This document shows, in pieces, positions 1 to 55,286 of a DNA stretch of 55,286 nt. The stretch lies in IMG/VR virus record IMGVR_UViG_3300032316_000894, positions 1-55,286 of that record; one strand, given 5' to 3'. The DNA is from a virus. A program made the position numbers and the translations under genes. The notes under the pieces were generated by a model. That model searched no databases. It was not told the origin of the DNA and saw only the letters and a program-made list of their open reading frames with translations. Each line of letters opens with the position of its first letter. Within the stretch, counting starts at the first letter, position 1.

Positions 1-1
1 A

Positions 2-208
2 GGTTATTGGACTAATATGAGAATGACAATTGGAACTGCGGTGTATAACTCAACTCTAACAACCCAATCAACACCAAGAGGACCTCTTACATCGTTGGCA
101 AACACCAAATACTTAATGTTGGGTGCTGTGGTGACAACTGATAGTTCAGGAACACAAACTGTAACAAATAATAATGGTGTAACACAAACAAGTGACGAAC
201 CATTTTAA
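2..208 (+). CDS. C-terminal end of an unknown protein (partial at the left edge)
   Basis: The reading frame is open to the left edge, so the visible 68 residues are the tail of a longer protein. The segment is rich in Thr, Ser, Asn and Gly and has no charged clusters, which is common at the C-termini of phage virion or tail-associated proteins, but nothing specific is recognisable. A Met codon at position 17 could be mistaken for a start; the open frame upstream argues against it. Confidence 0.55.
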   Translation, partial: GYWTNMRMTIGTAVYNSTLTTQSTPRGPLTSLANTKYLMLGAVVTTDSSGTQTVTNNNGVTQTSDEPF

Positions 209-235
209 TTTGTAGTCAATTAGTAAAGTTTTTGA

Positions 236-242
236 TATTTAT
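236..242 (+). promoter_or_regulatory. TATTTAT late-type promoter motif
   Basis: TATTTAT lies 23 nt before the start codon at 266. The leader between them holds a short inverted repeat (TTGGTAA/TTACCAA). The same heptamer recurs before about 25 genes in the window. Confidence 0.45.
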
Positions 243-265
243 TGGTAAGTAAATTACCAAATATT

Positions 266-517
266 ATGAAAAAATTCTTTGCACAGTTGTTTAACGACAA
301 CAATTCAATCAACGAAAAATCTGTTGTAGGCTTTTTAGCATTTGTTATGATGACAGGGTTTGCAATTGCAGACATTGTTACAGGTTCATTAGGAAAAGAC
401 CTAGTAATCAACGAATTCATTTTTAATGCATTCTTATGGTTAGTTTTAGGTTCTTTCGGAATCGGTTCCGTAGACAAATGGATTAACAAATCAAAAGGTG
501 ACTCAACAGAAGAGTAA
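266..517 (+). CDS. Small two-helix membrane protein, holin-like
   Basis: 83 residues, with a short charged N-terminus, one hydrophobic segment at about residues 22-41 and a second at about 53-73, then a charged tail (K/D/E-rich). Two membrane helices with a charged C-terminus in a protein this small fit class II-type holins, but many small phage membrane proteins look the same, and there is no endolysin next door (the GH19 endolysin is at 6013-6852). The start at 266 was chosen because it begins the MKKFF segment typical of a membrane-protein N-terminus and an in-frame upstream start would put codons inside the promoter motif. A terminator follows the stop. Confidence 0.6.
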   Translation: MKKFFAQLFNDNNSINEKSVVGFLAFVMMTGFAIADIVTGSLGKDLVINEFIFNAFLWLVLGSFGIGSVDKWINKSKGDSTEE

Positions 518-528
518 AATTAACTAAT

Positions 529-552
529 CCCCTCCAAAAGAGGGGATTTTTA
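529..552 (+). terminator. Intrinsic terminator
   Basis: Stem CCCCTC/GAGGGG with a 5-nt loop followed by ATTTTTATTT, just after the stop codon at 517. Confidence 0.8.
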
Positions 553-563
553 TTTATTCTCGG

Positions 564-570
564 TATTTAT
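564..570 (+). promoter_or_regulatory. TATTTAT late-type promoter motif
   Basis: TATTTAT ends 6 nt before the ATG at 577, leaving no room for a ribosome-binding site. Confidence 0.6.
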
Positions 571-576
571 TATGGT

Positions 577-1737
577 ATGAGAGGATTTATTAAATCATTA
601 TTAAAAGAACAGGAGGAAAAGTATGATACTTTAGCTATGCTTAGTGATTATACAGGTAGTAACTCCAAACTACAAGATTTAAGTAGAGAATTAAAAGTGT
701 TAGGTAAATTATCTAACACTAAAATTAAAGATGCTGTAACACAATTTAAAAAAGAATTTTACGAACCAACAATTTTAAGTAGCCTACAGTTCAACAAACA
801 AATGCAATCCTTAATCATGGATTTAGGTACCAAAGCTTATAATGATATCCTTAGAAGTAACAAAAGATTTTTATTAAGTGATTTAAATAAAGTAAAAATT
901 GGTACACCTGAGAGAGAATGGATGAATAGAAATGTTAGTGATTTAAGATTCTTCAAAAGACATATTACAGATACAGGTGAAAAATTTAGTTTTCCTGACA
1001 GAGATGAAAAAGTTAGTATCTCAGATGAAGTTACCAATTTATTAAAACTATTGGTTAAACGAGATTTTTGGGGGTTTATTGAAGGAGATGAGTGGTCTAT
1101 CCTTAACAAGATTAACACCAACTATACTAATTGGAGTAAATTAATTGCTAAAAGAGATAAAGAAGGTGACTTAGGTAACAATGGTAGTCCAAAAGATAAA
1201 GTTACCAACTACTTTAAACAAAGACCTATTGAAGAAATTCATGATTTGTCTGAATTTGATGAAGACCAAAAAAGGATAGTTAGAACAAAGATACCAACTT
1301 TGAGTTTTGCGGATGAAGATATTATTACCATATTAAGGACTGCGGAAAGCCCTGACACAGATTACGATTTCAATAAAATGAGAAACCGTATCATGAGTAC
1401 TACAGATAGAGGAGATAATGCTGAGGATAATTTTATTTCTTGGTTATTATTTAACGGAATTCCTAAATCAGATATTAGAGTATTTTCATCTTATGGTAAT
1501 CTTGTTGACATTACATTTCAATGTGACTTAATGGTTAAGTTTAATGACAAATGGGTTCCAATACAGGTTAAAAGTTCCGATAGAACTACAGGTTCAAAAT
1601 TATTAAACTATGGTATTGGAGGTATTTTAGTTCATCCCGCACCTAAAAAGATAAAATGTGGACGATGGGTATATCTTACAGGGACATCATTACCAAAATC
1701 ATTTGACGAAGATTTTTTAAATTTGCATTGTCAATAA
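577..1737 (+). CDS. PD-(D/E)XK nuclease-like protein with capsid-targeting-type N-terminus
   Basis: 386 residues. The N-terminus (MRGFIKSLLKEQ) is short, basic and amphipathic and ends in LKE-Q, the shape of a T4-type head propeptide with its (L/I)xE cleavage site. Residues 50-270 are unrecognised and charged. The C-terminal 110 residues carry an ordered set matching a PD-(D/E)XK fold: Glu283 in a helix, Asp317 in a beta-strand, then Q330-V-K332 in the next strand followed by SS. This could be a nuclease or a nuclease-fold DNA-binding protein. It has its own TATTTAT promoter. Inference: a nuclease packaged in the head and delivered on infection. The N-terminal resemblance is seen in about ten other proteins of the window. 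Confidence 0.6.
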   Translation: MRGFIKSLLKEQEEKYDTLAMLSDYTGSNSKLQDLSRELKVLGKLSNTKIKDAVTQFKKEFYEPTILSSLQFNKQMQSLIMDLGTKAYNDILRSNKRFLLSDLNKVKIGTPEREWMNRNVSDLRFFKRHITDTGEKFSFPDRDEKVSISDEVTNLLKLLVKRDFWGFIEGDEWSILNKINTNYTNWSKLIAKRDKEGDLGNNGSPKDKVTNYFKQRPIEEIHDLSEFDEDQKRIVRTKIPTLSFADEDIITILRTAESPDTDYDFNKMRNRIMSTTDRGDNAEDNFISWLLFNGIPKSDIRVFSSYGNLVDITFQCDLMVKFNDKWVPIQVKSSDRTTGSKLLNYGIGGILVHPAPKKIKCGRWVYLTGTSLPKSFDEDFLNLHCQ

Positions 1738-1744
1738 TTTTTTG

Positions 1745-1752
1745 TATCTTTG
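1745..1752 (+). promoter_or_regulatory. TATCTTTG host-type promoter (-7 element)
   Basis: TATCTTTG matches the Bacteroidota -7 consensus TAnnTTTG and ends exactly 4 nt before the ATG at 1757. Confidence 0.65.
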
Positions 1753-1756
1753 TGTT

Positions 1757-2011
1757 ATGGCAATACCAGTTAATTCAAAAACACCGATAAAACCTACCAA
1801 ATGGGAACACGTCTATGAAGACGAAGAAACTATAGCTATTTGGAAATATAACTCAAAAATTACAATTGCAGGCCCTGTAGAAGTTGAAATTAAGTATAAG
1901 AGAGGTTATGTCCCACCCACACCAATAAAGAAAAAAACTTTGGGTGATTTGGCTAAAGAGGCTCAGAAGGTTTCAAAACAAGAAGCAAGATTAAAGAAGT
2001 CTAAGCCTTGA
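1757..2011 (+). CDS. Unknown small basic protein
   Basis: 84 residues with a beta-rich N-terminal half (KWEHVYEDEETIAIWKYN) and a lysine-rich, probably helical tail from about residue 60. I do not recognise the family. The start at 1757 is set by the promoter, which ends 4 nt upstream; an earlier in-frame ATG would overlap that promoter. Its 3' end overlaps the 3' end of the convergent gene 1991-2650 by 21 nt. Confidence 0.65.
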   Translation: MAIPVNSKTPIKPTKWEHVYEDEETIAIWKYNSKITIAGPVEVEIKYKRGYVPPTPIKKKTLGDLAKEAQKVSKQEARLKKSKP

Positions 2012-2650
2012 TTCGATAATAGATTTTAATTTAATTAAAGTATTTCTATCGAGAGAATTAACAACGTCTTTAGTGTTTTCAATTACAAGTTTATCTAAAA
2101 TAGATTCACTGTATATTGTTTCTTGTTTGTCATCTACGTTGTATACATGATTATATGAAGAATCAGATTCCTCAAAGTTCTCATATTCTGTATCACGTAT
2201 ATCACGACCATCCCACATATCCCAATTACCATCATTTCTTTGTTGTGATGCGGAATCTGTAACCCAATCTTTATCGTAAGAATCAAAATATGATGCTTTA
2301 TATTCGGTATAACTACAACTACCCCATGTGGTGTAATGTAAGTCATAAGTTTTTGCGACAGGGATTACTAATTGCTCAATTAGAGAAGAGTTTCTCATTT
2401 GTTCACGATTATTAGCAAAAAGTTCCGCAATTATATTCTCATTAATCTCTAAAAATTTCGAAAAGAATTCAACATCTTCTTGAGTTACTGCCAAACTAAA
2501 ATAATTTGCAACCTCTGTTAGAATCTTCTCTGCACTATCAAAATCAGTGTCATAAGGGTTTCCAATAGGAAAATCCTCATCAACTAATTTTTCGGCGATG
2601 AATACCAATTGTTTTTTTGGTAGTTTTGAAAATTGACTTTGTATTGCCAT
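1991..2650 (-). CDS. Unknown acidic protein
   Basis: 219 residues, strongly acidic in the second half, with many Asp, Glu, Ser, Tyr and Trp residues at about 125-175, and a leucine-rich helix at the end. No known motif. The start at 2650 is supported by a TATTTAT motif ending 4 nt upstream. An upstream ATG five codons earlier would lie in that motif. Function unknown; the promoter class suggests late expression. Confidence 0.65.
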   Translation of the reverse strand: MAIQSQFSKLPKKQLVFIAEKLVDEDFPIGNPYDTDFDSAEKILTEVANYFSLAVTQEDVEFFSKFLEINENIIAELFANNREQMRNSSLIEQLVIPVAKTYDLHYTTWGSCSYTEYKASYFDSYDKDWVTDSASQQRNDGNWDMWDGRDIRDTEYENFEESDSSYNHVYNVDDKQETIYSESILDKLVIENTKDVVNSLDRNTLIKLKSIIESRLRLL

Positions 2651-2654
2651 ATTA

Positions 2655-2661
2655 ATAAATA
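2655..2661 (-). promoter_or_regulatory. TATTTAT late-type promoter motif
   Basis: On the minus strand TATTTAT is followed by 4 nt and the ATG at 2650. Confidence 0.6.
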
Positions 2662-2667
2662 CCAAAA

Positions 2668-2690
2668 AAGGTGGATTTCTCCACCTTTTC
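2668..2690 (-). terminator. Intrinsic terminator (both directions possible)
   Basis: GGTGGA/TCCACC stem followed by a T run on the minus strand, directly after the stop of the gene at 2690-3094 and before the promoter of the next gene. Confidence 0.7.
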
Positions 2691-3094
2691 TATACTGTAT
2701 GTTTGATTTGTACTCTAACACAATTTTGAGGTAATCGATTAATGTGTCGATAGTTGTTAATGTACCCCATCATATTCGCACTACCAACCGCATTTGCGGA
2801 ATGAACTACTACGTCTACCACAGGTTGTCCATCTAACCATTGGTTAACTAACCATTTCACACAATCCATTCCAGTTTTTTCTAAAATGTTATCGTAGTTT
2901 AAAGTGTAGTTGTGGTAAACATTTTTATGCCATTCCGCCATTGCAGTATCTCCTAAATCGTGGTCTAATGAGATTAGCTCAATGTTTTCCAATCCAATGT
3001 CTTGAATTTTAGATACAAATTGTTCGTAGTCTCTTACTATAGTCCAATCTTTATCAACAGGAGTTCTTACATCATCTAAATAAATTTTAGTCAT
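2690..3094 (-). CDS. Cyclic-phosphate-processing receiver-domain (cREC) protein
   Basis: 134 residues covering one domain. Seen: IYLDDVRTP at the N-terminus, SLDHDLG at about residues 42-48, an HSAN motif at about 98-101 and VGSANMMGYINNY near the end. This ordered set is that of the cREC family, a receiver-like domain described from comparative genomics as acting with RNA-repair systems that handle cyclic phosphates at broken RNA ends. Other RNA-repair candidates (ligase and kinase at 18792-20528) lie elsewhere in the window. Its start overlaps the stop of the upstream gene by 8 nt, so it is translated as part of the 2690-4527 operon. Confidence 0.75.
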   Translation of the reverse strand: MTKIYLDDVRTPVDKDWTIVRDYEQFVSKIQDIGLENIELISLDHDLGDTAMAEWHKNVYHNYTLNYDNILEKTGMDCVKWLVNQWLDGQPVVDVVVHSANAVGSANMMGYINNYRHINRLPQNCVRVQIKHTV

Positions 3095-3395
3095 TTTTTT
3101 CGTTCTTTAAGTAGTTAACAATTTCTTGTATTTTGTTGGCATCTGAAGGGTTTACCATAAACTCATCCCAAGCGCCATATTTTGTTTTATATCCAAAGAT
3201 ATACTTTATTCCATAAAGAACTCTTTTCCAAAAAGAGTTATATGTTATTAAATGTGGATGAATATAAACCATTGGAATTTTTTGTCCGTCTGGAAATTCA
3301 TCTTCACTGTAATAAATTAAATATTGATGCTCATCTGAGTTACATTCACAGATTAAGACTTCTTTTGTTTCAAATGCTATTTTTTTCATATTCAT
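3087..3395 (-). CDS. Conserved-type small phage protein, unknown function
   Basis: 102 residues. It contains a Trp/Tyr/Phe-rich central segment (FWKRVLYGIKYIFGYKTKYG) followed by AWDEFMV, a pattern I associate with short hypothetical proteins of large phages. No catalytic motif. The N-terminus reads MNMKK, so the true start may be 3395 or 3389. It overlaps both neighbours slightly, as expected for a tightly packed operon. Confidence 0.65.
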   Translation of the reverse strand: MNMKKIAFETKEVLICECNSDEHQYLIYYSEDEFPDGQKIPMVYIHPHLITYNSFWKRVLYGIKYIFGYKTKYGAWDEFMVNPSDANKIQEIVNYLKNEKND

Positions 3396-3708
3396 GAGGA
3401 TTTATTTTTCGTTCATACCCATCAGGGTCATAATCATATTCTGCGCAAGGCCATTCTCTCCCATTATCGTCGATAGATGTCCAAATACTACCATCTACAA
3501 TCCATTTCCAATGAACACCTTCTTGACCTTCAGGTACTTCAGGATTATCTAACGGGGGATGATAGGTATTAACATCAATATGTCGATAATTACAGTCACA
3601 CCCACGATGAATACATTCATCACAAAAGTATGGGCTACTACCTGAAGAATATCCTGGCATGTAGCACCATACTGCAACTTTCCCACAATCACACAACTCT
3701 TTAAGCAT
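3370..3708 (-). CDS. Small Cys-rich, probably zinc-binding protein
   Basis: 112 residues. The first 45 carry a run of cysteines (CDCG, a lone Cys, CDEC, GCDC) that could form one or two zinc sites. The rest is rich in Asp, Pro, Trp and Tyr, including WKWIVDGSIWTSIDDNGREW. The start at 3708 overlaps the stop of the phosphoesterase gene by 8 nt; longer in-frame starts would run deep into that gene. No enzymatic function can be assigned. Confidence 0.65.
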   Translation of the reverse strand: MLKELCDCGKVAVWCYMPGYSSGSSPYFCDECIHRGCDCNYRHIDVNTYHPPLDNPEVPEGQEGVHWKWIVDGSIWTSIDDNGREWPCAEYDYDPDGYERKINPHEYEKNSI

Positions 3709-4375
3709 AAACCACTTCCTTAGTCTCGATGTTGAAATCAACAACGATAGGTTTGTGTGCGTGTTCGTATCTTTCATCAAGAACTGAGGCATTTAAAAAC
3801 TCAACACCTTCAATACTTTTTTGACCGTAAGCTCCGTGGATATGACCACATACGTGAATCTTTGGTTTAACATCAAAAACTCTTCTATATAGTTCCTCAC
3901 ATCCAACATGTCCTCCATGAGGAGCATAATCTAATAATCCGTAAACAGGACCATGAGTTATTAGGATATCAGTGTTACCAGGGATTTTAGACCACTTCTG
4001 GGCTAGTTTCTCTCCTCTTGGTAGGTTGAATGCCCAATCGTAAAATTCAGGTTGCCATGGACTACCGTAGAACTTCACACCGTCAATGGTAACTTCACTA
4101 TCTTGAAGATAGATAACTCCCATATCTTTAAATTCTTGGTCGATTTCGAATCCATGCTCGAAACCAAAATCATGGTTACCAGCAATAAAGATTTTATGTT
4201 TGAAATCAGTGCGAGCAAACCAATTCAAGAAATTCTGGATTTCGTGTTGTTTACCCATACTTGTAATATCACCAGCATGAACCAATACGTCTCCACTACC
4301 CAATATGTTACCCATCCCCTTACTTGTAAGGTGGTTGTGTTTGTTGTGCGTGTCGCTGATGAATGTTATTTTCAT
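3701..4375 (-). CDS. Calcineurin-like metallophosphoesterase
   Basis: 224 residues, about the usual length of a small phosphoesterase. All five metal-binding motifs are visible in order: ISDTHNKH (motif I), HAGDITSMG (II), AGNHDFG (III), ILITHGP (IV) and CGHIHGAYG (V). Such enzymes hydrolyse phosphomono- or diesters with two metal ions. It is followed by small genes overlapping by a few bases, and preceded by a small membrane protein whose stop overlaps this start (ATGA). Substrate unknown; nucleotide or RNA-end phosphates are plausible given the nearby cREC gene. Confidence 0.88.
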   Translation of the reverse strand: MKITFISDTHNKHNHLTSKGMGNILGSGDVLVHAGDITSMGKQHEIQNFLNWFARTDFKHKIFIAGNHDFGFEHGFEIDQEFKDMGVIYLQDSEVTIDGVKFYGSPWQPEFYDWAFNLPRGEKLAQKWSKIPGNTDILITHGPVYGLLDYAPHGGHVGCEELYRRVFDVKPKIHVCGHIHGAYGQKSIEGVEFLNASVLDERYEHAHKPIVVDFNIETKEVVYA

Positions 4376-4527
4376 AATATATTGTCTTTATCTTCTTCGT
4401 CAAAATCCCCAAATAAATCGTGTCCTTTATAATCAGGATGATTTTCTTTCATGTAGTCAATTCCTCGAACCCAAAAGTACGAAATAATTGAAACTACAAC
4501 GAACATTAATACATAAACTTTCCACAT
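4372..4527 (-). CDS. Small single-pass membrane protein
   Basis: 51 residues starting MWKVYVLMFVVVSIISYFW: one N-terminal membrane helix, then a soluble tail that turns strongly acidic (DFDEEDKD). Its TGA stop overlaps the ATG of the phosphoesterase gene, a translational-coupling arrangement. Nothing else occupies this stretch. Function unknown. Confidence 0.6.
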   Translation of the reverse strand: MWKVYVLMFVVVSIISYFWVRGIDYMKENHPDYKGHDLFGDFDEEDKDNIL

Positions 4528-4541
4528 AATTTTTTAATTTA

Positions 4542-5177
4542 TTAATCCCACCATCTTTCGATGTTTTCTTCCATTATTTTGAACAACAATTTTCTCGCTC
4601 TGTCATGATTAATGTGTGAAATATTCATGGCAATAACTTGTTTATCCTCTTTACGTCCTTCTCTCCCGAAGACACCTTCACCATTTAATACCCTCTTATA
4701 TATTAGAGGGTACTTTTTAAAATAATCATCAAAATTTTCTTCAAGTAATTTAGACTCCCAAGAGCTATAACCTTCTTTTCCTGGTACATCTTCAAACCAA
4801 TGTTTTGTTTTATGATAATCTGAGTACTCTGAGCTATAAAAATCATCTTGAATAAGTTTCATTAATTTGACACATGTCATCATAACTTCAGCATCTCTTT
4901 CAGCACGTAAATGAATACCCCTACCTCCAATATATTTTGATTGAGCTTTGAGTTTATGCATCATAATCTCAAAGATGTAGTGAGAGTCCCAATTTCTGTC
5001 TTTCCAAATAATTGGTAACCAATACCAAATATTTCTTATTCCTGTACGAACTTCTTTATGTAGATACCTACCCTCATGATTCCACCATAATGGAATAAAT
5101 TCTAATTTTCGTATAATCCAAGGTTTTTTAGACCTCTCATCTGCCCACTCGTCAAATATGTCTTTCTCTGGTTCCAT
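4542..5177 (-). CDS. Conserved-type phage protein of unknown function
   Basis: 211 residues, rich in Trp, Tyr, His and charged residues with alternating helices (for example WWNHEGRYLHKEVRTGIRNIW). The sequence resembles proteins that recur in large phages without assigned function. No signal peptide, membrane segment or nucleotide-binding motif. A TATATTTG promoter lies 18 nt upstream, so it probably opens the operon that runs to 2690. Confidence 0.65.
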   Translation of the reverse strand: MEPEKDIFDEWADERSKKPWIIRKLEFIPLWWNHEGRYLHKEVRTGIRNIWYWLPIIWKDRNWDSHYIFEIMMHKLKAQSKYIGGRGIHLRAERDAEVMMTCVKLMKLIQDDFYSSEYSDYHKTKHWFEDVPGKEGYSSWESKLLEENFDDYFKKYPLIYKRVLNGEGVFGREGRKEDKQVIAMNISHINHDRARKLLFKIMEENIERWWD

Positions 5178-5195
5178 TTTTTCTAAATATTTCTA

Positions 5196-5203
5196 CAAAT
5201 ATA
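5196..5203 (-). promoter_or_regulatory. TATATTTG host-type promoter
   Basis: Minus-strand TATATTTG upstream of the start at 5177. Confidence 0.55.
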
Positions 5204-5211
5204 GTAAAAAA

Positions 5212-5244
5212 ATAAGACCCGACAAAATAAATTTCGCGGGTCTT
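5212..5244 (-). terminator. Intrinsic terminator
   Basis: AAGACCCG/CGGGTCTT stem followed by ATTTTTTT on the minus strand; separates the 5335-5962 genes from the promoter at 5196. Confidence 0.7.
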
Positions 5245-5334
5245 TTGGAAAGGGATATATGAGAACACTCCTTAAGGAGCGATGTGTACAAATAAATATG
5301 AAAAATATTTAAAAAAGTCCACTTTTCAATAGCG

Positions 5335-5742
5335 TTAGAATGAATTTTTTACTCTATCTAATAATTTTTCATCAAAAGCAACACCATGCCTTTCTTTAAA
5401 GTGTCTCAAAAGAGTTTTAATAGAATCTTGTCTACCAACTTTTTGTAATAATAAATAAGCGCCTAAGTCAGCGTCCATCTCCTCATCATCATTTCTTGGA
5501 CCGTCATGACCCAATATAATATGAGAGACTTCATGAGCTTCAATAAATTTAAGAACATCAGTTCCAAAGTTATCAATAAACTGTTCTCCGTCTATTATAA
5601 TCAAGTTTTTACCTGGTACCATAAATCCATACCCATACTCATCAAATAATGGTTTAAGTTCCCCATATTGAGGATGGTCGTCAAGAATGACCGCGATTTG
5701 TACCTCTGGTATGAATTCGCTATTAAATATTAATGGTTCCAA
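5335..5742 (-). CDS. Zincin-type metallopeptidase (HEVSH), ImmA/IrrE-like size
   Basis: 135 residues. The zinc motif is HEVSH inside IEAHEVSHIILGH at about residue 70, followed some 15 residues later by EEMDADLGAY, where an acidic residue can supply the third ligand. This arrangement and size resemble ImmA/IrrE-type peptidases, which cleave repressors or other regulators. The first 60 residues are beta-rich. It overlaps the upstream small gene by 20 nt. Host target unknown. Confidence 0.72.
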   Translation of the reverse strand: MEPLIFNSEFIPEVQIAVILDDHPQYGELKPLFDEYGYGFMVPGKNLIIIDGEQFIDNFGTDVLKFIEAHEVSHIILGHDGPRNDDEEMDADLGAYLLLQKVGRQDSIKTLLRHFKERHGVAFDEKLLDRVKNSF

Positions 5743-5962
5743 TCTTATTATTTTTATCTTTATATAATGACCAAAAATTCAACTTTAACTTATTCAACAC
5801 ATCTGATTCTAATCTTGTTAGACCCGAATCTGAATATTTTGAATCCCATAATGAAAAACATTTTAAAGTTGTCTTCATATGACTTTCATCTTCTGAAGAT
5901 TCTAAAATCTTAATCACCCATTCAAAATCTTTGATTGCTAGTTTAATATTATCTTTGGTCAT
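5723..5962 (-). CDS. Small unknown protein
   Basis: 79 residues, helical and charged, no recognisable motif. It precedes and overlaps the HEVSH peptidase gene, so the two are probably co-translated. The reading frame is uninterrupted and nothing else is coded in this stretch. Confidence 0.55.
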   Translation of the reverse strand: MTKDNIKLAIKDFEWVIKILESSEDESHMKTTLKCFSLWDSKYSDSGLTRLESDVLNKLKLNFWSLYKDKNNKIGTINI

Positions 5963-6012
5963 AATTTTTTTAATTTAATTTAAAGGTAATACTTTATTTG
6001 ATAATTACAAAA

Positions 6013-6852
6013 TTATGACAATAAATGGTAATATTCGTTAAAGTGTTTAATTCTGTCAGGTAATCCGATAGTACCACCGTTAACTCTTTTAGTTACCGCA
6101 GTTACTGTTACAGTATCAGCACCTTTGTCACAAATTGACCAAAGTTTATTTGAATCAAAGAAAAATGCTGCTGAAGCTAAAGGATATTTTGTTGCAACTA
6201 AGTCAGGATTTGCAACAGTATCTTCTCCGATAAATTTTGCAAAGTTAGTATAATTTTCTTTTCCTGTTAATTGGATATAACCTCTTCCACGGAATTTATA
6301 ACCATCTCCAGTAGACTCAGGACCATTACCCATTCTTCCACCATAAACTCGACTTGCAATTTTTTGTGGATTTCTTTGGTATGATTCTGCCAATCCAGCC
6401 TCTTTAAAGTATTTTGAAAAAGTACCTTTAAGACCAGTTGCGGAATAGTTTAAATTTTCCTGTACTGCTTTGAAACCACCTGATTCGTGTCCACACTGAG
6501 CTAAAAAGTGCGCCAATCTTAATGGTGTTGTTATATTAAACTTTTTAGCGGTATCAGGAATTTGAGCAATTACTGAATCAGGTATGTGACCTTTTAGATT
6601 CTCTAATTTAAATCCACTACCTGAAGGAGTTGATGATTTAACAGGAGCTGGTTCGGTAATTAATTGTTGTTGTGGAAACATTTTACCCCATGTACCTTCT
6701 CCTACAATTCCATCAGCCGTTAATCCGTTAGCTGCTTGCCATTTTTTTACCGCAGCTTCAGTTCCTGTACCGAAAATTCCATCGGCACCTAATCCTAATT
6801 TCTGTTGGAGTTTTTTTACGTCTTCTCCTTTAGACCCAACTTTTAGTATCAT
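6013..6852 (-). CDS. Endolysin: peptidoglycan-binding domain plus GH19 lysozyme/chitinase-type domain
   Basis: 279 residues. Residues 1-62 form one peptidoglycan-binding domain (repeat signature LQQKLGLGADGIFGTGTEAAV and ADGIVGEGTWG). A Ser/Pro linker follows. Residues about 85-275 match the GH19 fold: HFLAQCGHESGGF with the catalytic Glu, then NYSATGL, GGRMGNG, YKFRGRGYIQLTGKENY. GH19 phage lysins cut the glycan strand of peptidoglycan at lysis. No signal peptide, so a holin would be needed. A TATTTAT motif lies 20 nt upstream, consistent with late expression. Confidence 0.9.
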   Translation of the reverse strand: MILKVGSKGEDVKKLQQKLGLGADGIFGTGTEAAVKKWQAANGLTADGIVGEGTWGKMFPQQQLITEPAPVKSSTPSGSGFKLENLKGHIPDSVIAQIPDTAKKFNITTPLRLAHFLAQCGHESGGFKAVQENLNYSATGLKGTFSKYFKEAGLAESYQRNPQKIASRVYGGRMGNGPESTGDGYKFRGRGYIQLTGKENYTNFAKFIGEDTVANPDLVATKYPLASAAFFFDSNKLWSICDKGADTVTVTAVTKRVNGGTIGLPDRIKHFNEYYHLLS

Positions 6853-6872
6853 AGTAATTTATTTTTATTACT

Positions 6873-6879
6873 ATAAATA
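6873..6879 (-). promoter_or_regulatory. TATTTAT late-type promoter motif
   Basis: Minus-strand TATTTAT upstream of the endolysin start. Confidence 0.5.
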
Positions 6880-6931
6880 TTCTTTAATTATGGGGAGTAA
6901 GATGAGAGTATGTTTCTCTAAAAAAAATACT

Positions 6932-8050
6932 TTATTCTAATTTATTTTTTTTATCATCTGAGGTAGCGTATTTGATACCCATAATCGTACCTACGATGGA
7001 GAACGCGTTTGTGAGTAAGACACTGAACATATTACTCCACGTTGAGCCAATTATTTGTGTATCTTTATTCGACAGTATTGCAAATGAGTACATTATAGTG
7101 GTAATAAATCCAACACTCATAATTACAAACAGAGCTGATTTAACAATAGTTCCTATCAATTGGTTTTGACTTTTTTTGATTGTAGCATCTAAGTCCTCTA
7201 ACGCTGCGTTTTTCTCGAGCTCGATTGACATACGAAGTTTGTTTGAATTATCTAATTCTGTTTGTAAATTTTTTGAAAGTTCATCTATTTTATTCTTACT
7301 AACAACAGTCTCGGTAATATCATTAGCAATTTTCATTACTTTTTTACAAATACCGTCGTTATTAAGTATTGGATTGTAGGTTGCTTTCAAAAAGATTGGA
7401 GAACCATCTAGTTTTCTTCTTTCGAATTCCCCTTCGAAAAACTTTCCACTACTCAGTTTTACCCAAAATTCTTTATATTCCTCCGATTTTGAATACTCAT
7501 GACTTACAAAAATACTATGGTGTTTACCAATAATTCTTTTTTCATCTTTTTCATCGAACCCCATTACCTTTAAAAAAATAGAATTTGCTCCAAGTATGTA
7601 ACCGTCACAATCAAAATAGATGATAGCGTTACTTCTACCCACGGCCCCGATTTCATTTTTAGCTATTACAGTTGTAGTAATATCGGTAGCAATTTTCATT
7701 ATCTTTGTAACTATACCATCTTCATTAATTATTGGGTTATAGGTTGCTTGAAGGTAAATAATACTACCATCTGATTTTATTCTTTCGAACTCTCCCTCGT
7801 AGAACTTTCCCTCTGATAGTTTTTTCCAAAACTCCTTGTAATCATCCGACTTTACAACTTCAGGTGAAACAAAAAGACTATGGTGCTGGCCTATAACTTT
7901 TTCATGTTCATTCTCCGAATATCCCATGGTCTTTAAGAAAATGGGATTAACCCCTAAAATAAAACCATTTAGGTCAAAATATATTATTGCATTACTTCTA
8001 TTAATTGCCTCAATTCTACTTAATAGCTCTTCCTTTGATAAATTTTTCAC
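6932..8050 (-). CDS. Double-PAS domain membrane protein
   Basis: 372 residues starting at a GTG. Two tandem PAS domains of about 120 residues (roughly 15-130 and 137-255) are near copies of each other: each has SNAIIYFD, a FLK-GY/GF segment, HHS-FVS, EFWKKLSEGKF or its variant, FERxK-DGS and ATYNPI, and ends in KIMKIATDITxT or a variant. This is the methyl-accepting/energy-taxis type of PAS. A coiled coil follows (about 255-295), then two hydrophobic segments (about 303-327 and 338-360) and a charged end. There is no kinase, GGDEF or methyl-accepting output domain. PAS sensors are unusual in phages. It may sense redox or a ligand and act by interfering with a host receptor, or anchor a partner. 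Confidence 0.8.
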   Translation of the reverse strand: MKNLSKEELLSRIEAINRSNAIIYFDLNGFILGVNPIFLKTMGYSENEHEKVIGQHHSLFVSPEVVKSDDYKEFWKKLSEGKFYEGEFERIKSDGSIIYLQATYNPIINEDGIVTKIMKIATDITTTVIAKNEIGAVGRSNAIIYFDCDGYILGANSIFLKVMGFDEKDEKRIIGKHHSIFVSHEYSKSEEYKEFWVKLSSGKFFEGEFERRKLDGSPIFLKATYNPILNNDGICKKVMKIANDITETVVSKNKIDELSKNLQTELDNSNKLRMSIELEKNAALEDLDATIKKSQNQLIGTIVKSALFVIMSVGFITTIMYSFAILSNKDTQIIGSTWSNMFSVLLTNAFSIVGTIMGIKYATSDDKKNKLE

Positions 8051-8161
8051 TTTTATCTAATTTTTTTTTAATTAATACCGTTTATTAAATCTAAAAAGTT
8101 AGAAAAACTTTTAGATAGTATCTTGGTATTAATAAATATTATAAAAGATTAACTTGAAAGG

Positions 8162-8168
8162 TATTTAT
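8162..8168 (+). promoter_or_regulatory. TATTTAT promoter motif
   Basis: TATTTAT 34 nt upstream of the ATG at 8203, in the divergent spacer 8051-8202, which holds no other gene. Confidence 0.4.
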
Positions 8169-8202
8169 ATTAAAATAAACAACCATATTAAAATAGACCA
8201 CC

Positions 8203-9030
8203 ATGAAAAAACTATTAATAATTCTACTAATTTTACCGTTGTTAACTTTCGGTCAAGCGTCATCATGGAGAACTAATCCACCAGCGCCACAAAGGTCTAC
8301 GCCATCAATACAACCATCAGTACAACCGTCGTTACAACCATTCACACCACAAAGAAATGGAGTAAGTAGTTGGAGAAATGACCCTCCAAGAAATAATGTT
8401 ACCCAACCAAATGTTATTATTCATAACCCATATTGGAATAATTGGGGTTGGAATAATTGGAATATGTTGGGAGCCCCTGTCTTTGGATTTAATCATTGGT
8501 CATCGAGTTGGTATATTAATGATTGGGGTTACAGACAACCAGCAAGAGTGTATGTATATGATAACGGTAAAACAGAAACTATTAGAGGTAAAAAACCAAT
8601 TATTAGTTTTGGTATTCAAACAACTACAGATAAACAAATTGGTGGATTCTTTACTATTGGAAACAAATCATATTTTATTGCCGAATACAATTCAACATTC
8701 AAAAGAGATAATTCAACATTCTTTCCATATGGTAATATAACACAAGTTGATTTCCCAATGGTGGATGATTTTGTGGAACAAAGAAGTTTCTATGTGGGTG
8801 TTGGTAAGAGGATTAAAAGAACAGGTGTACATATGATGATTGGTAGTGTGACAGAAGACGTTAAATGGAGAGGCAAGGACAATATTGGATATATTACTTT
8901 TCCAAAATATATAGACAGGTTTACAACTGTGAAAGTTGGTGTGTTACATGATTATAAAAACTTTACTATAAAATTAGACTACGACCCTGTTGTTAATAAT
9001 GGAACCTTTGGATTAGGAGTTAACTTTTAA
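8203..9030 (+). CDS. Secreted protein, probably outer-membrane beta-barrel-like
   Basis: 275 residues. A clear signal peptide (MKKLLIILLILPLLTFGQA) is followed by a low-complexity Pro/Gln/Ser stretch with two copies of an SSWRxxPP motif, a Trp/Asn-rich segment (about 70-110), and a C-terminal half of alternating beta-strands ending in GVNF. A terminal aromatic is the usual signal of outer-membrane barrels. A phage gene with this make-up would change the host surface, for example to exclude other phages. A second protein of the same plan lies at 12694-13119. Family not recognised. Confidence 0.7.
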   Translation: MKKLLIILLILPLLTFGQASSWRTNPPAPQRSTPSIQPSVQPSLQPFTPQRNGVSSWRNDPPRNNVTQPNVIIHNPYWNNWGWNNWNMLGAPVFGFNHWSSSWYINDWGYRQPARVYVYDNGKTETIRGKKPIISFGIQTTTDKQIGGFFTIGNKSYFIAEYNSTFKRDNSTFFPYGNITQVDFPMVDDFVEQRSFYVGVGKRIKRTGVHMMIGSVTEDVKWRGKDNIGYITFPKYIDRFTTVKVGVLHDYKNFTIKLDYDPVVNNGTFGLGVNF

Positions 9031-9031
9031 G

Positions 9032-9038
9032 TATTTAT
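9032..9038 (+). promoter_or_regulatory. TATTTAT late-type promoter motif
   Basis: 21 nt upstream of the PPK2 start. Confidence 0.5.
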
Positions 9039-9059
9039 AATAAAAATATAATTAGTGTT

Positions 9060-10151
9060 ATGAGGCTCCTAACCGAAATAGAAAGAATACAAAGTATAAT
9101 GGGTGTTATTAAAGAAGATGAGGAAACTAATCTTCAAATGAACATTAATTTAGGTAAAACAGTTGAAATTTTAAAGTACTTGAGACTTTATAATAAATCC
9201 ATTGAAAAAATGTTAATGGAAATTACTGTCTTATCTAAAAATCAAATTATTGATTTCGGACTATTAGAAAGAGGGTTAAGAAAAATCTTGTTGAAAAAAG
9301 GTGATAAGAAAAAAAATGTAGTTGACTATCTTGGAAAGATTATAAATTCTTTAAAATACAGAGAACGTAGCGGTTATGGTACAGAACCTGAAAGCGAAGA
9401 TTACGAATTTGAAGAACCATCAATAATACCAAAGAAAGTTTTTAGAAAAGAACTTTATGAAATGCAAGTTGAGTTATTAAAACTCCAAGAATGGTTAAAG
9501 AAAACGGGTAAGACGGTTATAATTGTATTTGAAGGTAGAGATTCTGCGGGTAAAGGGTCAACGATTAAAAAGTTTGTTGAAAATTTAAACCCAAGATATT
9601 ATAATGTTATTGCATTAGGAGTTCCTACTCCTGAAGATAGAAAAGATTGGTGGGGAAGATATAAAAGCCAAATTAAATCAGGTATGATTAACTTATTTGA
9701 TAGAAGTTGGTATAATAGAGGTTTAATTGAACCAGTAATGGGATATGGGTCTGTAGAAGAATATGAAGACTTTATGGAAAATGTTGAAGATTTTGAAAAC
9801 GATTTAGTTAAAGAAGGAGATTATTTATTTAAACTATGGTTTTCAATCGATAAAGACACTCAAAAAAGAAGATTTGATATTAGACAACAATCACCTTTAA
9901 AATATTGGAAATACTCACCTAATGATTCTAAAATGCAAGACCTTTGGGATAGATTTACCGAATTTAAAGAAAAATTATTTGATAAAACTTCATCTGTTAA
10001 TAACCCATGGGTTATTGTTGATGCTGAAGATAAAAGAGTTTCAGGGTTAAATGCTATTAGATATGTTTTGCAAAACATACCGTATGAAGGTAAAGACGAA
10101 AAAGTACTAGATAAAGATTACCCTGAAGCGTTAGCAATATTAAAGCCATAA
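9060..10151 (+). CDS. ppk2: Polyphosphate kinase 2 family enzyme with capsid-targeting-type N-terminus
   Basis: 363 residues. The C-terminal 240 residues are a complete PPK2 domain: Walker A EGRDSAGKGST at 158-168, TPEDRKDWWGRY, the Walker B-like LFDRSWYNRG at 212-221, and the lid arginines in TQKRRFDIR. PPK2 enzymes move phosphate between polyphosphate and nucleoside phosphates. The first 120 residues are extra: they begin LLTEIERIQSIMGVIKED, which resembles the (L/I)xE-ending N-termini of other proteins here, and continue with a helical region. Inference: a packaged enzyme that could recharge nucleotides from host polyphosphate at the start of infection. The next gene begins 4 nt after the stop. 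Confidence 0.88.
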   Translation: MRLLTEIERIQSIMGVIKEDEETNLQMNINLGKTVEILKYLRLYNKSIEKMLMEITVLSKNQIIDFGLLERGLRKILLKKGDKKKNVVDYLGKIINSLKYRERSGYGTEPESEDYEFEEPSIIPKKVFRKELYEMQVELLKLQEWLKKTGKTVIIVFEGRDSAGKGSTIKKFVENLNPRYYNVIALGVPTPEDRKDWWGRYKSQIKSGMINLFDRSWYNRGLIEPVMGYGSVEEYEDFMENVEDFENDLVKEGDYLFKLWFSIDKDTQKRRFDIRQQSPLKYWKYSPNDSKMQDLWDRFTEFKEKLFDKTSSVNNPWVIVDAEDKRVSGLNAIRYVLQNIPYEGKDEKVLDKDYPEALAILKP

Positions 10152-10155
10152 TATT

Positions 10156-10698
10156 ATGAGTTTAAAACAATTGATAAAAGAAACTTTGGAAAACCATTTA
10201 AACAAATCTTTAATATTAAAAGAGAATGTTGAAGTTTCCGATGCGTTACAATATCACATTGAAAATGATATGTCATTAACTAATAATGTTTTTAAAGTTT
10301 ACTCTGAGGGTTACTTTAATTTAGTTAATGAAGTTAGAGACCTTTATAATGAGGGTAAAATCGATTTAAATTACAAAGACAAATTAATGGTTGAATCTGA
10401 TTTGGGTAAAAAAGTTAAAATTGGTAAACAATACATCTATTTGGACGCACCTTATGTTTACGAGACTGAAGAAGATACTTTAATGGAATCCAAAACTCCA
10501 AGAGGACATAAGAAATTTGCAGTATATACTAAGAGTAAAACAGGAGGACTTAAGAAAGTAACTTTTGGTAACTCTAAATTAGTGGTTAAAGAAAGTAGTA
10601 ATTGTCTTCAAAAAACAGACAGAACAACCGCAGGATATTGGTCTTGTAATATTGGAAGATACTCTAAACAATTAGGTCTTTCTTCTTCAAATTCTTAA
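10156..10698 (+). CDS. Unknown protein with capsid-targeting-type N-terminus and GHKKFxVY domain
   Basis: 180 residues. The N-terminus MSLKQLIKETL leads to LILKEN at about residue 20, an (L/I)xE site. The C-terminal 70 residues hold a compact motif series: RGHKKFAVYTKSKTGGLKKV, TFGNS, then KTDRTTAGYWSC. I associate this short domain with hypothetical proteins in the structural regions of other large phages, but cannot name a function. It sits between PPK2 and another small gene with spacings of 2-4 nt, so all three are probably one transcript. Confidence 0.65.
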   Translation: MSLKQLIKETLENHLNKSLILKENVEVSDALQYHIENDMSLTNNVFKVYSEGYFNLVNEVRDLYNEGKIDLNYKDKLMVESDLGKKVKIGKQYIYLDAPYVYETEEDTLMESKTPRGHKKFAVYTKSKTGGLKKVTFGNSKLVVKESSNCLQKTDRTTAGYWSCNIGRYSKQLGLSSSNS

Positions 10699-10700
10699 CA

Positions 10701-10994
10701 ATGGATTCAGGTAAAATTGAAAAATACTTACAAACTTATATTGATGATGTTATTGAACCTAAAATTAATGATGAATTAGTTGGTGAAGATGACGAACCAA
10801 TAAAGATTACGGTTCACAAAGTACGATATGGTGAGGCAAACCCTAATAGAGTTGCCTTTTTCTTAGACATAGACCCTGATTGGTCTAAAGGTAGTTTTAT
10901 AAATGTTGTTAATTCAGACATTTCAAGTTTTTTCAAAATGTTAGATGTTAACAAAGACCTTCGTATTTATTGGAACAAAAGACCTTTATTTTAA
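10701..10994 (+). CDS. Small unknown protein
   Basis: 97 residues, alpha/beta with a central KITVHKVRYGEANPNRVAFF strand region and aromatic C-terminus. No known motif. Starts 2 nt after the preceding stop. Confidence 0.6.
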   Translation: MDSGKIEKYLQTYIDDVIEPKINDELVGEDDEPIKITVHKVRYGEANPNRVAFFLDIDPDWSKGSFINVVNSDISSFFKMLDVNKDLRIYWNKRPLF

Positions 10995-11007
10995 TAAGGA
11001 TTATCCG

Positions 11008-11062
11008 TGCCAAACAAATTGTTTGATGCCAAACAAATTCTAAATTCAAAATTTGTTTGGCA
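11008..11062. repeat. Three-copy 13-bp repeat TGCCAAACAAATT, two direct and one inverted
   Basis: Identical 13-mers at 11008-11020 and 11027-11039, and the exact reverse complement at 11050-11062, so the second and third copies form a perfect 13-bp inverted repeat with a 10-nt loop. The cluster lies between the converging genes 10701-10994 and 11102-12160. Confidence 0.85.
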
Positions 11063-11071
11063 TAGAATAAA

Positions 11072-11096
11072 AAAACCCACCATAAAGGTGGGTTTG
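11072..11096. terminator. Bidirectional intrinsic terminator
   Basis: AACCCACC/GGTGGGTT stem with A run on one side and T run on the other, between converging genes. Confidence 0.8.
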
Positions 11097-11101
11097 TTAT
11101 T

Positions 11102-12160
11102 TTAAGCTCTCATCGGCATTGTTTCTGAGATTGAATCCTCAGGATAGTGTTCTCTTACAACCTCCCTTAATTGTCTTACAACATTACGGTCAATTTCTTC
11201 TCGTATTTGTTCTTCGAAACCCATCATATGTTCACCCATGTACCGAGGTTCACTAACTTCCATCTCACCTATTTCCTCACCCATATCCTCACCCATATCT
11301 ATATTCACTGGTTCAGGAGATGACATCTTTCTAACGTGATAACCACATTCTGACATAACTTGGTTTTGAATTTCAGTTGAACACAATTCTTTATTTGTTT
11401 TATTGGAACTAAGAATTCTTCTAACAATAGGGAATAAATAATCGTCAGCGTCCACATCTAAATAATCAATTCTACGGTCTTCGGCATTCCAAAAACTTAA
11501 CTCATCACCATCTCTTAATGATTTATATCCTGCGAATTTGTATCCAGTTACTTTATTGATGAAGTAAACCAAGATTCCATATTGCCAATATTTCTCAAAG
11601 TATTGTTTTTCTTTTTGGTAAGTGGTACACCATCTTGTGGTTGCACCATACTTAGAAGACGATTGGAATGTTAAAGGTCTAACCACTAACCATTTATCAT
11701 CTTCATATTCTTTAACTACCTGACCCTCAAGTTCCTTAGTTAATTCCTTAATACTTGCCAAAGTAATTGCTGCCCTTAAATCATCAATCGTTGAATAAGA
11801 TGTAACATCTTTATTTTCAATTTGATTTTTTTCCATATAACGCATGAAATCTTTCACTGTGAAATAATTATCATTATTGAAATAATCTGTAATGTAATGT
11901 AAGTAATACAGTTCATTTTCTGTTAATCCGTCAGTAGCAATTCCTCTACTAAGTAAGTTTTCATGGATTTCTAATTTTGCAATATCCTTCTTTACCTTAT
12001 TGTTCTCGTATTGGTCTAACATATTAAATCTTTTACCAAATACCTTACATAATAATGGAAAATATTTATAACTGCTTGAGGTGTCGATTCTTTTAAATAA
12101 ATCGAACATGGTCATGTTTAGTTCAGGGAACTGTTTCTTTAATTCATCTATTCGAGACAT
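11102..12160 (-). CDS. Unknown protein with a KYGxxTxWC domain, paralogous to 49174-50664
   Basis: 352 residues. The core segment DDKWLVVRPLTF, then SSSKYGATTRWCTT (about residues 154-180) aligns with DDKFLVIKPKSE, then CKYGSNTKWCVT in the protein coded at 49174-50664. Both continue with a Tyr/Phe-rich strand and YFI-NK. The invariant Trp-Cys pair may be catalytic or structural. The last 70 residues are acidic and Met-rich (GEDMGEEIGEMEV, then helices). No signal or membrane segment. Function unknown. Confidence 0.65.
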   Translation of the reverse strand: MSRIDELKKQFPELNMTMFDLFKRIDTSSSYKYFPLLCKVFGKRFNMLDQYENNKVKKDIAKLEIHENLLSRGIATDGLTENELYYLHYITDYFNNDNYFTVKDFMRYMEKNQIENKDVTSYSTIDDLRAAITLASIKELTKELEGQVVKEYEDDKWLVVRPLTFQSSSKYGATTRWCTTYQKEKQYFEKYWQYGILVYFINKVTGYKFAGYKSLRDGDELSFWNAEDRRIDYLDVDADDYLFPIVRRILSSNKTNKELCSTEIQNQVMSECGYHVRKMSSPEPVNIDMGEDMGEEIGEMEVSEPRYMGEHMMGFEEQIREEIDRNVVRQLREVVREHYPEDSISETMPMRA

Positions 12161-12207
12161 AAGTTCTAATGTTTTTTATAATTTTAGGTAAATAAAAAAT
12201 AATAGTC

Positions 12208-12238
12208 AAAAAAAAACATCCCGAATTTACGGGATGTT
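12208..12238 (-). terminator. Intrinsic terminator behind the tRNA-like RNA
   Basis: ACATCCCG/CGGGATGT stem followed by a run of T on the minus strand, 12 nt beyond the 3' end of the tRNA-like RNA. Confidence 0.75.
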
Positions 12239-12250
12239 AATAACTTGAGG

Positions 12251-12420
12251 CTGTAGAGGATGGATTCGAACCACCACGAGGAGATTCAATTGATAACACA
12301 ACGATTGCAAGCTGGTGGTCTACCCCATATTATCAATCTATTTCTTGGTCCTCACCCCCGAGACAGGAGGGCTTGTATGCCACGGCCAGCATTACCTAAA
12401 CCTATTCCAACACTCTACAG
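12251..12420 (-). ncRNA. Long RNA with tRNA-like ends (unassigned)
   Basis: The minus strand starts with TGTAGAG (12419-12413) and ends with its complement CTCTACA (12258-12252), giving a 7-8 bp acceptor-like stem. A perfect T-arm precedes the 3' strand: GGTGG, loop TTCGAAT, CCATC. Between them lie about 120 nt instead of the usual 45, with an 8-bp stem ATTGATAA/TTATCAAT. A D-loop-like AATAGGTTTAGG follows the acceptor, but no convincing D-stem or anticodon arm was found. It lies 5 nt after a CDS and before a terminator. It could be a tRNA with an insertion, a decayed tRNA pair, or a reduced tmRNA-like RNA. Confidence 0.6.
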
Positions 12421-12425
12421 TGTAA

Positions 12426-12638
12426 TTATTTTTCACCAAAATACTTCTCAATAACTCCTAATCTGTCTTCAGCATCTACTAACATTTGTAATGCCTCTTC
12501 AGCGTTGTTGTAGAAGTCTTTAGTTGAGTGGTCACCGATACCAACACCTTTATTTCCCAAAAGGTCTAAAGTTAATAATGCTTTTGCTTTATCTGACTCT
12601 GCAGATAGTTTCAACATGGTAATTAATTTTTCATTCAT
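12426..12638 (-). CDS. Small helical unknown protein
   Basis: 70 residues starting MNEKLITMLKLSAESDKAKA, helical throughout with a leucine-rich middle. No known motif. Start 12638 avoids an implausible upstream extension that would cross the divergent promoter at 12682. It is followed directly by the tRNA-like RNA, with which it is probably co-transcribed. Confidence 0.55.
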   Translation of the reverse strand: MNEKLITMLKLSAESDKAKALLTLDLLGNKGVGIGDHSTKDFYNNAEEALQMLVDAEDRLGVIEKYFGEK

Positions 12639-12681
12639 ATGTGTTTGTTTTAATATTCTTTTTATATTGACACAAAAGTAG

Positions 12682-12689
12682 TATATTTG
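12682..12689 (+). promoter_or_regulatory. TATATTTG host-type promoter
   Basis: Ends 4 nt before the ATG at 12694. Confidence 0.65.
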
Positions 12690-12693
12690 TCTC

Positions 12694-13119
12694 ATGAAAA
12701 CAACTATTACTTTATTTTTAATTTTAGTTTGTTCGGTAGTGTACGGACAAACCTCAGATGTGATGTATGTTCCAAACGATAATAGTCTTGTTGTGACATA
12801 TAACGACAACTACAGTGGTCTTGGATTTTATATGGGTGGTTATATCACCACATCATTCCCGCAACCATACATTTACACAACTCCTCAGTCAAGACTTAAT
12901 CGTGCAGGAATAAGTCTTACTTGTAACAATAAGGTATCTGTTATGGGTGGAGTATTTTTTGAAAATTTTATGGACAACACCGAGTTCAAACCAGATGTTT
13001 GGGTTAAAATTTATCCTCTAAGAATTCTATTAAATGTTGAAAGGGGACCTGACTTTACTTTAGGGGTTAACTATATGAATGGAATTAATTATGGAGTCGG
13101 GTTATCAATTCCATTTTGA
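12694..13119 (+). CDS. Secreted small beta-barrel-like protein
   Basis: 141 residues. Signal peptide MKTTITLFLILVCSVVYGQ, then a beta-rich body (VMYVPNDNSLVVTYN, GLGFYMGGYITTSF, VWVKIYPLRILLNVE) ending in GVGLSIPF with a terminal Phe, as in outer-membrane proteins. It shares this plan with the 8203-9030 product but not obvious sequence identity. Expressed from a host-type promoter, so probably early. Plausibly alters the host surface. Confidence 0.65.
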   Translation: MKTTITLFLILVCSVVYGQTSDVMYVPNDNSLVVTYNDNYSGLGFYMGGYITTSFPQPYIYTTPQSRLNRAGISLTCNNKVSVMGGVFFENFMDNTEFKPDVWVKIYPLRILLNVERGPDFTLGVNYMNGINYGVGLSIPF

Positions 13120-13121
13120 TG

Positions 13122-13128
13122 TATTTAT
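13122..13128 (+). promoter_or_regulatory. TATTTAT late-type promoter motif
   Basis: 5 nt before the ATG at 13134. Confidence 0.6.
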
Positions 13129-13133
13129 AGTTA

Positions 13134-14117
13134 ATGAATATGATAGATTTCCCAATAGAAAGGATTAACGAATTTTTAGATACTCACACATTTGAGGTTT
13201 ATTTACAACCAACACATGATGAGGATTATAGAATACCGACAAATGTTAAGGTTAAATTAACAGGCGTTAAGGAATACATTTCTATTGGTGATAAAAAACC
13301 TTTTGTTCAATATACTATCTACATACTACCAACAAATGATGGTTCAGATGCGTGGAGTAAAATGTATGGTAACATTTATGGTAAAGATGTTAATATCAGT
13401 ACAACTAGCCAAGAATACGCAAATCTTAGGTGGGTAATGAATGATAAATTATCAAATTTTTTAAAATATTTTGGCGTTGATAAAGAGGCTATGTGTACTA
13501 GAATAATAAACGAAGTATCAGAAGATAAATTGAACGAATCATTAATAGTAGAGGGAGAATTAGATAAACTTACTAGAAAATTAGTACAGGATATCGTTAA
13601 ATTTTTTAAACACCAAAGAGTTGGTGAATTTTCATTACCTGAGGATATGGGTGTTGACGATATGGTATACACTTACCCAGGATTCGAAGGATTTACAATT
13701 GGTTTGGACCTACAAACAAGTAATGATGTTGAAACTGTTGATGTTGATGGTGATTTGTACTACGATGACGACTTAATTGTTATAACAATAATATCTAACC
13801 CAAAAGCGGGATATTCTATCCTTGAAGAACTAACTCAAGAATTAAATGAAGTTGTTCGTCACGAATTGGAACATATAAAACAACATGATGAGGGTTATGA
13901 ATTTCCTGACGAAGAACCTGAAAACCCCGAAGATTATTATACTCAACAACATGAATTAGAAGCACAAAGAGCTGGATTCAATAAAAGAGTTAAAACTGAA
14001 AAATCTGATTTTGAAAGTTTGGTGAGAGGGTGGTTTGAAAAAAATTCTCATAAACATAGATTGAATCCATCACAAAAAGAAAAAGTAATTAAAAAAATAC
14101 TTAATAACAATGTCTAA
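13134..14117 (+). CDS. Zinc metalloprotease (HELEH)
   Basis: 327 residues. The zinc motif HELEH lies in NEVVRHELEHIKQHDEGYEF at about residues 243-262, with a second acidic motif QQHELEAQRAGF about 30 residues on that can supply the third ligand. An acidic region precedes it (DVDGDLYYDDD). The first 120 residues are a separate beta-rich part. An (L/I)xE-type site, SLIVE, occurs near residue 137, which would separate the two parts. The gene has its own TATTTAT promoter and overlaps the next gene by 8 nt. Two other zincins of similar context are at 5335 and 54011. Confidence 0.75.
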   Translation: MNMIDFPIERINEFLDTHTFEVYLQPTHDEDYRIPTNVKVKLTGVKEYISIGDKKPFVQYTIYILPTNDGSDAWSKMYGNIYGKDVNISTTSQEYANLRWVMNDKLSNFLKYFGVDKEAMCTRIINEVSEDKLNESLIVEGELDKLTRKLVQDIVKFFKHQRVGEFSLPEDMGVDDMVYTYPGFEGFTIGLDLQTSNDVETVDVDGDLYYDDDLIVITIISNPKAGYSILEELTQELNEVVRHELEHIKQHDEGYEFPDEEPENPEDYYTQQHELEAQRAGFNKRVKTEKSDFESLVRGWFEKNSHKHRLNPSQKEKVIKKILNNNV

Positions 14118-14847
14118 TCTTTCCAAAATAACAAAAAAGGTATTGATGAGTCAATCATTTTTTGAAGATGGTTACGAATATCAATTTATTAAAGTTGAGG
14201 AAGACGAAGAATTTGATGGAGCCTTTGACCTTACAATAAATGTTATTTTACCTAAAAAGGGCCAGTCATATGCAACTGCGGTTTTTAGTAACGGAATCCA
14301 TAGAATACTTGATAATATATGGGGGTATATTGGTTCATCTTTTTCGTATTCTGAACATATATTAGTTGATGGTAAAGAACCAGTAAACGATGGTGTATAC
14401 ATTAGTCCTGAAAAACAAAATCAACTTTTATTTCAATTAAGAAAACAGATAAAAAAGGCCGACATTATAACCAATAATAAAAACGTTTTATCTTTTGACG
14501 TTCATTGGACAAGAGATGATAAAGAATTTTACAGATACAACGACGTATATGTTAACTTGTATTTCTTTATCGACTTATCAAATTTCAAGTTTGACGATAA
14601 AAAAGTAATACCTAATTTAGACATTGCTGATGAAATTGCTGGCGTAATAAGTGATAACTTATATGATGATGATTCTTTTAGAAGTCGTGTAGATGATATT
14701 ATGTACAATGTAATGAAAGATGAAATGGATTTAAGTAATATTGATGATATGTATCTTGAAGGTCTATGGCATGTAAGAAAATTAGATGGGATGGAAGTAT
14801 TTCCAACAATGAGAGATTACGATATAACCGACAAAATGTTTACTTAA
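14110..14847 (+). CDS. Unknown protein
   Basis: 245 residues, mixed alpha/beta and acidic, without a recognisable motif, signal or membrane segment. It overlaps the metalloprotease gene by 8 nt, suggesting coupled translation and a related role. It converges with the 14840-15460 gene, sharing 8 nt at the 3' ends. Confidence 0.6.
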   Translation: MSNLSKITKKVLMSQSFFEDGYEYQFIKVEEDEEFDGAFDLTINVILPKKGQSYATAVFSNGIHRILDNIWGYIGSSFSYSEHILVDGKEPVNDGVYISPEKQNQLLFQLRKQIKKADIITNNKNVLSFDVHWTRDDKEFYRYNDVYVNLYFFIDLSNFKFDDKKVIPNLDIADEIAGVISDNLYDDDSFRSRVDDIMYNVMKDEMDLSNIDDMYLEGLWHVRKLDGMEVFPTMRDYDITDKMFT

Positions 14848-15460
14848 GTTTTTGAATTATCTTTCTGATGACTTGAGATAAAACCTGAGCCCCTACAACA
14901 ACAATTCCTGACGACACAAGTCTTTCCGCAATTAACAATCCAGCCTCTTTAGGGTCAACTGAACTTTCGGCAATGTTTTGAATATCTAAAATAATTGGGA
15001 TTAAAAAAGCATAAGCCACGGTATCCATAAAACTACCAACACTAACATTTAGTGAGGATAGAAAACCTTTGAATGACGACTTCAACTCTTGTCCCTTGTT
15101 TAAAGTTTTTCTAAAAACTTCTTCAAGACCTTCTTCTTTAATTTTTTTTAAAACATCAACTAACCCTTTCTTATTATCAAAAAATAATATAAAGGCAATT
15201 CCTGCTAAAACGAGATATCTTTGGTCATCGGATAAATTAAAATCACCTGACTTAATGAATTGGTCTAAAGGCATTACTAATCCACCAACAGCGGTACCCC
15301 ACGTTAATAACATTTTTAGGTTAAGACCATAAACTTTACTAGCTCTGTTTACAAGATTTTTGGTGAAAGAATACATGGTTTTCATGTACCCATTCATTCT
15401 TGATTCATCCTGCTCCTGTAAAATTGTTCTCAGTTGAGATTCATTAATTAAAAAATCCAT
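14840..15460 (-). CDS. Membrane protein with capsid-targeting-type N-terminus
   Basis: 206 residues. The N-terminus MDFLINESQLRTILQEQ ends in LQE-Q, a T4-type prohead cleavage site. Hydrophobic segments at about 48-62, 80-97, 143-160 and 178-200 suggest two to four membrane helices, separated by amphipathic helices rich in Lys and Glu. Its TATTTAT motif ends 6 nt before the start. Inference: a packaged protein that enters the host envelope during DNA ejection. Family not recognised. Confidence 0.65.
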   Translation of the reverse strand: MDFLINESQLRTILQEQDESRMNGYMKTMYSFTKNLVNRASKVYGLNLKMLLTWGTAVGGLVMPLDQFIKSGDFNLSDDQRYLVLAGIAFILFFDNKKGLVDVLKKIKEEGLEEVFRKTLNKGQELKSSFKGFLSSLNVSVGSFMDTVAYAFLIPIILDIQNIAESSVDPKEAGLLIAERLVSSGIVVVGAQVLSQVIRKIIQKLK

Positions 15461-15466
15461 ACAACA

Positions 15467-15473
15467 ATAAATA
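15467..15473 (-). promoter_or_regulatory. TATTTAT late-type promoter motif
   Basis: 6 nt before the ATG at 15460; forms a divergent pair with the copy at 15483. Confidence 0.6.
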
Positions 15474-15482
15474 TACTGTATA

Positions 15483-15489
15483 TATTTAT
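15483..15489 (+). promoter_or_regulatory. TATTTAT late-type promoter motif
   Basis: 4 nt before the ATG at 15494. Confidence 0.6.
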
Positions 15490-15493
15490 TATC

Positions 15494-16105
15494 ATGAGAG
15501 GTGAATTAAATCCAACATTAAAAGAGGGAGATAAAGTTGTTTGTTACCACATGGATGGTGAGACAGGTGTTCCTCCAGGGACTGAAGGTACTGTAAGAAG
15601 AATAAGTAGGGACCCATTTGAACCAAACGGTGACGAATTGATTATTGAAGTAAACTGGGATAACGGAAGTACGTTAGCATTAGTTTCATCTACAGATGCG
15701 TGGAAAAAACCAAAAGAGAGAGTTCAAGAGTCCTCAACTACAGGTGACCGTCACTATGATTATTTTTCCAAAAATCCTGAAATCTTTGAAAACTTTGATT
15801 GGAGATTTTTTAGAGAATTTCTTAACAAACTTAGAGATTCTAGTGTTGTGAATATGTTCCAAGCCCGTCCTTTTTTATATTCAGGTAGAGAATGGATTGA
15901 TAGATACCATGGAGAAAACGAAGAAGAAAACGAAGCGTTTCAAGAAGTTTTAGAAATGGCGGAAGAATCTAAAATGAAATTGGTACAAGGTCTTATGAAA
16001 TACATGGAATCCAAAAAATTAGATATGGATGATATGAGTAGAGTGAACCATTTGGCTGAAAAGTTCGCCAGCAAAATAGTCCAACTCTATATGACATTCG
16101 ATTAA
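15494..16105 (+). CDS. DUF4314-like protein with helical C-terminal domain
   Basis: 203 residues. Residues 10-73 form a small beta-barrel-type domain with VPPGTEGTVRRI, VNWDNGSTLALV and DAWK, the pattern of DUF4314-like domains (often VxPGTxGTV and WDNGSxL). Residues 85-203 are mostly helical and acidic. The domain is frequent in phage and plasmid proteins without a defined activity. Expressed from its own TATTTAT promoter. Confidence 0.65.
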   Translation: MRGELNPTLKEGDKVVCYHMDGETGVPPGTEGTVRRISRDPFEPNGDELIIEVNWDNGSTLALVSSTDAWKKPKERVQESSTTGDRHYDYFSKNPEIFENFDWRFFREFLNKLRDSSVVNMFQARPFLYSGREWIDRYHGENEEENEAFQEVLEMAEESKMKLVQGLMKYMESKKLDMDDMSRVNHLAEKFASKIVQLYMTFD

Positions 16106-16446
16106 GAATCTTCCCTACCATAATCGTCTTCAATTCTAATAATATCTTCTTCCTCAAAAGATTCACCAGTTTGAACTTCTATGAACACTAATGGTTCATC
16201 GGTTTCATTGATAATTCTGTGTTTTGCCCCAAGAGCGATTGTAATTGATTCTCCTTGATTTCTGAATACCTTCTCATCGTTTAAAATGATTGTTGCGTTA
16301 CCTTTAACGATGGTCCAACATTCCTTTCTTTTCTCATGATATTGATAAGACAATCTTTGTCCAGGGTTTACAGTAATTTGTTTAACTTTAGTGTAGTCTG
16401 TGTCTAATAGGATTTCGTAAAATCCCCATGGTCTTTCTTCTCTCAT
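16102..16446 (-). CDS. Cupin, mannose-6-phosphate isomerase type II-like
   Basis: 114 residues, a single cupin: RPWGFYEIL at the start, VNPGQRLSYQYHEKRKECW with the metal-binding His and Glu, then HRIIN and FIEVQTG near the end, finishing RIEDDYGR. This matches the C-terminal cupin of GMP/PMI enzymes, which interconverts fructose-6-P and mannose-6-P. As a stand-alone cupin it may act as a sugar-phosphate isomerase. It follows a nucleotidyltransferase gene with overlapping start and stop, so both may serve phage glycan or sugar-nucleotide metabolism. Confidence 0.8.
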   Translation of the reverse strand: MREERPWGFYEILLDTDYTKVKQITVNPGQRLSYQYHEKRKECWTIVKGNATIILNDEKVFRNQGESITIALGAKHRIINETDEPLVFIEVQTGESFEEEDIIRIEDDYGREDS

Positions 16447-16880
16447 TATTTCTTATTAATCATGTCACTTGAATTGTGAGTTTTTAGCCCCAATCCGTCA
16501 ACTATTTTTATACCTAATGAATCACAAACTACTTTCTCAGGGATTTCGTTTGCGAATCGGTCACCACCTTTTGTGAAGATGATTTCAGACTCAGGGTCTA
16601 ATGATTTAATTTTGTCATGAAACAATTTAATAGTTTCACAAACACTACCATCTTGGTCGATAGCGATTTCTGCGTGGTCAACGTATCTGATTGATTCAAT
16701 AACCACTTTACGATATTCCTCATCTTGGAAGGAAGGTATACCTCTTTTTAATTCGGCTTGTTTATCGTTATTTACGATTACCCATAGTTCGTCCACAAGT
16801 TCTTTGGACAACATAAGACATTCAATATGTCCTGGATGGATTGGGTTTCCATACATTGAGGTTATTCCGTATTTTTTCAT
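16446..16880 (-). CDS. Cytidylyltransferase-like nucleotidyltransferase
   Basis: 144 residues. The HxGH signature is in GNPIHPGHIECL at about residues 11-22. VIVNNDKQAELKRG and a late TKGGD segment fit the glycerol-3-phosphate cytidylyltransferase/heptose-1-phosphate adenylyltransferase superfamily. The usual C-terminal ISST motif is replaced by HNSSDM. It activates a small phosphorylated substrate with NTP; which one cannot be read from sequence. Overlapping starts and stops tie it to the cupin and a 73-residue protein upstream. Confidence 0.8.
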   Translation of the reverse strand: MKKYGITSMYGNPIHPGHIECLMLSKELVDELWVIVNNDKQAELKRGIPSFQDEEYRKVVIESIRYVDHAEIAIDQDGSVCETIKLFHDKIKSLDPESEIIFTKGGDRFANEIPEKVVCDSLGIKIVDGLGLKTHNSSDMINKK

Positions 16881-17101
16881 TAAACAGTAATCTTGATTAT
16901 CGTTTTATCTTCTTTCTTTATTATTTTGTAACTTTTTAAAAAACGGTTGTCTAATGAAAGACAATATTTTTTCAAATCAATAATTGTTTTATCCCTATCT
17001 TCACCTCGGATGACTCCAGTAATTGTTTGAGGATGAAAATCAATTCCAATATTATGCCATTCATCACCGATTACTTCGGGTAATATGATTTCGTATTCCA
17101 T
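16880..17101 (-). CDS. Small unknown protein
   Basis: 73 residues, beta-rich with a lysine-rich end (YKIIKKEDKTIIKITV). No known motif. Its start overlaps the thyA stop and its stop overlaps the next start, so it is part of the same operon. Confidence 0.6.
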   Translation of the reverse strand: MEYEIILPEVIGDEWHNIGIDFHPQTITGVIRGEDRDKTIIDLKKYCLSLDNRFLKSYKIIKKEDKTIIKITV

Positions 17102-18402
17102 TAGTTTGATAAGGGGGCTTTAATCGGGGGGTGAGATTTATAGTTTATTAATTCAAAACAATCAGGTCTTAATGCCAAGATTTTCTCACTAAATGTCTTT
17201 TCACCTAAATGTTCTTTAACTTTTTCATGTTGATACCACTCTCTATGTGTAATTTTAACTGACGGTAATGGATATGGTTCTCTTGTTCTGGTTGGTATTC
17301 CTCTATCATCCATCATATCCAAACCATTAATTTTGCCATACGAATTTCCACCATCTTCTTCCCATGTTTTATCGTTTCCTGTATACAAAGCATATCTTTC
17401 ATCGAAAGTTAATATTCTACCAATCTGTTCTTTTGCTTGTTCGATATGGTTTGAATATAAATGAACGTCACCTAAATTACCAATTAACTCATCAGGAACC
17501 ATATTAACTTCTTCTGCGATAATATTTAATAACAACGCATAAGATGCGATATTAAATGGAAGACCTAAGAATGTATCTACTGAACGTTGGTTCCACATTA
17601 AGGAGATTGCTCTCTTTGGGGTTGGAGTATAATATGGGTTATCAAAATCAGGTAACTTTTTAGGGTCAAAGAACCTTTCCATACCTGTTTCGTAGTTATT
17701 ATTAAACCAAATATTATATCGTCTTAAATCACTTAATTCTGTGGTATAAACTTGAAATCCATAATGACAAGGTGGAAGAACCATTTGGTCTAATTCACCT
17801 ACATTCCAAGCACTAACCATCAATCGTCTTGAATCAGGGTTTGTTTTAAGGTCATTGATTAGATTTTGAATTTGGTCTATACCATTAGTTAACCAATCTT
17901 CTTGATAGTCCCAACTTGTGTCAAATGATTTCCAACTTCTCCATTGCTTACCATAGATTGGCCCTAACTCTCCCCACGTCTTAGCAAACTCATCATCGGT
18001 TTTTATTTTGTTAATGAATTCTTCTTTTGTGTATAATCTTTTATCTTCATGAAAACAATTCATTGTGGTATTGGGACCATACAATTCATAGTTAATCGGG
18101 TCAATTGGGTTTCCCCAATGTGTAACATATCTTTTATAAGCATCACCATCCCAAATATGACAATCATAATCCAATAGAAATTTGATATTTGTCTCACCTC
18201 TTAAGAACCATAATAGTTCTGTTACTACTGAATTCCAGTGCATTTTTTTAGTAGTCAGTAATGGAAATCCTTCACTCATTTTATGACGAATTTGTCTACC
18301 AAATACTGATATGGTACCAGTCCCTGTCCTGTCTTTTTTCTCCACTCCATTATCAAGAATGTCTTGAAGTAACTCTGTGTATTTGTTATCTATTTGATTC
18401 AT
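17101..18402 (-). CDS. thyA: Thymidylate synthase, ThyA type, with insertions
   Basis: 433 residues, far longer than the usual 264-320. Landmarks of ThyA are present: KKDRTGTGT near the N-terminus, LRGETNI, IYGKQWR, the nucleophile Cys212 in LPPCHYGFQ, SLMWNQRSVDTFLGLPFN with the dUMP-binding Asn, and LGDVHLYSNH. It makes dTMP from dUMP with methylene-tetrahydrofolate. Compared with standard ThyA there is extra sequence at about 98-145, and about 45 residues (from residue 219) between the active-site strand and the SLMWNQRS motif. The retained Asn argues for thymidylate synthesis over dCMP hydroxymethylation. Confidence 0.92.
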   Translation of the reverse strand: MNQIDNKYTELLQDILDNGVEKKDRTGTGTISVFGRQIRHKMSEGFPLLTTKKMHWNSVVTELLWFLRGETNIKFLLDYDCHIWDGDAYKRYVTHWGNPIDPINYELYGPNTTMNCFHEDKRLYTKEEFINKIKTDDEFAKTWGELGPIYGKQWRSWKSFDTSWDYQEDWLTNGIDQIQNLINDLKTNPDSRRLMVSAWNVGELDQMVLPPCHYGFQVYTTELSDLRRYNIWFNNNYETGMERFFDPKKLPDFDNPYYTPTPKRAISLMWNQRSVDTFLGLPFNIASYALLLNIIAEEVNMVPDELIGNLGDVHLYSNHIEQAKEQIGRILTFDERYALYTGNDKTWEEDGGNSYGKINGLDMMDDRGIPTRTREPYPLPSVKITHREWYQHEKVKEHLGEKTFSEKILALRPDCFELINYKSHPPIKAPLSN

Positions 18403-18556
18403 TTTTTAATGTGTTATATGCGATTTCGATGGAAGTGTTAATATCCATTCTAGGTTCGCTCTCTCTAATTTTTTTTGATAGGTCTAATACTTTAGTTCTA
18501 ATACCTAAAGATTCTGCCTCAATTAGTAATTCAAGTATAAATTTTTCTGATGTCAT
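18386..18556 (-). CDS. Small unknown helical protein
   Basis: 56 residues (MTSEKFILELLIEAESLGIR...), charged and helical. Overlaps thyA by 17 nt and the upstream gene by 4 nt. No motif. Confidence 0.5.
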   Translation of the reverse strand: MTSEKFILELLIEAESLGIRTKVLDLSKKIRESEPRMDINTSIEIAYNTLKNESNR

Positions 18557-18795
18557 ATTCCTGCCTCCTCTCTCCACATTTCTTCCATATGATTTCTTGA
18601 CGCGTTATAGTTTCCATAATCACCCCAATAATCCAATAAGGACTCAAATGTTAATTTAAGTTTATTATATTTTTCTTCTGATTCTCTTAATCCTAAGATA
18701 TAAGAATCTGTCATTGCTTCAACAACAGATTCCTTATCTAAGAATGAATTATGTACGATTTTTGATTCGTAAATTTCCTCTAACTTTGTTTTCAT
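18553..18795 (-). CDS. Small unknown protein
   Basis: 80 residues starting MKTKLEEIYESKIVH, helical and charged. The start overlaps the RNA ligase stop by 4 nt; an earlier in-frame ATG would lie inside the ligase gene. No recognisable motif. Confidence 0.55.
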   Translation of the reverse strand: MKTKLEEIYESKIVHNSFLDKESVVEAMTDSYILGLRESEEKYNKLKLTFESLLDYWGDYGNYNASRNHMEEMWREEAGI

Positions 18796-19880
18796 GGTTC
18801 TACCTCTTTTTGCCAAAATGGTTTACTGTATTGTGGTTTCATTAACTTCCAAATTATGTCGTCAACTTTTTCGTTGTTATGGTCCCACATTGCAAACATA
18901 ATTGGATGTAAGACTTCTTGTTGTTTCATTACAAATTCGGCAAATTCTTTTTTAGTTGGTTCAGGGTCTACATCACCATATTTTCCATAACGGAATCCAT
19001 CGTGAAGTTTACCTGCTCTCTCCCTTAATTGATAACAACCGTATTTCAAGTTTTGAATTGTGGTTTTAACCCATTTATCAAACTCATCAGGTACTCGGTC
19101 CAACAGTTCGTCCAAATCTTTCCCATCTTTCAAATATTCCCAAATATCAACATTAGAGAAACCAGTTAAAATTCTATGAAGACGAACATATTCTTCTCCT
19201 TTAATTTTCATTCTGAACCCGTTTTTAAAACGAATTACATAACCCTCACGGTTTCCATTAATCTTATCTTTAAGAGTATCGTAATCAGAAATACCATCGT
19301 ATTTTTTAATGGTTGGGAATCCACTTACTTCGTTGATTGACAACATTGAATCGTAATCTAACTCCTTACCGTTGGCATTACTTACCATAGATAAAACAAC
19401 TAATTCCTCATCTTCACCATAATCACAAACAATACGGTTTTCAGGGTAAATAATCTCAACAACTGTAGTGTAACCTTTTGGTAATACCTCTACGTTGTAT
19501 TTGTTATTTAAAATCTGTCTACCTTTGATTGATTGGTCTGAAGTGAATGAACCCTTACTTGCTAAAATCCACTTACCTTGGTACCAAAATAAAATACCTA
19601 AAGAACCATCTAATTTTTCAAATACTTCAAAAGATTCCTCAGGAATATCAGATAAAGTTAATTCTTCGTAGTTAAAAAACTTATTAAACGCTTTAGCGAC
19701 AACATTCCCCTCCTTATCCAAGATAAGACCTCGGCACATTTTGGTAATATCGTCCCACCCACCTTCATACTGACAAGTACGAGAGTAGTTGTATATAGAT
19801 AGAGGAAGGGTTGGGTGGTCATTTTTAACCACCAAACCCTTTTCTAAATAATCGTTCAATATGTTGATATCTACAGTCAC
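18792..19880 (-). CDS. T4 Rnl1-like RNA ligase
   Basis: 362 residues. The nucleotidyltransferase lysine motif KxDG is in FEKLDGSLGIL at about residue 90, preceded by CRGLILDKEGNVVAKAFNKF and FFNYEE and followed by ASKGSF, the layout of T4 RNA ligase 1. Later motifs EGYVIRFKNG and RMKIKGEEYVRLHR complete the set. Such ligases seal breaks in tRNA made by host anticodon nucleases. A P-loop kinase gene lies 240 nt upstream in the same operon, which supports an RNA-repair module. Confidence 0.87.
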   Translation of the reverse strand: MTVDINILNDYLEKGLVVKNDHPTLPLSIYNYSRTCQYEGGWDDITKMCRGLILDKEGNVVAKAFNKFFNYEELTLSDIPEESFEVFEKLDGSLGILFWYQGKWILASKGSFTSDQSIKGRQILNNKYNVEVLPKGYTTVVEIIYPENRIVCDYGEDEELVVLSMVSNANGKELDYDSMLSINEVSGFPTIKKYDGISDYDTLKDKINGNREGYVIRFKNGFRMKIKGEEYVRLHRILTGFSNVDIWEYLKDGKDLDELLDRVPDEFDKWVKTTIQNLKYGCYQLRERAGKLHDGFRYGKYGDVDPEPTKKEFAEFVMKQQEVLHPIMFAMWDHNNEKVDDIIWKLMKPQYSKPFWQKEVEP

Positions 19881-19881
19881 T

Positions 19882-20100
19882 TTATTTTTTAATTAACATG
19901 TTTGTGTTTGCAATAGGGAAACGAGCAACGGGTACTCTTTTTTCTTCAGTTGAAGTTGAGTCCATTTGCATTATTTGGTAATACCCTTCTTCAAATTTAA
20001 CCGTAGGTACGTTTTCAAAAGTATAAAGGATTGGTGAAGACTCATTACCTTCATAAAGTTTTACTGATTTTGTTGATGTGTTGAATACTAATGTTTGCAT
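19882..20100 (-). CDS. Small beta-rich phage protein, unknown
   Basis: 72 residues (MQTLVFNTSTKSVKLYEGN...). It resembles short conserved proteins that recur in large phages near nucleotide and RNA enzymes, but no activity is known to me. One nucleotide separates it from the ligase gene. Confidence 0.6.
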   Translation of the reverse strand: MQTLVFNTSTKSVKLYEGNESSPILYTFENVPTVKFEEGYYQIMQMDSTSTEEKRVPVARFPIANTNMLIKK

Positions 20101-20117
20101 GTGATTGTTTTTGTTTT

Positions 20118-20528
20118 TTATAATTTAATTTCAAATCTATTCTTCATTTGTTCTATTTTTTCGTCAGGAACTCCATGTTCGTTTTTACCCCCATGTCTGT
20201 TCTCAACAATAATAGTATAAACTTTATAACCATACTTTTTTGCGATGATTTGGTAAAATTTCATTTCCCACTCTTGTGTGAATGTATTTGATACTACAAT
20301 ATTACGATAAAATAATGAATTAACCAAATTAGGATACATTGCTTTATGGACTTGTCTCTTACAAAAATTGTGAGCGTCTTTTAACCCGTTGAAATCAAAC
20401 TCGTAATTTCCATTTTTCATGAAATACTTGTCAGCTTCAAAGATTTGCCATGATTTGGCAATTGATTTTGCTAGTGTAGATTTACCAGAACCTGGTACTC
20501 CTCTTACAATATATAAATTCTTTTCCAT
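20118..20528 (-). CDS. P-loop kinase, polynucleotide-kinase-like
   Basis: 136 residues. Walker A is GVPGSGKST at about residues 9-17; IFEADKYF, FCKRQVHKAM and SNTFTQEWEM follow, the order seen in T4 Pnkp-type and related small zeta-toxin-like kinases. The short length covers only a kinase domain without the phosphatase half of T4 Pnkp. With the ligase at 18792 and a phosphoesterase at 20846 it could prepare RNA ends for sealing. Substrate is inferred from context only. Confidence 0.75.
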   Translation of the reverse strand: MEKNLYIVRGVPGSGKSTLAKSIAKSWQIFEADKYFMKNGNYEFDFNGLKDAHNFCKRQVHKAMYPNLVNSLFYRNIVVSNTFTQEWEMKFYQIIAKKYGYKVYTIIVENRHGGKNEHGVPDEKIEQMKNRFEIKL

Positions 20529-20529
20529 G

Positions 20530-20862
20530 TTATTTTTGTATAATATTGTTATCTATATTCCAAATATTGAAATGGTCAAAATCATTTTCTTTTTCCCATC
20601 CGTACATTCTCATACTAATTTCGTTTCTAGTCTCCAAAGATAGTAACTTTGAAATAACTTCTCGTGCAACTGGATGAATCATTTGAACCATCATAACAAA
20701 ATTAGGTCCGTCATTTGGTAAATCCTTAATTCTATTAATTTTTTCACTTGAGTATTCAAACTTATCATCAAATGTTTTCCAAAATTTAATACACACCTCT
20801 TTGAGTTCGTTAAACAATTCTTCTTTTGGTGGTGTATAAAATAATTTAACTGATTTCTCCAT
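20530..20862 (-). CDS. Unknown protein
   Basis: 110 residues, helical with aromatic-rich C-terminus (YGWEKENDFDHFNIWNIDNN). No known motif. Overlaps the upstream phosphoesterase gene by 17 nt and ends 1 nt before the kinase start. Confidence 0.55.
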   Translation of the reverse strand: MEKSVKLFYTPPKEELFNELKEVCIKFWKTFDDKFEYSSEKINRIKDLPNDGPNFVMMVQMIHPVAREVISKLLSLETRNEISMRMYGWEKENDFDHFNIWNIDNNIIQK

Positions 20863-21529
20863 GTTCTTTATTTATAAGTTCATCTAAATGGTGGTCGTTC
20901 TGTATTTCAGAAAGTTTATCTCTGTGTCGTAATAAAGGGACAATTTCACGTAATACGTTATATGGTCTGAACTCAGGGTGACCATCCATCCCTACGTCCA
21001 TTCTCTGACCTTTACCGAATCTTAAATTAGTTGGTAAGTGACAGTGACCGTGTAAGTGCATTACACCCTTATTAAGACCATCCCATGAACTTATAGGGTA
21101 ATGCATCAAACGGAAGGTATGTTCTTGTATCTTCAATGTATTGTAGTGAGAAACGGATTTAAATAACCCTTGAGAACCCCCTCTATTATTTTCAATATGG
21201 TGGTCGTGGTTACCCAAGATTAAATGAATGTTTTTACAAACAATTCGGTCCCAAAATTCACGTATAGATTCGTACCCACCAAAAGACCAGTCACCAAGAC
21301 ATATTAAGATATCATCTTGCATAACGTTCTCGTTGATGTTATTTACAATTGCGGCATTCATCTTCTCCAAAGTTGAAAAGTCACGAGTTTGAGAAATTGG
21401 TACTTCACCGTCAGGCGTTCTCCAGTTAGTCGTTCCTCGACATATATTTTTGTGGTTAAAGTGTGGGTCAGAAAATATCCACACATCAGAGGTGGCTCTC
21501 CCCTTGCTATCGGTCTCTATCTTTATCAT
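20846..21529 (-). CDS. Calcineurin-like metallophosphoesterase (second type)
   Basis: 227 residues. Motifs: IFSDPHFNHKN with the first metal site, CLGDWSFGG, ILGNHDHH, LMHYPISSWD and HLHGHCH. These define a metallophosphoesterase subfamily common in phages and plasmids, different from the 3701-4375 enzyme, where the first motif is SDTH. It may remove terminal phosphates or cyclic phosphates; the neighbouring kinase and ligase genes suggest RNA-end processing. Transcribed from a TATCTTTG promoter that ends 4 nt before the ATG, so it heads the operon down to about 16102. Confidence 0.88.
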   Translation of the reverse strand: MIKIETDSKGRATSDVWIFSDPHFNHKNICRGTTNWRTPDGEVPISQTRDFSTLEKMNAAIVNNINENVMQDDILICLGDWSFGGYESIREFWDRIVCKNIHLILGNHDHHIENNRGGSQGLFKSVSHYNTLKIQEHTFRLMHYPISSWDGLNKGVMHLHGHCHLPTNLRFGKGQRMDVGMDGHPEFRPYNVLREIVPLLRHRDKLSEIQNDHHLDELINKEHGEIS

Positions 21530-21533
21530 AGAG

Positions 21534-21541
21534 CAAAGATA
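21534..21541 (-). promoter_or_regulatory. TATCTTTG host-type promoter
   Basis: Minus-strand TATCTTTG followed by 4 nt and the ATG at 21529. Confidence 0.65.
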
Positions 21542-21547
21542 ATAAAA

Positions 21548-21805
21548 TTATTCTGAAATAGTAATTAAAAAAACAGGATTTTGTTCTCCCGCATATAAAC
21601 CTTTTATGTTGTAGTCATAAAACTCTTCGGCTTCACCGAAAGTCATGAGGTCTCGTTCTTGTAATATAGATAAAATCTTATGTTGAGAGTAAAGTATTCG
21701 TGGACCGTTGAAATCCTCAACAATACCAACAATTGCGTCTTCAAGTCCGTCTAACATAACGGCTCCTTCACAGTAAGATTCTATATCGTAATTGTTAATT
21801 GTCAT
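21548..21805 (-). CDS. Small conserved-type phage protein
   Basis: 85 residues: MTINNYDIESYCEGAVMLDG, then a strand-rich region with ILYSQHKILSILQERD and MTFGEAEEFYDYNIKGLYAG. The last motif (T-x-x-E-A-x-E-F-x-x-x-N-I) is common in short hypothetical phage proteins. Function unknown. A start eight codons earlier (21829) is possible. Confidence 0.65.
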   Translation of the reverse strand: MTINNYDIESYCEGAVMLDGLEDAIVGIVEDFNGPRILYSQHKILSILQERDLMTFGEAEEFYDYNIKGLYAGEQNPVFLITISE

Positions 21806-21946
21806 AATAAAAAAAGGGGAGAAATTCAAAATTGAGGCGATAAGTAAATTACCAAGATACTATCAAATGAATATGAATCTCTCCCTTAGTAGAAGTATAG
21901 AATTAGTTCTTAAAATAGTCAAACGAAAAAAAGAACCTTTTCAAAC

Positions 21947-21953
21947 TATTTAT
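21947..21953 (+). promoter_or_regulatory. TATTTAT late-type promoter motif
   Basis: 16 nt upstream of the ATG at 21970. Confidence 0.5.
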
Positions 21954-21969
21954 AATAAAAATAATAGTT

Positions 21970-23151
21970 ATGAGAGGATATTTTGGATTAGGTCAATTAT
22001 CATCGGAAGAGAAATCTGATATTTTGGACCAACATAAAAGTGTTTACAATGGTTACCAAACCATGCAGCCACAAGTGTCGAACACACAACCATTAACTGT
22101 ATATGATTTTGCAGGAGATAAAGATGGTATGGTGGTTAATAATAAAGGTGAGGTTAAGAAATACACAAACATGGGTATCAACGAACAAGTTGAAGAAAAA
22201 TCTATGTGTGAACAATGTGGAGGTCAAATGACTGAAGGGGAGTGTATGGAATGTGGTTATAATGAAGGTGAAATGGAAGAAAGTGATTCTGATTGGGACG
22301 CAACTTTAATGGATGGATTAGAAGAAGAAACAGGACATTTAGATGATATCTACAGTGTTAGGGATTTAAATATGGATTCAGGATTTGATTATATTGAGGG
22401 TGATTCTAACGATGTTGATACATTCGAAGGAATGCATAAAAATCTTTATAAAGAAGATGATGAAGAGGATATGGTTGACTATGAAAATGACGACAACGAA
22501 GATGACGGATTTTTGGATGACCAATTAGATGAAGACGATACATATGACAAACCATATGAAAAAGGTAAATTTGGAATGAAAGCTTCTCGTGCAAGAGCAA
22601 GTTTTGAACCAACACCAAAAGAAAAAGATATTTTAGATAAACTTTTTGGTCAGTATGGTGATGATATCCCACCAATTGTTATTAGATATTTAAGAAAATT
22701 ACCAAGAAAAGTTTTCACAAAAAGATTACAAGACCTTGGGTTATTAGATACTAAAGCAGATGTTAAAGAACAAGGTGGAAATGTTGATGATATGAATGTT
22801 TCTGATGTAGAATCAGCATATGATTTTGAATCAAATGGACCAATGGATGGTGGAGATTCTTACCCTGTAAATGAATATGAATATGAAACAATGGAATCGG
22901 CCTTTGCTGACGAGATTGATGAGGTGGATGTATCAGGTTCACAAGGAATTTACGGTGATATGGACCCAGCATATGATTTTGATAGTGACGGGCCAGGTAA
23001 AGGTGGACCATACCAAGAATTTTCACATGGAACGGTACATAGTGATTTAGATGATGAATTCGAGGAAATTGATGAGGACCTACAAGAAGACTTTAAAACT
23101 CAAAAGAACAAAATTAAAGAAATGTTCGACAGATTTAACAAATATAATTAA
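21970..23151 (+). CDS. Large acidic protein with zinc-ribbon-like motif and internal repeats
   Basis: 393 residues, very rich in Asp and Glu. The N-terminus (LSSEEKSDILDQHKSVYNGY) resembles the propeptide-like starts of other proteins here, with MGINEQ at about residue 72 as a possible (L/I)xE site. CEQCGG and CMECGY at about 79-96 form a four-Cys zinc-ribbon-like pair. A basic, folded part (about 195-260) ends KRLQDLGLL. Two diverged copies of an AYDFxSxGPxxGG motif lie at about 277 and 334. The composition suggests a scaffold-like or DNA-mimicking head protein, which is inference. Confidence 0.7.
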   Translation: MRGYFGLGQLSSEEKSDILDQHKSVYNGYQTMQPQVSNTQPLTVYDFAGDKDGMVVNNKGEVKKYTNMGINEQVEEKSMCEQCGGQMTEGECMECGYNEGEMEESDSDWDATLMDGLEEETGHLDDIYSVRDLNMDSGFDYIEGDSNDVDTFEGMHKNLYKEDDEEDMVDYENDDNEDDGFLDDQLDEDDTYDKPYEKGKFGMKASRARASFEPTPKEKDILDKLFGQYGDDIPPIVIRYLRKLPRKVFTKRLQDLGLLDTKADVKEQGGNVDDMNVSDVESAYDFESNGPMDGGDSYPVNEYEYETMESAFADEIDEVDVSGSQGIYGDMDPAYDFDSDGPGKGGPYQEFSHGTVHSDLDDEFEEIDEDLQEDFKTQKNKIKEMFDRFNKYN

Positions 23152-23156
23152 TAACA

Positions 23157-23183
23157 AACCCCTCTTGACGGAGGGGTTTTTTT
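23157..23183 (+). terminator. Intrinsic terminator
   Basis: CCCCTC/GAGGGG stem with loop TTGACG and a T run after the acidic-protein gene. Confidence 0.8.
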
Positions 23184-24417
23184 ATAATATCTCAGAAATT
23201 TTATCGTATACAAATCCATCTTTCAGTTCTCCCCAAGTAATACCTAAAAGAGTATCTGGTTTTTCACCATTAAAGAAAAGAAACAAATCTTTATTTAATG
23301 GATGACCCGACGAAAGGATTTTTTTAATCTCGTTAATACCAAACATTTTTTGAAAATTTTCAAAAGTGTTTTCTTCGATTAATATATCATAATACTTTGA
23401 ATTTGGGATTAATATATTGTATTGGGTGATTTTATCTGATAATTCAACCTTGAACGAAATTTGAGAATCATTAACAAAATTTATAAGGTAGATAGAATCA
23501 CCGAATTGCTCAAAATACTTTTCAGATATCTCAATAGTTGAATTAATTGCAACAAAATGTTTTTTAATCTCCTCCCTACCAATAGGTTGACTACTAAGTA
23601 ATTCTATATTTTTTGGTAATTCTCCATCATATTTGGTTAAATTATAAACATTATTATCTTCATTTGTCGGTATTGAGAGCAAGTTATCCCAACTGTTCTT
23701 AATAACATGACTTGAAAGAGATGGATTAATTAATTTCAATTTATCTACAGTTTTGTTAAAATCGTAAAAATGAGAAAAATGATATCCAGAATCAACAATT
23801 TCAAATCTACTTAAATTTAGTAAACCTTTTTTAAAGTAAGAACTTAAAAAAACTGAAACATTTTTAATTAAAGAAGCGAATTGGTGACAAGTAGTACCTA
23901 AGTTTGGATTTGTGTTAATAAATTTAGTTGACCAAATAAAATTCTTTTGTCTCAAAATCACTGGAGAAAAACTTATTCTATCAATAACCTTTGGAAGTTT
24001 AGATAAATCAGGGATTTCATCTATATCTGAAATCATGACAATATCTTCCATATATAAATCTGAAGATAGTAAACTATTATGTAAAAGGATTAACAAGTAC
24101 AACTGAATATTAGTTCTATTAGATTCTTTGACAAAATTTGATATAGGAAGAGTATTCTTTTTTATAACCTTATCTAAAATTTCTAATTCGGATGATGATA
24201 ATTCATTGAATGACAAATAAGAAATTTTATCTTTCCATTTTTCAAATAGATGTTCATTTTGTTTGAAGATTAAAGGTTTAGAATTACCCATAAAATCAAT
24301 TCCAGACTCCATTATGATGAATTGGTCAACATGTTCGTTTAGTTCAGTTAACCTAAAAGTTAACATGTCAAGTTCATCGTAAAAAAATACTGCGTCGATT
24401 ATTTTATGTTTTTTCAT
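23182..24417 (-). CDS. Glycosyltransferase family 17-like
   Basis: 411 residues. The N-terminal two thirds match GT17: DAVFFYDELDMLTFRLTEL, VDQFIIMESGIDFMG, a KPLIF segment and, near residue 125, DIVMISDIDEIP with the metal-binding DxD. GT17 enzymes add N-acetylglucosamine to mannose in eukaryotes; bacterial and phage members modify surface or other glycans. The last 140 residues are not recognised. The gene runs against its neighbours; the facing 2OG oxygenase gene at 24487 starts 69 nt away. Confidence 0.78.
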   Translation of the reverse strand: MKKHKIIDAVFFYDELDMLTFRLTELNEHVDQFIIMESGIDFMGNSKPLIFKQNEHLFEKWKDKISYLSFNELSSSELEILDKVIKKNTLPISNFVKESNRTNIQLYLLILLHNSLLSSDLYMEDIVMISDIDEIPDLSKLPKVIDRISFSPVILRQKNFIWSTKFINTNPNLGTTCHQFASLIKNVSVFLSSYFKKGLLNLSRFEIVDSGYHFSHFYDFNKTVDKLKLINPSLSSHVIKNSWDNLLSIPTNEDNNVYNLTKYDGELPKNIELLSSQPIGREEIKKHFVAINSTIEISEKYFEQFGDSIYLINFVNDSQISFKVELSDKITQYNILIPNSKYYDILIEENTFENFQKMFGINEIKKILSSGHPLNKDLFLFFNGEKPDTLLGITWGELKDGFVYDKISEIL

Positions 24418-24453
24418 TTCTTTTTATAATCCTATTGAAAATAGTTGATAAGT

Positions 24454-24460
24454 TATTTAT
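24454..24460 (+). promoter_or_regulatory. TATTTAT promoter motif
   Basis: 26 nt upstream of the ATG at 24487. Confidence 0.4.
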
Positions 24461-24486
24461 ACTTAATAATATAAAATTAAATCAAA

Positions 24487-25086
24487 ATGTCATCATCAAA
24501 CTATTTTTTAGAAGGTCAAAGAAACAATGTTAACCATTTAAATTACTATTATTTTACAGATGTCTTCACACCTGAAGAATTATTTAAAATTATTGAGATA
24601 GGAGATAAACTCCCTAAAAAGAAAGCGACAACTGTCGGTAATGACGACGAGAACGGTGAAAACCCATTCAGATTGAGTGAAATATCTTGGATATCGGATA
24701 ATCCTGAGACTGAATGGATTTATAGAAGAATTTCAAATTATGCTAAAATCGCTAACGAAGCGATGTGGAATTTTGATATTTGGGGATATCAAGATTTATT
24801 ACAGTATACCAAATACTATGGTAATGGTGGTCATTATGATTGGCACGCTGATTTAGGGCCAGGTATTTCTAACAGAAAACTATCTTGTGTATTACAATTA
24901 TCAACACCTGAAGAGTATGAAGGCGGTGAATTACAAATGAATCCAGGAGGGGACATTATGTCAGTACCAAAAGGGTTGGGAACCATTTGTTTCTTTCCTT
25001 CATTCTTATTACATAGAGTAACACCTTTAACTTCAGGTACTAGAAAATCACTTGTAACTTGGTTATGTGGTGCAAATCTTAGATAA
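24487..25086 (+). CDS. 2OG-Fe(II) oxygenase (PKHD/prolyl-hydroxylase type)
   Basis: 199 residues. The iron triad is visible: HYDWHADLG with His and Asp, then LLHRVTP with the distal His, and TRKSLVTW with the Arg that binds 2-oxoglutarate. SCVLQLSTPEEYEGGEL between them is typical. Enzymes of this group hydroxylate proteins, nucleic acids or small molecules. The stop overlaps the next start, so the two are coupled. Substrate unknown; three more oxygenases occur in the window. Confidence 0.88.
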   Translation: MSSSNYFLEGQRNNVNHLNYYYFTDVFTPEELFKIIEIGDKLPKKKATTVGNDDENGENPFRLSEISWISDNPETEWIYRRISNYAKIANEAMWNFDIWGYQDLLQYTKYYGNGGHYDWHADLGPGISNRKLSCVLQLSTPEEYEGGELQMNPGGDIMSVPKGLGTICFFPSFLLHRVTPLTSGTRKSLVTWLCGANLR

Positions 25087-25520
25087 TGGAAAGAAGAATT
25101 ATTACTGTTAAAGATTTTCAAAGTGTTGCAAGAAATAACGAATATTTCTTGTGGCATTTTATGCAAAAAAAACAAGAAGAATCATCTTTAGTACTTTATT
25201 CATATTTTGATAAAAGAGAAGGAGAAGAGAATAAAATAAAAGAAATAATGGATTTGGTGAATATTCCATATTTTGAATCTTATACTGAAGATAGTATAGA
25301 TTTTTTAAACGAGCTCGGTATCCCATATGCAAGTTTATGGTCTCCTGAAAACATGGCTCCAAATTCATTTCATCAAACGTTTAGGCCAATCATAATAGGA
25401 TTTAAAAAGTTTAGTAAAATAAAAACAACACAAGATATTTGTTATTGTGTTGAAGGAGTTCTTGAAATAATCTCAGAATTGAATCCTGAAATTTTATTTA
25501 CTGTTGACACAGAAGATTAA
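25086..25520 (+). CDS. Unknown protein coupled to a 2OG oxygenase
   Basis: 144 residues, alpha/beta with a thioredoxin-like length but no CxxC. Contains SLVLYSYFDKREGEENKIKE and FHQTFRPIIIGFKKFSKI. Overlaps the preceding stop by 1 nt. No assigned function; possibly a partner of the oxygenase. Confidence 0.6.
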   Translation: MERRIITVKDFQSVARNNEYFLWHFMQKKQEESSLVLYSYFDKREGEENKIKEIMDLVNIPYFESYTEDSIDFLNELGIPYASLWSPENMAPNSFHQTFRPIIIGFKKFSKIKTTQDICYCVEGVLEIISELNPEILFTVDTED

Positions 25521-26101
25521 CGTTCTGTGTTAAAGAAAAATACTTGGAATAATCTACCGTCATTAATATCCTTACCAAAGTAGTCTAAAGATACGTGATA
25601 GTTATCTGCTCTATACATAATCAATCTGTTGAATATGTTACCAACTCTATCAACCATTTCCCATTTAGTATAGTCTTGCATATCATCACCTGAAGGAGCG
25701 TTTTTATCGTACTCAGGATTTTGTTTGGCCTCTTTATAGTCATAATGCATCCAACCCGTTTTTTTATGTCTAAAAATTCCAGTACCTGCACTAACAGGAG
25801 CATCAGGTGTTAAATAACATACTGCAGCCCAATCTGTAGTTGAATCTGCGTGAATCCACGACCTATCAGCAGCGGTTGTATATTGAAATGACCCTGTGTA
25901 GTCACCGCCCCACCAAGTAATCTCACCAGCAAAAGGATATAATATATCTCTCATCCTTTTTTTGATAGAATCATTCAAGAATGATTTTGTTCTCATCCCT
26001 GGATAATTTCCTCTTACTTCAAAATCTTGTTTAAGTGCGAATTCTCTAACCTCCATTGGGTTTGAGTAAAAGTCGTCAATAGTTAGTGAATTGAATCTCA
26101 T
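25517..26101 (-). CDS. DUF6445-like 2OG-Fe(II) oxygenase
   Basis: 194 residues from the ATG at 26101. Key residues: RSWIHADSTTDW with His-x-Asp, a middle GTGIFRHKKTG segment, MYRADNYHVSLDYFG with the distal His, and GRLFQVFFF with the Arg. This is the pattern of DUF6445, a family of predicted dioxygenases. Start chosen at MRFNSLTIDD; a longer form from an ATG seven codons upstream is less likely. A TATTTAT motif lies 29 nt upstream. Confidence 0.75.
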   Translation of the reverse strand: MRFNSLTIDDFYSNPMEVREFALKQDFEVRGNYPGMRTKSFLNDSIKKRMRDILYPFAGEITWWGGDYTGSFQYTTAADRSWIHADSTTDWAAVCYLTPDAPVSAGTGIFRHKKTGWMHYDYKEAKQNPEYDKNAPSGDDMQDYTKWEMVDRVGNIFNRLIMYRADNYHVSLDYFGKDINDGRLFQVFFFNTER

Positions 26102-26130
26102 GTACTTTAAGTTATAAACCAATTATAACA

Positions 26131-26137
26131 ATAAATA
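26131..26137 (-). promoter_or_regulatory. TATTTAT promoter motif
   Basis: 29 nt upstream of the start at 26101. Confidence 0.4.
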
Positions 26138-26217
26138 TGAAAATAAAAACAATATTAATTCGTAAAATTTGTGACTTTTGATATGTTTTTGAATATTTCT
26201 TTATAAATTGTTTTTAT

Positions 26218-26520
26218 ATGGAAATTAAAGAAATTGTGTCCTATTTTCTTAATAGCGACTCCAACATTTTAGACGTGTCTTTCAGAACTATTGAAGACGA
26301 CGAGGAAGTTATGAGAACCGATAATATTGATTACACTATTGTCGAGGACTATGGGTTCGATTTGGTTACAGAATCTTTTGACTTTTTTGGTGATGATTTT
26401 GAAGATGACGAAATCTTACCAATAGACAAAGTCGAATTAGATGAGGATGAGTTAATTATATTTTTAAACGAATATTATACAATAAATCCTGAGTCATTAC
26501 CAAAGGGTGAGTTCTATTAA
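26218..26520 (+). CDS. Small acidic unknown protein
   Basis: 100 residues with about a third Asp and Glu, notably FGDDFEDDEILPIDKVELDED. Acidic small phage proteins often mimic DNA or bind basic host proteins, but that is only a possibility here. No obvious promoter motif of either class was found right before it. Confidence 0.55.
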   Translation: MEIKEIVSYFLNSDSNILDVSFRTIEDDEEVMRTDNIDYTIVEDYGFDLVTESFDFFGDDFEDDEILPIDKVELDEDELIIFLNEYYTINPESLPKGEFY

Positions 26521-27050
26521 GGACCCACCCTTGTTAAAGACATTGTCATAATTTGTTTTTGACCAAACTTACCGTTAAACCAAGCTCCCGAACTTTTTAA
26601 TTGCAAGCTTTCGTAACTATCATCTTCGATTTGAAATGTGATAGTTCTTGAAGACCCGTCTTCGGTTACATAATCAAATTGTATGTACCCATAATTGTAC
26701 GGTGTACGACCAAAAGTTCTATAAAATATTGGGTTTTGACCACTACCGTATCTCCAAATATCTTGGCCTGATTGGGTAACGCCAAGTAATTTCATTCTTA
26801 AGGTAGAATAATCCATATGAAGATAGAAATTATTAATCCTAATTGAATCAAACGGTTTTGGTAATAAAGGATTAACATAGTTTGTCCCAAGAAGATACAA
26901 AGAATCTCTTGTTTGATTTTGGTCCACATTAGTTATCTCCAATTTGGAAACAACGTATTTTCCACTTAATGTAAGGTCGCTAATCTCTGTGACATATTGT
27001 TCACAAGATGTTAAGGATAAAATGACTAATAATAAAAACAGTTTTCTCAT
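26517..27050 (-). CDS. Lipoprotein
   Basis: 177 residues. The signal peptide ends in a lipobox LTSC at about residues 13-16 (MRKLFLLLVILSLTSCEQ), so the mature protein begins at an acylated Cys. The rest is beta-rich (ITFQIEDDSYESLQL) without a known domain. The promoter TATATTTG ends 4 nt before the ATG. A phage lipoprotein of this type may sit in the host outer membrane and block receptors. It and the acidic gene overlap at their 3' ends by 4 nt. Confidence 0.75.
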   Translation of the reverse strand: MRKLFLLLVILSLTSCEQYVTEISDLTLSGKYVVSKLEITNVDQNQTRDSLYLLGTNYVNPLLPKPFDSIRINNFYLHMDYSTLRMKLLGVTQSGQDIWRYGSGQNPIFYRTFGRTPYNYGYIQFDYVTEDGSSRTITFQIEDDSYESLQLKSSGAWFNGKFGQKQIMTMSLTRVGP

Positions 27051-27054
27051 GCCA

Positions 27055-27062
27055 CAAATATA
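27055..27062 (-). promoter_or_regulatory. TATATTTG host-type promoter
   Basis: Minus-strand motif, 4 nt before the ATG at 27050. Confidence 0.65.
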
Positions 27063-27087
27063 ATATTTTTTTTTACAAACAACAAAA

Positions 27088-27094
27088 TATTTAT
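27088..27094 (+). promoter_or_regulatory. TATTTAT late-type promoter motif
   Basis: 4 nt before the ATG at 27099. Confidence 0.6.
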
Positions 27095-27098
27095 AACT

Positions 27099-27341
27099 AT
27101 GATATTAGACGTAGATTTCCTAATAGGGTTTTTTAAAAAACATTCTGAGGAGAGTAATAAAGGAGAAATGGGTGAACAAGATGCCGCGGCAGCACCTGCA
27201 TCACCATCATCAGGTGGTGGTTCGGTTCCTAAATGGGCTGACACATATACATTAACAAGAGGTAAAGCAAATAAATTAGGTGCTTCGGGAGAAAAATGGG
27301 AAACTGGCCTCACAAGAGGTGCTGCTAATCAAATTTGGTAA
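27099..27341 (+). CDS. Small protein with low-complexity linker, late-type promoter
   Basis: 80 residues: a hydrophobic start (MILDVDFLIGFFKKH), an Ala/Pro/Ser/Gly linker (about 28-45) and a short basic C-terminal part with TLTRGKANKLG and TGLTRGAANQIW, two similar RG-A-N motifs. No known family. It heads the run of packaged-type genes 27099-29993. Confidence 0.6.
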   Translation: MILDVDFLIGFFKKHSEESNKGEMGEQDAAAAPASPSSGGGSVPKWADTYTLTRGKANKLGASGEKWETGLTRGAANQIW

Positions 27342-27349
27342 TAATCGTA

Positions 27350-27356
27350 TATTTAT
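27350..27356 (+). promoter_or_regulatory. TATTTAT late-type promoter motif
   Basis: 18 nt before the ATG at 27375. Confidence 0.5.
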
Positions 27357-27374
27357 AAATAAAAATTACTTATC

Positions 27375-28259
27375 ATGGTACAACCACAATACAGCCCACA
27401 AGAGGCGCTAGACAGAATAAAATTGATGATGAAGTATGATACTTCAAAAACGTTAAACGAAAACGTTGAAACAATTAAACAACCTATAAATGAAGTTATA
27501 CCAATTCTTGCTGGAATTGCAGCTCTTCTCCCTTGGTTTGGTACTGTTACAGGTGCTCTTACGACTGCGGGTCTTGCTGGTGTTGGAACTTGGTTATATA
27601 ACGTTCAAGGAGGGGGAGACGCATTTAGTAAAACTCAAACATTTTTTGCGGGATGTTCTTCACTTGATAAAAACTTAAAACCAACTCAAAGTAAAGGTGA
27701 CCACAGAGAAGCTGCAGATAGTATATACAATGCAATACAAGGAATGGGTACGGACGAAGATGCAATTAAAGGAGCAATATCGTCAATGGAAACCGTTGCT
27801 GACCTTTGTGCCATGGCAAAATACTATAACAAAACCTATGGTGATTTATACGAAGATTTAGATGGTGATTTAGATGGTGAATCTTTCAGACAATATGTTT
27901 GGTCATCAATCGCACCTATAGTTGATGATGCCGAAGAAGATTTGGAAAAAGTAAAAAAAGAAGGTGGAGGCGGCGGTGGCGGCGGTTCCAAAAAAGGAGG
28001 AGGAACAGGTGGATATAAATCTTGTTCAGGAACTTACTCAAAAGGATGTAAATCTGATGTAATTGCTAAAGTACAAGGATGTTTAGGGTTAGTTAGTGAT
28101 GGTAAATTTGGTCCAAAAACTCAATCAGCATTAAGTGGTAAAGGATTTACAACATTTACAGATGCTGACGTAACTAAAATATGTGAAAAAACAACACCTG
28201 TTGTTGAACCTGAAATTTCAGGTGAAGTACAATCCATCAGCGGAAACTCTGATTTCTAA
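27375..28259 (+). CDS. Membrane/annexin-like/peptidoglycan-binding protein with packaged-type N-terminus
   Basis: 294 residues in four parts. Residues 1-40: SPQEALDRIKLMMKYDTSKTL followed by NEN and INE, candidate (L/I)xE sites. Residues 42-75: glycine-rich hydrophobic helices. Residues 112-180: an annexin-repeat-like unit, with AADSIYNAIQGMGTDEDAI carrying GxGT at 123-126 and an acidic DLDGD about 38 residues later, the spacing of a type II calcium site. After a Gly-rich linker, residues about 214-270 form a peptidoglycan-binding-type domain (VSDGKFGPKTQSAL). The combination suggests a packaged protein that spans membrane and cell wall during ejection. Confidence 0.68.
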   Translation: MVQPQYSPQEALDRIKLMMKYDTSKTLNENVETIKQPINEVIPILAGIAALLPWFGTVTGALTTAGLAGVGTWLYNVQGGGDAFSKTQTFFAGCSSLDKNLKPTQSKGDHREAADSIYNAIQGMGTDEDAIKGAISSMETVADLCAMAKYYNKTYGDLYEDLDGDLDGESFRQYVWSSIAPIVDDAEEDLEKVKKEGGGGGGGGSKKGGGTGGYKSCSGTYSKGCKSDVIAKVQGCLGLVSDGKFGPKTQSALSGKGFTTFTDADVTKICEKTTPVVEPEISGEVQSISGNSDF

Positions 28260-28274
28260 ATTTTAAAAAAGAAT

Positions 28275-29270
28275 ATGAAAATGAATAATATCACTCAAAT
28301 AGATAGAGACTCAATTTTGGAAATGCATTCAAAAATGAAAAAACCTTTAATTTCAGAACAAGTTGATACTGATTTAAAAACTAAGTTAAATAAAATATTA
28401 ACTGACGGATGTGTAAAGAACGGTAAAATCGTTACATTACAGACTAAGAATCCTGCATTACAATTTGCGATTAAACAAGAGAGTACAAAAACTCCTGGTA
28501 AATTTAGATATTTCTTTGCTGACGGTAGAGCTGGTATTTTTGATGCTGACGGTAAATTCAAATTCCTTCCAGGTAAATTGGATTGTACGGAAGTTCAACA
28601 AGCATCCGCGGCGGCAGCATTATCCGCAACAACAGCAGCAAACGCAGCTGACACTGCTTTAGTACAACAAGAAGGTGGATGGCAAGAAGCGAAAGACATT
28701 AAGACAACTCGTGAGAACTTGGAGAACCCACAAATGTTTGAAAAGAAAGTTGTTAATGGTGTAACACTATACAGAAGTATTATCAGTAAAGGAGTTACGG
28801 CAGGATTAACACCTGAGCAAATTAAAGTTGTTAAAAAATATACTGACTTAGGTGGTAAATTAAGAAAAGATTTAGACGCTGAAGAAGCTCAAACGTGGAG
28901 TTCTAAAGTTGTTTATCCTGCAGGAACATTGTTCGCTGAAGATTTGGTTATGTTTTTCCCACCAAAAAATGTAGTGGGTGCTGACGGAGGTAATATTGAA
29001 CAACAATTTACTAAAGCAATTTCTAATCAGACTCCAACAAGTAAAAGAGACTGTAAAGATACTATCGAAGCCTATTACGAAGCTTGGAGAACTAAAAAAC
29101 GTATTGAACCAAATACTTTATTACCAATGAAAGAAAAAGTTCAGGCATGTGCTAATGAATTTGAAGGTAAATGGGGTGGAATTTTAAGTAGAATTGATAA
29201 TTATGTTGATATTCTTAGAGGAGACAAAGAAGGTGGTCCATTATCGGATTCTAAATGGAGAATAGAGTAA
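28275..29270 (+). CDS. Unknown protein with packaged-type N-terminus
   Basis: 331 residues. The start MNNITQIDRDSILEMHSKM leads to PLISEQ at about residue 28, an (L/I)xE-Q site. Next comes a small beta domain (residues 35-105), an Ala/Thr-rich helix (about 105-135) and a mixed C-terminal region. No enzyme motif. It lies 15 nt after the annexin-like gene and 12 nt before the next, so the three are one operon. Confidence 0.65.
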   Translation: MKMNNITQIDRDSILEMHSKMKKPLISEQVDTDLKTKLNKILTDGCVKNGKIVTLQTKNPALQFAIKQESTKTPGKFRYFFADGRAGIFDADGKFKFLPGKLDCTEVQQASAAAALSATTAANAADTALVQQEGGWQEAKDIKTTRENLENPQMFEKKVVNGVTLYRSIISKGVTAGLTPEQIKVVKKYTDLGGKLRKDLDAEEAQTWSSKVVYPAGTLFAEDLVMFFPPKNVVGADGGNIEQQFTKAISNQTPTSKRDCKDTIEAYYEAWRTKKRIEPNTLLPMKEKVQACANEFEGKWGGILSRIDNYVDILRGDKEGGPLSDSKWRIE

Positions 29271-29282
29271 AAAAAAACAACG

Positions 29283-29993
29283 ATGTTAAAAAATAAAATC
29301 AAAAGGTCTATTATAGAGACTAAAGAAAGAAAAGAGAAACTTTTAATTGAACAAAGATTAGTTGAAAGTAGAATCATGATTATTGTTGAATCTGAAAGTA
29401 ATGCAAAAAACTTTCACAGTTTATCTGAAGATAAACAACAAAAAATAATGTACTCTCTTTTGGCCGAGATTAATTACCTTGATGAACAAGGTATGATAAA
29501 TGAACAACTATGGGATTTTTTAGGTAAAATCTTTGGTAATTCATTTGGAGGTGCTGTTGAAACTATAGTTGAACCTTTGGTTAATTCACTTTTAAGTTCA
29601 CTTGGACTTGGAGGGTATTTCAAAAATTTCTTAGTTTCATTTATTACAACAAACCCATTAGAATTAGCTAAAGCTCTTAAAAGTTGTGAAGCGTTGACAA
29701 CCTTAATCGCCAACTCACTTTCAGAAGCCGTATTTATGATGATTCAAAAAGACAAAGGTCTTTCAGGTGATGGATATACGTTTATAAGAAACGCCTTAGG
29801 TGGTGTCGTTAAAGATACTAAATTTGCAAATAGTTTAGAGAAACAACTTAGTGGTATTGTTTGTGAACTATTTGGAAAAATGAATGATAAAGCATCTGGA
29901 GTATATGACAAATTAAAAACAGGTATGGCAGACAGTGGAGGTTTAGGAGGTTTACTTGATAAAGGTAAAACAGCTCTTGCCTCGGCAGTCTAA
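29283..29993 (+). CDS. Hydrophobic protein with packaged-type N-terminus
   Basis: 236 residues. The basic helical N-terminus ends in KLLIEQ at about residue 22, with further (L/I)xE sites downstream (MINEQ at about 70). From residue 75 the protein is rich in Gly, Leu, Val and Ser (IVEPLVNSLLSSLGLGGYF), suggesting amphipathic or membrane-inserting helices, and it ends with a Gly/Ala-rich tail. Possibly a packaged pore or ejection protein; this is inference from composition and context. Confidence 0.65.
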   Translation: MLKNKIKRSIIETKERKEKLLIEQRLVESRIMIIVESESNAKNFHSLSEDKQQKIMYSLLAEINYLDEQGMINEQLWDFLGKIFGNSFGGAVETIVEPLVNSLLSSLGLGGYFKNFLVSFITTNPLELAKALKSCEALTTLIANSLSEAVFMMIQKDKGLSGDGYTFIRNALGGVVKDTKFANSLEKQLSGIVCELFGKMNDKASGVYDKLKTGMADSGGLGGLLDKGKTALASAV

Positions 29994-30070
29994 TAAGGCA
30001 AAATGACGATAAAACGTTATTTTATAAACTGACTAACAAAAACAAAGGGGGGTGTTCTAAAGTCTAAAAA

Positions 30071-30098
30071 AAAGAAGGGTTAAACACCCTTCTTTTTT
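30071..30098. terminator. Bidirectional intrinsic terminator
   Basis: AGAAGGGT/ACCCTTCT stem with A and T runs on the two sides, between converging operons. Confidence 0.75.
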
Positions 30099-30760
30099 GT
30101 TTTTACTATCTCATCAATAATACCGTAGTCTAAAGCCTCTTGACTATCCAACCACAAATCACGGGTTGCGTCAAGTTTAATTTGTTCCGCAGTCTTACCA
30201 CAGTATTCTCCTAATAGGTCGAATAAAGTGTCGTTAATTTTTTCCCACTCTTTGAAGGAAACTCTCGCATCTTGGATATTACCACCAGCACCCCCTGAAG
30301 ATTGGTGTAACATTGTTCTTGAAAACTTCAACGAACTTCTCTTACCCTTGGTTCCTGCTCCCAATAATATTGAACCCATAGATGCAGCCATACCAGTGTT
30401 GATAGTTCTAATATCACAAGCTATGTAATTCATTACATCAACCATAGACAATCCTGACTTTACACTTCCACCTGGAGAATCGATATGCATCGTAATGTCG
30501 GTTTTATCGTTTGAATCCAAGAACATTAACTGAGCCTGAACGATAGTTGACATGTGGTCATTAACAGGACCCGCAACCCATAGAATTCTATCTCTCATTA
30601 ATCTCGAAAAAATGTCAATTTGAGTTGCTCTCAGTTCTCTTTCTTCAAGAATATAAGGAGTCATAGATGACTCAATATGGTTTGAAAAATTATGTAAATC
30701 CAACGAAGGTTTACCTAAATGTTTTACGTAATAATTTTGAAAATCTTGTCCTATATCCAT
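30080..30760 (-). CDS. clpP: ClpP-type serine protease
   Basis: 226 residues. ClpP landmarks are complete: MHIDSPGGSV, the nucleophile Ser127 in GMAASMGS, His152 in MLHQSSGG and Asp201 in TRDLWL. The N-terminus carries about 30 extra residues before the ILEERELR segment that starts most ClpP proteins. ClpP needs an AAA+ partner, and a ClpA/B/C-type gene enters the window at its right end; a phage tmRNA is also present. The phage may thus direct its own proteolysis. A TATCTTTG promoter lies 15 nt upstream. Confidence 0.93.
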   Translation of the reverse strand: MDIGQDFQNYYVKHLGKPSLDLHNFSNHIESSMTPYILEERELRATQIDIFSRLMRDRILWVAGPVNDHMSTIVQAQLMFLDSNDKTDITMHIDSPGGSVKSGLSMVDVMNYIACDIRTINTGMAASMGSILLGAGTKGKRSSLKFSRTMLHQSSGGAGGNIQDARVSFKEWEKINDTLFDLLGEYCGKTAEQIKLDATRDLWLDSQEALDYGIIDEIVKTKKKGV

Positions 30761-30775
30761 ATGTTTTATTTTTTA

Positions 30776-30783
30776 CAAAGATA
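30776..30783 (-). promoter_or_regulatory. TATCTTTG host-type promoter
   Basis: Minus-strand TATCTTTG upstream of clpP. Confidence 0.6.
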
Positions 30784-30794
30784 GGTAAAAAATA

Positions 30795-31439
30795 TTAAAG
30801 TCCCAATATGTCATCAACAATTTCTTGGACACTTAAAGTATTCCATGGTCTTGGGTGTTGATAAGACCAAAATGTTTTCCAATATCCGTACCAAATAACT
30901 CCTTCTTTACGAGGGTCAATAGTTCTCCAATCAGTACTTTGTTTTGGAAATCTCCCAATGTTATAAGTTTTATAATAATCAATTCCTCCTGTTTCATAAT
31001 AAGTTAGATACTTCTTATTAATTTCATCAAATTGAGAATGTAACACTACCTTACATCCATGAACACGTTGATACTCATCTACTCTCTGTGACCATAATTT
31101 GGCTTCGTCGATATTATCGGTAACTAAGTTAAATAAGACCATCTTACCGTAATCATTATATCTGTGAGTGAATATTCTTTTCATCCCATAGTCAGGAATG
31201 TACTTGTGAACAGAAATTTCAAAATCACAATAAAATTCAATTCCACACTCAAACTTATCTTTCCAATCTATACCCCCTCCATTAGTTACTTTGTAAGATT
31301 CGATACTAACTGATTGGTCTTCACCCTTCTTATATTCACGTAATTCAACGTAATATAACGGGTCAGGACCTGTAATTTTTAGTTGCGGGTACGGATTAAA
31401 ATTTAGTAATAACGTTTCTTGGTTCAGGGTAATATACAT
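30795..31439 (-). CDS. Unknown protein next to carbamoyltransferases
   Basis: 214 residues, rich in Tyr, Trp and Asp, alpha/beta, without signal or membrane segment. Includes FSLV-type strands and a final Trp/His/Pro segment (WKTFWSYQHPRPWNTL). Its start overlaps the carbamoyltransferase stop by 44 nt, suggesting co-expression. It might belong to glycan or natural-product-like modification, but no family is recognised. Confidence 0.6.
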   Translation of the reverse strand: MYITLNQETLLLNFNPYPQLKITGPDPLYYVELREYKKGEDQSVSIESYKVTNGGGIDWKDKFECGIEFYCDFEISVHKYIPDYGMKRIFTHRYNDYGKMVLFNLVTDNIDEAKLWSQRVDEYQRVHGCKVVLHSQFDEINKKYLTYYETGGIDYYKTYNIGRFPKQSTDWRTIDPRKEGVIWYGYWKTFWSYQHPRPWNTLSVQEIVDDILGL

Positions 31440-33012
31440 AATCTTCTATTATTAGTTTATCTATAACCCCTTTACGTAAAGTATTAAACGCTTGTGTAGG
31501 GTTTTCAATAATCGGTTCGTTATGAGTGTTAAATGACGTATTTAATAAGACAGGGATTCCTGATATCTTATAGTATTCGTTCAATATAGTCCAAAACTTT
31601 TTGTTTTTTGATTTTACGACTACTTGTGGTCTGGCACTTTTGTCTGATTTTTGAATAACAGCAGGTATTTTATTAATCCATTCTTCTTTGGTGTTATAAC
31701 ACAATGTCATAAACTCTGCGGTATATTTTGATTTTGATGGAGTAAATAATTCATCGAAATGTTCTTCTAATACTATCGGAGCGAATGGCATAGTGTCATG
31801 TCTTTTCAATCTTTTGTTCAATAATTGATGGGTGTCTATGTCTGTAGGTCTTACTAATATACTTCTGGCACCTAATGCTCTTGGGCCATGTTCGGACCCG
31901 TTTTGGAACCATCCAACAATTAAACCATTATTAATTTCTTCCGCAATTTTAGAAGGTATATAAGGTTCCCTAACAAATCTAAATCTCTTAGAAGTTTCAA
32001 ATATGTCATCATTAGAATATCTCATTCCAAAAAACATATTATCAAACTTAAATGGTTTAGTTATTTCTCCAAGTTCAACCGATTTGTATATACAGGAACC
32101 CAATGCAAGTCCCTCATCTCCCATAGGAGGATAAACATACATTTCATCCAACCATTCCAACTCATTAATCTTTTGGTTTAATTTAACATTGGCAAATAAT
32201 CCGCCAGCAAAACATAAGTTCTTATAGTCGGGGTATAATTTGTGTAAGTCATCCAAAAATTTTAAAAACAAATCTTCGGTTAATTTTTGTAAGTTAAATG
32301 AGAAAATCTCTCTTTGGTGTGGTGTGTCCAATAGCCCTTTGAGTTTCATCATGTCCACAACAAATTGAGTTTTACTGTTATTAGATGATGGATAAAATCT
32401 TAAGTTTTCATAGTCGATACAAGACTTCAATTCATTGTAAATTCTTTCATCGTAATGACCGTTGGCAGCCATACCCATAAGTTTACCCTCATCCTTACAC
32501 ATCTTCCAAACTCCCACACCAAAAATATCGTAACCCATAATTGAAGATGTACTGAATCCCCAAACGTGAGAAAGACTACCATATGAAGACATTGGAAAAC
32601 TATGTAAGAGGGTCATTTTACCCTCATCACATAGAAATATTTTCATAACACTGGTATCACCTCCACCATCATAAGTGATTGTCATGGTTTTACCTTCCAT
32701 ACCACTTGTGTAGTACGCTCCATAGGCGTGTGCGGTGTGATGACTTACAGTTTCGTAATGATTGTTTGTTACTTTTCGGGCAAACCCATCAGGGGTTGGT
32801 AATGCAAACACATTATAGTCTACGTCTGTCATTTTTAACCCTGTGTATTTTTGAATTGAATCTAAAGATAAATCGGCGTTTACATCGTAATTATCTCCAG
32901 CCTTTAATCGGGTTATTCGTTCTTCTTCGATTACGGATACCACTTTTCCGTCTACCATTAATGCAACGGTAGCACTGTGGGAACCAGTAAAACATCCATA
33001 AATTGAACTCAT
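31396..33012 (-). CDS. Carbamoyltransferase, NodU/CmcH/TobZ family (copy A)
   Basis: 538 residues, the usual length. The N-terminal Kae1-like domain shows CFTGSHSATVALM, EEERITRLK, SHHTAHAYGAYY and TITYDGGGDTS, and the C-terminal domain shows GPRALGARSILVRPT, KRHDTMPFAPIVL and LNTSFNTHNEPIIENP. These enzymes make carbamoyl-adenylate from carbamoyl phosphate and ATP and carbamoylate a hydroxyl, often on a sugar. One nucleotide separates it from copy B. Target unknown: glycan, DNA base or small molecule. Confidence 0.9.
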   Translation of the reverse strand: MSSIYGCFTGSHSATVALMVDGKVVSVIEEERITRLKAGDNYDVNADLSLDSIQKYTGLKMTDVDYNVFALPTPDGFARKVTNNHYETVSHHTAHAYGAYYTSGMEGKTMTITYDGGGDTSVMKIFLCDEGKMTLLHSFPMSSYGSLSHVWGFSTSSIMGYDIFGVGVWKMCKDEGKLMGMAANGHYDERIYNELKSCIDYENLRFYPSSNNSKTQFVVDMMKLKGLLDTPHQREIFSFNLQKLTEDLFLKFLDDLHKLYPDYKNLCFAGGLFANVKLNQKINELEWLDEMYVYPPMGDEGLALGSCIYKSVELGEITKPFKFDNMFFGMRYSNDDIFETSKRFRFVREPYIPSKIAEEINNGLIVGWFQNGSEHGPRALGARSILVRPTDIDTHQLLNKRLKRHDTMPFAPIVLEEHFDELFTPSKSKYTAEFMTLCYNTKEEWINKIPAVIQKSDKSARPQVVVKSKNKKFWTILNEYYKISGIPVLLNTSFNTHNEPIIENPTQAFNTLRKGVIDKLIIEDYVYYPEPRNVITKF

Positions 33013-33013
33013 A

Positions 33014-34681
33014 TTAACCTCTTGTAATTACAATATTATTAAGTACTAAGATATCAAGATTGCAACTTAGAAAGGTTCCAATTGCATCCATTGGAGTTTC
33101 AACAATAGGTTCGTGAGGTCCGTTAAAACTCGTATTCAATAAAACAGGTACTCCTGTTTTTTCATGAAATTTAGAAATCAACGAATGGAACCTTGGATTA
33201 TTCTCTGCCGTAACAGATTGATGTCTTGATGAATTATCAATGTGGGTGATTGCAGGTACTTTATTTCTCCACTCTTCTTTAACGGTTGTTGTTACCAACA
33301 TGTATGGGGAATAAACAGAGCTTTCAAACACATCTCCTTGATGTTCAAATAAAACCGCAGGGGCGAAAGGTCTATACCATTCTCTGCGTTTAATATCACT
33401 ATTAATATGACCTGTCATCCAAGAGTTAATTGGTGAGGCAATAATTGAACGATTTCCTAAAGCTCTTGGGCCAATTTCTGACCCTCCTTGGAACCATCCA
33501 ATAACCCTATTTTGACTTAATGAAAAACTTACGTTTTCAACTAAATCATCAAAATTTTGATATTCGGTGTAAACTAATGTAGGATGTTCGTTAAGTGCTG
33601 CAAAAACTTCATTTTTAGAATACTCTCTACCAAAATAAGGACTTAACATTTCTGTTTCCTCAATATCTATTAGTTTTTGGTAGGCAAACCAAGCACAACC
33701 TAATGGTATTCCACTATCATCACTTGGAGGTAAAAAGTAACAGTTTTCAAAAAGACCTGAATTCAAAATTTTCTCATTTGAATTACAGTTTAAGAAAGAC
33801 CCACCAACAACACATATGTTTTTAGAATCTGTAAATTTTTTGGCCATATTTGCCAAGATTAAAGACGCTCTTTCTTGTTCTCGTTGGTAAATCCCAGCAA
33901 CACAAGCTCTTGAATAGAAATCAGATTTCCAAGAAACTTTTGGGTATATGTTATTATTAGAAATGTAAATATCATCTTCCTTTTCCTCAACAAAAAACGG
34001 TGCCTCATTTACAATATCTTCATTAGCATAAGAAGCTAACCCCATTAATTTTCCTGCGGGCCATGTTTGAGTGTTTGGTTCGTAGATTAATTGAAGAGAG
34101 CCTGTTGAGTACATGGTACCCAACGAAACTCCTTCATCTGTATTAATAGGAACGGGATATTTTATCCATTTTTTATAAAGTTCTTTATGTTCATTTTTAT
34201 TAAAATGATATATAGAAATCCCTTCAGCCCAATCAGAATCAGTGTCTAAATTATATTCTTTTGGGTCATACCAAAGGTGTGTTTTATTTTTGAAAGTAAC
34301 GATACTTCCTGAGGCATCTGCAACAATTACCGCGGCGTCCTCTAACCCTGAGCTAAAGAATGCCGAATATGCGTGTGCCAAATGATGAGGAATGAAATTT
34401 AATATTTCTACCTTAAGGTCATGATATTTTGAAAAAAATTGATAACCTACAGTATCTTCAATTTCGGTTGTACTATACACATAGTAATCAATATCTCTAT
34501 GCGTAATGCTAAGAGCATTTAAACAATAGTTAATTGATTCAAATGGTATTAGACCACCTTGATATGCCCCATCATGTTTTATTCGGGTAAGTCTTTCTTG
34601 GGTTATACCAACAACAACTTTACCGTTCTCAATGATGACAGCACCTTTGTCGTGTCCAACTGAAAATCCTAATACTCTCAT
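33014..34681 (-). CDS. Carbamoyltransferase, NodU/CmcH/TobZ family (copy B)
   Basis: 555 residues from the ATG at 34681 (MRVLGFSVGHDKGAVII). Same domain order as copy A: TQERLTRIKHDG, HHLAHAYSAFFSS, VADASGS, GPRALGNRSIIASP, KRREWYRPFAPAVL, LNTSFNGPHEPIVETP. The two copies are clearly diverged, so they may act on different acceptors or form a hetero-oligomer. The start was moved inward because the segment before it overlaps the stop of the preceding gene and lacks homology to the family. Confidence 0.9.
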   Translation of the reverse strand: MRVLGFSVGHDKGAVIIENGKVVVGITQERLTRIKHDGAYQGGLIPFESINYCLNALSITHRDIDYYVYSTTEIEDTVGYQFFSKYHDLKVEILNFIPHHLAHAYSAFFSSGLEDAAVIVADASGSIVTFKNKTHLWYDPKEYNLDTDSDWAEGISIYHFNKNEHKELYKKWIKYPVPINTDEGVSLGTMYSTGSLQLIYEPNTQTWPAGKLMGLASYANEDIVNEAPFFVEEKEDDIYISNNNIYPKVSWKSDFYSRACVAGIYQREQERASLILANMAKKFTDSKNICVVGGSFLNCNSNEKILNSGLFENCYFLPPSDDSGIPLGCAWFAYQKLIDIEETEMLSPYFGREYSKNEVFAALNEHPTLVYTEYQNFDDLVENVSFSLSQNRVIGWFQGGSEIGPRALGNRSIIASPINSWMTGHINSDIKRREWYRPFAPAVLFEHQGDVFESSVYSPYMLVTTTVKEEWRNKVPAITHIDNSSRHQSVTAENNPRFHSLISKFHEKTGVPVLLNTSFNGPHEPIVETPMDAIGTFLSCNLDILVLNNIVITRG

Positions 34682-34700
34682 TTGTATCTTTTTAAAAAAA

Positions 34701-35018
34701 TTATGCCTCAGTTTCAGGCTCTGCATTTGGTTCTATAACTTCAGGACCATTATTATTTGAATCCATGTTTACAGCAGTTCCTTCTTCTAAGTCTTCTTCA
34801 CATTTATAAATGTGAACTTGGTTATTGTATTCAAATACAATAACTTTTTTAACTTCAGGTCCTAAATTAATGTCTCCTACAACATCAACAACAATACCTT
34901 CACCGTTCTTTAAGATTAAACCTAAAGCTCTTGCGAAGATTAATGATGCGTTAATTAGGTCTTGAGGTTTTTTTCCTTCACCTTCTTGTTCTGGGTTTGT
35001 GTAATTCGCTTCTTGCAT
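34701..35018 (-). CDS. Small unknown acidic protein
   Basis: 105 residues; central strands around GIVVDVVGDINLGPEVKKVI and an acidic, low-complexity tail rich in Glu, Asn and Pro. No known motif. Confidence 0.6.
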   Translation of the reverse strand: MQEANYTNPEQEGEGKKPQDLINASLIFARALGLILKNGEGIVVDVVGDINLGPEVKKVIVFEYNNQVHIYKCEEDLEEGTAVNMDSNNNGPEVIEPNAEPETEA

Positions 35019-35019
35019 T

Positions 35020-35271
35020 TTACTCTGTTTTGTGATTGTAATACTCTTCGTATTGTTTATTTATTTTTTTATTTGGTTTGAGAATCTCTTCTCGAGTTAA
35101 CTCATGTCTAAAGTTTTCAACTTTGATGATAAATAATTCGTCATGTAAACTATCAATCGTATTTGACTGTAATTTAACGGTTTCAATACTATTACTCCAC
35201 ATTACTGTCGACCATAATAGTGTTAAAACTGATAGAACTATACCTACTTTTAGTTTAATCTCTGTTGTCAT
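35020..35271 (-). CDS. Small membrane-anchored protein
   Basis: 83 residues with one N-terminal membrane helix (VGIVLSVLTLLWSTVMW) and a charged, probably coiled-coil tail. Topology suggests an inner-membrane anchor with a periplasmic or cytoplasmic helix; it resembles spanin-like or tail-anchor layouts without a diagnostic feature. Confidence 0.6.
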   Translation of the reverse strand: MTTEIKLKVGIVLSVLTLLWSTVMWSNSIETVKLQSNTIDSLHDELFIIKVENFRHELTREEILKPNKKINKQYEEYYNHKTE

Positions 35272-35300
35272 AAGTGTATTTTTAAATTTAATAAAACTTT

Positions 35301-35789
35301 CTAATAAACAAATGATTTTTGATAATCATTCCAAACCTTTTGAAGGTTTGCGTTATCATTAATCAATGTTGGTACATAAGGTTTTTGTTTCATAAACATC
35401 TTCGCCTCATCAGGTGTTCTATTTCCTTTCCTTAAGTTACATTTAAAACAAGACGTTACAAGGTTAGTCCATTCATTACCTCCACCTCTTGATTTAGGGG
35501 TAACGTGGTCTAACGTCAAATCTTTTTTTGACCCGCAATAAACACATTCGTGATTATCTCTCTTATATATTCTTGTCCTGTTCGCCCTTAACTTTCTAAC
35601 CTGATATTTTATGTACTTTAATAATCGGATGATAACTGGGCGTACGTAGACATTGTATCCTGCAACAATAGGGTTCTCGTCTGATTTAATAACTTCAGCC
35701 TTCCCTTTGTCTACCAATACAAATCCTCTCCTAACGCTTGTCACATTAAGAGGGGTATAGTCGTAATTTAATACTAATACCGTACTCAT
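35301..35789 (-). CDS. HNH endonuclease
   Basis: 162 residues. CVYC and a later SCFKC supply zinc Cys pairs, with the HNH core TLDHVTPKSRGGGNEWTNL between them. The first 70 residues (VLVLNYDYTPLNVTSVRRG) match the N-terminal part common in bacterial and phage HNH proteins of this size. It cuts or nicks DNA; free-standing homing, packaging and host-DNA roles are all possible. A TATGTTTG promoter lies 16 nt upstream. Confidence 0.88.
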   Translation of the reverse strand: MSTVLVLNYDYTPLNVTSVRRGFVLVDKGKAEVIKSDENPIVAGYNVYVRPVIIRLLKYIKYQVRKLRANRTRIYKRDNHECVYCGSKKDLTLDHVTPKSRGGGNEWTNLVTSCFKCNLRKGNRTPDEAKMFMKQKPYVPTLINDNANLQKVWNDYQKSFVY

Positions 35790-35805
35790 TCTAATCCAAT
35801 TTTTA

Positions 35806-35813
35806 CAAACATA
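35806..35813 (-). promoter_or_regulatory. TATGTTTG host-type promoter
   Basis: Minus-strand TAnnTTTG upstream of the HNH gene. Confidence 0.55.
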
Positions 35814-35834
35814 GTTTATTTAATTAATAAAAAC

Positions 35835-35862
35835 AAAAAAGGGGACGAACTTCGACCCCTTT
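35835..35862 (-). terminator. Intrinsic terminator
   Basis: GGGGTCGAA/TTCGTCCCC stem followed by a T run on the minus strand, after the small gene 35879-35983. Confidence 0.75.
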
Positions 35863-35878
35863 CTAATATACTAATGAT

Positions 35879-35983
35879 TTAGCAATATTTTATGGTTCGA
35901 GGTTTTCCACATCCCAAAGCTCCCGAGTTCTCATATTTTTGGTTAATTCCCAAAAGACACGTAATAAATTTGTCTATCATCAT
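35879..35983 (-). CDS. Microprotein (34 aa)
   Basis: A 34-codon frame starting MMIDKFITCLLGINQKYE, with four Cys in all and a basic C-terminus (GCGKPRTIKYC). A TATTTAT motif ends 4 nt before the first ATG and a terminator follows, so it is a complete transcription unit. The hydrophobic start may be membrane-associated. Function unknown. Confidence 0.6.
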   Translation of the reverse strand: MMIDKFITCLLGINQKYENSGALGCGKPRTIKYC

Positions 35984-35987
35984 AATA

Positions 35988-35994
35988 ATAAATA
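35988..35994 (-). promoter_or_regulatory. TATTTAT late-type promoter motif
   Basis: 4 nt before the first ATG of the microprotein. Confidence 0.6.
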
Positions 35995-36028
35995 TCTGTA
36001 AAAAGTTTCCAAAATCAAATTATTTCCA

Positions 36029-36036
36029 TATCTTTG
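36029..36036 (+). promoter_or_regulatory. TATCTTTG host-type promoter
   Basis: Upstream of the lipoprotein start at 36059, with a 22-nt AT-rich leader. Confidence 0.6.
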
Positions 36037-36058
36037 TCAAGAATTAAAAATATAAAAA

Positions 36059-36829
36059 ATGACTATGAAACTAAAACAATTATTTCTTGCGATTTTCGCA
36101 ACATCGGTATTATTCGTATCTTGTAGTAAAGATGACGTGTATGAACCAGTTAAACAAACTTCAATAGAATCAACTCAGGGACAAGACCTAAGAACAATGT
36201 CTACCTCACCAACTGTTTCAACGGTTGGACCAAAGGCTTACGTTTTTGTTGAGCCTCAAACAAAAACAGGGATGATTGTTAATCATCTAAATAAATTAAC
36301 AAGGAATCCACAATCTTCAGGAAGTAGATTTTATGCATTTTTTAATGCAACGGGTATTAATAGTAATAATTTCAACGATTTAATAAACTATTTTGACATG
36401 CCACATTGGTATGATGGAAGATTACCTGCGGTTATTCAATCAGACATTATACAAAGTCCAACAGGGGATTATAATATGGGTACCGTTAAGATTGATAGAA
36501 ACACGGTTAACAACGAATATGTGTGGATTGTTGTGTTAATACCTATAAATGCGGTACCTAACAATTCTTGGAGACAAACAAAAATGTCATCAGCTCGACC
36601 TATAGTATCAAACACCCCTCCATCGGTGAGTTCATATAGAACGTTCAGTACAAATTCTACGTTGTCTAATAATGTTTTAAATTATACAGGGACTCGTATT
36701 CCTTCAGGACAATATAGGGTTTATAGCACGTATTCATCAAAAGAATTAAACCCTAAAATTAATAGAAGTGTTAATCAGGATTTTTACATCAGAGGGGAAA
36801 GTTCTACACAAACTAACCCAAGAAAATAA
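36059..36829 (+). CDS. Surface-type lipoprotein
   Basis: 256 residues. The signal peptide ends in FVSC (about residues 19-22), followed by SKDDVYEP; Lys/Asp-rich residues after the Cys resemble the lipoprotein export signal that sends Bacteroidota lipoproteins to the cell surface. The mature part is Ser/Thr/Asn-rich and beta-rich (YVWIVVLIPINAVP). No known domain. Likely displayed on the infected cell, possibly for exclusion. Confidence 0.72.
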   Translation: MTMKLKQLFLAIFATSVLFVSCSKDDVYEPVKQTSIESTQGQDLRTMSTSPTVSTVGPKAYVFVEPQTKTGMIVNHLNKLTRNPQSSGSRFYAFFNATGINSNNFNDLINYFDMPHWYDGRLPAVIQSDIIQSPTGDYNMGTVKIDRNTVNNEYVWIVVLIPINAVPNNSWRQTKMSSARPIVSNTPPSVSSYRTFSTNSTLSNNVLNYTGTRIPSGQYRVYSTYSSKELNPKINRSVNQDFYIRGESSTQTNPRK

Positions 36830-36858
36830 AAAAATAAGGATTTATTTGATTTTAAATA

Positions 36859-36865
36859 TATTTAT
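36859..36865 (+). promoter_or_regulatory. TATTTAT promoter motif of leader 1
   Basis: 14 nt before the leader-peptide ATG at 36880. Confidence 0.5.
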
Positions 36866-36879
36866 TGTAATATTGTACT

Positions 36880-36978
36880 ATGAAAACTATGAACACAAAT
36901 ACAAATTTAGACACACCTACAACTCCTAATGGGGATGCGGGCACTATGTTTGTACGTTCAGAATCGATTATTTGGTAA
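36880..36978 (+). CDS. Leader peptide 1 (32 aa) before the Pro-Asn-Asp-Gly-Thr-Ala tRNA group
   Basis: The 32 codons include 7 Thr, 4 Asn, 2 Asp, 2 Pro, 2 Gly and 1 Ala: 18 residues whose tRNAs are exactly the six encoded after it. They are concentrated in codons 3-22 (TMNTNTNLDTP, then TTPNGDAGT). The tail reads MFVRSESIIW. In it GTTCAG (36956-36961) is complementary to CTGAAC in the terminator's 5' arm (37005-37010) and ends 14 nt before the stop. This is the layout of an attenuation leader. No protein family is expected for it. Confidence 0.65.
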   Translation: MKTMNTNTNLDTPTTPNGDAGTMFVRSESIIW

Positions 36979-37030
36979 TAATATTACCGCCAATTATCTA
37001 AACCCTGAACTAATACTTCAGGGTTTTTTT
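36956..37030 (+). promoter_or_regulatory. Attenuator 1: antiterminator pairing and terminator
   Basis: GTTCAG at 36956-36961 can pair with CTGAAC at 37005-37010 (antiterminator). Otherwise CCCTGAA (37003-37009) pairs with TTCAGGG (37017-37023) before seven T (terminator). The tRNA-Pro gene starts 5 nt beyond the T run, so there is no room for another promoter and the group depends on read-through. Confidence 0.65.
37003..37030 (+). terminator. Terminator 1
   Basis: CCCTGAA/TTCAGGG stem, 7-nt loop, then T7. Confidence 0.8.
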
Positions 37031-37035
37031 ATGTA

Positions 37036-37109
37036 CGGGATGTAGCGTAGTCAGGTATCGCGCCACGTTTGGGACGTGGAGGCCGTTGGTTCGAATCCAG
37101 CTATCCCGA
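37036..37109 (+). tRNA. tRNA-Pro(TGG)
   Basis: Acceptor CGGGATG/TATCCCG, anticodon stem CCACG/CGTGG with loop TTTGGGA, T-arm GTTGG-TTCGAAT-CCAGC. CCA is not encoded. First tRNA of group 1. Confidence 0.93.
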
Positions 37110-37149
37110 CAAAAGTTTCCTTTATTGGAAATTTTGATTATTATTATAT

Positions 37150-37221
37150 TGCTCTATCGTATAAGGGTTATTACGGTTGACTGTTAATCAATTTATCCAA
37201 GTTCGAATCTTGGTGGAGCAG
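37150..37221 (+). tRNA. tRNA-Asn(GTT)
   Basis: Acceptor TGCTCTA/TGGAGCA, anticodon loop CTGTTAA, T-arm CCAAG-TTCGAAT-CTTGG, discriminator G. Confidence 0.92.
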
Positions 37222-37301
37222 CTGCGGTGGGTGGAAAAATTCCAATGTTGTAGTATCGTGGACGGAGAAATCCTGAAGCATAAACAGACAAAAAGAAAAA
37301 A

Positions 37302-37790
37302 ATGAAGTTAAAAACATTCTTATTGACTGGGATGTTATTGTTAGGAACAATGGCAACCAAAGCACAAGAGACGCAAGTACAGATTGATTCAAATACTAAA
37401 GAAAGTATTACAAAAGAAAGTTTGTATGAGCAGATAATGAAGTACGGGATTAAGTTCCCTGATGTGGTATTCGCACAAGCGGTATTAGAGTCAGGTCAAT
37501 TTACCTCCAAGTTGTTCAAATCGGCAAACAACTTATTCGGTATGAAAATACCAACAAGAAGGGAGTCATCAGCAAATGGTAAAACCAAAAGTGGATACTC
37601 AAGTTATGAAGATTGGAACTTTAGTGTATACGATTACTCTTTATGGCAAAATTTTATGTTAAGAAACAAAAGTGATTTAACAAAAAAAGAGTATCTTGCA
37701 CTCCTTGGTAAGGTTTATGCAGAAGACAAAAGATATGTCAGTAGTTTAAAACGAGTAATCGGTGAACACCAACATATTTTAACACAGTAA
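37302..37790 (+). CDS. Secreted N-acetylglucosaminidase (GH73/FlgJ-like)
   Basis: 162 residues. Signal peptide MKLKTFLLTGMLLLGTMATKA, then a glucosaminidase domain: FPDVVFAQAVLESGQF with the catalytic Glu, NNLFGMK, GYSSYEDWNFSVYDY and a C-terminal YAEDKRYVSSL. These enzymes cut peptidoglycan glycan strands. Because it has its own export signal it could work from the periplasm without a holin, or reshape the wall during infection. It sits inside the first tRNA group, between tRNA-Asn and tRNA-Asp. The stretch 37222-37301 before it shows no gene and no clear motif. Confidence 0.85.
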   Translation: MKLKTFLLTGMLLLGTMATKAQETQVQIDSNTKESITKESLYEQIMKYGIKFPDVVFAQAVLESGQFTSKLFKSANNLFGMKIPTRRESSANGKTKSGYSSYEDWNFSVYDYSLWQNFMLRNKSDLTKKEYLALLGKVYAEDKRYVSSLKRVIGEHQHILTQ

Positions 37791-37819
37791 AAAGTTTGGG
37801 GTGAAACTCCCCATAATTT

Positions 37820-37892
37820 GGTCCCGTGGTTGAATGGTTACAATTCCACCCTGTCACGGTGCGAGATACGGGTTCGAATCCCGTCGGGACCG
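37820..37892 (+). tRNA. tRNA-Asp(GTC)
   Basis: Acceptor GGTCCCG/CGGGACC, anticodon loop CTGTCAC, T-arm ACGGG-TTCGAAT-CCCGT, discriminator G. The outermost anticodon-stem pair is a C-C mismatch. Confidence 0.9.
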
Positions 37893-37953
37893 CAAAGAGG
37901 AGTATATGTGTAGTAACCTCAGGTGTGATATCCGCCACTACACTCCATTTTAA

Positions 37954-38029
37954 GCGGTAGTAGCTCAGTTGGTAGAGCTCGTTCCTTCCAAGTACGAGGT
38001 CGCAGGTTCGAACCCTGTCTACCGCTCCA
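37954..38029 (+). tRNA. tRNA-Gly(TCC), CCA encoded
   Basis: Acceptor GCGGTAG/CTACCGC, D-stem GCTC/GAGC, anticodon loop CTTCCAA, T-arm GCAGG-TTCGAAC-CCTGT, discriminator T, then CCA (38027-38029). Confidence 0.92.
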
Positions 38030-38076
38030 AGGGTAGTGGGAACCCAAGAGTATGTGATGAGCATACACCCACAAAT

Positions 38077-38149
38077 GCCTCCATAGCTCAGTTGGTAGAG
38101 CAGCTGATTTGTAATCAGCAGGTCGTTGGTTCGAGTCCGACTGGAGGCT
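38077..38149 (+). tRNA. tRNA-Thr(TGT)
   Basis: Acceptor GCCTCCA/TGGAGGC, anticodon stem CTGAT/ATCAG with loop TTTGTAA, T-loop TTCGAGT. Confidence 0.94.
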
Positions 38150-38156
38150 CACATAA

Positions 38157-38228
38157 GGGGATTTAGCTGAGTTGGTTTAGCACCGCCCTTGCACGGCGGG
38201 GACAAGAGTTCGAGTCTCTTATTCTCCA
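38157..38228 (+). tRNA. tRNA-Ala(TGC)
   Basis: Anticodon stem CCGCC/GGCGG with loop CTTGCAC, T-arm AAGAG-TTCGAGT-CTCTT, acceptor GGGGATT/ATTCTCC with one mismatch, discriminator A. Last of group 1. Confidence 0.9.
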
Positions 38229-38242
38229 CAAACAAATAAACG

Positions 38243-38596
38243 ATGGCACATCCAAACTTACATGCAAAATCATCCGCCAAAAAGTTTGGTGGGAAACCTG
38301 AGGACTACATTCATTTACACGAATGGTTAGATGAAACCAAAGGATGGTTTGGGGATTCACTTCATAGAATGTTCAGACATCATAGTGAAGGAATCTTTGA
38401 AATGGAAAAACGATTTGGTACTGAATTCAAAAACAGTGACGGAGATACCGTTTACACAAGATATATCGGAGAACAACATATAAAAGAGGATTGTAATAAC
38501 TACATTCCGTCAGCCAAAGAATGGGTAAATAACATATCAACAAATCAACGACCTCAGTGGATGTTGAAAACAATGAAATTAGAATTCACTGATTGA
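38243..38596 (+). CDS. DUF6915-like protein
   Basis: 117 residues. MAHPNLHAKSSAKKFGGKPE, then a HEWLDETK segment, HRMFRHHSEGIFEMEK, NSDG and RYIGEQHIKED match a family of unknown function found in many bacteria (DUF6915). The many conserved His and Glu residues suggest a metal site. It begins 14 nt after tRNA-Ala and is therefore on the same transcript as tRNA group 1. Confidence 0.75.
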   Translation: MAHPNLHAKSSAKKFGGKPEDYIHLHEWLDETKGWFGDSLHRMFRHHSEGIFEMEKRFGTEFKNSDGDTVYTRYIGEQHIKEDCNNYIPSAKEWVNNISTNQRPQWMLKTMKLEFTD

Positions 38597-38603
38597 TATT
38601 TAT
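38597..38603 (+). promoter_or_regulatory. TATTTAT late-type promoter motif
   Basis: 4 nt before the ATG at 38608. Confidence 0.6.
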
Positions 38604-38607
38604 TATT

Positions 38608-39321
38608 ATGAAAGAACTTTTAACACCAGAAGAAAAACAATATTTAAGAAGAGTTGCAAATTACCTTGGTTCATTGGGAATGCAAGATGGTAATATTGAA
38701 ATTGACATAGATAACGGATGGACATTTAGTTATGATGATATTAATTGGGATTATGTGTCTCATTTTGCTAATAACTATAATGCGGATATTCCATCAGGAT
38801 TAATACCAATACTTCAAAAAATCATGAAATATTGTGATGATGAGGGGTTAATTAAAGAACATGACGATGATATTAATTATCAGAGATTAGAGTACGACAT
38901 TGATGTAAAGGCAAAACAAATTATCTTCTCTCATTGGTGGTCATATTACGATAGAGGTGATGGAAGTTCAATCGAATACGATTCTGAAGAAGATATTGAA
39001 AGATTTAATAGTTGGATGGAACTTTATTTTTCCGATGTCGAAATTCCTAATGATGGTATTTTAACTGTAACCTATAATGGGTCAGGAGATTCGGGTTATA
39101 TGGAAGACTCATTTGATGAAAACGGTAGCCAAGTTCCTGCAGGAATTGAGGACTGGTGTTACGGAGAATTATCAAGAAATTTTGGAGGATGGGAAATTAA
39201 TGAAGGGTCCGACGGTAACTTTATATTTGACTTCAACACAAAAATAGTTAAATTAAATCATACAGAGAACATTGAAGAAAACGCAAGTGATACTTACTTT
39301 GAGCAGAGCTTCGCAAATTAA
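38608..39321 (+). CDS. Unknown acidic protein with GSGDSG motif
   Basis: 237 residues. N-terminus MKELLTPEEKQYLRRVANYL, helical and somewhat like the packaged-type starts but without a clear (L/I)xE-Q site. The middle has a HWWSYYDRGDGSS segment. The C-terminal part has VTYNGSGDSGYMED, then WCYGELSRNFGGWEINEGSDG, a strand-turn pattern seen in uncharacterised bacterial domains. Function unknown. Start set by the promoter motif. Confidence 0.62.
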   Translation: MKELLTPEEKQYLRRVANYLGSLGMQDGNIEIDIDNGWTFSYDDINWDYVSHFANNYNADIPSGLIPILQKIMKYCDDEGLIKEHDDDINYQRLEYDIDVKAKQIIFSHWWSYYDRGDGSSIEYDSEEDIERFNSWMELYFSDVEIPNDGILTVTYNGSGDSGYMEDSFDENGSQVPAGIEDWCYGELSRNFGGWEINEGSDGNFIFDFNTKIVKLNHTENIEENASDTYFEQSFAN

Positions 39322-39325
39322 GACA

Positions 39326-39332
39326 TATTTAT
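39326..39332 (+). promoter_or_regulatory. TATTTAT promoter motif of leader 2
   Basis: 5 nt before the leader-peptide ATG at 39338. Confidence 0.55.
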
Positions 39333-39337
39333 AAAAC

Positions 39338-39406
39338 ATGAGAACAACATTATTACATACGTTATTACTTGATAGACAAGGTCTATTAAGAAGACTTATG
39401 CCGTAA
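39338..39406 (+). CDS. Leader peptide 2 (22 aa) before the Leu-Arg-Leu tRNA group
   Basis: Of 22 residues 8 are Leu (5 TTA, 2 CTT, 1 CTA) and 4 are Arg, all AGA. The tRNAs after it are Leu(TAA), Arg(TCT) and Leu(TAG), the readers of TTA, AGA and CTN. Runs such as TTLLHTLLLD and GLLRRLM resemble classical leucine-operon leaders. Three nucleotides after the stop, GTTCAG (39410-39415) is complementary to CTGAAC in the following terminator (39443-39448). Confidence 0.65.
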   Translation: MRTTLLHTLLLDRQGLLRRLMP

Positions 39407-39409
39407 TTT

Positions 39410-39470
39410 GTTCAGAGCCGTTCTATTTATAGATATTCAACCCTGAACCAAAAAAGTTCGGGGTTTTTTT
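39410..39470 (+). promoter_or_regulatory. Attenuator 2: antiterminator pairing and terminator
   Basis: GTTCAG (39410-39415) against CTGAAC (39443-39448) competes with the stem CCCTGAAC (39441-39448)/GTTCGGGG (39456-39463). A ribosome at the leader stop would cover GTTCAG and favour termination. A TATCTTTG promoter lies beyond this terminator, so the tRNAs behind also have their own start site. Confidence 0.6.
39441..39470 (+). terminator. Terminator 2
   Basis: CCCTGAAC/GTTCGGGG stem followed by T7. Confidence 0.8.
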
Positions 39471-39493
39471 ATGACTTTTTCAGAGATATTCAC

Positions 39494-39501
39494 TATCTTT
39501 G
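39494..39501 (+). promoter_or_regulatory. TATCTTTG host-type promoter for tRNA group 2
   Basis: Ends 9 nt before tRNA-Leu(TAA). Confidence 0.65.
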
Positions 39502-39510
39502 TAAAATAAC

Positions 39511-39595
39511 GCCGAGGTGGTGTAATGGTAGCCACGAGGGACTTAAAATCCCTTGGTCAGTAACGACCGTGAGGGTTCGAGTCCCTCCCTCGGTA
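39511..39595 (+). tRNA. tRNA-Leu(TAA)
   Basis: Class II tRNA: acceptor GCCGAGG/CCTCGGT, anticodon stem AGGGA/TCCCT with loop CTTAAAA, long variable arm, T-arm GAGGG-TTCGAGT-CCCTC. Confidence 0.93.
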
Positions 39596-39602
39596 CAAAA
39601 TT

Positions 39603-39676
39603 GGTTTGGTAGCTCAGCTGGATAGAGCAACGCACTTCTAATGCGTAGGTCATAGGTTCGAATCCTATCCGAATCA
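39603..39676 (+). tRNA. tRNA-Arg(TCT)
   Basis: Acceptor GGTTTGG/CCGAATC, anticodon stem ACGCA/TGCGT with loop CTTCTAA, T-arm ATAGG-TTCGAAT-CCTAT. Confidence 0.93.
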
Positions 39677-39679
39677 CAA

Positions 39680-39771
39680 TCATTATCGTAGCTCAGTGAG
39701 ATACGGCGCAAGATACACACTTAAACAACGCGGGAGAGGCGCCTTTCCCGATGTGGCTGAAGCGATAATGA
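39680..39771 (+). ncRNA. tRNA-like structured RNA lacking a T-arm
   Basis: A perfect 9-bp closing stem TCATTATCG (39680-39688)/CGATAATGA (39763-39771), with TAGCTCAG directly after its 5' strand as in a tRNA D-arm. Inside are GGCGC/GCGCC and CGGGA/TCCCG pairings. No TTCGA loop. It lies between tRNA-Arg and tRNA-Leu(TAG) and would be co-transcribed. Either a decayed tRNA kept for its stem or a distinct RNA. Confidence 0.6.
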
Positions 39772-39776
39772 TATTT

Positions 39777-39857
39777 ACCCCGATGGCGTAATGGTAGCCG
39801 CGCAAGTCTTAGGAACTTGTGACTTCGGTCGTATCGGTTCGAGTCCGATTTGGGGTA
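39777..39857 (+). tRNA. tRNA-Leu(TAG)
   Basis: Class II tRNA: acceptor ACCCCGA/TTGGGGT, anticodon stem CAAGT/ACTTG with loop CTTAGGA, T-arm ATCGG-TTCGAGT-CCGAT. Confidence 0.92.
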
Positions 39858-39871
39858 CAAGAAAGTAAATT

Positions 39872-40591
39872 ATGTACGTACAAAATCCTTTAGTTAAAAC
39901 TAGTCAACCGAATTTATTTCATTTGGCTCCAATTCCCGTATTCATGAAAGTTTTCGGTGACGATGAATTCCATGATGAGGTATACACGTTTGGGTTTGAG
40001 AATCTAACTCCCCAACAAAAGTTAATGGGTCAGGAACTTCCTGAACAATACGACATTAACAGACAATCAAATTATTCTGTGAATTACGATAAGAGAGAAA
40101 TGTGGGTGGAACCTACAGAGTATAATCCTATTGGTAGTCGTTTTTGGACACCGCCTAACGACTTTCTTGACATCAACAATGAGAACGTTAAGAAGATTAG
40201 ACAAAGGGTTGAGAGTGGTTATATGGAGTTATTAGACATGTTAGGGTTCCAACACAATAGAAAACCTGATATTACCGAGAGCTGGATTCAATATTATAAC
40301 CCAACTGAAGGTAGAGGTCATAATGCTCACAATCACTGTAGATGGCAACCAAATGAGGAAACAATGTTAAACTTCTCAGGAGGTTACTACCTATCTGACG
40401 GTGACCCGATTGCCGACCATCCTTATAGTGGAGTTTTTACATTCCATATTAGAGGGATGTCTCACTTTATCAGACCTAAAAAGGGTATGTTAATCATTTG
40501 GCCGTATGATATCGTACATTCGGTTAAACCATTCTACGGTAAGACACACAGATGTGTGATTAATTTTAATATTCAAGACGGAGTTAAATAA
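39872..40591 (+). CDS. 2OG-Fe(II) oxygenase-like protein
   Basis: 239 residues. The first half (FHLAPIPVFMKVF and a GSRFWTPP segment) is not catalytic. In the second half HNAHNHCRW supplies candidate iron ligands, FHIRG and KKGMLIIWPYDIVHSVKPF give the distal His, and THRCVINFN the Arg that binds 2-oxoglutarate. This resembles phage and bacterial oxygenases of the putative 2OG-Fe(II) type. Its TAA overlaps the next ATG by one base, and that gene is another oxygenase. Lies on the transcript of tRNA group 2. Confidence 0.75.
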   Translation: MYVQNPLVKTSQPNLFHLAPIPVFMKVFGDDEFHDEVYTFGFENLTPQQKLMGQELPEQYDINRQSNYSVNYDKREMWVEPTEYNPIGSRFWTPPNDFLDINNENVKKIRQRVESGYMELLDMLGFQHNRKPDITESWIQYYNPTEGRGHNAHNHCRWQPNEETMLNFSGGYYLSDGDPIADHPYSGVFTFHIRGMSHFIRPKKGMLIIWPYDIVHSVKPFYGKTHRCVINFNIQDGVK

Positions 40592-41169
40592 TGAAACAGA
40601 TTGACTTAGATATTTTTGTATTTCCAAAAATCATGACTGATGAACTTATTGAAAGACTAATGTCGGTTAGAAATAAGAGCGGTTTTGATGGAAGATTAGA
40701 TTTACATATTGAGGATAAAAACACATTTTATATTTTTGATAATTTTTGGTTTTCTGAAATTGAATCCAAATATTTGGGACATTATTTTAGTACGTATGAT
40801 GTTGAAAAAGGAATAGGATTAAATTCAAGTGAGGAGACTATAAAACAATTAAGTAAATTTGTTGAAACAAAATGGAGAGATTTATTCTTACTTCATTATA
40901 CACCTAATAGTTTAATTAACGGTGAAAAAGATATTCATTGGGATTTTAGTGGGTTAAGTATGGTTGGATGTTTAACTGATGATTATGAAGGAGGTAAACT
41001 AATTTTTCCTAGACAGAATGTTACTTACAGATTAGAAAAAGGGGATGTTATCGTGTTTCCAGGAGGTTTAACTCACCCACACTATGTGGAACCCGTAACT
41101 AAAGGTTTTAGGGATGTAATTGTTGGTCAAAGTATGACATTACCTCAAGACCATAAAATTGATTATTAA
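40591..41169 (+). CDS. 2OG-Fe(II) oxygenase
   Basis: 192 residues. KDIHWDFSGLSMVG has the His-x-Asp pair, VIVFPGGLTHPHYVEP the distal His, and KGFRDVIVGQ the Arg. EGGKLIFPRQ between them is typical. The two adjacent oxygenases are diverged, so they may hydroxylate different positions. Substrate unknown. Confidence 0.83.
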   Translation: MKQIDLDIFVFPKIMTDELIERLMSVRNKSGFDGRLDLHIEDKNTFYIFDNFWFSEIESKYLGHYFSTYDVEKGIGLNSSEETIKQLSKFVETKWRDLFLLHYTPNSLINGEKDIHWDFSGLSMVGCLTDDYEGGKLIFPRQNVTYRLEKGDVIVFPGGLTHPHYVEPVTKGFRDVIVGQSMTLPQDHKIDY

Positions 41170-41198
41170 AAATAATTTGACAACTCAGAGATTTTTAC

Positions 41199-41206
41199 TA
41201 TCTTTG
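41199..41206 (+). promoter_or_regulatory. TATCTTTG host-type promoter of leader 3, with -33 TTTG
   Basis: TATC-TTTG with TTTG at 41176-41179, 19 nt upstream, matching the Bacteroidota two-box promoter. It ends 18 nt before the leader ATG at 41225. Confidence 0.7.
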
Positions 41207-41224
41207 AACTATATATTAGAAATA

Positions 41225-41326
41225 ATGAAAACTACAATAAAACATATGGTCTTTAGTACACAGCAAAAATCGATTTGTTGGTATGAGCGTATGCGCGATT
41301 GTAGTTCGGATATAATTTTTGAGTAA
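41225..41326 (+). CDS. Leader peptide 3 (33 aa) before the large tRNA group
   Basis: The 33 residues contain every amino acid served by the 13 tRNAs behind it: Glu, Val, Phe, Lys, Cys, Trp, Tyr, Met, Gln, Arg, Ile, His and Ser. Only Thr (3) and Asp (2), both in group 1, fall outside. Leu, Gly, Ala, Pro and Asn are absent. Both Arg codons are CGT/CGC, the codons of the group's Arg(ACG), whereas leader 2 uses AGA. GTTCGG (41304-41309) in the tail can pair with CCGAAC of the terminator and, as in leader 1, ends 14 nt before the stop. Confidence 0.65.
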   Translation: MKTTIKHMVFSTQQKSICWYERMRDCSSDIIFE

Positions 41327-41394
41327 TTTTTTAAAATAAAAATAAACCAAATTTTTTATATACCCCGAACTCGTAAAAAGGTTCGGGGTTTTTT
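41304..41394 (+). promoter_or_regulatory. Attenuator 3: antiterminator pairing and terminator
   Basis: AGTTCGG (41303-41309) pairs with CCGAACT (41365-41371), competing with CCCCGAAC (41363-41370)/GTTCGGGG (41381-41388). Compared with attenuators 1 and 2 (GTTCAG/CTGAAC) both partners changed together, A to G and T to C. Confidence 0.65.
41363..41394 (+). terminator. Terminator 3
   Basis: CCCCGAAC/GTTCGGGG stem with a 10-nt loop, then T6. Confidence 0.82.
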
Positions 41395-41430
41395 GTTTTA
41401 AAATTGTTAGGTTCTTTGAAATATTGGTTG

Positions 41431-41438
41431 TAATTTTG
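41431..41438 (+). promoter_or_regulatory. TAATTTTG promoter candidate for tRNA group 3
   Basis: Fits TAnnTTTG, 14 nt before tRNA-Glu; no well-spaced upstream TTTG box, so weaker than the others. Confidence 0.4.
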
Positions 41439-41452
41439 TACTTGATTTAAAC

Positions 41453-41526
41453 GTCGCGTTGGACAAATTGGTTAAGTCGTCACCCTTTCACGGTGAAGAT
41501 TACGGGTTCGAACCCCGTACGCGATA
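41453..41526 (+). tRNA. tRNA-Glu(TTC)
   Basis: Acceptor GTCGCGT/ACGCGAT, anticodon stem TCACC/GGTGA with loop CTTTCAC, T-arm ACGGG-TTCGAAC-CCCGT. Confidence 0.93.
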
Positions 41527-41536
41527 CATAATTTAC

Positions 41537-41608
41537 AGTTCCTTAGCTCAGTGGAAGAGTCCTTGCCTTACATGCAAGTAGTCGTAGGTTCGAATCCTAC
41601 AGGAACTA
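41537..41608 (+). tRNA. tRNA-Val(TAC)
   Basis: Acceptor AGTTCCT/AGGAACT, anticodon stem CTTGC/GCAAG with loop CTTACAT, T-arm GTAGG-TTCGAAT-CCTAC. Confidence 0.93.
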
Positions 41609-41613
41609 CATTA

Positions 41614-41686
41614 GGTGACGTAGCTCAGTTGGTAGAGCACTTGCCTGAAGAGCAAGGTGTCGTCAGTTCGATTCTGACCGTTACCA
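41614..41686 (+). tRNA. tRNA-Phe(GAA)
   Basis: Acceptor GGTGACG/CGTTACC, anticodon stem CTTGC/GCAAG with loop CTGAAGA, T-arm GTCAG-TTCGATT-CTGAC. Confidence 0.93.
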
Positions 41687-41687
41687 C

Positions 41688-41758
41688 GGAGTCCCGAATT
41701 AACGGGAAACCCCCACTCCCATATGGCAGCCAGTCCGTTAAGCTGGTGAAGTGGGGTA
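41688..41758 (+). ncRNA. Structured spacer RNA between tRNA-Phe and tRNA-Lys
   Basis: Hairpin TCCCG (41692-41696)/CGGGA (41703-41707), then a 7-bp stem CCCCACT (41711-41717)/AGTGGGG (41750-41756) enclosing a small hairpin with CCAG/CTGG. No tRNA features. No plausible reading frame longer than 8 codons. Confidence 0.5.
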
Positions 41759-41761
41759 TTT

Positions 41762-41835
41762 GACCTCTTAGCTCAGTTGGCTAGAGCACTTCACTTTTAA
41801 TGAAGGAGTCCCGAGTTCGAGTCTCGGAGGGGTCA
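41762..41835 (+). tRNA. tRNA-Lys(TTT)
   Basis: Acceptor GACCTCT/AGGGGTC, anticodon stem CTTCA/TGAAG with loop CTTTTAA, T-arm CCGAG-TTCGAGT-CTCGG. Confidence 0.94.
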
Positions 41836-41850
41836 CTAAAAAATAATAAG

Positions 41851-42474
41851 ATGATAGATAACATAAACATAATAAAACCGTTATTAAACTTCGAGGAGAA
41901 GGGAGACTTCTATATGTTGTATGTCTTCAAACGTAAGAAAGACCAACCTGAAGGTGAGAGAGATAATCACCAATCGGTTAGAACTATCAAAACATATTGC
42001 ATTGAATCAATTGACCATTTGGAAAGGAGATATGATGAGGTAAAACAACTATGTGAGATGTTCAAGGCAAGAGCTTACATTCATGTTCAGAAACAAAACC
42101 ACAGAGATGTGTCTTTGGATATGTTGGCGAGTTTAGCTGAGAGAATTAAGAATGGAGTTCAAAACCAAAAGGGGTTATTTGATTCGGTTGTTGGACAGAT
42201 TAAGACTCAGGAGAAAAGATGGATTATTGATATTGATAACGTATCAATGGATGGATTCAATCATGACCCATACCAAGTATCGTTGAGAGAATATATAAAC
42301 GAGTTACAGAAAGAGGCAGGAAAAGACCAAGGAATGACTTTTATTAAGACAAGAAGTGGATTCCATATCATAACTCAACCTTTTAATGTGATAAAATTTA
42401 AAGAAAGATATCCCGAGGTTGATATCCAAAAAAAGAACCCAACATTATTATATTATCCCAATAATTTGGGTTAA
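41851..42474 (+). CDS. Unknown protein inside the tRNA group
   Basis: 207 residues from the ATG at 41851 (MIDNINIIKPLLNFEEKGDF); longer in-frame starts would lie inside tRNA-Lys. The C-terminal half reads RWIIDIDNV, GMTFIKTRSGFHIITQPFN and ends in a Tyr/Pro/Asn stretch. The Asp-x-Asp strand followed by a Gly-Phe-His strand recalls primase-polymerase or other palm-like folds, but the match is weak and I do not assign it. Co-transcribed with tRNA group 3. Confidence 0.6.
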   Translation: MIDNINIIKPLLNFEEKGDFYMLYVFKRKKDQPEGERDNHQSVRTIKTYCIESIDHLERRYDEVKQLCEMFKARAYIHVQKQNHRDVSLDMLASLAERIKNGVQNQKGLFDSVVGQIKTQEKRWIIDIDNVSMDGFNHDPYQVSLREYINELQKEAGKDQGMTFIKTRSGFHIITQPFNVIKFKERYPEVDIQKKNPTLLYYPNNLG

Positions 42475-42489
42475 ATTTGTAAAACAAAG

Positions 42490-42561
42490 GGTCGGTTGGC
42501 CGAGTGGTTTAGGCGGTAGTCTGCAAAACTATCTACACAGGTTCGATTCCTGTACCGACCT
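42490..42561 (+). tRNA. tRNA-Cys(GCA)
   Basis: Acceptor GGTCGGT/ACCGACC, anticodon stem TAGT/ACTA with loop CTGCAAA, T-loop TTCGATT, discriminator T. Confidence 0.92.
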
Positions 42562-42562
42562 C

Positions 42563-42682
42563 ATGACAAAGAAAGAAATTAACAAAATGGTTAAAGCCAT
42601 TAGAATGACAACAAAAAAAGCTTGTAAGAATAAGAAATCTGCTCGTAAGTTTCTTATTAAGGCAGGAATTGTAAAAAAATAA
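42563..42682 (+). CDS. Small lysine-rich protein (39 aa)
   Basis: 39 residues, 15 of them Lys or Arg, starting MTKKEINKMVKAIRMTTKK. It begins 1 nt after tRNA-Cys and ends 1 nt before tRNA-Trp. A basic helical protein this small could bind RNA or DNA. The tight fit between two tRNAs argues that it is a real gene that is released by tRNA processing. Confidence 0.6.
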   Translation: MTKKEINKMVKAIRMTTKKACKNKKSARKFLIKAGIVKK

Positions 42683-42683
42683 T

Positions 42684-42756
42684 ACGTGTGTAGCTCAGAC
42701 GGTAGAGCAGTAGTCTCCAAAACTATGTGTCAGAGGTTCGAATCCTTTCATGCGTG
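42684..42756 (+). tRNA. tRNA-Trp(CCA)
   Basis: Acceptor ACGTGTG/CATGCGT, anticodon stem TAGT/ACTA with loop CTCCAAA, T-arm AGAGG-TTCGAAT-CCTTT, discriminator G. Confidence 0.92.
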
Positions 42757-42761
42757 CTAAA

Positions 42762-42881
42762 GGTTGATTGGAAAGCCTTACACCTTCTCTAAGGAGTTGG
42801 AATGTAAGCGAGGGGACTGAATGAAGTCAAAGAAATGCCAATCATAAAAGTAGATGTCCACGCACCCATCTTCTACTTTCC
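42762..42881 (+). ncRNA. Structured RNA, tandem copy 1
   Basis: Begins GGTTGATTGG; TGATTGG (42765-42771) pairs with CCAATCA (42838-42844), enclosing CTTACA/TGTAAG. A 3' hairpin follows: AAAGTAGATG (42847-42856) with CATCTTCTACTTT (42867-42879). No tRNA features. A second copy with the same frame follows at 42893. The 3' part holds a 16-codon ORF, which copy 2 does not keep. Confidence 0.6.
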
Positions 42882-42892
42882 TTAAAATATTA

Positions 42893-43018
42893 GGTTGATT
42901 GGGGAATGGTGATGTGAAATACCTGGTAGTGGTTGGAATAAGACATCGTCGGAGTTTAAACTACCATAGTAATGCCAATCATAAAAGGAGATGTCCACTG
43001 AACCATCTTCTCCTTTCC
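42893..43018 (+). ncRNA. Structured RNA, tandem copy 2
   Basis: Same ends as copy 1 (GGTTGATTGG; CCAATCA at 42975-42981), same 3' hairpin with a compensatory pair change: AAAGGAGATG (42984-42993) with CATCTTCTCCTTT (43004-43016). The inner part differs in sequence but again pairs (GATGT/ACATC, TGGTAGT/ACTACCA). Confidence 0.6.
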
Positions 43019-43024
43019 TTACTT

Positions 43025-43106
43025 GGGAGTATCGCATAGCGGCAATTGCAGAAGACTGTAAATCTTCCCTCTTTAGAGTTCGTAGGTTCGAGTCCTACTA
43101 CTCCCA
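43025..43106 (+). tRNA. tRNA-Tyr(GTA)
   Basis: Class II tRNA: acceptor GGGAGTA/TACTCCC, anticodon stem GAAGA/TCTTC with loop CTGTAAA, T-arm GTAGG-TTCGAGT-CCTAC. Confidence 0.94.
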
Positions 43107-43112
43107 CATTTT

Positions 43113-43186
43113 GGACTTGTAGCTCAGTTGGTTAGAGCACTTCACTCATAATGAATAGGTCCCTGGTTCGAGCCCAGGCTGGTCCA
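43113..43186 (+). tRNA. tRNA with CAT anticodon (Met, or Ile read by lysidine) 1
   Basis: Anticodon stem TTCA/TGAA with loop CTCATAA, T-arm CCTGG-TTCGAGC-CCAGG, acceptor GGACTTG/CTGGTCC with one mismatch. Two CAT tRNAs are present; which is Met and which is Ile(k2C) cannot be settled here. Confidence 0.88.
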
Positions 43187-43192
43187 CAATAT

Positions 43193-43263
43193 TGCCCGAT
43201 GGTGTAGCGGTAGCACAAATGTTTTTGGTGCATTTAGGGTTGGTTCGAATCCAGCTCGGGTAA
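43193..43263 (+). tRNA. tRNA-Gln(TTG)
   Basis: Acceptor TGCCCGA/TCGGGTA, anticodon stem AATGT/GCATT with loop TTTTGGT, T-arm GTTGG-TTCGAAT-CCAGC. Confidence 0.9.
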
Positions 43264-43272
43264 CTAAATAAA

Positions 43273-43350
43273 ATGGAAAAAAATATGTGGTTTTTATTAG
43301 TATGGGTTATTTTGATGATTATTGTCAAATGGGACAATGACCGTGATTAG
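43273..43350 (+). CDS. Microprotein, single membrane helix (25 aa)
   Basis: MEKNMWFLLVWVILMIIVKW followed by a short Asp-rich tail. It fills the spacer between tRNA-Gln and tRNA-Arg(ACG) exactly, ending on the base before the tRNA. One hydrophobic helix of about 17 residues. Possibly a small membrane-acting peptide; function unknown. Confidence 0.6.
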   Translation: MEKNMWFLLVWVILMIIVKWDNDRD

Positions 43351-43422
43351 GGTTTTATGGTGTAACGGATAGCACACGAAACTACGGATTTCGGAGTTTA
43401 GGTTCGAATCCTAATAGAACCT
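43351..43422 (+). tRNA. tRNA-Arg(ACG)
   Basis: Acceptor GGTTTTA/TAGAACC, anticodon stem CGAAA/TTTCG with loop CTACGGA, T-arm TTAGG-TTCGAAT-CCTAA. Confidence 0.92.
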
Positions 43423-43428
43423 CTAAAC

Positions 43429-43498
43429 TGCGTGGCTTAGAGGAAAAGAACTATCTCTCATAAGGATGGTCAATTGGGTTCGAAACCCAAACACGCAA
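43429..43498 (+). tRNA. tRNA with CAT anticodon 2 (Met or Ile)
   Basis: Anticodon loop CTCATAA on a stem with two G-T pairs, T-arm TTGGG-TTCGAAA-CCCAA, acceptor TGCGTGG/ACACGCA with a mismatch at the last pair. A slightly irregular tRNA. Confidence 0.82.
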
Positions 43499-43504
43499 CA
43501 TATG

Positions 43505-43577
43505 GTGGCTATAGCTCAGTTGGCAGAGCGCTTGGTTGTGGTCCAAGTTGTCACGGGTTCGATTCCCGTTAGTTACC
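43505..43577 (+). tRNA. tRNA-His(GTG)
   Basis: Acceptor GTGGCTA/TAGTTAC with an extra G at 43504 facing discriminator C, the His identity pair; anticodon stem CTTGG/CCAAG with loop TTGTGGT; T-loop TTCGATT. Confidence 0.93.
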
Positions 43578-43579
43578 CA

Positions 43580-43706
43580 AAGTGTTTACAACGGACAAGG
43601 CTTAGGCAAGTGAGTTGAGAATGAGTAGTAGGAGATTTAATCGTTTGGACTACAGAAAGTTTGATACAATAGATTGGTGGGATGCGAGTGGTTGACCAAA
43701 ACACTT
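43580..43706 (+). ncRNA. Stem-enclosed spacer RNA with possible microprotein
   Basis: 8-bp closing stem AAGTGTTT (43580-43587)/AAACACTT (43699-43706) with inner CAAC/GTTG and GTAGT/ACTAC pairings. The spacer also contains the frame 43621-43695, so structure and coding may coexist. Confidence 0.4.
43621..43695 (+). CDS. Possible microprotein (24 aa)
   Basis: MSSRRFNRLDYRKFDTIDWW followed by four residues. Basic N-terminal half and a Trp-Trp pair. Lies between tRNA-His and tRNA-Ser(TGA), like the microproteins at 42563 and 43273. No promoter of its own. Confidence 0.4.
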   Translation: MSSRRFNRLDYRKFDTIDWWDASG

Positions 43707-43711
43707 ATTAC

Positions 43712-43797
43712 GGAAGGATGGCAGAGTTGGTCTATCGCGCTTGACTTGAAATCAAGTGTACTGCAAGGTACCGTGGGTTCGAATCCTACTCCTTCCG
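43712..43797 (+). tRNA. tRNA-Ser(TGA)
   Basis: Class II tRNA: acceptor GGAAGGA/TCCTTCC, anticodon stem CTTGA/TCAAG with loop CTTGAAA, long variable arm, T-arm GTGGG-TTCGAAT-CCTAC, discriminator G. Last of group 3. Confidence 0.94.
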
Positions 43798-43818
43798 CAA
43801 TTTTTTACCCATATTGAC

Positions 43819-43825
43819 TATTTAT
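43819..43825 (+). promoter_or_regulatory. TATTTAT late-type promoter motif
   Basis: 4 nt before the ATG at 43830. Confidence 0.6.
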
Positions 43826-43829
43826 TAGT

Positions 43830-44279
43830 ATGGAAAAAGTAACATTAACAAAAGAGCAACTATTCAAGGTAATGCATTTGAATGAGCAGGAAAATAAGAC
43901 TGAAATTAAAGGTAACTCAGGATTTAAGAATATGGTGTCAACACTATTACATTCTCAAACTCAGGTACACATCTTTCATTTACAGACTAAGTCATATTCT
44001 GAACATAAAGCATTACAAGGATACTATGAAGGTATTGATGCATTAGTGGACGGTATTATCGAAAGTTATCAAGGTAAGTACGATGTTATTAAAAATTATG
44101 ATTCAGTTAAAACTGAGGACTACAAGAGTTCTGAACAAGTAATTAATTATTTCAAATCATTAGATACTATGATTGAGAAAGCTAGAAAAGGAGTTAAAGA
44201 ATCGTTTATTCAAAACCAAATTGATACGGTTCAGGAATTAATATTCTCCACAGTGTATAAGTTAAGATTCTTAAAATAA
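43830..44279 (+). CDS. Unknown helical protein with packaged-type N-terminus
   Basis: 149 residues. MEKVTLTKEQLFKVMHLNEQ ends in the (L/I)xE-Q site and parallels LTESDLIRLVKKVILTEQ of the 52016 protein. The remainder is helical with a region HFQLQ-like segment resembling a small four-helix protein (THTFHLQTKSYSEHKA-type ferritin-like pattern: IFHLQTKSYSEHKAL, YYEGIDALVDGIIESYQG). The His and Glu spacing recalls Dps/ferritin-like helices, but this is tentative. It has its own late-type promoter and a terminator. Confidence 0.62.
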   Translation: MEKVTLTKEQLFKVMHLNEQENKTEIKGNSGFKNMVSTLLHSQTQVHIFHLQTKSYSEHKALQGYYEGIDALVDGIIESYQGKYDVIKNYDSVKTEDYKSSEQVINYFKSLDTMIEKARKGVKESFIQNQIDTVQELIFSTVYKLRFLK

Positions 44280-44302
44280 TATACTGTTTAAGTTTAATAT
44301 TG

Positions 44303-44338
44303 AATTCCTCTAATTAAAAGTTAGGGGAATTTTTTTTA
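44303..44338 (+). terminator. Intrinsic terminator
   Basis: AATTCCTCTAA/TTAGGGGAATT stem followed by T7. Confidence 0.82.
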
Positions 44339-44352
44339 TGGCACAAAATGAT

Positions 44353-44360
44353 TATCTTTG
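44353..44360 (+). promoter_or_regulatory. TATCTTTG host-type promoter for tRNA group 4
   Basis: Ends 9 nt before tRNA-Ile. Confidence 0.65.
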
Positions 44361-44369
44361 TACAAATAA

Positions 44370-44443
44370 TGGAATATAGCTCAATTGGTTAGAGCGTCCG
44401 CCTGATACGCGGGAGGTTGATGGTTCGAGTCCATCTATTCCAA
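44370..44443 (+). tRNA. tRNA-Ile(GAT)
   Basis: Acceptor TGGAATA/TATTCCA, D-stem GCTC/GAGC, anticodon stem CCGC/GCGG with loop CTGATAC, T-arm GATGG-TTCGAGT-CCATC. Confidence 0.94.
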
Positions 44444-44445
44444 CA

Positions 44446-44781
44446 ATGGAAAATGAAATTAAAAAGAAAACTGGCAATAGAGCCAAGTTTAAGAAAATTG
44501 TAAAAGAGTATAAAGAAGCAACCAATAAAGAGATTTGGGAAGGAGTTAGAGATAATTTTACTTTTGGGTTTATTGGTGCAACTATTGTTGTGTTTATAGC
44601 AACAAGAGCGGATTTTGCGGTGTTATTAGGTTATCTAGCATATTACTTTTTTATGGGTAAGATAGTTAACCGTCCCAAATATGTAACAGATTTGGGACGA
44701 ATGATAGTTTTCCCAATACCATCAGCATTAGGTGCATTTGCGGGGTATAAATTATCTTATTACCTTTTACAACTATTATAA
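44446..44781 (+). CDS. Small membrane protein between tRNA-Ile and tRNA-Ser
   Basis: 111 residues. A basic cytoplasmic N-terminus (MENEIKKKTGNRAKFKKIV), then three hydrophobic segments at about 41-60, 63-76 and 87-108. Starts 2 nt after the tRNA. No family recognised. Confidence 0.62.
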   Translation: MENEIKKKTGNRAKFKKIVKEYKEATNKEIWEGVRDNFTFGFIGATIVVFIATRADFAVLLGYLAYYFFMGKIVNRPKYVTDLGRMIVFPIPSALGAFAGYKLSYYLLQLL

Positions 44782-44787
44782 AGTAAT

Positions 44788-44873
44788 GGAAAGTTACCCA
44801 AGTTGGTGAAGGGGCTTGTTTGCTAAACAAGTAGGGTGTAACAGCCGCGAGGGTTCGAGCCCCTCACTTTCCG
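44788..44873 (+). tRNA. tRNA-Ser(GCT)
   Basis: Class II tRNA: acceptor GGAAAGT/ACTTTCC, anticodon stem CTTGT/ACAAG with loop TTGCTAA, T-arm GAGGG-TTCGAGC-CCCTC, discriminator G. Confidence 0.93.
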
Positions 44874-44919
44874 CAGAAAAAAATGTTCGAAAAGTTGACA
44901 TAATCGATTAACCTTCGTA

Positions 44920-44926
44920 TATTTAT
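44920..44926 (+). promoter_or_regulatory. TATTTAT promoter motif
   Basis: 34 nt upstream of the lipoprotein start at 44961. Confidence 0.4.
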
Positions 44927-44960
44927 AGTCTATTAATAAATAAAACAAAGAAAAAAAAAC

Positions 44961-45146
44961 ATGAAAAAAGTAGTATTAGCAATCTTTACAATCGTAGCGT
45001 TAGCCTCTTGTGGTAACGGAAAATCAACTGAAGTTAACTCTGACTCAACTGCAGTAGCTGTGGATTCAGTTAAAGTAGATTCAGCAGCAGTGGCTGTAGA
45101 TTCTGTAAAAGCTGAAGCACCTGCATCAGTAGAAGAAAAAAAATAA
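44961..45146 (+). CDS. Small repetitive lipoprotein
   Basis: 61 residues. Signal peptide with lipobox LASC (about residues 14-17), then Thr/Val/Asp/Ser-rich sequence with two copies of AVAVDSVK (about residues 31-38 and 43-50) separated by VDSA. The low-complexity mature part is probably extended. A lipoprotein this short may coat the membrane or bind a partner. Confidence 0.65.
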   Translation: MKKVVLAIFTIVALASCGNGKSTEVNSDSTAVAVDSVKVDSAAVAVDSVKAEAPASVEEKK

Positions 45147-45168
45147 TTACATTCTATTGGAAAAACAA

Positions 45169-45194
45169 AACCCACCTATTGGTGGGTTTTTTTA
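45169..45194. terminator. Bidirectional intrinsic terminator
   Basis: AACCCACC/GGTGGGTT stem with T run, between converging genes. Confidence 0.8.
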
Positions 45195-46502
45195 TTTTAA
45201 TAATCTTTTAATTTTTTCAACATTTTCGGTAACTTTCTTTCTTCCAAGTGGGTCCTTGATAAAATTTAAAATCCATGGGTCGACTTCTCTTTCGTCAGCA
45301 ACTCCTCCCCATCTTTTCTGAGTCATTTCTCCTGTTTTCTCATCGTATTTATTCCCAAATACTTTTTCAATTGCCTTTCCTGGTAAGGATGCCGCCATGA
45401 AAAGTAGTGGGTCGGAATAATACTTGTCTGTGTCAGTTTTCTTCTTTTCTTTACTTGATGAATCACCTTTTTTAGGAGAATCTGTTTTAATACCCCCTGA
45501 ACCAATTGACATTGTGTTCCATGAACTATCAAACATTGTAACTTCAACATCAGAATCAGTTTTACCTATAACATCTCCAATTGAAATTGATTGTCCATCT
45601 CTAACCATAGGAGAGCTTATCCCACAAAATTGTAAGTAGAATTTTCGATTATCTTCATTTTTGATTGTAATTTGATTAGTACAAGATGATGAATATCTTT
45701 TATTATAAACAACTCCTGATATTGGGCTTTTAATTTTTGGGTTAGTATCTTTAGGGATTATAATTCTACCGTATCTATTACTAATGTCGTTACCAAAACT
45801 TTTTTGTTCTTTAATTTGTGTGTTTTCTGTTTTAAGAAATTTACTAGCAATTGATGTACCAATTTTTATTAAGTCATTATCTTTAGGGACGTTTGGTGCA
45901 TCCCATATTGAAACTGATTTTGATGATTCGGCTCCTGTGGCGGCATCGTATGCTTTTTCACTTGCACTTGAACCAGTTGTGGGTGCAGTTCCTGACTCTC
46001 CTGAGTTATTTGATACGTGTAAATGGTTGAAGTGGTTACCACCTGTGTTTGTTTGCCACAGGACGGCTTTACTATTACCTGACTCAGTATTTAGTGTATA
46101 ACCCATAGAAACCAAGGCGTTAGCCAACTTAGTTCCAAGAGACCTAAATTCTGCATTACCATTGGTTGCGTTGGTCGCCCCTCCCGCCCCAATATTATTT
46201 AATATTGCAATATCAACGGCAGTTTGTTGACCATGTCTACTTTTATTACCTGTAACTGTGTTATCAGGATGTCCTGTTTTTGCGGTTGTAATTGTGGTGG
46301 TAATACCTGCAGCTTTTGATGCACTGTTAAGGTCATCTAATAAAGGTTTATTAACCGAATCATATTGAGTTCCGTCGTTATCGTATTTTAGATTACTATA
46401 ACTTGTGTCATTGAGTTGAATCAACTCTAATTCACTTAAGATATTCTTATTGTTAGTTAGAATTTCTTCATATATCGATAATATGTCTTGATTTACTTTC
46501 AT
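45192..46502 (-). CDS. Virion-type lysin: M15 peptidase domain plus degenerate M23-like domain
   Basis: 436 residues. The N-terminus MKVNQDILSIYEEILTNNKN and the following ILSE resemble the packaged-type starts. Residues about 50-165 carry the M15/VanY-type zinc set: NKSRHGQQTAVDIA with His90 and Asp97, and GNHFNHLHVS with His160/His162. Residues about 245-325 look like an M23/biotinyl-type beta domain (IKSPISGVV, YLQFCGISSPMVRDGQSI, GDVIGKTDSD) but lack the usual zinc residues. The C-terminus is helical. TATTTAT lies 6 nt upstream. Likely a wall-cutting protein carried in the virion. Confidence 0.72.
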   Translation of the reverse strand: MKVNQDILSIYEEILTNNKNILSELELIQLNDTSYSNLKYDNDGTQYDSVNKPLLDDLNSASKAAGITTTITTAKTGHPDNTVTGNKSRHGQQTAVDIAILNNIGAGGATNATNGNAEFRSLGTKLANALVSMGYTLNTESGNSKAVLWQTNTGGNHFNHLHVSNNSGESGTAPTTGSSASEKAYDAATGAESSKSVSIWDAPNVPKDNDLIKIGTSIASKFLKTENTQIKEQKSFGNDISNRYGRIIIPKDTNPKIKSPISGVVYNKRYSSSCTNQITIKNEDNRKFYLQFCGISSPMVRDGQSISIGDVIGKTDSDVEVTMFDSSWNTMSIGSGGIKTDSPKKGDSSSKEKKKTDTDKYYSDPLLFMAASLPGKAIEKVFGNKYDEKTGEMTQKRWGGVADEREVDPWILNFIKDPLGRKKVTENVEKIKRLLK

Positions 46503-46508
46503 GTATTA

Positions 46509-46515
46509 ATAAATA
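46509..46515 (-). promoter_or_regulatory. TATTTAT late-type promoter motif
   Basis: 6 nt before the ATG at 46502. Confidence 0.6.
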
Positions 46516-46527
46516 CCTGAATTACAC

Positions 46528-46553
46528 AAAAAAAGACCAACGATTAGTTGGCC
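46528..46553 (-). terminator. Intrinsic terminator
   Basis: CCAAC/GTTGG stem overlapping the stop at 46544, then a T run on the minus strand. Confidence 0.65.
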
Positions 46554-46879
46554 TTCTTTGTATATGTAAGTCTTTTGATTTTAACTTGAGTTGGTTCAGG
46601 TAATCCTGTTAATAATGTTGATTCCTCTTCTTTAACTATTTTTGGTTTTTTTGTCGGTTTAACCTCAACTAATCCAAATTTAATAAAACGATACCAAACT
46701 CTTTCGTGAATGTAATATTGGATTGGTTTGTATAATAACTCGGCAACACCAAATGCGGCTCCAAATGTTATATTTCCCGTTGCCCACCACATAATTAAGA
46801 ATCCAACTGCGGTACTGATTATTCGATAACTAATTGTTTTTGCTAAATGTCGTTTAGCGGATACTTTAATCTGACTCAT
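46544..46879 (-). CDS. DUF2061 membrane protein
   Basis: 111 residues. KRHLAKTISYRIISTAVGFL, then a WWATGNITFG segment and LLYKPIQYYIHERVWY are the DUF2061 signature, a two-helix membrane family of unknown role. The last 40 residues form a lysine-rich tail. Overlaps the HAD gene by 14 nt. Confidence 0.85.
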   Translation of the reverse strand: MSQIKVSAKRHLAKTISYRIISTAVGFLIMWWATGNITFGAAFGVAELLYKPIQYYIHERVWYRFIKFGLVEVKPTKKPKIVKEEESTLLTGLPEPTQVKIKRLTYTKKAN

Positions 46880-47261
46880 AAGGACTAATATAAGATGGAA
46901 TTGTGATATCTTTCAATCCACCATCTCTTTCTAAGTTTATACCAATCGCTCTTGGTAGTTCAGGATTTTCAGGGTCAATATCATTTAAGATTACCCTTGT
47001 ACCTCTTCCCATCTCCATAATTAATTGGCTATATCTAACACCAAGGGTGTCAAGTTCCTGTTTAGTAAATAGTCTATAACTCTCAGGACGAGCAGTTGTA
47101 ATTACAACAACAGAACCATTGTCATGATGATTATTCACGTAATCAATTACGTCTTGAATTGGAATTAATGTTGACTCGGCAAGTTCACTGAACTTCCTAT
47201 ACTTAACTAAAGTACCGTCAATATCGACAAATAAAGTTGGGTTTTTAATTACTTTGTTCAT
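46866..47261 (-). CDS. HAD-superfamily phosphatase-like protein
   Basis: 131 residues. Motif I is FVDIDGTLVKY with both catalytic Asp, motif II is VVVITTARPE, and motif III/IV ILNDIDPENP. The small size matches HAD enzymes without a cap, acting on small phosphorylated substrates or nucleic-acid ends. Overlaps its neighbour downstream. Confidence 0.82.
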   Translation of the reverse strand: MNKVIKNPTLFVDIDGTLVKYRKFSELAESTLIPIQDVIDYVNNHHDNGSVVVITTARPESYRLFTKQELDTLGVRYSQLIMEMGRGTRVILNDIDPENPELPRAIGINLERDGGLKDITIPSYISPYESD

Positions 47262-47262
47262 A

Positions 47263-47451
47263 TTAATATTTTGGTTCTTTTGGGATTACAACCCAAAGTA
47301 AAAGATATGTAAAAATTGATGGTAGAGGAGTAAAAATCCCAATTAAAAAAAGAACACGAAATATTGTTTCGTCAACTCCAAAATAATCTTCTAATCCCCC
47401 ACAAACTCCTCCAAGTTTGGATTCTCTTCTTCTTAATAATTGTTTTTTCAT
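47263..47451 (-). CDS. PspC-domain protein
   Basis: 62 residues. MKKQLLRRRESKLGGVCGGL, then EDYFGVDETIFRVLF and a membrane helix with TYLLLWVVIPKEP are the full PspC signature. Host PspC proteins sit in the phage-shock membrane-stress response, so this copy may damp or mimic that signal. A structured RNA ending in a terminator-like U run lies just upstream, at 47465-47550. Confidence 0.9.
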   Translation of the reverse strand: MKKQLLRRRESKLGGVCGGLEDYFGVDETIFRVLFLIGIFTPLPSIFTYLLLWVVIPKEPKY

Positions 47452-47464
47452 AATTTAAAAAATA

Positions 47465-47550
47465 AAAAAAGGTGGTCAGGGACTATTGGGGTATCCCCTG
47501 AGAGTGCACTTCCGTTCGTCGCTGCAGACAACTACAATAGTTTGACCACC
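47465..47550 (-). ncRNA. Structured RNA, possible regulatory leader of the pspC-like gene
   Basis: On the minus strand GGTGGTCA (47550-47543) pairs with TGACCACC (47478-47471), extended by ACTATTG/CAATAGT, enclosing hairpins GTTGT/GCGAC and GGGG/CCCC. T7 follows directly, so the whole acts as an intrinsic terminator 13 nt before the pspC-like ATG. A TACATTTG promoter-like box occurs about 80 nt upstream of the stem. The spacer 47551-47648 has no gene. Confidence 0.55.
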
Positions 47551-47648
47551 ATACGTTAAGGTCTTATGGTTTACCTTGTCGAGTTCTACCTCGATTCAAA
47601 TTCACATACACCTAACGCCTTTAACTGTGTTACAAATGTAACAAATTT

Positions 47649-47846
47649 TTATACTTTAACAAAGTGTTTATTATTTAATTCTCTAATAGAAATTTGGTTA
47701 TGTTTCCATTCTTTCCAAACCTCAAAATCTTTCAATTCTTCTAATGTGCCCTCATGAACCAAAACAAATCCTTCAGGTGCGTTCCCTTCTAATTTTCCTG
47801 TAGGTCCTCTTTCTTCTATTAACCTTTTAATATCTACTTGTCCCAT
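47649..47846 (-). CDS. Small unknown protein
   Basis: 65 residues, MGQVDIKRLIEERGPTGKLE..., with a hydrophobic middle and charged helices. Start overlaps the HAD gene stop by 1 nt. No motif. Confidence 0.55.
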   Translation of the reverse strand: MGQVDIKRLIEERGPTGKLEGNAPEGFVLVHEGTLEELKDFEVWKEWKHNQISIRELNNKHFVKV

Positions 47847-48436
47847 TACATTAAATACTTGATTACCTTTTCTTTTATCCCCGACTGTTTGATTCCTTCA
47901 GTACTTTTTGGGGTTAAGACAAAATTGGTTAAACCCCAATCCATCTCCATCTCTCCCCAACTCTCGTGAGTCTGTGGAATACCCATGTTTAAATCGTCAA
48001 TTGCAACCCATTCTGTAACCTCTGGATTGTCTCTAAGGTATTGGAGTATCTCTAAGGACCTTGACTGTTCTAAGTCCCACTGGCGAGACCATATGAAGTT
48101 TTCAGGTTGGTCACACTCACCCAATCTTTTTGTGAAACCAATAGGTTTCTTTGAGATTCCTTGAGATAGGTAATAATCCCCTAACTCTTCTAAGGTCGCA
48201 TGATATCTCCAATCAGAGGATACTACAATTTCTGCACCTGTTTCTTCCAAGATTTCATTTAAAACCTTGATGGCTTTTTGGTCAAAGTCATCAAATCTTA
48301 CGTTCACAGGTCCATCACTTATTAACTTACTTGATTCAGGATTCTCAGAACGATACTTCGCCCATTTTTTTGTTCTACCACCCCAGTTATTGTGTAGACA
48401 GATTACTCCGTCATTATCTAAAAATATTACTTTCAT
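47846..48436 (-). CDS. HAD-like phosphatase (HAD_2 type)
   Basis: 196 residues. Motif I IFLDNDGVICLHNNW, motif II AEIVVSSDWRYHATLEEL, and a late WVAIDDLNMG. The SSDWR pattern is typical of the small HAD family common in phages and bacteria. Likely phosphatase; the substrate is unknown. Overlaps both neighbours by 1-4 nt. Confidence 0.82.
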   Translation of the reverse strand: MKVIFLDNDGVICLHNNWGGRTKKWAKYRSENPESSKLISDGPVNVRFDDFDQKAIKVLNEILEETGAEIVVSSDWRYHATLEELGDYYLSQGISKKPIGFTKRLGECDQPENFIWSRQWDLEQSRSLEILQYLRDNPEVTEWVAIDDLNMGIPQTHESWGEMEMDWGLTNFVLTPKSTEGIKQSGIKEKVIKYLM

Positions 48437-48882
48437 TTTTTATTTTTTTCTTTTTTCCAGTTCTCGTAATTGTATTTATCAAACTCTTCTTTGGTACCAA
48501 TCCCTATTGGAACAAATAATGCAAATCCATCATCATCTTCAAAATGGTTACATTCATCTTCCATAGGAAAAAACTCCCATTTCCAATATTCAAAAACCTC
48601 ACCATTCCATCTCCCAATTCCTGTACATCTATGGTTTCCAATGTAGTACTCCCCAACAACCAAATCTTTCTTAGGGATTGCTCCTGCTTCAATTAATTTG
48701 GGTACGTAAAATTCTTCCCATTCTTGTTTTTCCACTCTTGGTAAGGTTGGAACATCGTGTCGATTTTTGAATGGTTTTAAGGTCATCCACCACTCTTTCA
48801 TACGGGCATCTCTCTCCTCTTTGGTTTCAGTATTTAACTTAACCCAAGTTTTGAAGTCCTCTTTGTTTTTTGGTGTTCCCAT
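48433..48882 (-). CDS. Conserved-type phage protein, unknown function
   Basis: 149 residues, Trp-, Lys- and Glu-rich, with a beta-rich stretch GEYYIGNHRCTGIGRWNGEVF and an acidic CNHFEDDDGFALFVPIG. No catalytic motif known to me. The promoter TATCTTTG ends 4 nt before the ATG and heads the operon down to the pspC-like region. Confidence 0.62.
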   Translation of the reverse strand: MGTPKNKEDFKTWVKLNTETKEERDARMKEWWMTLKPFKNRHDVPTLPRVEKQEWEEFYVPKLIEAGAIPKKDLVVGEYYIGNHRCTGIGRWNGEVFEYWKWEFFPMEDECNHFEDDDGFALFVPIGIGTKEEFDKYNYENWKKEKNKK

Positions 48883-48886
48883 AAAG

Positions 48887-48894
48887 CAAAGATA
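48887..48894 (-). promoter_or_regulatory. TATCTTTG host-type promoter
   Basis: Minus strand; 4 nt before the ATG at 48882. Confidence 0.65.
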
Positions 48895-48897
48895 AGA

Positions 48898-48904
48898 TAT
48901 TTAT
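48898..48904 (+). promoter_or_regulatory. TATTTAT promoter motif
   Basis: 51 nt upstream of the start at 48956; farther than usual. Confidence 0.35.
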
Positions 48905-48955
48905 AAGAAAAACAACGGTCTACGGGCATAAAAATTAAATACCGAAATATGGAAG

Positions 48956-49177
48956 ATGGTGAAAAGAATCAAAACGTGGAGAAAGACCCTCCAAGACAAC
49001 CTATCGCAGGTATTTTTAATGCTCGCGTTATTCTTCAATCCTTTTGGATTCGATGCCGTACAGTATTTCCTAATATTACTGACAGGAAGTTTATGGAAAG
49101 CGAACTTCGTCTTGTATTGTATTGCGGGGGTTTTCTTTGGATTATATATCTACTTTCGAAAGTTATCTAATCGTTAA
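48956..49177 (+). CDS. Small two-helix membrane protein
   Basis: 73 residues: basic start (MVKRIKTWRKTLQDNL), helix 1 with FLMLALFFNPFGF, then FLILLTGSLW, a third hydrophobic stretch NFVLYCIAGVFFGLYIYF and a basic end. This frame was preferred over an overlapping one starting at 48949 because it gives a coherent membrane protein with positive ends. Function unknown. Confidence 0.6.
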   Translation: MVKRIKTWRKTLQDNLSQVFLMLALFFNPFGFDAVQYFLILLTGSLWKANFVLYCIAGVFFGLYIYFRKLSNR

Positions 49178-50664
49178 AGGGATTTAAGTTGACCTTCTTT
49201 GAATGCTTCAAAATTAGGTCCTTTGGTTAAGAAATAATCTCTACCTATTTTTCTGTAATTTAAAATTCCAGCCATTTTTGCGGACGCAAAGAAAGACGAG
49301 AAATACCCTCTCCAATTAGATGATGGTAGGTAATTACCATTTTTAGAATAATATTTTTTACCGTCAACAATTTTAGATTTAAGTTTTCCTATAGATTCTA
49401 AAAAATCTAATTTTGTTCCAATGGTACCCTCATCCAAATAGTCAACCAATTTTTTGATAAGACCTTTGTTCTTACTGAATGTGTATCCGTAATTGGCTCT
49501 ATCAGGTCTCCAAACTTTTGAAGTTCCTGCGATTTTTTGTGTAAGTGTTGGATTATTCTGAATATGACTTAATACTCGACTACAAATGTGTCTTCTGATT
49601 CCTTCAGCGGTTTCCGCAGGATTCCTACCAATATTATATGTTACGTCAATTCCCCAATTTTCAAGACCAAGGTCTGTGAAATCATCTCCTGATACTTCAT
49701 CATTCCCCATAAAACCTATACTGGCGGAGAATGAATCACTGTCTTTAGATTTGTATGTTATAAAAACTTCGTATTTATCAATTAACTTACCTCCGTCAAC
49801 AGAATATAATGATATTGACAATTCAGCTTGTGAACGACCAAATCCTAAATCAGATATATTTTCAAATCCTTTAATATATACTGACAAGTCATTACGTGAA
49901 TTTAAATAATTTGATGTCCCAACAGAAGTTTCTCCGATAGAATTAAAAATTTGAGATAAAACTCTATCCGCCATTGAAACAGCGTATAACTTATAATCAT
50001 CTTTAATTGAATCAATCATTTCAGGGAAGGCGTATTCAAAAACATCTATTTCTCTTTGAGTCATTGGAGAATCTTGTGTATCCCAATATCTTAGATGTCC
50101 TTCGTCATCAAAATGAATTGCAACTTTTGCATAGTTTGCATTTGTTGATTTGGCTTTGTTAATTATGAAATATAATGATTGTCGTCCTGAAGTATATCTA
50201 CCAAAATGCCCTGAACCTTTTGACGTAACACACCACTTTGTATTTGAACCATATTTACAAGACGCCTCTTCAGATTTTGGTTTTATTACTAAAAATTTAT
50301 CATCTTCGTAAATTTTATCCGCTTGTTTCTCTAACTCCTTTTCTTGATTTTTCGCCCTAACATAAAGAATTACTTTTTCAAGTTCGTTTAGTGATACGTA
50401 TTGATTTATATCTTTTTTGGGAAATTGAGATTGATACTTATCGAAATCTTTTATAAGGTCTACAAGGTGTTCTAATTCATCAGTATCCAATTCTCCATCA
50501 CCATCTGTATTTTTTAATACAAAATCGGTGTACTTGTGATTGAAATCTTTTAAATCGGAAATATTCAAAATAAATTCTAAATCTTGTTCATTGAACTTTG
50601 TAGAATATTTTTTCTTTAAATCTTCTTTACGACCTTCCTTTAATAAAATACCTATGAATTTCAT
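49174..50664 (-). CDS. EF-hand protein with KYGxxTxWC domain and packaged-type N-terminus
   Basis: 496 residues. MKFIGILLKEGRK carries an (L/I)xE site. Residues 52-63 (NTDGDGELDTDE) fit all key positions of an EF-hand calcium loop, flanked by helices. Residues 120-147 contain DDKFLVIKPK and KYGSNTKWCVT, the domain shared with the 11102-12160 protein. The middle is beta-rich. Near the end GYFSSFFASAKMAGILNYRK, then DYFLTKG suggests a winged-helix-type unit. TATTTAT lies 4 nt upstream. Likely a packaged multidomain effector; activity unknown. Confidence 0.68.
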   Translation of the reverse strand: MKFIGILLKEGRKEDLKKKYSTKFNEQDLEFILNISDLKDFNHKYTDFVLKNTDGDGELDTDELEHLVDLIKDFDKYQSQFPKKDINQYVSLNELEKVILYVRAKNQEKELEKQADKIYEDDKFLVIKPKSEEASCKYGSNTKWCVTSKGSGHFGRYTSGRQSLYFIINKAKSTNANYAKVAIHFDDEGHLRYWDTQDSPMTQREIDVFEYAFPEMIDSIKDDYKLYAVSMADRVLSQIFNSIGETSVGTSNYLNSRNDLSVYIKGFENISDLGFGRSQAELSISLYSVDGGKLIDKYEVFITYKSKDSDSFSASIGFMGNDEVSGDDFTDLGLENWGIDVTYNIGRNPAETAEGIRRHICSRVLSHIQNNPTLTQKIAGTSKVWRPDRANYGYTFSKNKGLIKKLVDYLDEGTIGTKLDFLESIGKLKSKIVDGKKYYSKNGNYLPSSNWRGYFSSFFASAKMAGILNYRKIGRDYFLTKGPNFEAFKEGQLKSL

Positions 50665-50668
50665 ATAG

Positions 50669-50675
50669 ATAAATA
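50669..50675 (-). promoter_or_regulatory. TATTTAT late-type promoter motif
   Basis: 4 nt before the ATG at 50664. Confidence 0.6.
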
Positions 50676-50679
50676 CCCA

Positions 50680-51027
50680 TTATTTCCAAAACAATTGAAT
50701 GGCAACAATAGAAACCGATAAAGCAAGACATACACCTGTTTTAAGTGTTATATCTTCTTTAAATAAAAGAGTTGATAGTAGGGTAAAGACCATAATACCA
50801 AGAGCAAATCCAATTAACCTACTCGGCCATATTTGACCTTCAAACGCGTCAACATATAAGTTTACCGCTCTAATGTATATGTAACTTATTGGTACACTAC
50901 ACAATAAGATAACCCACAAATACTTTTCATACCAACCGAACTTAATCCCTCCCTGTAATTGCAAAAAAGAACCTATCTGACCTAATATCATTAATAGGGT
51001 TGCAATTATTAATTTTGTTATATTCAT
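50680..51027 (-). CDS. Four-helix membrane protein
   Basis: 115 residues with hydrophobic segments at about 5-22, 36-55, 69-88 and 96-114, the size and spacing of small multidrug-resistance or DMT-type half transporters, but without a recognisable Glu motif in helix 1. Role unknown. Confidence 0.6.
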   Translation of the reverse strand: MNITKLIIATLLMILGQIGSFLQLQGGIKFGWYEKYLWVILLCSVPISYIYIRAVNLYVDAFEGQIWPSRLIGFALGIMVFTLLSTLLFKEDITLKTGVCLALSVSIVAIQLFWK

Positions 51028-51052
51028 TCTGTAATGATAGTAAATTTTTATA

Positions 51053-51086
51053 ATAAAAAAACCCTCACGTTTAGTGAGGGTTTTAA
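51053..51086 (-). terminator. Intrinsic terminator
   Basis: AACCCTCAC/GTGAGGGTT stem followed by a T run on the minus strand. Confidence 0.8.
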
Positions 51087-51087
51087 A

Positions 51088-51471
51088 TTATGTGTTATTT
51101 GATAGATATTCACATTCGTATTCTTGACACGTTTTAGGTCTAATGTCATACATAGAACATGCTTTGACCTTTGTATTATAGAAAATACATGGAAGTCTTG
51201 GATTATAAAAATCAACTCTAAATGCTGGATATGAATCAGGGTTTTGCCAAGTTGATTTATTTGTGAATAATGTCTTACCCTCTTCGTAATCAATAAAAAC
51301 CTCACGGTACTCAATTTCTCGACCTAATTTATTTGATAGGTCTGATATAAATTGTTCTGTGTCGTTATGAGGGCCAATGATAAAATCTCTATCCTCAATC
51401 GTACAACAACTCCCATGGTGTCCTGGTATTCCATAACACTTGTTACTACATATATTACAATCTAATCCCAT
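51088..51471 (-). CDS. YkgJ-like Cys-cluster protein
   Basis: 127 residues from the ATG at 51471 (MGLDCNICSNKCYGIPGHHG). Two Cys groups, CNICSNKC with SCC and later PCIF, ACSMYDIRPKTCQEYEC, match the YkgJ/CxxCxxCC family, thought to bind zinc or an iron-sulfur centre. The start was placed inside because a longer frame would run into the tmRNA terminator at 51484. Confidence 0.78.
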   Translation of the reverse strand: MGLDCNICSNKCYGIPGHHGSCCTIEDRDFIIGPHNDTEQFISDLSNKLGREIEYREVFIDYEEGKTLFTNKSTWQNPDSYPAFRVDFYNPRLPCIFYNTKVKACSMYDIRPKTCQEYECEYLSNNT

Positions 51472-51483
51472 ATAAAATACTAT

Positions 51484-51513
51484 TAAAAAAAGGGACCACA
51501 AATTGGGTCCCTT
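51484..51513 (-). terminator. tmRNA terminator
   Basis: AGGGACC/GGTCCCT stem 4 nt beyond the tmRNA 3' end, then T7 on the minus strand. Confidence 0.85.
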
Positions 51514-51516
51514 ATT

Positions 51517-51913
51517 TGGTGGAGATGGAGGGATTCGAACCCTCGTCTTGTTTACGAATAACGTAAGTGACTACACGTTTATTATAACATTGGTTCTCAA
51601 TGTTCCAAAATATCAGGTTTGATGTATGTGAGAACCCTACCTGCAAACAACTTGGTCTTAGAGTTATTTTAAACGAGCTCTAACCTGTCACCCGTATGTC
51701 GGACTTCTGTTCCTGGGTGTATGTCCTAACCGACCCGAGTGTTGTTCCCTATCTTAGATAGTAACAACAGCTTCTTCTCTAGTTAAACCTAAAGCAGAAA
51801 GCTTAGCAAAAGTATTGCCATTTAATTGTTTTAAACCAGTTGATAACGGAGTTAATTCAGCTCCGACGTGCCACCTAAGCAATTACATACCAATCAATTG
51901 CCGTGTCATCCCC
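51517..51913 (-). ncRNA. ssrA: tmRNA (ssrA) with atypical tag
   Basis: 397 nt. The 5' GGGGATG (51913-51907) pairs with 3' CATCTCC, followed by an encoded ACCA end; the T-arm is GAGGG-TTCGAAT-CCCTC. Between them lies the mRNA part. A resume codon GGC at 51819-51817 follows AAAT and opens a 21-codon tag (starts G-N-T-F-A-K, ends E-E-A-V-V-T-I) closing at TAA 51756-51754, within hairpin CTATC-TAA-GATAG as in other tmRNAs. Downstream paired segments (GTTAGAG/CTCTAA, GGTTCTCA/TGAGAACC) could form pseudoknots. The unit has its own TATCTTTG promoter and terminator. The tag is twice the usual length and lacks the usual LAA end. Confidence 0.88.
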
Positions 51914-51954
51914 ATTATTTCAAAGAAACAAACATATCTCGTTGTTTGTGAGTA

Positions 51955-51962
51955 CAAAGATA
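51955..51962 (-). promoter_or_regulatory. TATCTTTG host-type promoter of tmRNA
   Basis: Minus strand, about 41 nt upstream of the mature 5' end; followed by GTAC. Confidence 0.65.
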
Positions 51963-51994
51963 AGGATAAATATGTATAATCCAAACAGAAAAGA

Positions 51995-52001
51995 TATTTA
52001 T
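51995..52001 (+). promoter_or_regulatory. TATTTAT late-type promoter motif
   Basis: 14 nt before the ATG at 52016. Confidence 0.5.
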
Positions 52002-52015
52002 TTAAAAAAACTTTA

Positions 52016-53158
52016 ATGAGGGTAATAAAATTAACGGAATCGGACCTTATACGTTTGGTGAAGAAAGTCATTTTAACGGAACAGACAGATGAGGTCGAAA
52101 ATGATGGTAATACGTTACTTGCACTCAGAAATTTCTCAAAAGGTAAACTTACAACAAATGATTTATATGGGATGGATAACACCATTGAAGATATTCGTGT
52201 TAGAAATCCATTGGGTCAGTCATTAATTACCATTAAATTAGGTGAAAAAGAAAATTTTTTAGAAGAAATTGGTTTAAGTACTGATGATGCGTGGTTTAGA
52301 GATGTTGTAATGTCATCTTATGGTAGTGGGTATGAATTTACCGATAGTTACACCATGAATGAGGACTTCAATGAAGGATATATTTTTGAATACGACTTGA
52401 ATGAAGAAAATACCCAAACCCTTAAAGGAATTGCGGGAAGACTGATACCTAATGAAGAAGTTAATCTCGATGACGACGAATATAGAAAAAAATTACATGG
52501 ATTAATGTCAGATATTTTCCCAAGAGAAATTGATTATATTATTAGTGACTACTCAATAGAAAAAGACAATGAGATGAATCAAGTAGCTAAAGAATCTATT
52601 AAAGAAGAGTTTGACGATAAGTTAGATGAGATGGGTATCGACCTTAGTTATGATATGGATGAAGCCACAATTACTTTAGCCGATTTATTCTCAGAAGCTT
52701 TGCAATTAAACCTATTTAATTCAAGTGCCCAAGAAATGGTTACCAAAATCATTTCAAATAAATTAGGTAGTAATGTAGGTGGTTGGTATGAAAATAATTA
52801 CGAATATAGAGACCAAAATAAGTTTGACACAGAATCATTCAATAGAACCGTTGAAAATCAATTTGAAAAAATAATAGAAAAGATGGATGAGGATAGTGAT
52901 TCTGAATACACCATTAAAGATTATATTGAATTTAGAGCTCGAGTTTTAAATAAATTTAAAATGAAAACATGGTACGAAACCCCTAAAGACAAGGATATCA
53001 TATTCTCAATTAAAGACTTTCAACCCGAGAATATGACAATTATATTAACAGTTAAAGATAGAGGAACTCAAGTACTTAAAGATATTAAGTTGGATGAAGA
53101 AAATTTTAAACAATTTTTATACCAACCTTCATTATTTAAGTTGGAAGATATGTATTAA
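52016..53158 (+). CDS. Unknown acidic protein with the clearest packaged-type N-terminus
   Basis: 380 residues. MRVIKLTESDLIRLVKKVIL leads directly to TEQ, so a T4-type protease would cut after residue 22. The mature part is acidic and alpha/beta (NEEVNLDDDEYRKKL, DELGIDLSYD-like segments), without recognised motifs. Probably an internal head protein; function unknown. Confidence 0.65.
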   Translation: MRVIKLTESDLIRLVKKVILTEQTDEVENDGNTLLALRNFSKGKLTTNDLYGMDNTIEDIRVRNPLGQSLITIKLGEKENFLEEIGLSTDDAWFRDVVMSSYGSGYEFTDSYTMNEDFNEGYIFEYDLNEENTQTLKGIAGRLIPNEEVNLDDDEYRKKLHGLMSDIFPREIDYIISDYSIEKDNEMNQVAKESIKEEFDDKLDEMGIDLSYDMDEATITLADLFSEALQLNLFNSSAQEMVTKIISNKLGSNVGGWYENNYEYRDQNKFDTESFNRTVENQFEKIIEKMDEDSDSEYTIKDYIEFRARVLNKFKMKTWYETPKDKDIIFSIKDFQPENMTIILTVKDRGTQVLKDIKLDEENFKQFLYQPSLFKLEDMY

Positions 53159-53163
53159 TTTAC

Positions 53164-53171
53164 TACCTTTG
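53164..53171 (+). promoter_or_regulatory. TACCTTTG host-type promoter
   Basis: Ends 4 nt before the ATG at 53176. Confidence 0.65.
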
Positions 53172-53175
53172 TGGT

Positions 53176-54018
53176 ATGACACAAAATATAGACTTACTAA
53201 AGGAAGTACTTAGCGTTCCAAGTAAAACATACAAAGAAGACCTTATGGTCGAATTCTTGGTTAATTGGTTAACCGAGAATAATATCGAACACTATGTAGA
53301 CGAGCATAACAACGTTTATGCAACGAAACAAGAAACAACTGAATTACCAGAAGATTTTCATTTTCCATGTGTGATAGCTCACACTGATACTGTACACGAG
53401 TTGGATACCATCCTTGTTCGTGAAGAACAATTACCTAATGCTCAAGGACAGGTTAAAGATGCACTAAAAGCGTATAACCAACACGGAATGCCAACAGGAA
53501 TTGGTGGTGATGATAAATGTGGTGTATTCGCCTGTTTAACATTACTTAAAGAATTACCGTACTTAAAAGCATCATTTTTTGTTTCAGAAGAAACAGGATG
53601 TCATGGTTCAAAAAAGGCGGACGAATCATTCTTTGAGAATGTAGGTTATGGAATTCAATTTGACGCACCTGAAAACTGGATGATTACTGAAAAATGTTTT
53701 GGGCAAGTACTATTTGATAGGAACACTGAATTTTTTGAAAAAATTGATAAAATATTAACAGAAGGTATGGTTAATGAAGATATGCAATACATGGTTCACC
53801 CATATACCGATGTTTACGCTTTAAGAAACAAATTTGATTTCTCTTGTATTAACTTCTCAATCGGATATTACGATTATCATACAAAAAATGAGTATGTTGT
53901 AATTGAAGACGTTTTTAACGGAATTGAAATGGGTAGAAAAATGATTTCAGAATTAGGGTACAAGTTACACTACAAGGAATCTGTAAAATATGACCCAATG
54001 CAAAGATACATTAGATAA
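53176..54018 (+). CDS. M20/M28-type zinc peptidase or deacylase
   Basis: 280 residues. Zinc-site motifs in order: IAHTDTVHE (His, Asp), GIGGDDKCGVFACL (bridging Asp), FFVSEETGCHGS (Glu-Glu, base and ligand) and, near the end, FSIGYYDYHTKNEYV (distal His). This matches di-zinc PepT/M20-type hydrolases without a large dimerisation insert. It could cut peptides, N-acyl amino acids or wall fragments. A host-type promoter with a 4-nt spacer suggests early synthesis. It converges with the next gene by 8 nt. Confidence 0.83.
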   Translation: MTQNIDLLKEVLSVPSKTYKEDLMVEFLVNWLTENNIEHYVDEHNNVYATKQETTELPEDFHFPCVIAHTDTVHELDTILVREEQLPNAQGQVKDALKAYNQHGMPTGIGGDDKCGVFACLTLLKELPYLKASFFVSEETGCHGSKKADESFFENVGYGIQFDAPENWMITEKCFGQVLFDRNTEFFEKIDKILTEGMVNEDMQYMVHPYTDVYALRNKFDFSCINFSIGYYDYHTKNEYVVIEDVFNGIEMGRKMISELGYKLHYKESVKYDPMQRYIR

Positions 54019-54679
54019 AATCCTCTAACTTATCGATATGACGTTTAACCATCGGGTGGTCTTGAATATCTTCATATTCGGCCCCCGATTTTTTTATTTG
54101 TTTAATACCGTTAATAATTTGGGCCAAATGACCTCTAATCATTCCTGACATAGATGGATAGTTCTGAATGTAGAGAGATAATGAAAATAATCTTGATGCA
54201 ACATCAATCGGTATACCCAACTTAATTACAATTTTGGCAACCATATTTTTAGCAAATTGGTCTGCATCTAATTCCATTTCCCAGTATTGGTCTGCAAGAT
54301 TTTCAAAATCTTCTAAGTCAAATTCGGTTAATGGGTTTGGCATTTTGATATCACGAATTTGATATTCATGTCTAATTTCATGAAAAACGGTATATAGGAA
54401 ATCTCCGATAGTTGTCATTTGTGATGGAGCACAAATTATAACTTGGTCTTTAGTTCTAACACCTGCAAACCCAGCATAACAAGAGTTTAAGAATTTAATC
54501 TTGATATTATTTTTTTTAATGTAGTCAGAAACAAACTTACCAATTACAGGTACTTTAGATTGTAGATTGTCAGGGAATTGATACTTAAATTGACCCATAA
54601 GTCTATCAAGATTTGACTGAGGAATTTGCTCATCATCCTTAACTGACTCTCTAACTATCTGTCTAATCAAATCTTTCAT
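54011..54679 (-). CDS. Zinc metalloprotease (HEIRH) with packaged-type N-terminus
   Basis: 222 residues from the ATG at 54679 (MKDLIRQIVRESVKDDEQ); VRE is a possible (L/I/V)xE-type site. The zinc motif is TVFHEIRHEYQIRD at about residues 122-135, followed about 30 residues later by EMELDADQFA with the likely third ligand. The C-terminal third is helical. TATTTAT ends 4 nt before the start. With the HELEH protein at 13134 it forms a second packaged-type protease candidate. Confidence 0.75.
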   Translation of the reverse strand: MKDLIRQIVRESVKDDEQIPQSNLDRLMGQFKYQFPDNLQSKVPVIGKFVSDYIKKNNIKIKFLNSCYAGFAGVRTKDQVIICAPSQMTTIGDFLYTVFHEIRHEYQIRDIKMPNPLTEFDLEDFENLADQYWEMELDADQFAKNMVAKIVIKLGIPIDVASRLFSLSLYIQNYPSMSGMIRGHLAQIINGIKQIKKSGAEYEDIQDHPMVKRHIDKLEDFI

Positions 54680-54683
54680 ACTT

Positions 54684-54690
54684 ATAAATA
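54684..54690 (-). promoter_or_regulatory. TATTTAT late-type promoter motif
   Basis: 4 nt before the ATG at 54679. Confidence 0.6.
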
Positions 54691-54693
54691 CAA

Positions 54694-54722
54694 AAAAAGG
54701 GGGAAATAAATCCCCCTTCTTA
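54694..54722 (-). terminator. Intrinsic terminator
   Basis: AAGGGGGAT/ATTTCCCCCTT-type stem after the Clp gene stop, with T run on the minus strand. Confidence 0.8.
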
Positions 54723-55286
54723 TTATCGTCCTTTTTTCTGAACTTTAACCTCTTCGTTCTCAACTTTGATGGTGTAGGTTTTACCCTCAATCATCTTACC
54801 TGTTAGAACTTCTTCAGATAACAAATCCTCAACTTTGTCTTGGATTGCTCTCTTAAGTGGTCTTGCTCCGTACATATCGTCGAATCCAATTTTAGCTAAA
54901 TAATCAACTAAAGTATCATCGAAGTTTATAGTGTACTTCATGTCCTTAAGACGTTTACCTAATTTCGCCAATTCAATCACAGTGATTTTCTTGATGTCCT
55001 CAGGAGTTAATGAGTTGAATACAATCGTATCGTCGATACGGTTGATAAATTCAGGTGAGAAGAATTTCTTCATCTCTTTCATTAACACTTCTTTTTTGGC
55101 CTCCTCGTTAGCGTAAGGACTGTTTGAGAAACCGATACCTGTACCAAAGTCTTGTAACTTCTTCACACCCAAGTTTGAAGTTAAGATGATTAAGGTATTC
55201 TTGAAGTTAATCTTTCTACCTAAACTATCTGTAACGTGACCGTCATCCAAGATTTGAAGTAAGATGGTAAACACATCTTTGTGAGC
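54723..55286 (-). CDS. ClpA/B/C-type AAA+ unfoldase, C-terminal part (runs off the right edge)
   Basis: 187 codons visible, open to the right edge. The visible part starts in the second AAA+ module: AHKDVFTILLQILDDGHVTD, GRKINFKNTLIILTSNLG (sensor 1 region), FSPEFINRIDDTIVF (arginine finger region), then GARPLKRAIQDKVEDLL (sensor 2). This is the conserved C-terminus of ClpC/ClpA/ClpB. Whether it carries a ClpP-binding loop cannot be seen here. A ClpP gene is at 30080-30760, so a phage Clp machine is plausible. Confidence 0.92.
   Translation of the reverse strand, partial: AHKDVFTILLQILDDGHVTDSLGRKINFKNTLIILTSNLGVKKLQDFGTGIGFSNSPYANEEAKKEVLMKEMKKFFSPEFINRIDDTIVFNSLTPEDIKKITVIELAKLGKRLKDMKYTINFDDTLVDYLAKIGFDDMYGARPLKRAIQDKVEDLLSEEVLTGKMIEGKTYTIKVENEEVKVQKKGR

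Follow-up and report, generated by a model that had tools for sequence, protein, structure and literature searches.

Aspartate identity in tRNA depends on five strong, evolutionarily conserved determinants (G73, G34, U35, C36, and C38) and on a minor one, G2-C71, and bacteria also conserve G1-C72 and G10 (PMC9976931). Among non-canonical tRNAs with long variable arms, the bacterial allo-tRNAs and selC* tRNA-Cys, some of which carry GUC, combine 8/4, 9/3, or 8-bp acceptors with variable arms of the ordinary kind, and selC* tRNA-Cys contains a T-stem bulge at 51a (PMC7609411). The phage tRNA-cluster RNAs GOLLD (RF02032) and ROOL contain symmetric kissing loops with switching palindromes (PMC12286853). 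Long phage RNAs with tRNA-like ends are also represented by tmRNA, which contains a tag reading frame. In plant RNA viruses, tRNA-like structures form genome 3′ ends that are charged with Val, His, or Tyr.

Here we describe a tRNA-like RNA encoded by IMG/VR virus record IMGVR_UViG_3300032316_000894 (the whole stretch analysed, 55,286 nt, is referred to as the window) that resembles each of these systems in part. With bacterial tRNA-Asp it shares the cloverleaf, G73, the GUC anticodon, C38, and G2-C71, but it has a giant variable arm, U1-A72, a variable position 10, an unfixed position 33, a pyrimidine at position 37, a 3-bp D-stem, D-loop inserts, and a T-stem that is bulged in 35 of 202 members and forms 5 contiguous bp in the other 167. 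Like allo-tRNAs and selC* tRNA-Cys, it is non-canonical and long in the variable arm, whereas its acceptor domain is 7/5, it is phage-borne, its variable arm reaches ~78 nt, and its loop appears unfit for decoding. The likeness to GOLLD and ROOL lies in the location within phage tRNA clusters and in symmetric kissing loops with switching palindromes, here predicted from sequence; the fold, however, is unrelated, the length is about 150–175 nt, the ends are those of a tRNA, and there is no Rfam match. Unlike tmRNA, it has a D-stem, a covarying anticodon arm, no tag reading frame, and no match to RF00023. Both it and the plant-virus structures are virus-encoded tRNA mimics with synthetase identity elements, but this one is an independent RNA gene of DNA phages and carries aspartate determinants. 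It appears to represent a previously unlisted, large, and apparently undescribed family of phage-encoded tRNA-like RNAs, and a search of the openly accessible journal literature turned up no account of an RNA of this kind.

The RNA lies on the minus strand, from 12420 to 12250, as read from the sequence and from homologues. Its elements are the following.

12250..12420, minus strand: whole tRNA-like RNA, 171 nt, position −1 to C74 (covariance model R1 and same-site homologues)
12413..12420, minus strand: acceptor stem 5′ strand, C−1 then UGUAGAG, pairing with 12251-12258
12408..12410, minus strand: D-stem 5′ strand UUG, partner CAA at 12375-12373
12376..12407, minus strand: D-loop, with an inserted segment of ~20 nt before the conserved GGCA (G18 G19) (alignment A1)
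12355..12371, minus strand: anticodon-type arm CCCUC-CUGUCUC-GGGGG, with GUC at 34-36, U37, and C38 (loop counts over 202 members)
12278..12353, minus strand: giant variable arm, consisting of V1, internal loop, V2, and apical domain (V1 and V2 covary)
12353-12349 with 12282-12278, minus strand: stem V1, GAGGA with UCCUC (covaries)
Between V1 and V2, minus strand: internal loop AAGAAAUAG/UGAAUC
12289..12337, minus strand: stem V2 AUUGAUAAU/GUUAUCAAU (12337-12329 with 12297-12289) and the apical domain that it closes
12314..12326, minus strand: near-invariant apical motif GGGGUAGACCACC (alignment; GGGUUGACCAC in the sister subfamily)
12303..12312, minus strand: palindromic tip, putative kissing-dimer site, GCUUGCAAUC in the window and GCUUGCAAGC in close relatives
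12259..12275, minus strand: T-arm GGUGG-UUCGAAU-CCAUC (read from the sequence; covariation alignment)
12251..12258, minus strand: acceptor stem 3′ strand CUCUACA and discriminator G73 (G73 in 201 of 202 members)
12215..12238, minus strand: intrinsic terminator, hairpin ACAUCCCG...CGGGAUGU followed by a U run (read directly)

The acceptor thus listed comprises 7 bp (12419-12413 with 12258-12252) plus C−1:G73, and the terminator lies ~12 nt beyond the 3′ end of the RNA. The acceptor stem, T-arm, internal stem, and terminator noted in an earlier sequence-only reading are all confirmed, and their strand is minus. Across the family the variable arm is mostly about 75–90 nt long and is built of two stacked stems, and comparison of members places a conserved GGNUNGACCAC motif and the palindromic tip within it. 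Roughly half of the 202 members contain a D-loop insert, which compact members lack. In part of the family (e.g., L006, L012, L019, and L037) a recurring hairpin insert of the GGUUGUCUCAGUUAUGACC type is found just before G18G19; close relatives do without it, a distribution that would suit a small element that moves or recombines.

Folded as a single sequence, the window copy does not outperform its shuffled versions (z −0.75), and the structural case therefore rests on homologues. A covariation test of 39 sequences against a 41-pair structure, with 500 shuffles and slid controls, gave a score of 0.513, compared with 0.183 in shuffles and at most 0.111 in slid controls; 0 of 500 shuffles reached 0.513. 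In this alignment 96.9% of cells are paired, 277 cells are changed on both sides (80 in shuffles), and 29 of the 41 pairs show compensatory change, including 5 of 8 in the acceptor stem, 5 of 5 in the anticodon-type arm (100% of cells paired), and, as change on both sides, 8 of 9 in stem V2. The D-stem switches among UUG/CAA, GUG/CAC, ACG/CGU, and GCG/CGC across members, with 99% of cells paired. RNAalifold independently recovered most of the structure and extended stem V1. The 73 divergent matches have 92.6% of cells paired and score 0.554 versus 0.176 in shuffles, figures that lean towards the structure, as this alignment was fitted to the model. Comparison of the aligned sequences demonstrates a cloverleaf with a 3-bp D-stem, an anticodon-type arm, a T-arm, G73, and a giant variable arm.

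These comparisons change how the locus is classified. The sequence-only reading saw no recognisable anticodon arm, and homologues reveal one of 5 bp and 7 nt at 12371-12355. Of the identities it offered, a tRNA with an internal insertion comes closest, in so far as the D-loop of the cloverleaf contains an inserted hairpin and the variable arm is greatly expanded. Two fused decayed tRNAs are contradicted by the single covarying fold kept in 202 sequences, and a reduced tmRNA by the D-stem and anticodon arm, the lack of a conserved tag frame, and a separate tmRNA at 51517-51913. An intron-bearing tRNA was rejected, as the anticodon-type arm is a contiguous 5 bp with an intact 7-nt loop in aligned members.

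Existing tools pass over the RNA. ARAGORN made no call at it in the window. Searches of the Rfam 15 families at gathering score, tRNA and tmRNA models included, gave no match at 12250-12420 or at the RNAs of L055, L048, L060, L175, and L370, and the window copy searched at E up to 10 gave weak chance matches only, mostly at the terminator. Three forms of the window's subfamily, used as BLAST queries against phage records, returned T-arm fragments and chance matches only, and four further queries returned LR756504.1 only, plus a T-arm fragment in one Streptomyces phage. The RNA was not found in isolated phages among the phage records searched. Pattern scans of viral contigs nevertheless recovered at least 202 distinct members, all from uncultured phages, often very large; counts over 202 refer to members among the matches listed. 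The window copy scores 177.9 bits with covariance model R1, whose seed includes the window sequence itself. At least two subfamilies are distinguished by the apex, GGGGUAGACCAC and GGGUUGACCAC. A scan for divergent forms yielded 111 stretches, most of them real members, and a divergent member was recovered at 133312-133456 of the 636-kb phage LR756504.1 (L175 5885-6029; 91 bits, E about 2e-23), a record that carries no annotation. The member in L370 is a minimal form without the apical domain, in which UUGUCUC and G73 are kept.

Other candidates were discarded. The scores of the pattern matches in L162 and L166 resemble those of plain tRNAs; the L162 match reads as tRNA-Leu. Members in which the second base of the apical AGACC loop is changed were also sought, and the search gave two false positives in coding DNA. 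The subfamily-1 pattern (the window's subfamily) had 15 matches in 84,980 GTDB species, none of which scored as a member. Bacteroidota-type promoters, sought as a clue to the host, were not in excess (2 matches versus 3.8 expected).

An IMG/VR search with the neighbouring 352-aa protein recovered 34 loci and supplied homologues in related phages: the same RNA lies beside the gene for this protein in 12 of them (L002, L003, L006-L009, L012-L015, L019, and L020). The same slot holds a plain tRNA-Ser(UGA) in L010, L011, L017, L018, and L021-L035, and neither in L004 and L016. Slot occupants differ among relatives, which indicates that the slot is exchangeable and that the long RNA did not arise by a recent insertion into a single tRNA. 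The sequence-only reading had named a plain tRNA with a recent insertion or deletion as an outcome that would refute it; some relatives do have the plain tRNA at the site, but the long form constitutes a conserved family in its own right. Members share the strand of the nearest tRNA and are usually found inside tRNA clusters; in 57 cases that tRNA lies no more than 400 nt away, and in 37 of these it is tRNA-Ser. In one survey of members, 135 of 135 contigs held a single copy. In L226, two divergent copies stand in tandem on the minus strand (3960-4108 and 4114-4272; 107.5 and 126.7 bits).

The loop consensus over the 202 members is N32 N33 G34 U35 C36 Y37 C38. GUC at 34-36 is present in 202 of 202, C38 in 198, and G73 in 201, while position 33 is U in 132, C in 53, A in 16, and G in 1, and position 37 is U in 183, C in 17, and A in 2 (a pyrimidine in 200 of 202). 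Most retrieval patterns contained GACCAC or related motifs, so that GACCAC invariance is partly imposed, and UGUCUC was part of the pattern for some divergent members; a loop-unconstrained subset was therefore counted apart. It consists of 187 members with GGGUWGACCAC, the motif of the scans that leave the loop free, and has GUC in 187 of 187 and C38 in 183. Among 61 clusters under 80% identity, GUC is present in 61, C38 in 59, and G73 in 61. The family therefore carries all five strong aspartate determinants, along with G2-C71. The further bacterial features are missing: the first pair is U1-A72 in 71 of 73 sequences and AU in 2 of 73 instead of G1-C72, and all four bases occur at position 10.

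U33 and a purine at 37 occur together in 0 of 202 members; among ~1000 ordinary tRNAs of the same contigs, U33 is found in 985 and purine 37 in 995. The absence of any member with this combination argues that the RNA is non-decoding. The tRNA-Asp loops of these contigs are mainly CUGUCAC or UUGUCAC, from which the tRNA-like RNA differs mainly at 37. We infer that the features read by AspRS are under selection and those needed by the ribosome are not. No phage AspRS-family gene was found in 20 contigs, so the host AspRS would be the partner; of FemAB, GatB, and LPG-synthase, as users of Asp-RNA, none was found in 20 contigs either.

Beyond GACCAC, at the tip of the variable arm, 187 of 202 members carry a perfect palindrome that is 6 nt or longer, and in 163 it reaches 8 nt or more, compared with 27% and 6%, respectively, in shuffles; the remaining 15 lack a palindrome of at least 6 nt. 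The window tip, GCUUGCAAUC, has one palindrome mismatch, and L002, L003, and L007 carry GCUUGCAAGC. There are 35 distinct palindromes with ten central tetramers (UGCA, CCGG, GGCC, GCGC, AGCU, CAUG, UCGA, CGCG, GUAC, and UUAA). The central nucleotides cannot pair inside one hairpin, and variation at the tip therefore amounts to intermolecular covariation. The same palindrome-switching argument has been made for the symmetric kissing loops of OLE and GOLLD dimers (PMC12286853), and the family likewise has a self-complementary loop that switches between palindromes. It probably forms homodimers through symmetric kissing of the palindromic tips.

On balance, the explanation we consider most probable is that of a non-decoding, probably dimeric tRNA-like RNA that is recognised, and perhaps charged, by host AspRS. 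In such a scheme, the RNA would be transcribed with neighbouring genes and matured like a tRNA, by RNase P, 3′ processing, and CCA addition; host AspRS would bind and perhaps charge it via G34, U35, C36, C38, and G73, while the anticodon-type loop would keep it off the ribosome. The variable arms would pair two copies into a dimer, whose two tRNA-like heads would suit the alpha-2 AspRS, and the charged or AspRS-bound dimer would withhold aspartate or AspRS from the ribosome for a phage purpose. Support decreases from non-decoding, through the homodimer and then tRNA-like maturation with AspRS recognition, to the charged or AspRS-bound dimer. The full version, in which the RNA made by many large phages dimerises with itself, is charged or bound by host AspRS, and cannot decode, serving as an aspartyl-RNA with a non-ribosomal use or as a device capturing the AspRS dimer, is a serious but tentative proposal, somewhat short of an even chance. 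U1-A72 and the variable position 10 count against AspRS, given the bacterial G1-C72 and G10. AspRS is a class II enzyme that approaches tRNA from the variable-loop side, and a large variable arm might clash. The lack of AspRS-family genes and of Asp-RNA users in the contigs searched, the mismatch in the window's palindrome, and the 15 members without a palindrome of at least 6 nt also weigh against the scheme.

G73, the long variable arm, and the frequent tRNA-Ser adjacency also fit SerRS. The RNA could thus be a serine-accepting tRNA-like molecule of the allo-tRNA or tRNA-Sec kind, recognised by SerRS through G73 and the long variable arm, with GUC incidental. The type II frame, the tRNA-Ser neighbours (37/57), and the tRNA-Ser(UGA) in the same slot of relatives are in keeping with this, as is the fact that allo-tRNAs are often GUC-bearing Ser acceptors (PMC7609411). 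The anticodon, however, plays no part in recognition by SerRS, yet within this loop conservation is strongest at GUC and C38, and positions 33 and 37 vary. The bacterial serine determinants C72 and C11-G24 are also absent (position 72 is A and the D-stem varies), and the acceptor domain is 7/5 rather than the 8/4 or 9/3 of Ser-accepting allo-tRNAs. We regard serine acceptance as unlikely.

A little less likely still is that GUC is kept to pair with the apical GAC, of its own or a partner molecule, in a purely structural RNA-only multimer like GOLLD or ROOL. The two triplets are complementary, neither varies in most members, the kissing tip is palindromic, and GOLLD co-occurs in 11 of 24 large contigs that carry the RNA. 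Such pairing leaves C38 and G73 unexplained, and position 37 (U or C) is independent of its would-be partner. Moreover, L370, although one lineage only, lacks the GAC domain and retains the loop and G73, which weakens intramolecular GUC:GAC kissing as the cause of GUC conservation.

The tRNA-Asp-like loop, the location in phage tRNA clusters, and the inability to decode would also suit a tRNA-Asp mimic that diverts a host RNase or toxin as a decoy, or serves as bait for another tRNA-binding defence or enzyme. No anticodon nuclease is known to need C38 plus G73, and we consider such a role very improbable. A decayed or recently interrupted tRNA, suggested by the slot shared with tRNA-Ser(UGA), is refuted by the covariation, in which 29 of 41 pairs show compensatory change; moreover, 202 members are intact.

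If AspRS recognition of a non-decoding RNA is correct, this would be the first DNA-virus tRNA-like RNA in which synthetase identity is detached from decoding, and would raise the question of why a phage keeps a host synthetase identity yet discards decoding. For an abundant unlisted RNA family in large uncultured phages, it makes the testable prediction of aspartylation without decoding and of dimers through the variable arm. The RNA would also give GOLLD a small, easily transcribed companion in phage tRNA clusters, one that is probably an RNA-only multimer. The covariance model can find and name genes missed by tRNA finders.

Other RNAs were observed in these phages. GOLLD (RF02032) occurs in the same tRNA clusters in L048, L052, L084, L094, L107, L108, L140, L172, and L226. 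Arrays of tRNA-ended RNAs are present in L055 (reverse strand, 2567-5692, 7 modules), L354 (2401-4830, 4 modules), and L201 (2036 and 10256-10920). Their modules have near-identical ends (AGUCAGG...CCUGACU), A73, a D-arm GGCGRAAU-GGUAGACGC, and a T-arm ACAGG-UUCGAAU-CCUGU, and differ in their interiors, mostly about 30–110 nt, as a variable cargo between tRNA ends in at least three phages. They may be relatives of the polycistronic irregular tRNAs noted in PMC7609411.

The window itself holds a nearly complete translation RNA set on a 55-kb fragment, with 23 tRNA genes for all 20 amino acids at 36973-44874 and the tmRNA at 51517-51913 on the minus strand. It also encodes a PAS-domain protein (6932-8050), a polyphosphate kinase 2 (9060-10151), and two adjacent Nol-like carbamoyltransferases (31396-34726).

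Follow-up and report, generated by a model that had tools for sequence, protein, structure and literature searches.

Phage-encoded trans-translation RNAs (tmRNAs), which release stalled ribosomes and label the incomplete protein, are known from cluster C mycobacteriophages, Bacillus phage G and Melnitz, and the tmRNA of mycobacteriophage Bxz1 may also have a long tag. In huge phages, tmRNAs and SmpB have been reported (PMC7162821), and a 2025 tmRNA database contains 79 phage sequences and gives 10 aa as the commonest tag length (PMC11915505). Phage tmRNAs have mostly been remarked on and then left without explanation. Here we analyze a stretch of viral DNA of 55,286 nucleotides (IMG/VR record IMGVR_UViG_3300032316_000894, hereafter the window), a fragment of a large phage that likewise encodes such an RNA. 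Its relatives form a family with tags of 21–22 residues, about twice the usual length. A literature search of open-access papers gave no description of this family, nor any other phage tmRNA family with this tag or with synteny to ClpC, and the family is apparently undescribed.

A one-piece tmRNA in the window

The minus strand at 51517–51913 encodes a genuine one-piece tmRNA (ssrA). Its full-length match to Rfam RF00023 (model positions 1–374, 84.4 bits, E = 2.3e-31) exceeds the gathering score of 47 bits and coincides exactly with the interval for which a first-pass annotation had proposed a phage tmRNA, leaving its strand unstated. ARAGORN made no call at 51517–51913. The tRNA-like domain is complete: the acceptor stem (GGGGAUG/CAUCUCC) with G3.U70, the T-arm GAGGGTTCGAATCCCTC and an encoded CCA can be read from the sequence, and together with the promoter and terminator given below they bear out the list of parts in that annotation. 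In 37 aligned relatives, compensatory changes occur in 31 of 40 consensus pairs, and G3.U70 is kept in all 37.

The mRNA-like domain comprises a resume codon, a tag frame and a stop, the reading frame being under selection. A predicted pseudoknot, PK1 (51832–51865, minus strand; CGGAG/CUCCG and UGAAUUA/UGGUUUA), lies 5′ of the resume codon and ends 12 nt before its GGC. Inspection by eye showed two alternative sequence types of PK1 in the relatives, each able to form both stems. The tag stop falls in the loop of a hairpin (51740–51768, minus strand; CTATC-TAA-GATAG and GTTGTT/AACAAC), as had been claimed.

A promoter of the form TTTG-N19-TATCTTTG is located at 51955–51985 (minus strand), and the motif is found 5′ of 54 of 65 family tmRNAs, where shuffled sequences would give 0.68. 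Since we take this promoter type to be that of Bacteroidota, the hosts of these phages are probably Bacteroidota; a direct host link for phages with this tmRNA was not found. An intrinsic terminator follows at 51485–51511 (minus strand), with a GGGACC/GGTCCC stem and then T7. Elsewhere in the window are an array of 23 tRNAs that covers nearly all amino acids (37036–44874) and, on the plus strand, a PPK2-type polyphosphate kinase-like protein (9060–10151).

A long tag peptide under selection

The tag frame (51754–51819, minus strand) starts with GGC at 51819–51817, runs for 21 codons encoding GNTFAKLSALGLTREEAVVTI and stops at TAA 51756–51754. With 21 residues and the C-terminal sequence VVTI, the peptide differs from the canonical SsrA degron, which is short (commonest length 10 aa) and ends in ALAA or VAA. 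Relatives were collected by a codon-level tag search of viral contigs and then, as a second set, via ClpC. Because the search pattern of the first set fixed tag residues 1–11, unbiased support comes from residues 12–21 and from the second set. That set was assembled through ClpC, independently of the tag, and its tags were identified by a permissive motif once all three frames had been inspected.

All 86 distinct phage relatives have an open frame of 21–22 codons in the same place. These RNAs encode 53 unique tags (21 aa in 71 RNAs, 22 aa in 15) with the core G-N-x-h-x-K-L/M-x-x-h-G-L-x-x-x-E-x-x-V-x-V-A, where h is a hydrophobic residue. Diversity in the tag frame is highest at third codon positions (0.447 versus 0.276 and 0.233). 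Among 24 unique core sequences, every frame has 21 codons, and Leu10 and Leu12 are written with three and four different codons, respectively; the stop is swapped among TAA, TGA and TAG. Since the 86 relatives share the tag pattern with synonymous changes and swapped stops, the GGC frame giving GNTFAKLSALGLTREEAVVTI is the right frame, in agreement with the first-pass annotation, and the pattern of substitution indicates that selection acts on the tag peptide. A standard tag in another frame had been named as a finding that would overturn this reading; the GCA frame (AILLLSFLL) and the TGG frame (WQYFC) show weaker conservation, and almost every relative has stop codons in both.

The first-pass annotation had seen the novelty in the tag end. 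It was right that the end is not of the ALAA type. However, the last residue of the 53 unique tags is Ala in 49, Ile in three and Ser in one, the Ala-type ends, mostly VxA, include VVAA, VAVA and VVGA, and the internal core is better kept among relatives than the end. Since the family normally ends in Ala and only three tag variants, all of the window's own tag type, end in Thr-Ile, the Thr-Ile end matters less than was thought and is rather a mark of that type. The novelty lies in the family, with its long tags and fixed synteny.

Looser tag patterns retrieved no further true member with the same core from the same viral collection. Three pattern matches (L013, L074 and L075) were rejected as not being tmRNAs. 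Across about 85,000 cellular genomes, the pattern of the first half of the tag gave six matches, with no tmRNA among them, and the tag pattern thus appears to be phage-specific. A tblastn search with the 21-aa tag against named phages returned nothing, a weak result because a query this short may be filtered out. Of the 86 family members, ARAGORN recognises only 16 and gives a truncated tag for at least two of these, so such tmRNA genes are being missed.

An N-domain-less ClpC, ClpP and candidate partner proteins

The first-pass annotation had placed a ClpP at 30080 and a ClpA/B/C-like protein at 54723, and both are real. The latter is the 3′ part of a phage ClpC (54723–55286, minus strand; AAA_2 and ClpB_D2-small), cut by the window end. 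Full-length relatives have two AAA+ modules, a UVR-like M-domain and a ClpP-docking loop, the last as IGF, VGF or LGF in 76 of the 78 phage ClpCs examined. Full-length ClpC is 670 aa in the relative L010, where it lacks the N-domain, and in alignments with S. aureus ClpC the full-length phage ClpCs match only from its residue 148 onward; a search for Clp_N in them found none, and the first Walker A is preceded by no more than 77 residues. The S. aureus F436 position is Tyr in all but one of the phage ClpCs matched there, and the M-domain keeps the equivalents of R443 and D444. E-value limits were relaxed for the ClpC and ClpP alignments for display only. In S. aureus, a ClpC that combines loss of the N-domain with M-domain mutations degrades GFP-SsrA free of adaptors, and one with the same deletion but an intact M-domain does not (PMC5699869). 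Since N-domain deletion alone is insufficient in S. aureus, the activity of the phage ClpC is not safely predictable.

The phage ClpP (30080–30760, minus strand) matches Pfam CLP_protease (1.2e-57) and NCBIfam ClpP (3.2e-69, under the equivalog cut-off), and its alignment to PDB 1y7o places it in the fold family with conserved Ser-His-Asp positions. Two adjacent Nol-like carbamoyltransferases are encoded nearby, at 31396–34726 (minus strand). Overall, phage ClpP lies 11–27 kb further along. It occurs in 12 of 22 records of the first set, always on the tmRNA strand 11–26 kb downstream, and in 15 of 25 of the second; the 10 first-set contigs that lack ClpP extend no further than ~21 kb from the tmRNA, and G186 of the second set has no ClpP within the 30 kb of its remaining contig. 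SmpB was found in five IMG/VR records and three published huge phages and is missing from most records. In four records (G186, G205, G206 and G227), two of which are near-identical, SmpB and the tmRNA are less than 1 kb apart. As the records are fragments, absence of SmpB or ClpP is weak evidence.

UVR proteins, McsA among them, act as regulators of ClpC. The relative L010 encodes a double-UVR protein at 14833–15270, a candidate ClpC regulator that is McsA-like in motif only. A small double-UVR protein encoded divergently from ClpC is found in 33 of 73 loci from the best 80 of at least 540 phage ClpC loci (none in shuffles), a count made with a loosened motif pattern and so tuned to the L010 protein.

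The tmRNA borders a conserved set of genes

In 21 of the 22 tag-bearing records a ClpC-type gene shares the tmRNA strand at a distance of ~3 kb, and the remaining record starts too near the tmRNA to show one. In the reciprocal search, a tmRNA is present downstream in 64 of 80 phage ClpC loci, a figure that describes close ClpC relatives since these loci are the best 80 of at least 540. In all of these 64 the two genes share a strand, and the spacing is 1982–5648 bases (median 2668). Fourteen of the 16 loci that lack a tmRNA have less than 3 kb of contig left; the other two are L217, with 3.3 kb, and L204, where no tmRNA was found in 5.6 kb downstream of ClpC and loss is possible. More distant phage ClpCs need not be accompanied by a tmRNA: LR745206 and LR756502 have ClpC and ClpP and no tmRNA over the cut-off.

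Within these 64 of the best 80 loci, an M20-like peptidase lies between ClpC and the tmRNA in all 64. In the window it is encoded at 53176–54018 (plus strand) and is a weak, PepT/dipeptidase-like match (phrog_4191 peptidase, 2.8e-31; Pfam M20, 1e-4, under the cut-off). A 380-aa protein with no Pfam or PHROG family match and no assigned function (52016–53158, plus strand) has a homologue, likewise between ClpC and the tmRNA, in 58–59 of the 64, and a putative metalloprotein with a HEIRH motif (54011–54790, minus strand) recurs in 24–26. Beyond ClpC, two genes of no known function are kept in 52 of 52 loci from the same best 80, and genes past the tmRNA are poorly kept (3–7 of 33). Since conservation is confined to the ClpC side, the tmRNA marks one border of the conserved genes, and as those beyond ClpC are conserved too, linkage alone is weak to modest evidence of joint function.

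Apparent exchange of tag segments

In the ClpC tree, tag types are clustered yet not congruent, and the idea of one tag type for each ClpC as a strict rule was rejected. ClpCs with ~95% identity occur with very different tags, which argues against fine matching between ClpC and tag. In three pairs picked after the tree was seen, L166 and L190 are alike in the 5′ (90%) and 3′ (93%) parts but not in the tag (56%); L165 and L168 are alike in the tag (95%) but not in the body (43–69%); and in L161 and L210, whose ClpCs are 68% identical, the tag is the same. Tag segments thus appear to move between tmRNA bodies.

Discussion

We consider phage-run trans-translation that feeds phage ClpCP to be the best explanation of this locus, with a probability of about 0.6. 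The sequence comparisons establish what the RNA is, its frame, the selection on its peptide, and the synteny and architecture of the genes; charging, SmpB use, tagging in vivo and recognition and degradation by phage ClpCP are what we infer. The gene would yield a working tmRNA that is charged with alanine via G3.U70 and enters, together with SmpB, ribosomes stalled on broken or non-stop mRNA, the SmpB probably being the host's in most such phages and the phage's own in some. Ala and GNTFAKLSALGLTREEAVVTI would be appended to the unfinished protein, and the long tag would be a phage-specific degron. By way of the conserved core, the product is probably taken into the pore of the N-domain-less ClpC acting with phage ClpP, an engagement that may need no host adaptor, and the M20-like peptidase would break the resulting peptides down to amino acids. 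Because the tmRNA sits beside the phage's stripped-down ClpC, the arrangement suggests a line of protein disposal run by the phages themselves, and this synteny and the phage ClpP likewise point to the link with the phage's own Clp machinery that the first-pass annotation had raised. The precedent of the S. aureus ClpC mutant and the Tyr at the F436 position speak for this model; the inactivity of N-domain-deleted S. aureus ClpC with an intact M-domain, given that the phage ClpC retains the R443 and D444 equivalents, the departure of the window's Thr-Ile end from the Ala end and the lack of ClpP in the remaining 30 kb of G186 speak against it. We would give even odds to the broader proposal that large Bacteroidota phages possess a full phage-run pathway of trans-translation and proteolysis, made up of a tmRNA with a 21–22-residue degron, sometimes SmpB, N-domain-less ClpC and ClpP, the double-UVR candidate regulator and the peptidase, with the degron as an exchangeable cassette in the RNA.

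A less probable, still serious alternative is that ribosome rescue is the purpose, that host ClpXP, FtsH or Tsp read the tag, and that the phage Clp proteins serve otherwise, for example in host takeover or virion assembly. The Ala end of 49 of 53 tags resembles that of ordinary tags, tag type is independent of ClpC phylogeny, and Clp genes are general in large phages, as in LR745206 and LR756502. Host disposal does not account for the fixed ClpC synteny, however, nor for a length and core kept in 86 of 86 relatives: the host tags that could be read have ~9 aa, so recognition by the host does not call for such a length and core.

It is rather improbable that rescue occurs without destruction, the long tag marking or protecting products (localisation, capture or stabilisation) and the Thr-Ile end abolishing recognition in the window's subgroup. 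Three tag variants do end in Thr-Ile, and the core is more conserved than the end. However, the window's tag end is still hydrophobic, and ClpX reads MuA, which ends in KKAI (PMC8138137); relatives keep Ala, and the neighbours are ClpC and a peptidase. Escape of products from proteases, which the first-pass annotation had also considered, is not favoured because the last residue is still small or hydrophobic. A decoy titrating host SmpB or ribosomes, the role proposed for the TLD-only tmRNA reported in mycobacteriophage DS6A (PMC4131195, PMC11915505), is very improbable for an RNA with a complete mRNA-like domain, selected frame, predicted pseudoknot and stop hairpin, some relatives of which bring their own SmpB. 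A non-functional degraded copy acquired from a host, to which the 84 bits versus about 105–200 for most Bacteroidota genes found might point, appears already refuted by the covariation (31 of 40 pairs), the kept promoter and the coding frame in all relatives.

Since RNA, peptide and linked unfoldase are conserved as a set across many phages, the purpose of a tmRNA in a phage can now be put to a direct test. A long degron and a naturally N-domain-less ClpC could also serve as an orthogonal degradation tool.

Bacteroidota host tmRNAs resemble the phage RNA in being one-piece and in their Gly resume codon. Readable host tags, such as GENNYALAA, are of the GxxNYALAA type and start in the same kind of resume context as the phage tag (for example, ATAAAT followed by GG), in a survey that is not a census because about half of the sampled loci were left unparsed. 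The host tag has 9 aa and ends in ALAA, whereas the phage tag has 21–22 aa and another core.

The 636-kb huge phage LR756504 has a long-tag tmRNA too, read here as DNVNSFEQSILNELFAPVEMAVAA, and also encodes SmpB, ClpP and ClpC; unlike in the present family, its tag has 24 aa and another core, and its ClpC is non-adjacent. The tmRNA of a 484-kb phage (LR756508, 92434–92880) has a GGC frame that may run for 36 codons, GVNNADYESAGFTAEDFAQMDGESLYHGSERKPAAV. The phage ClpC belongs to the fold family of the Firmicute ClpC of S. aureus (6em8), with which it shares AAA1, a UVR-like M-domain and AAA2, but naturally lacks the equivalents of residues 1–147 and has Tyr for F436. The Mesoplasma florum ssrA tag, of unusual length and sequence, is read by the organism's own Lon (PMC8138137). 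By description, this pairing of an unusual tag with a protease other than ClpXP is like the one proposed here, the Mesoplasma florum system being cellular and using Lon, whereas ClpCP would act in the phage.
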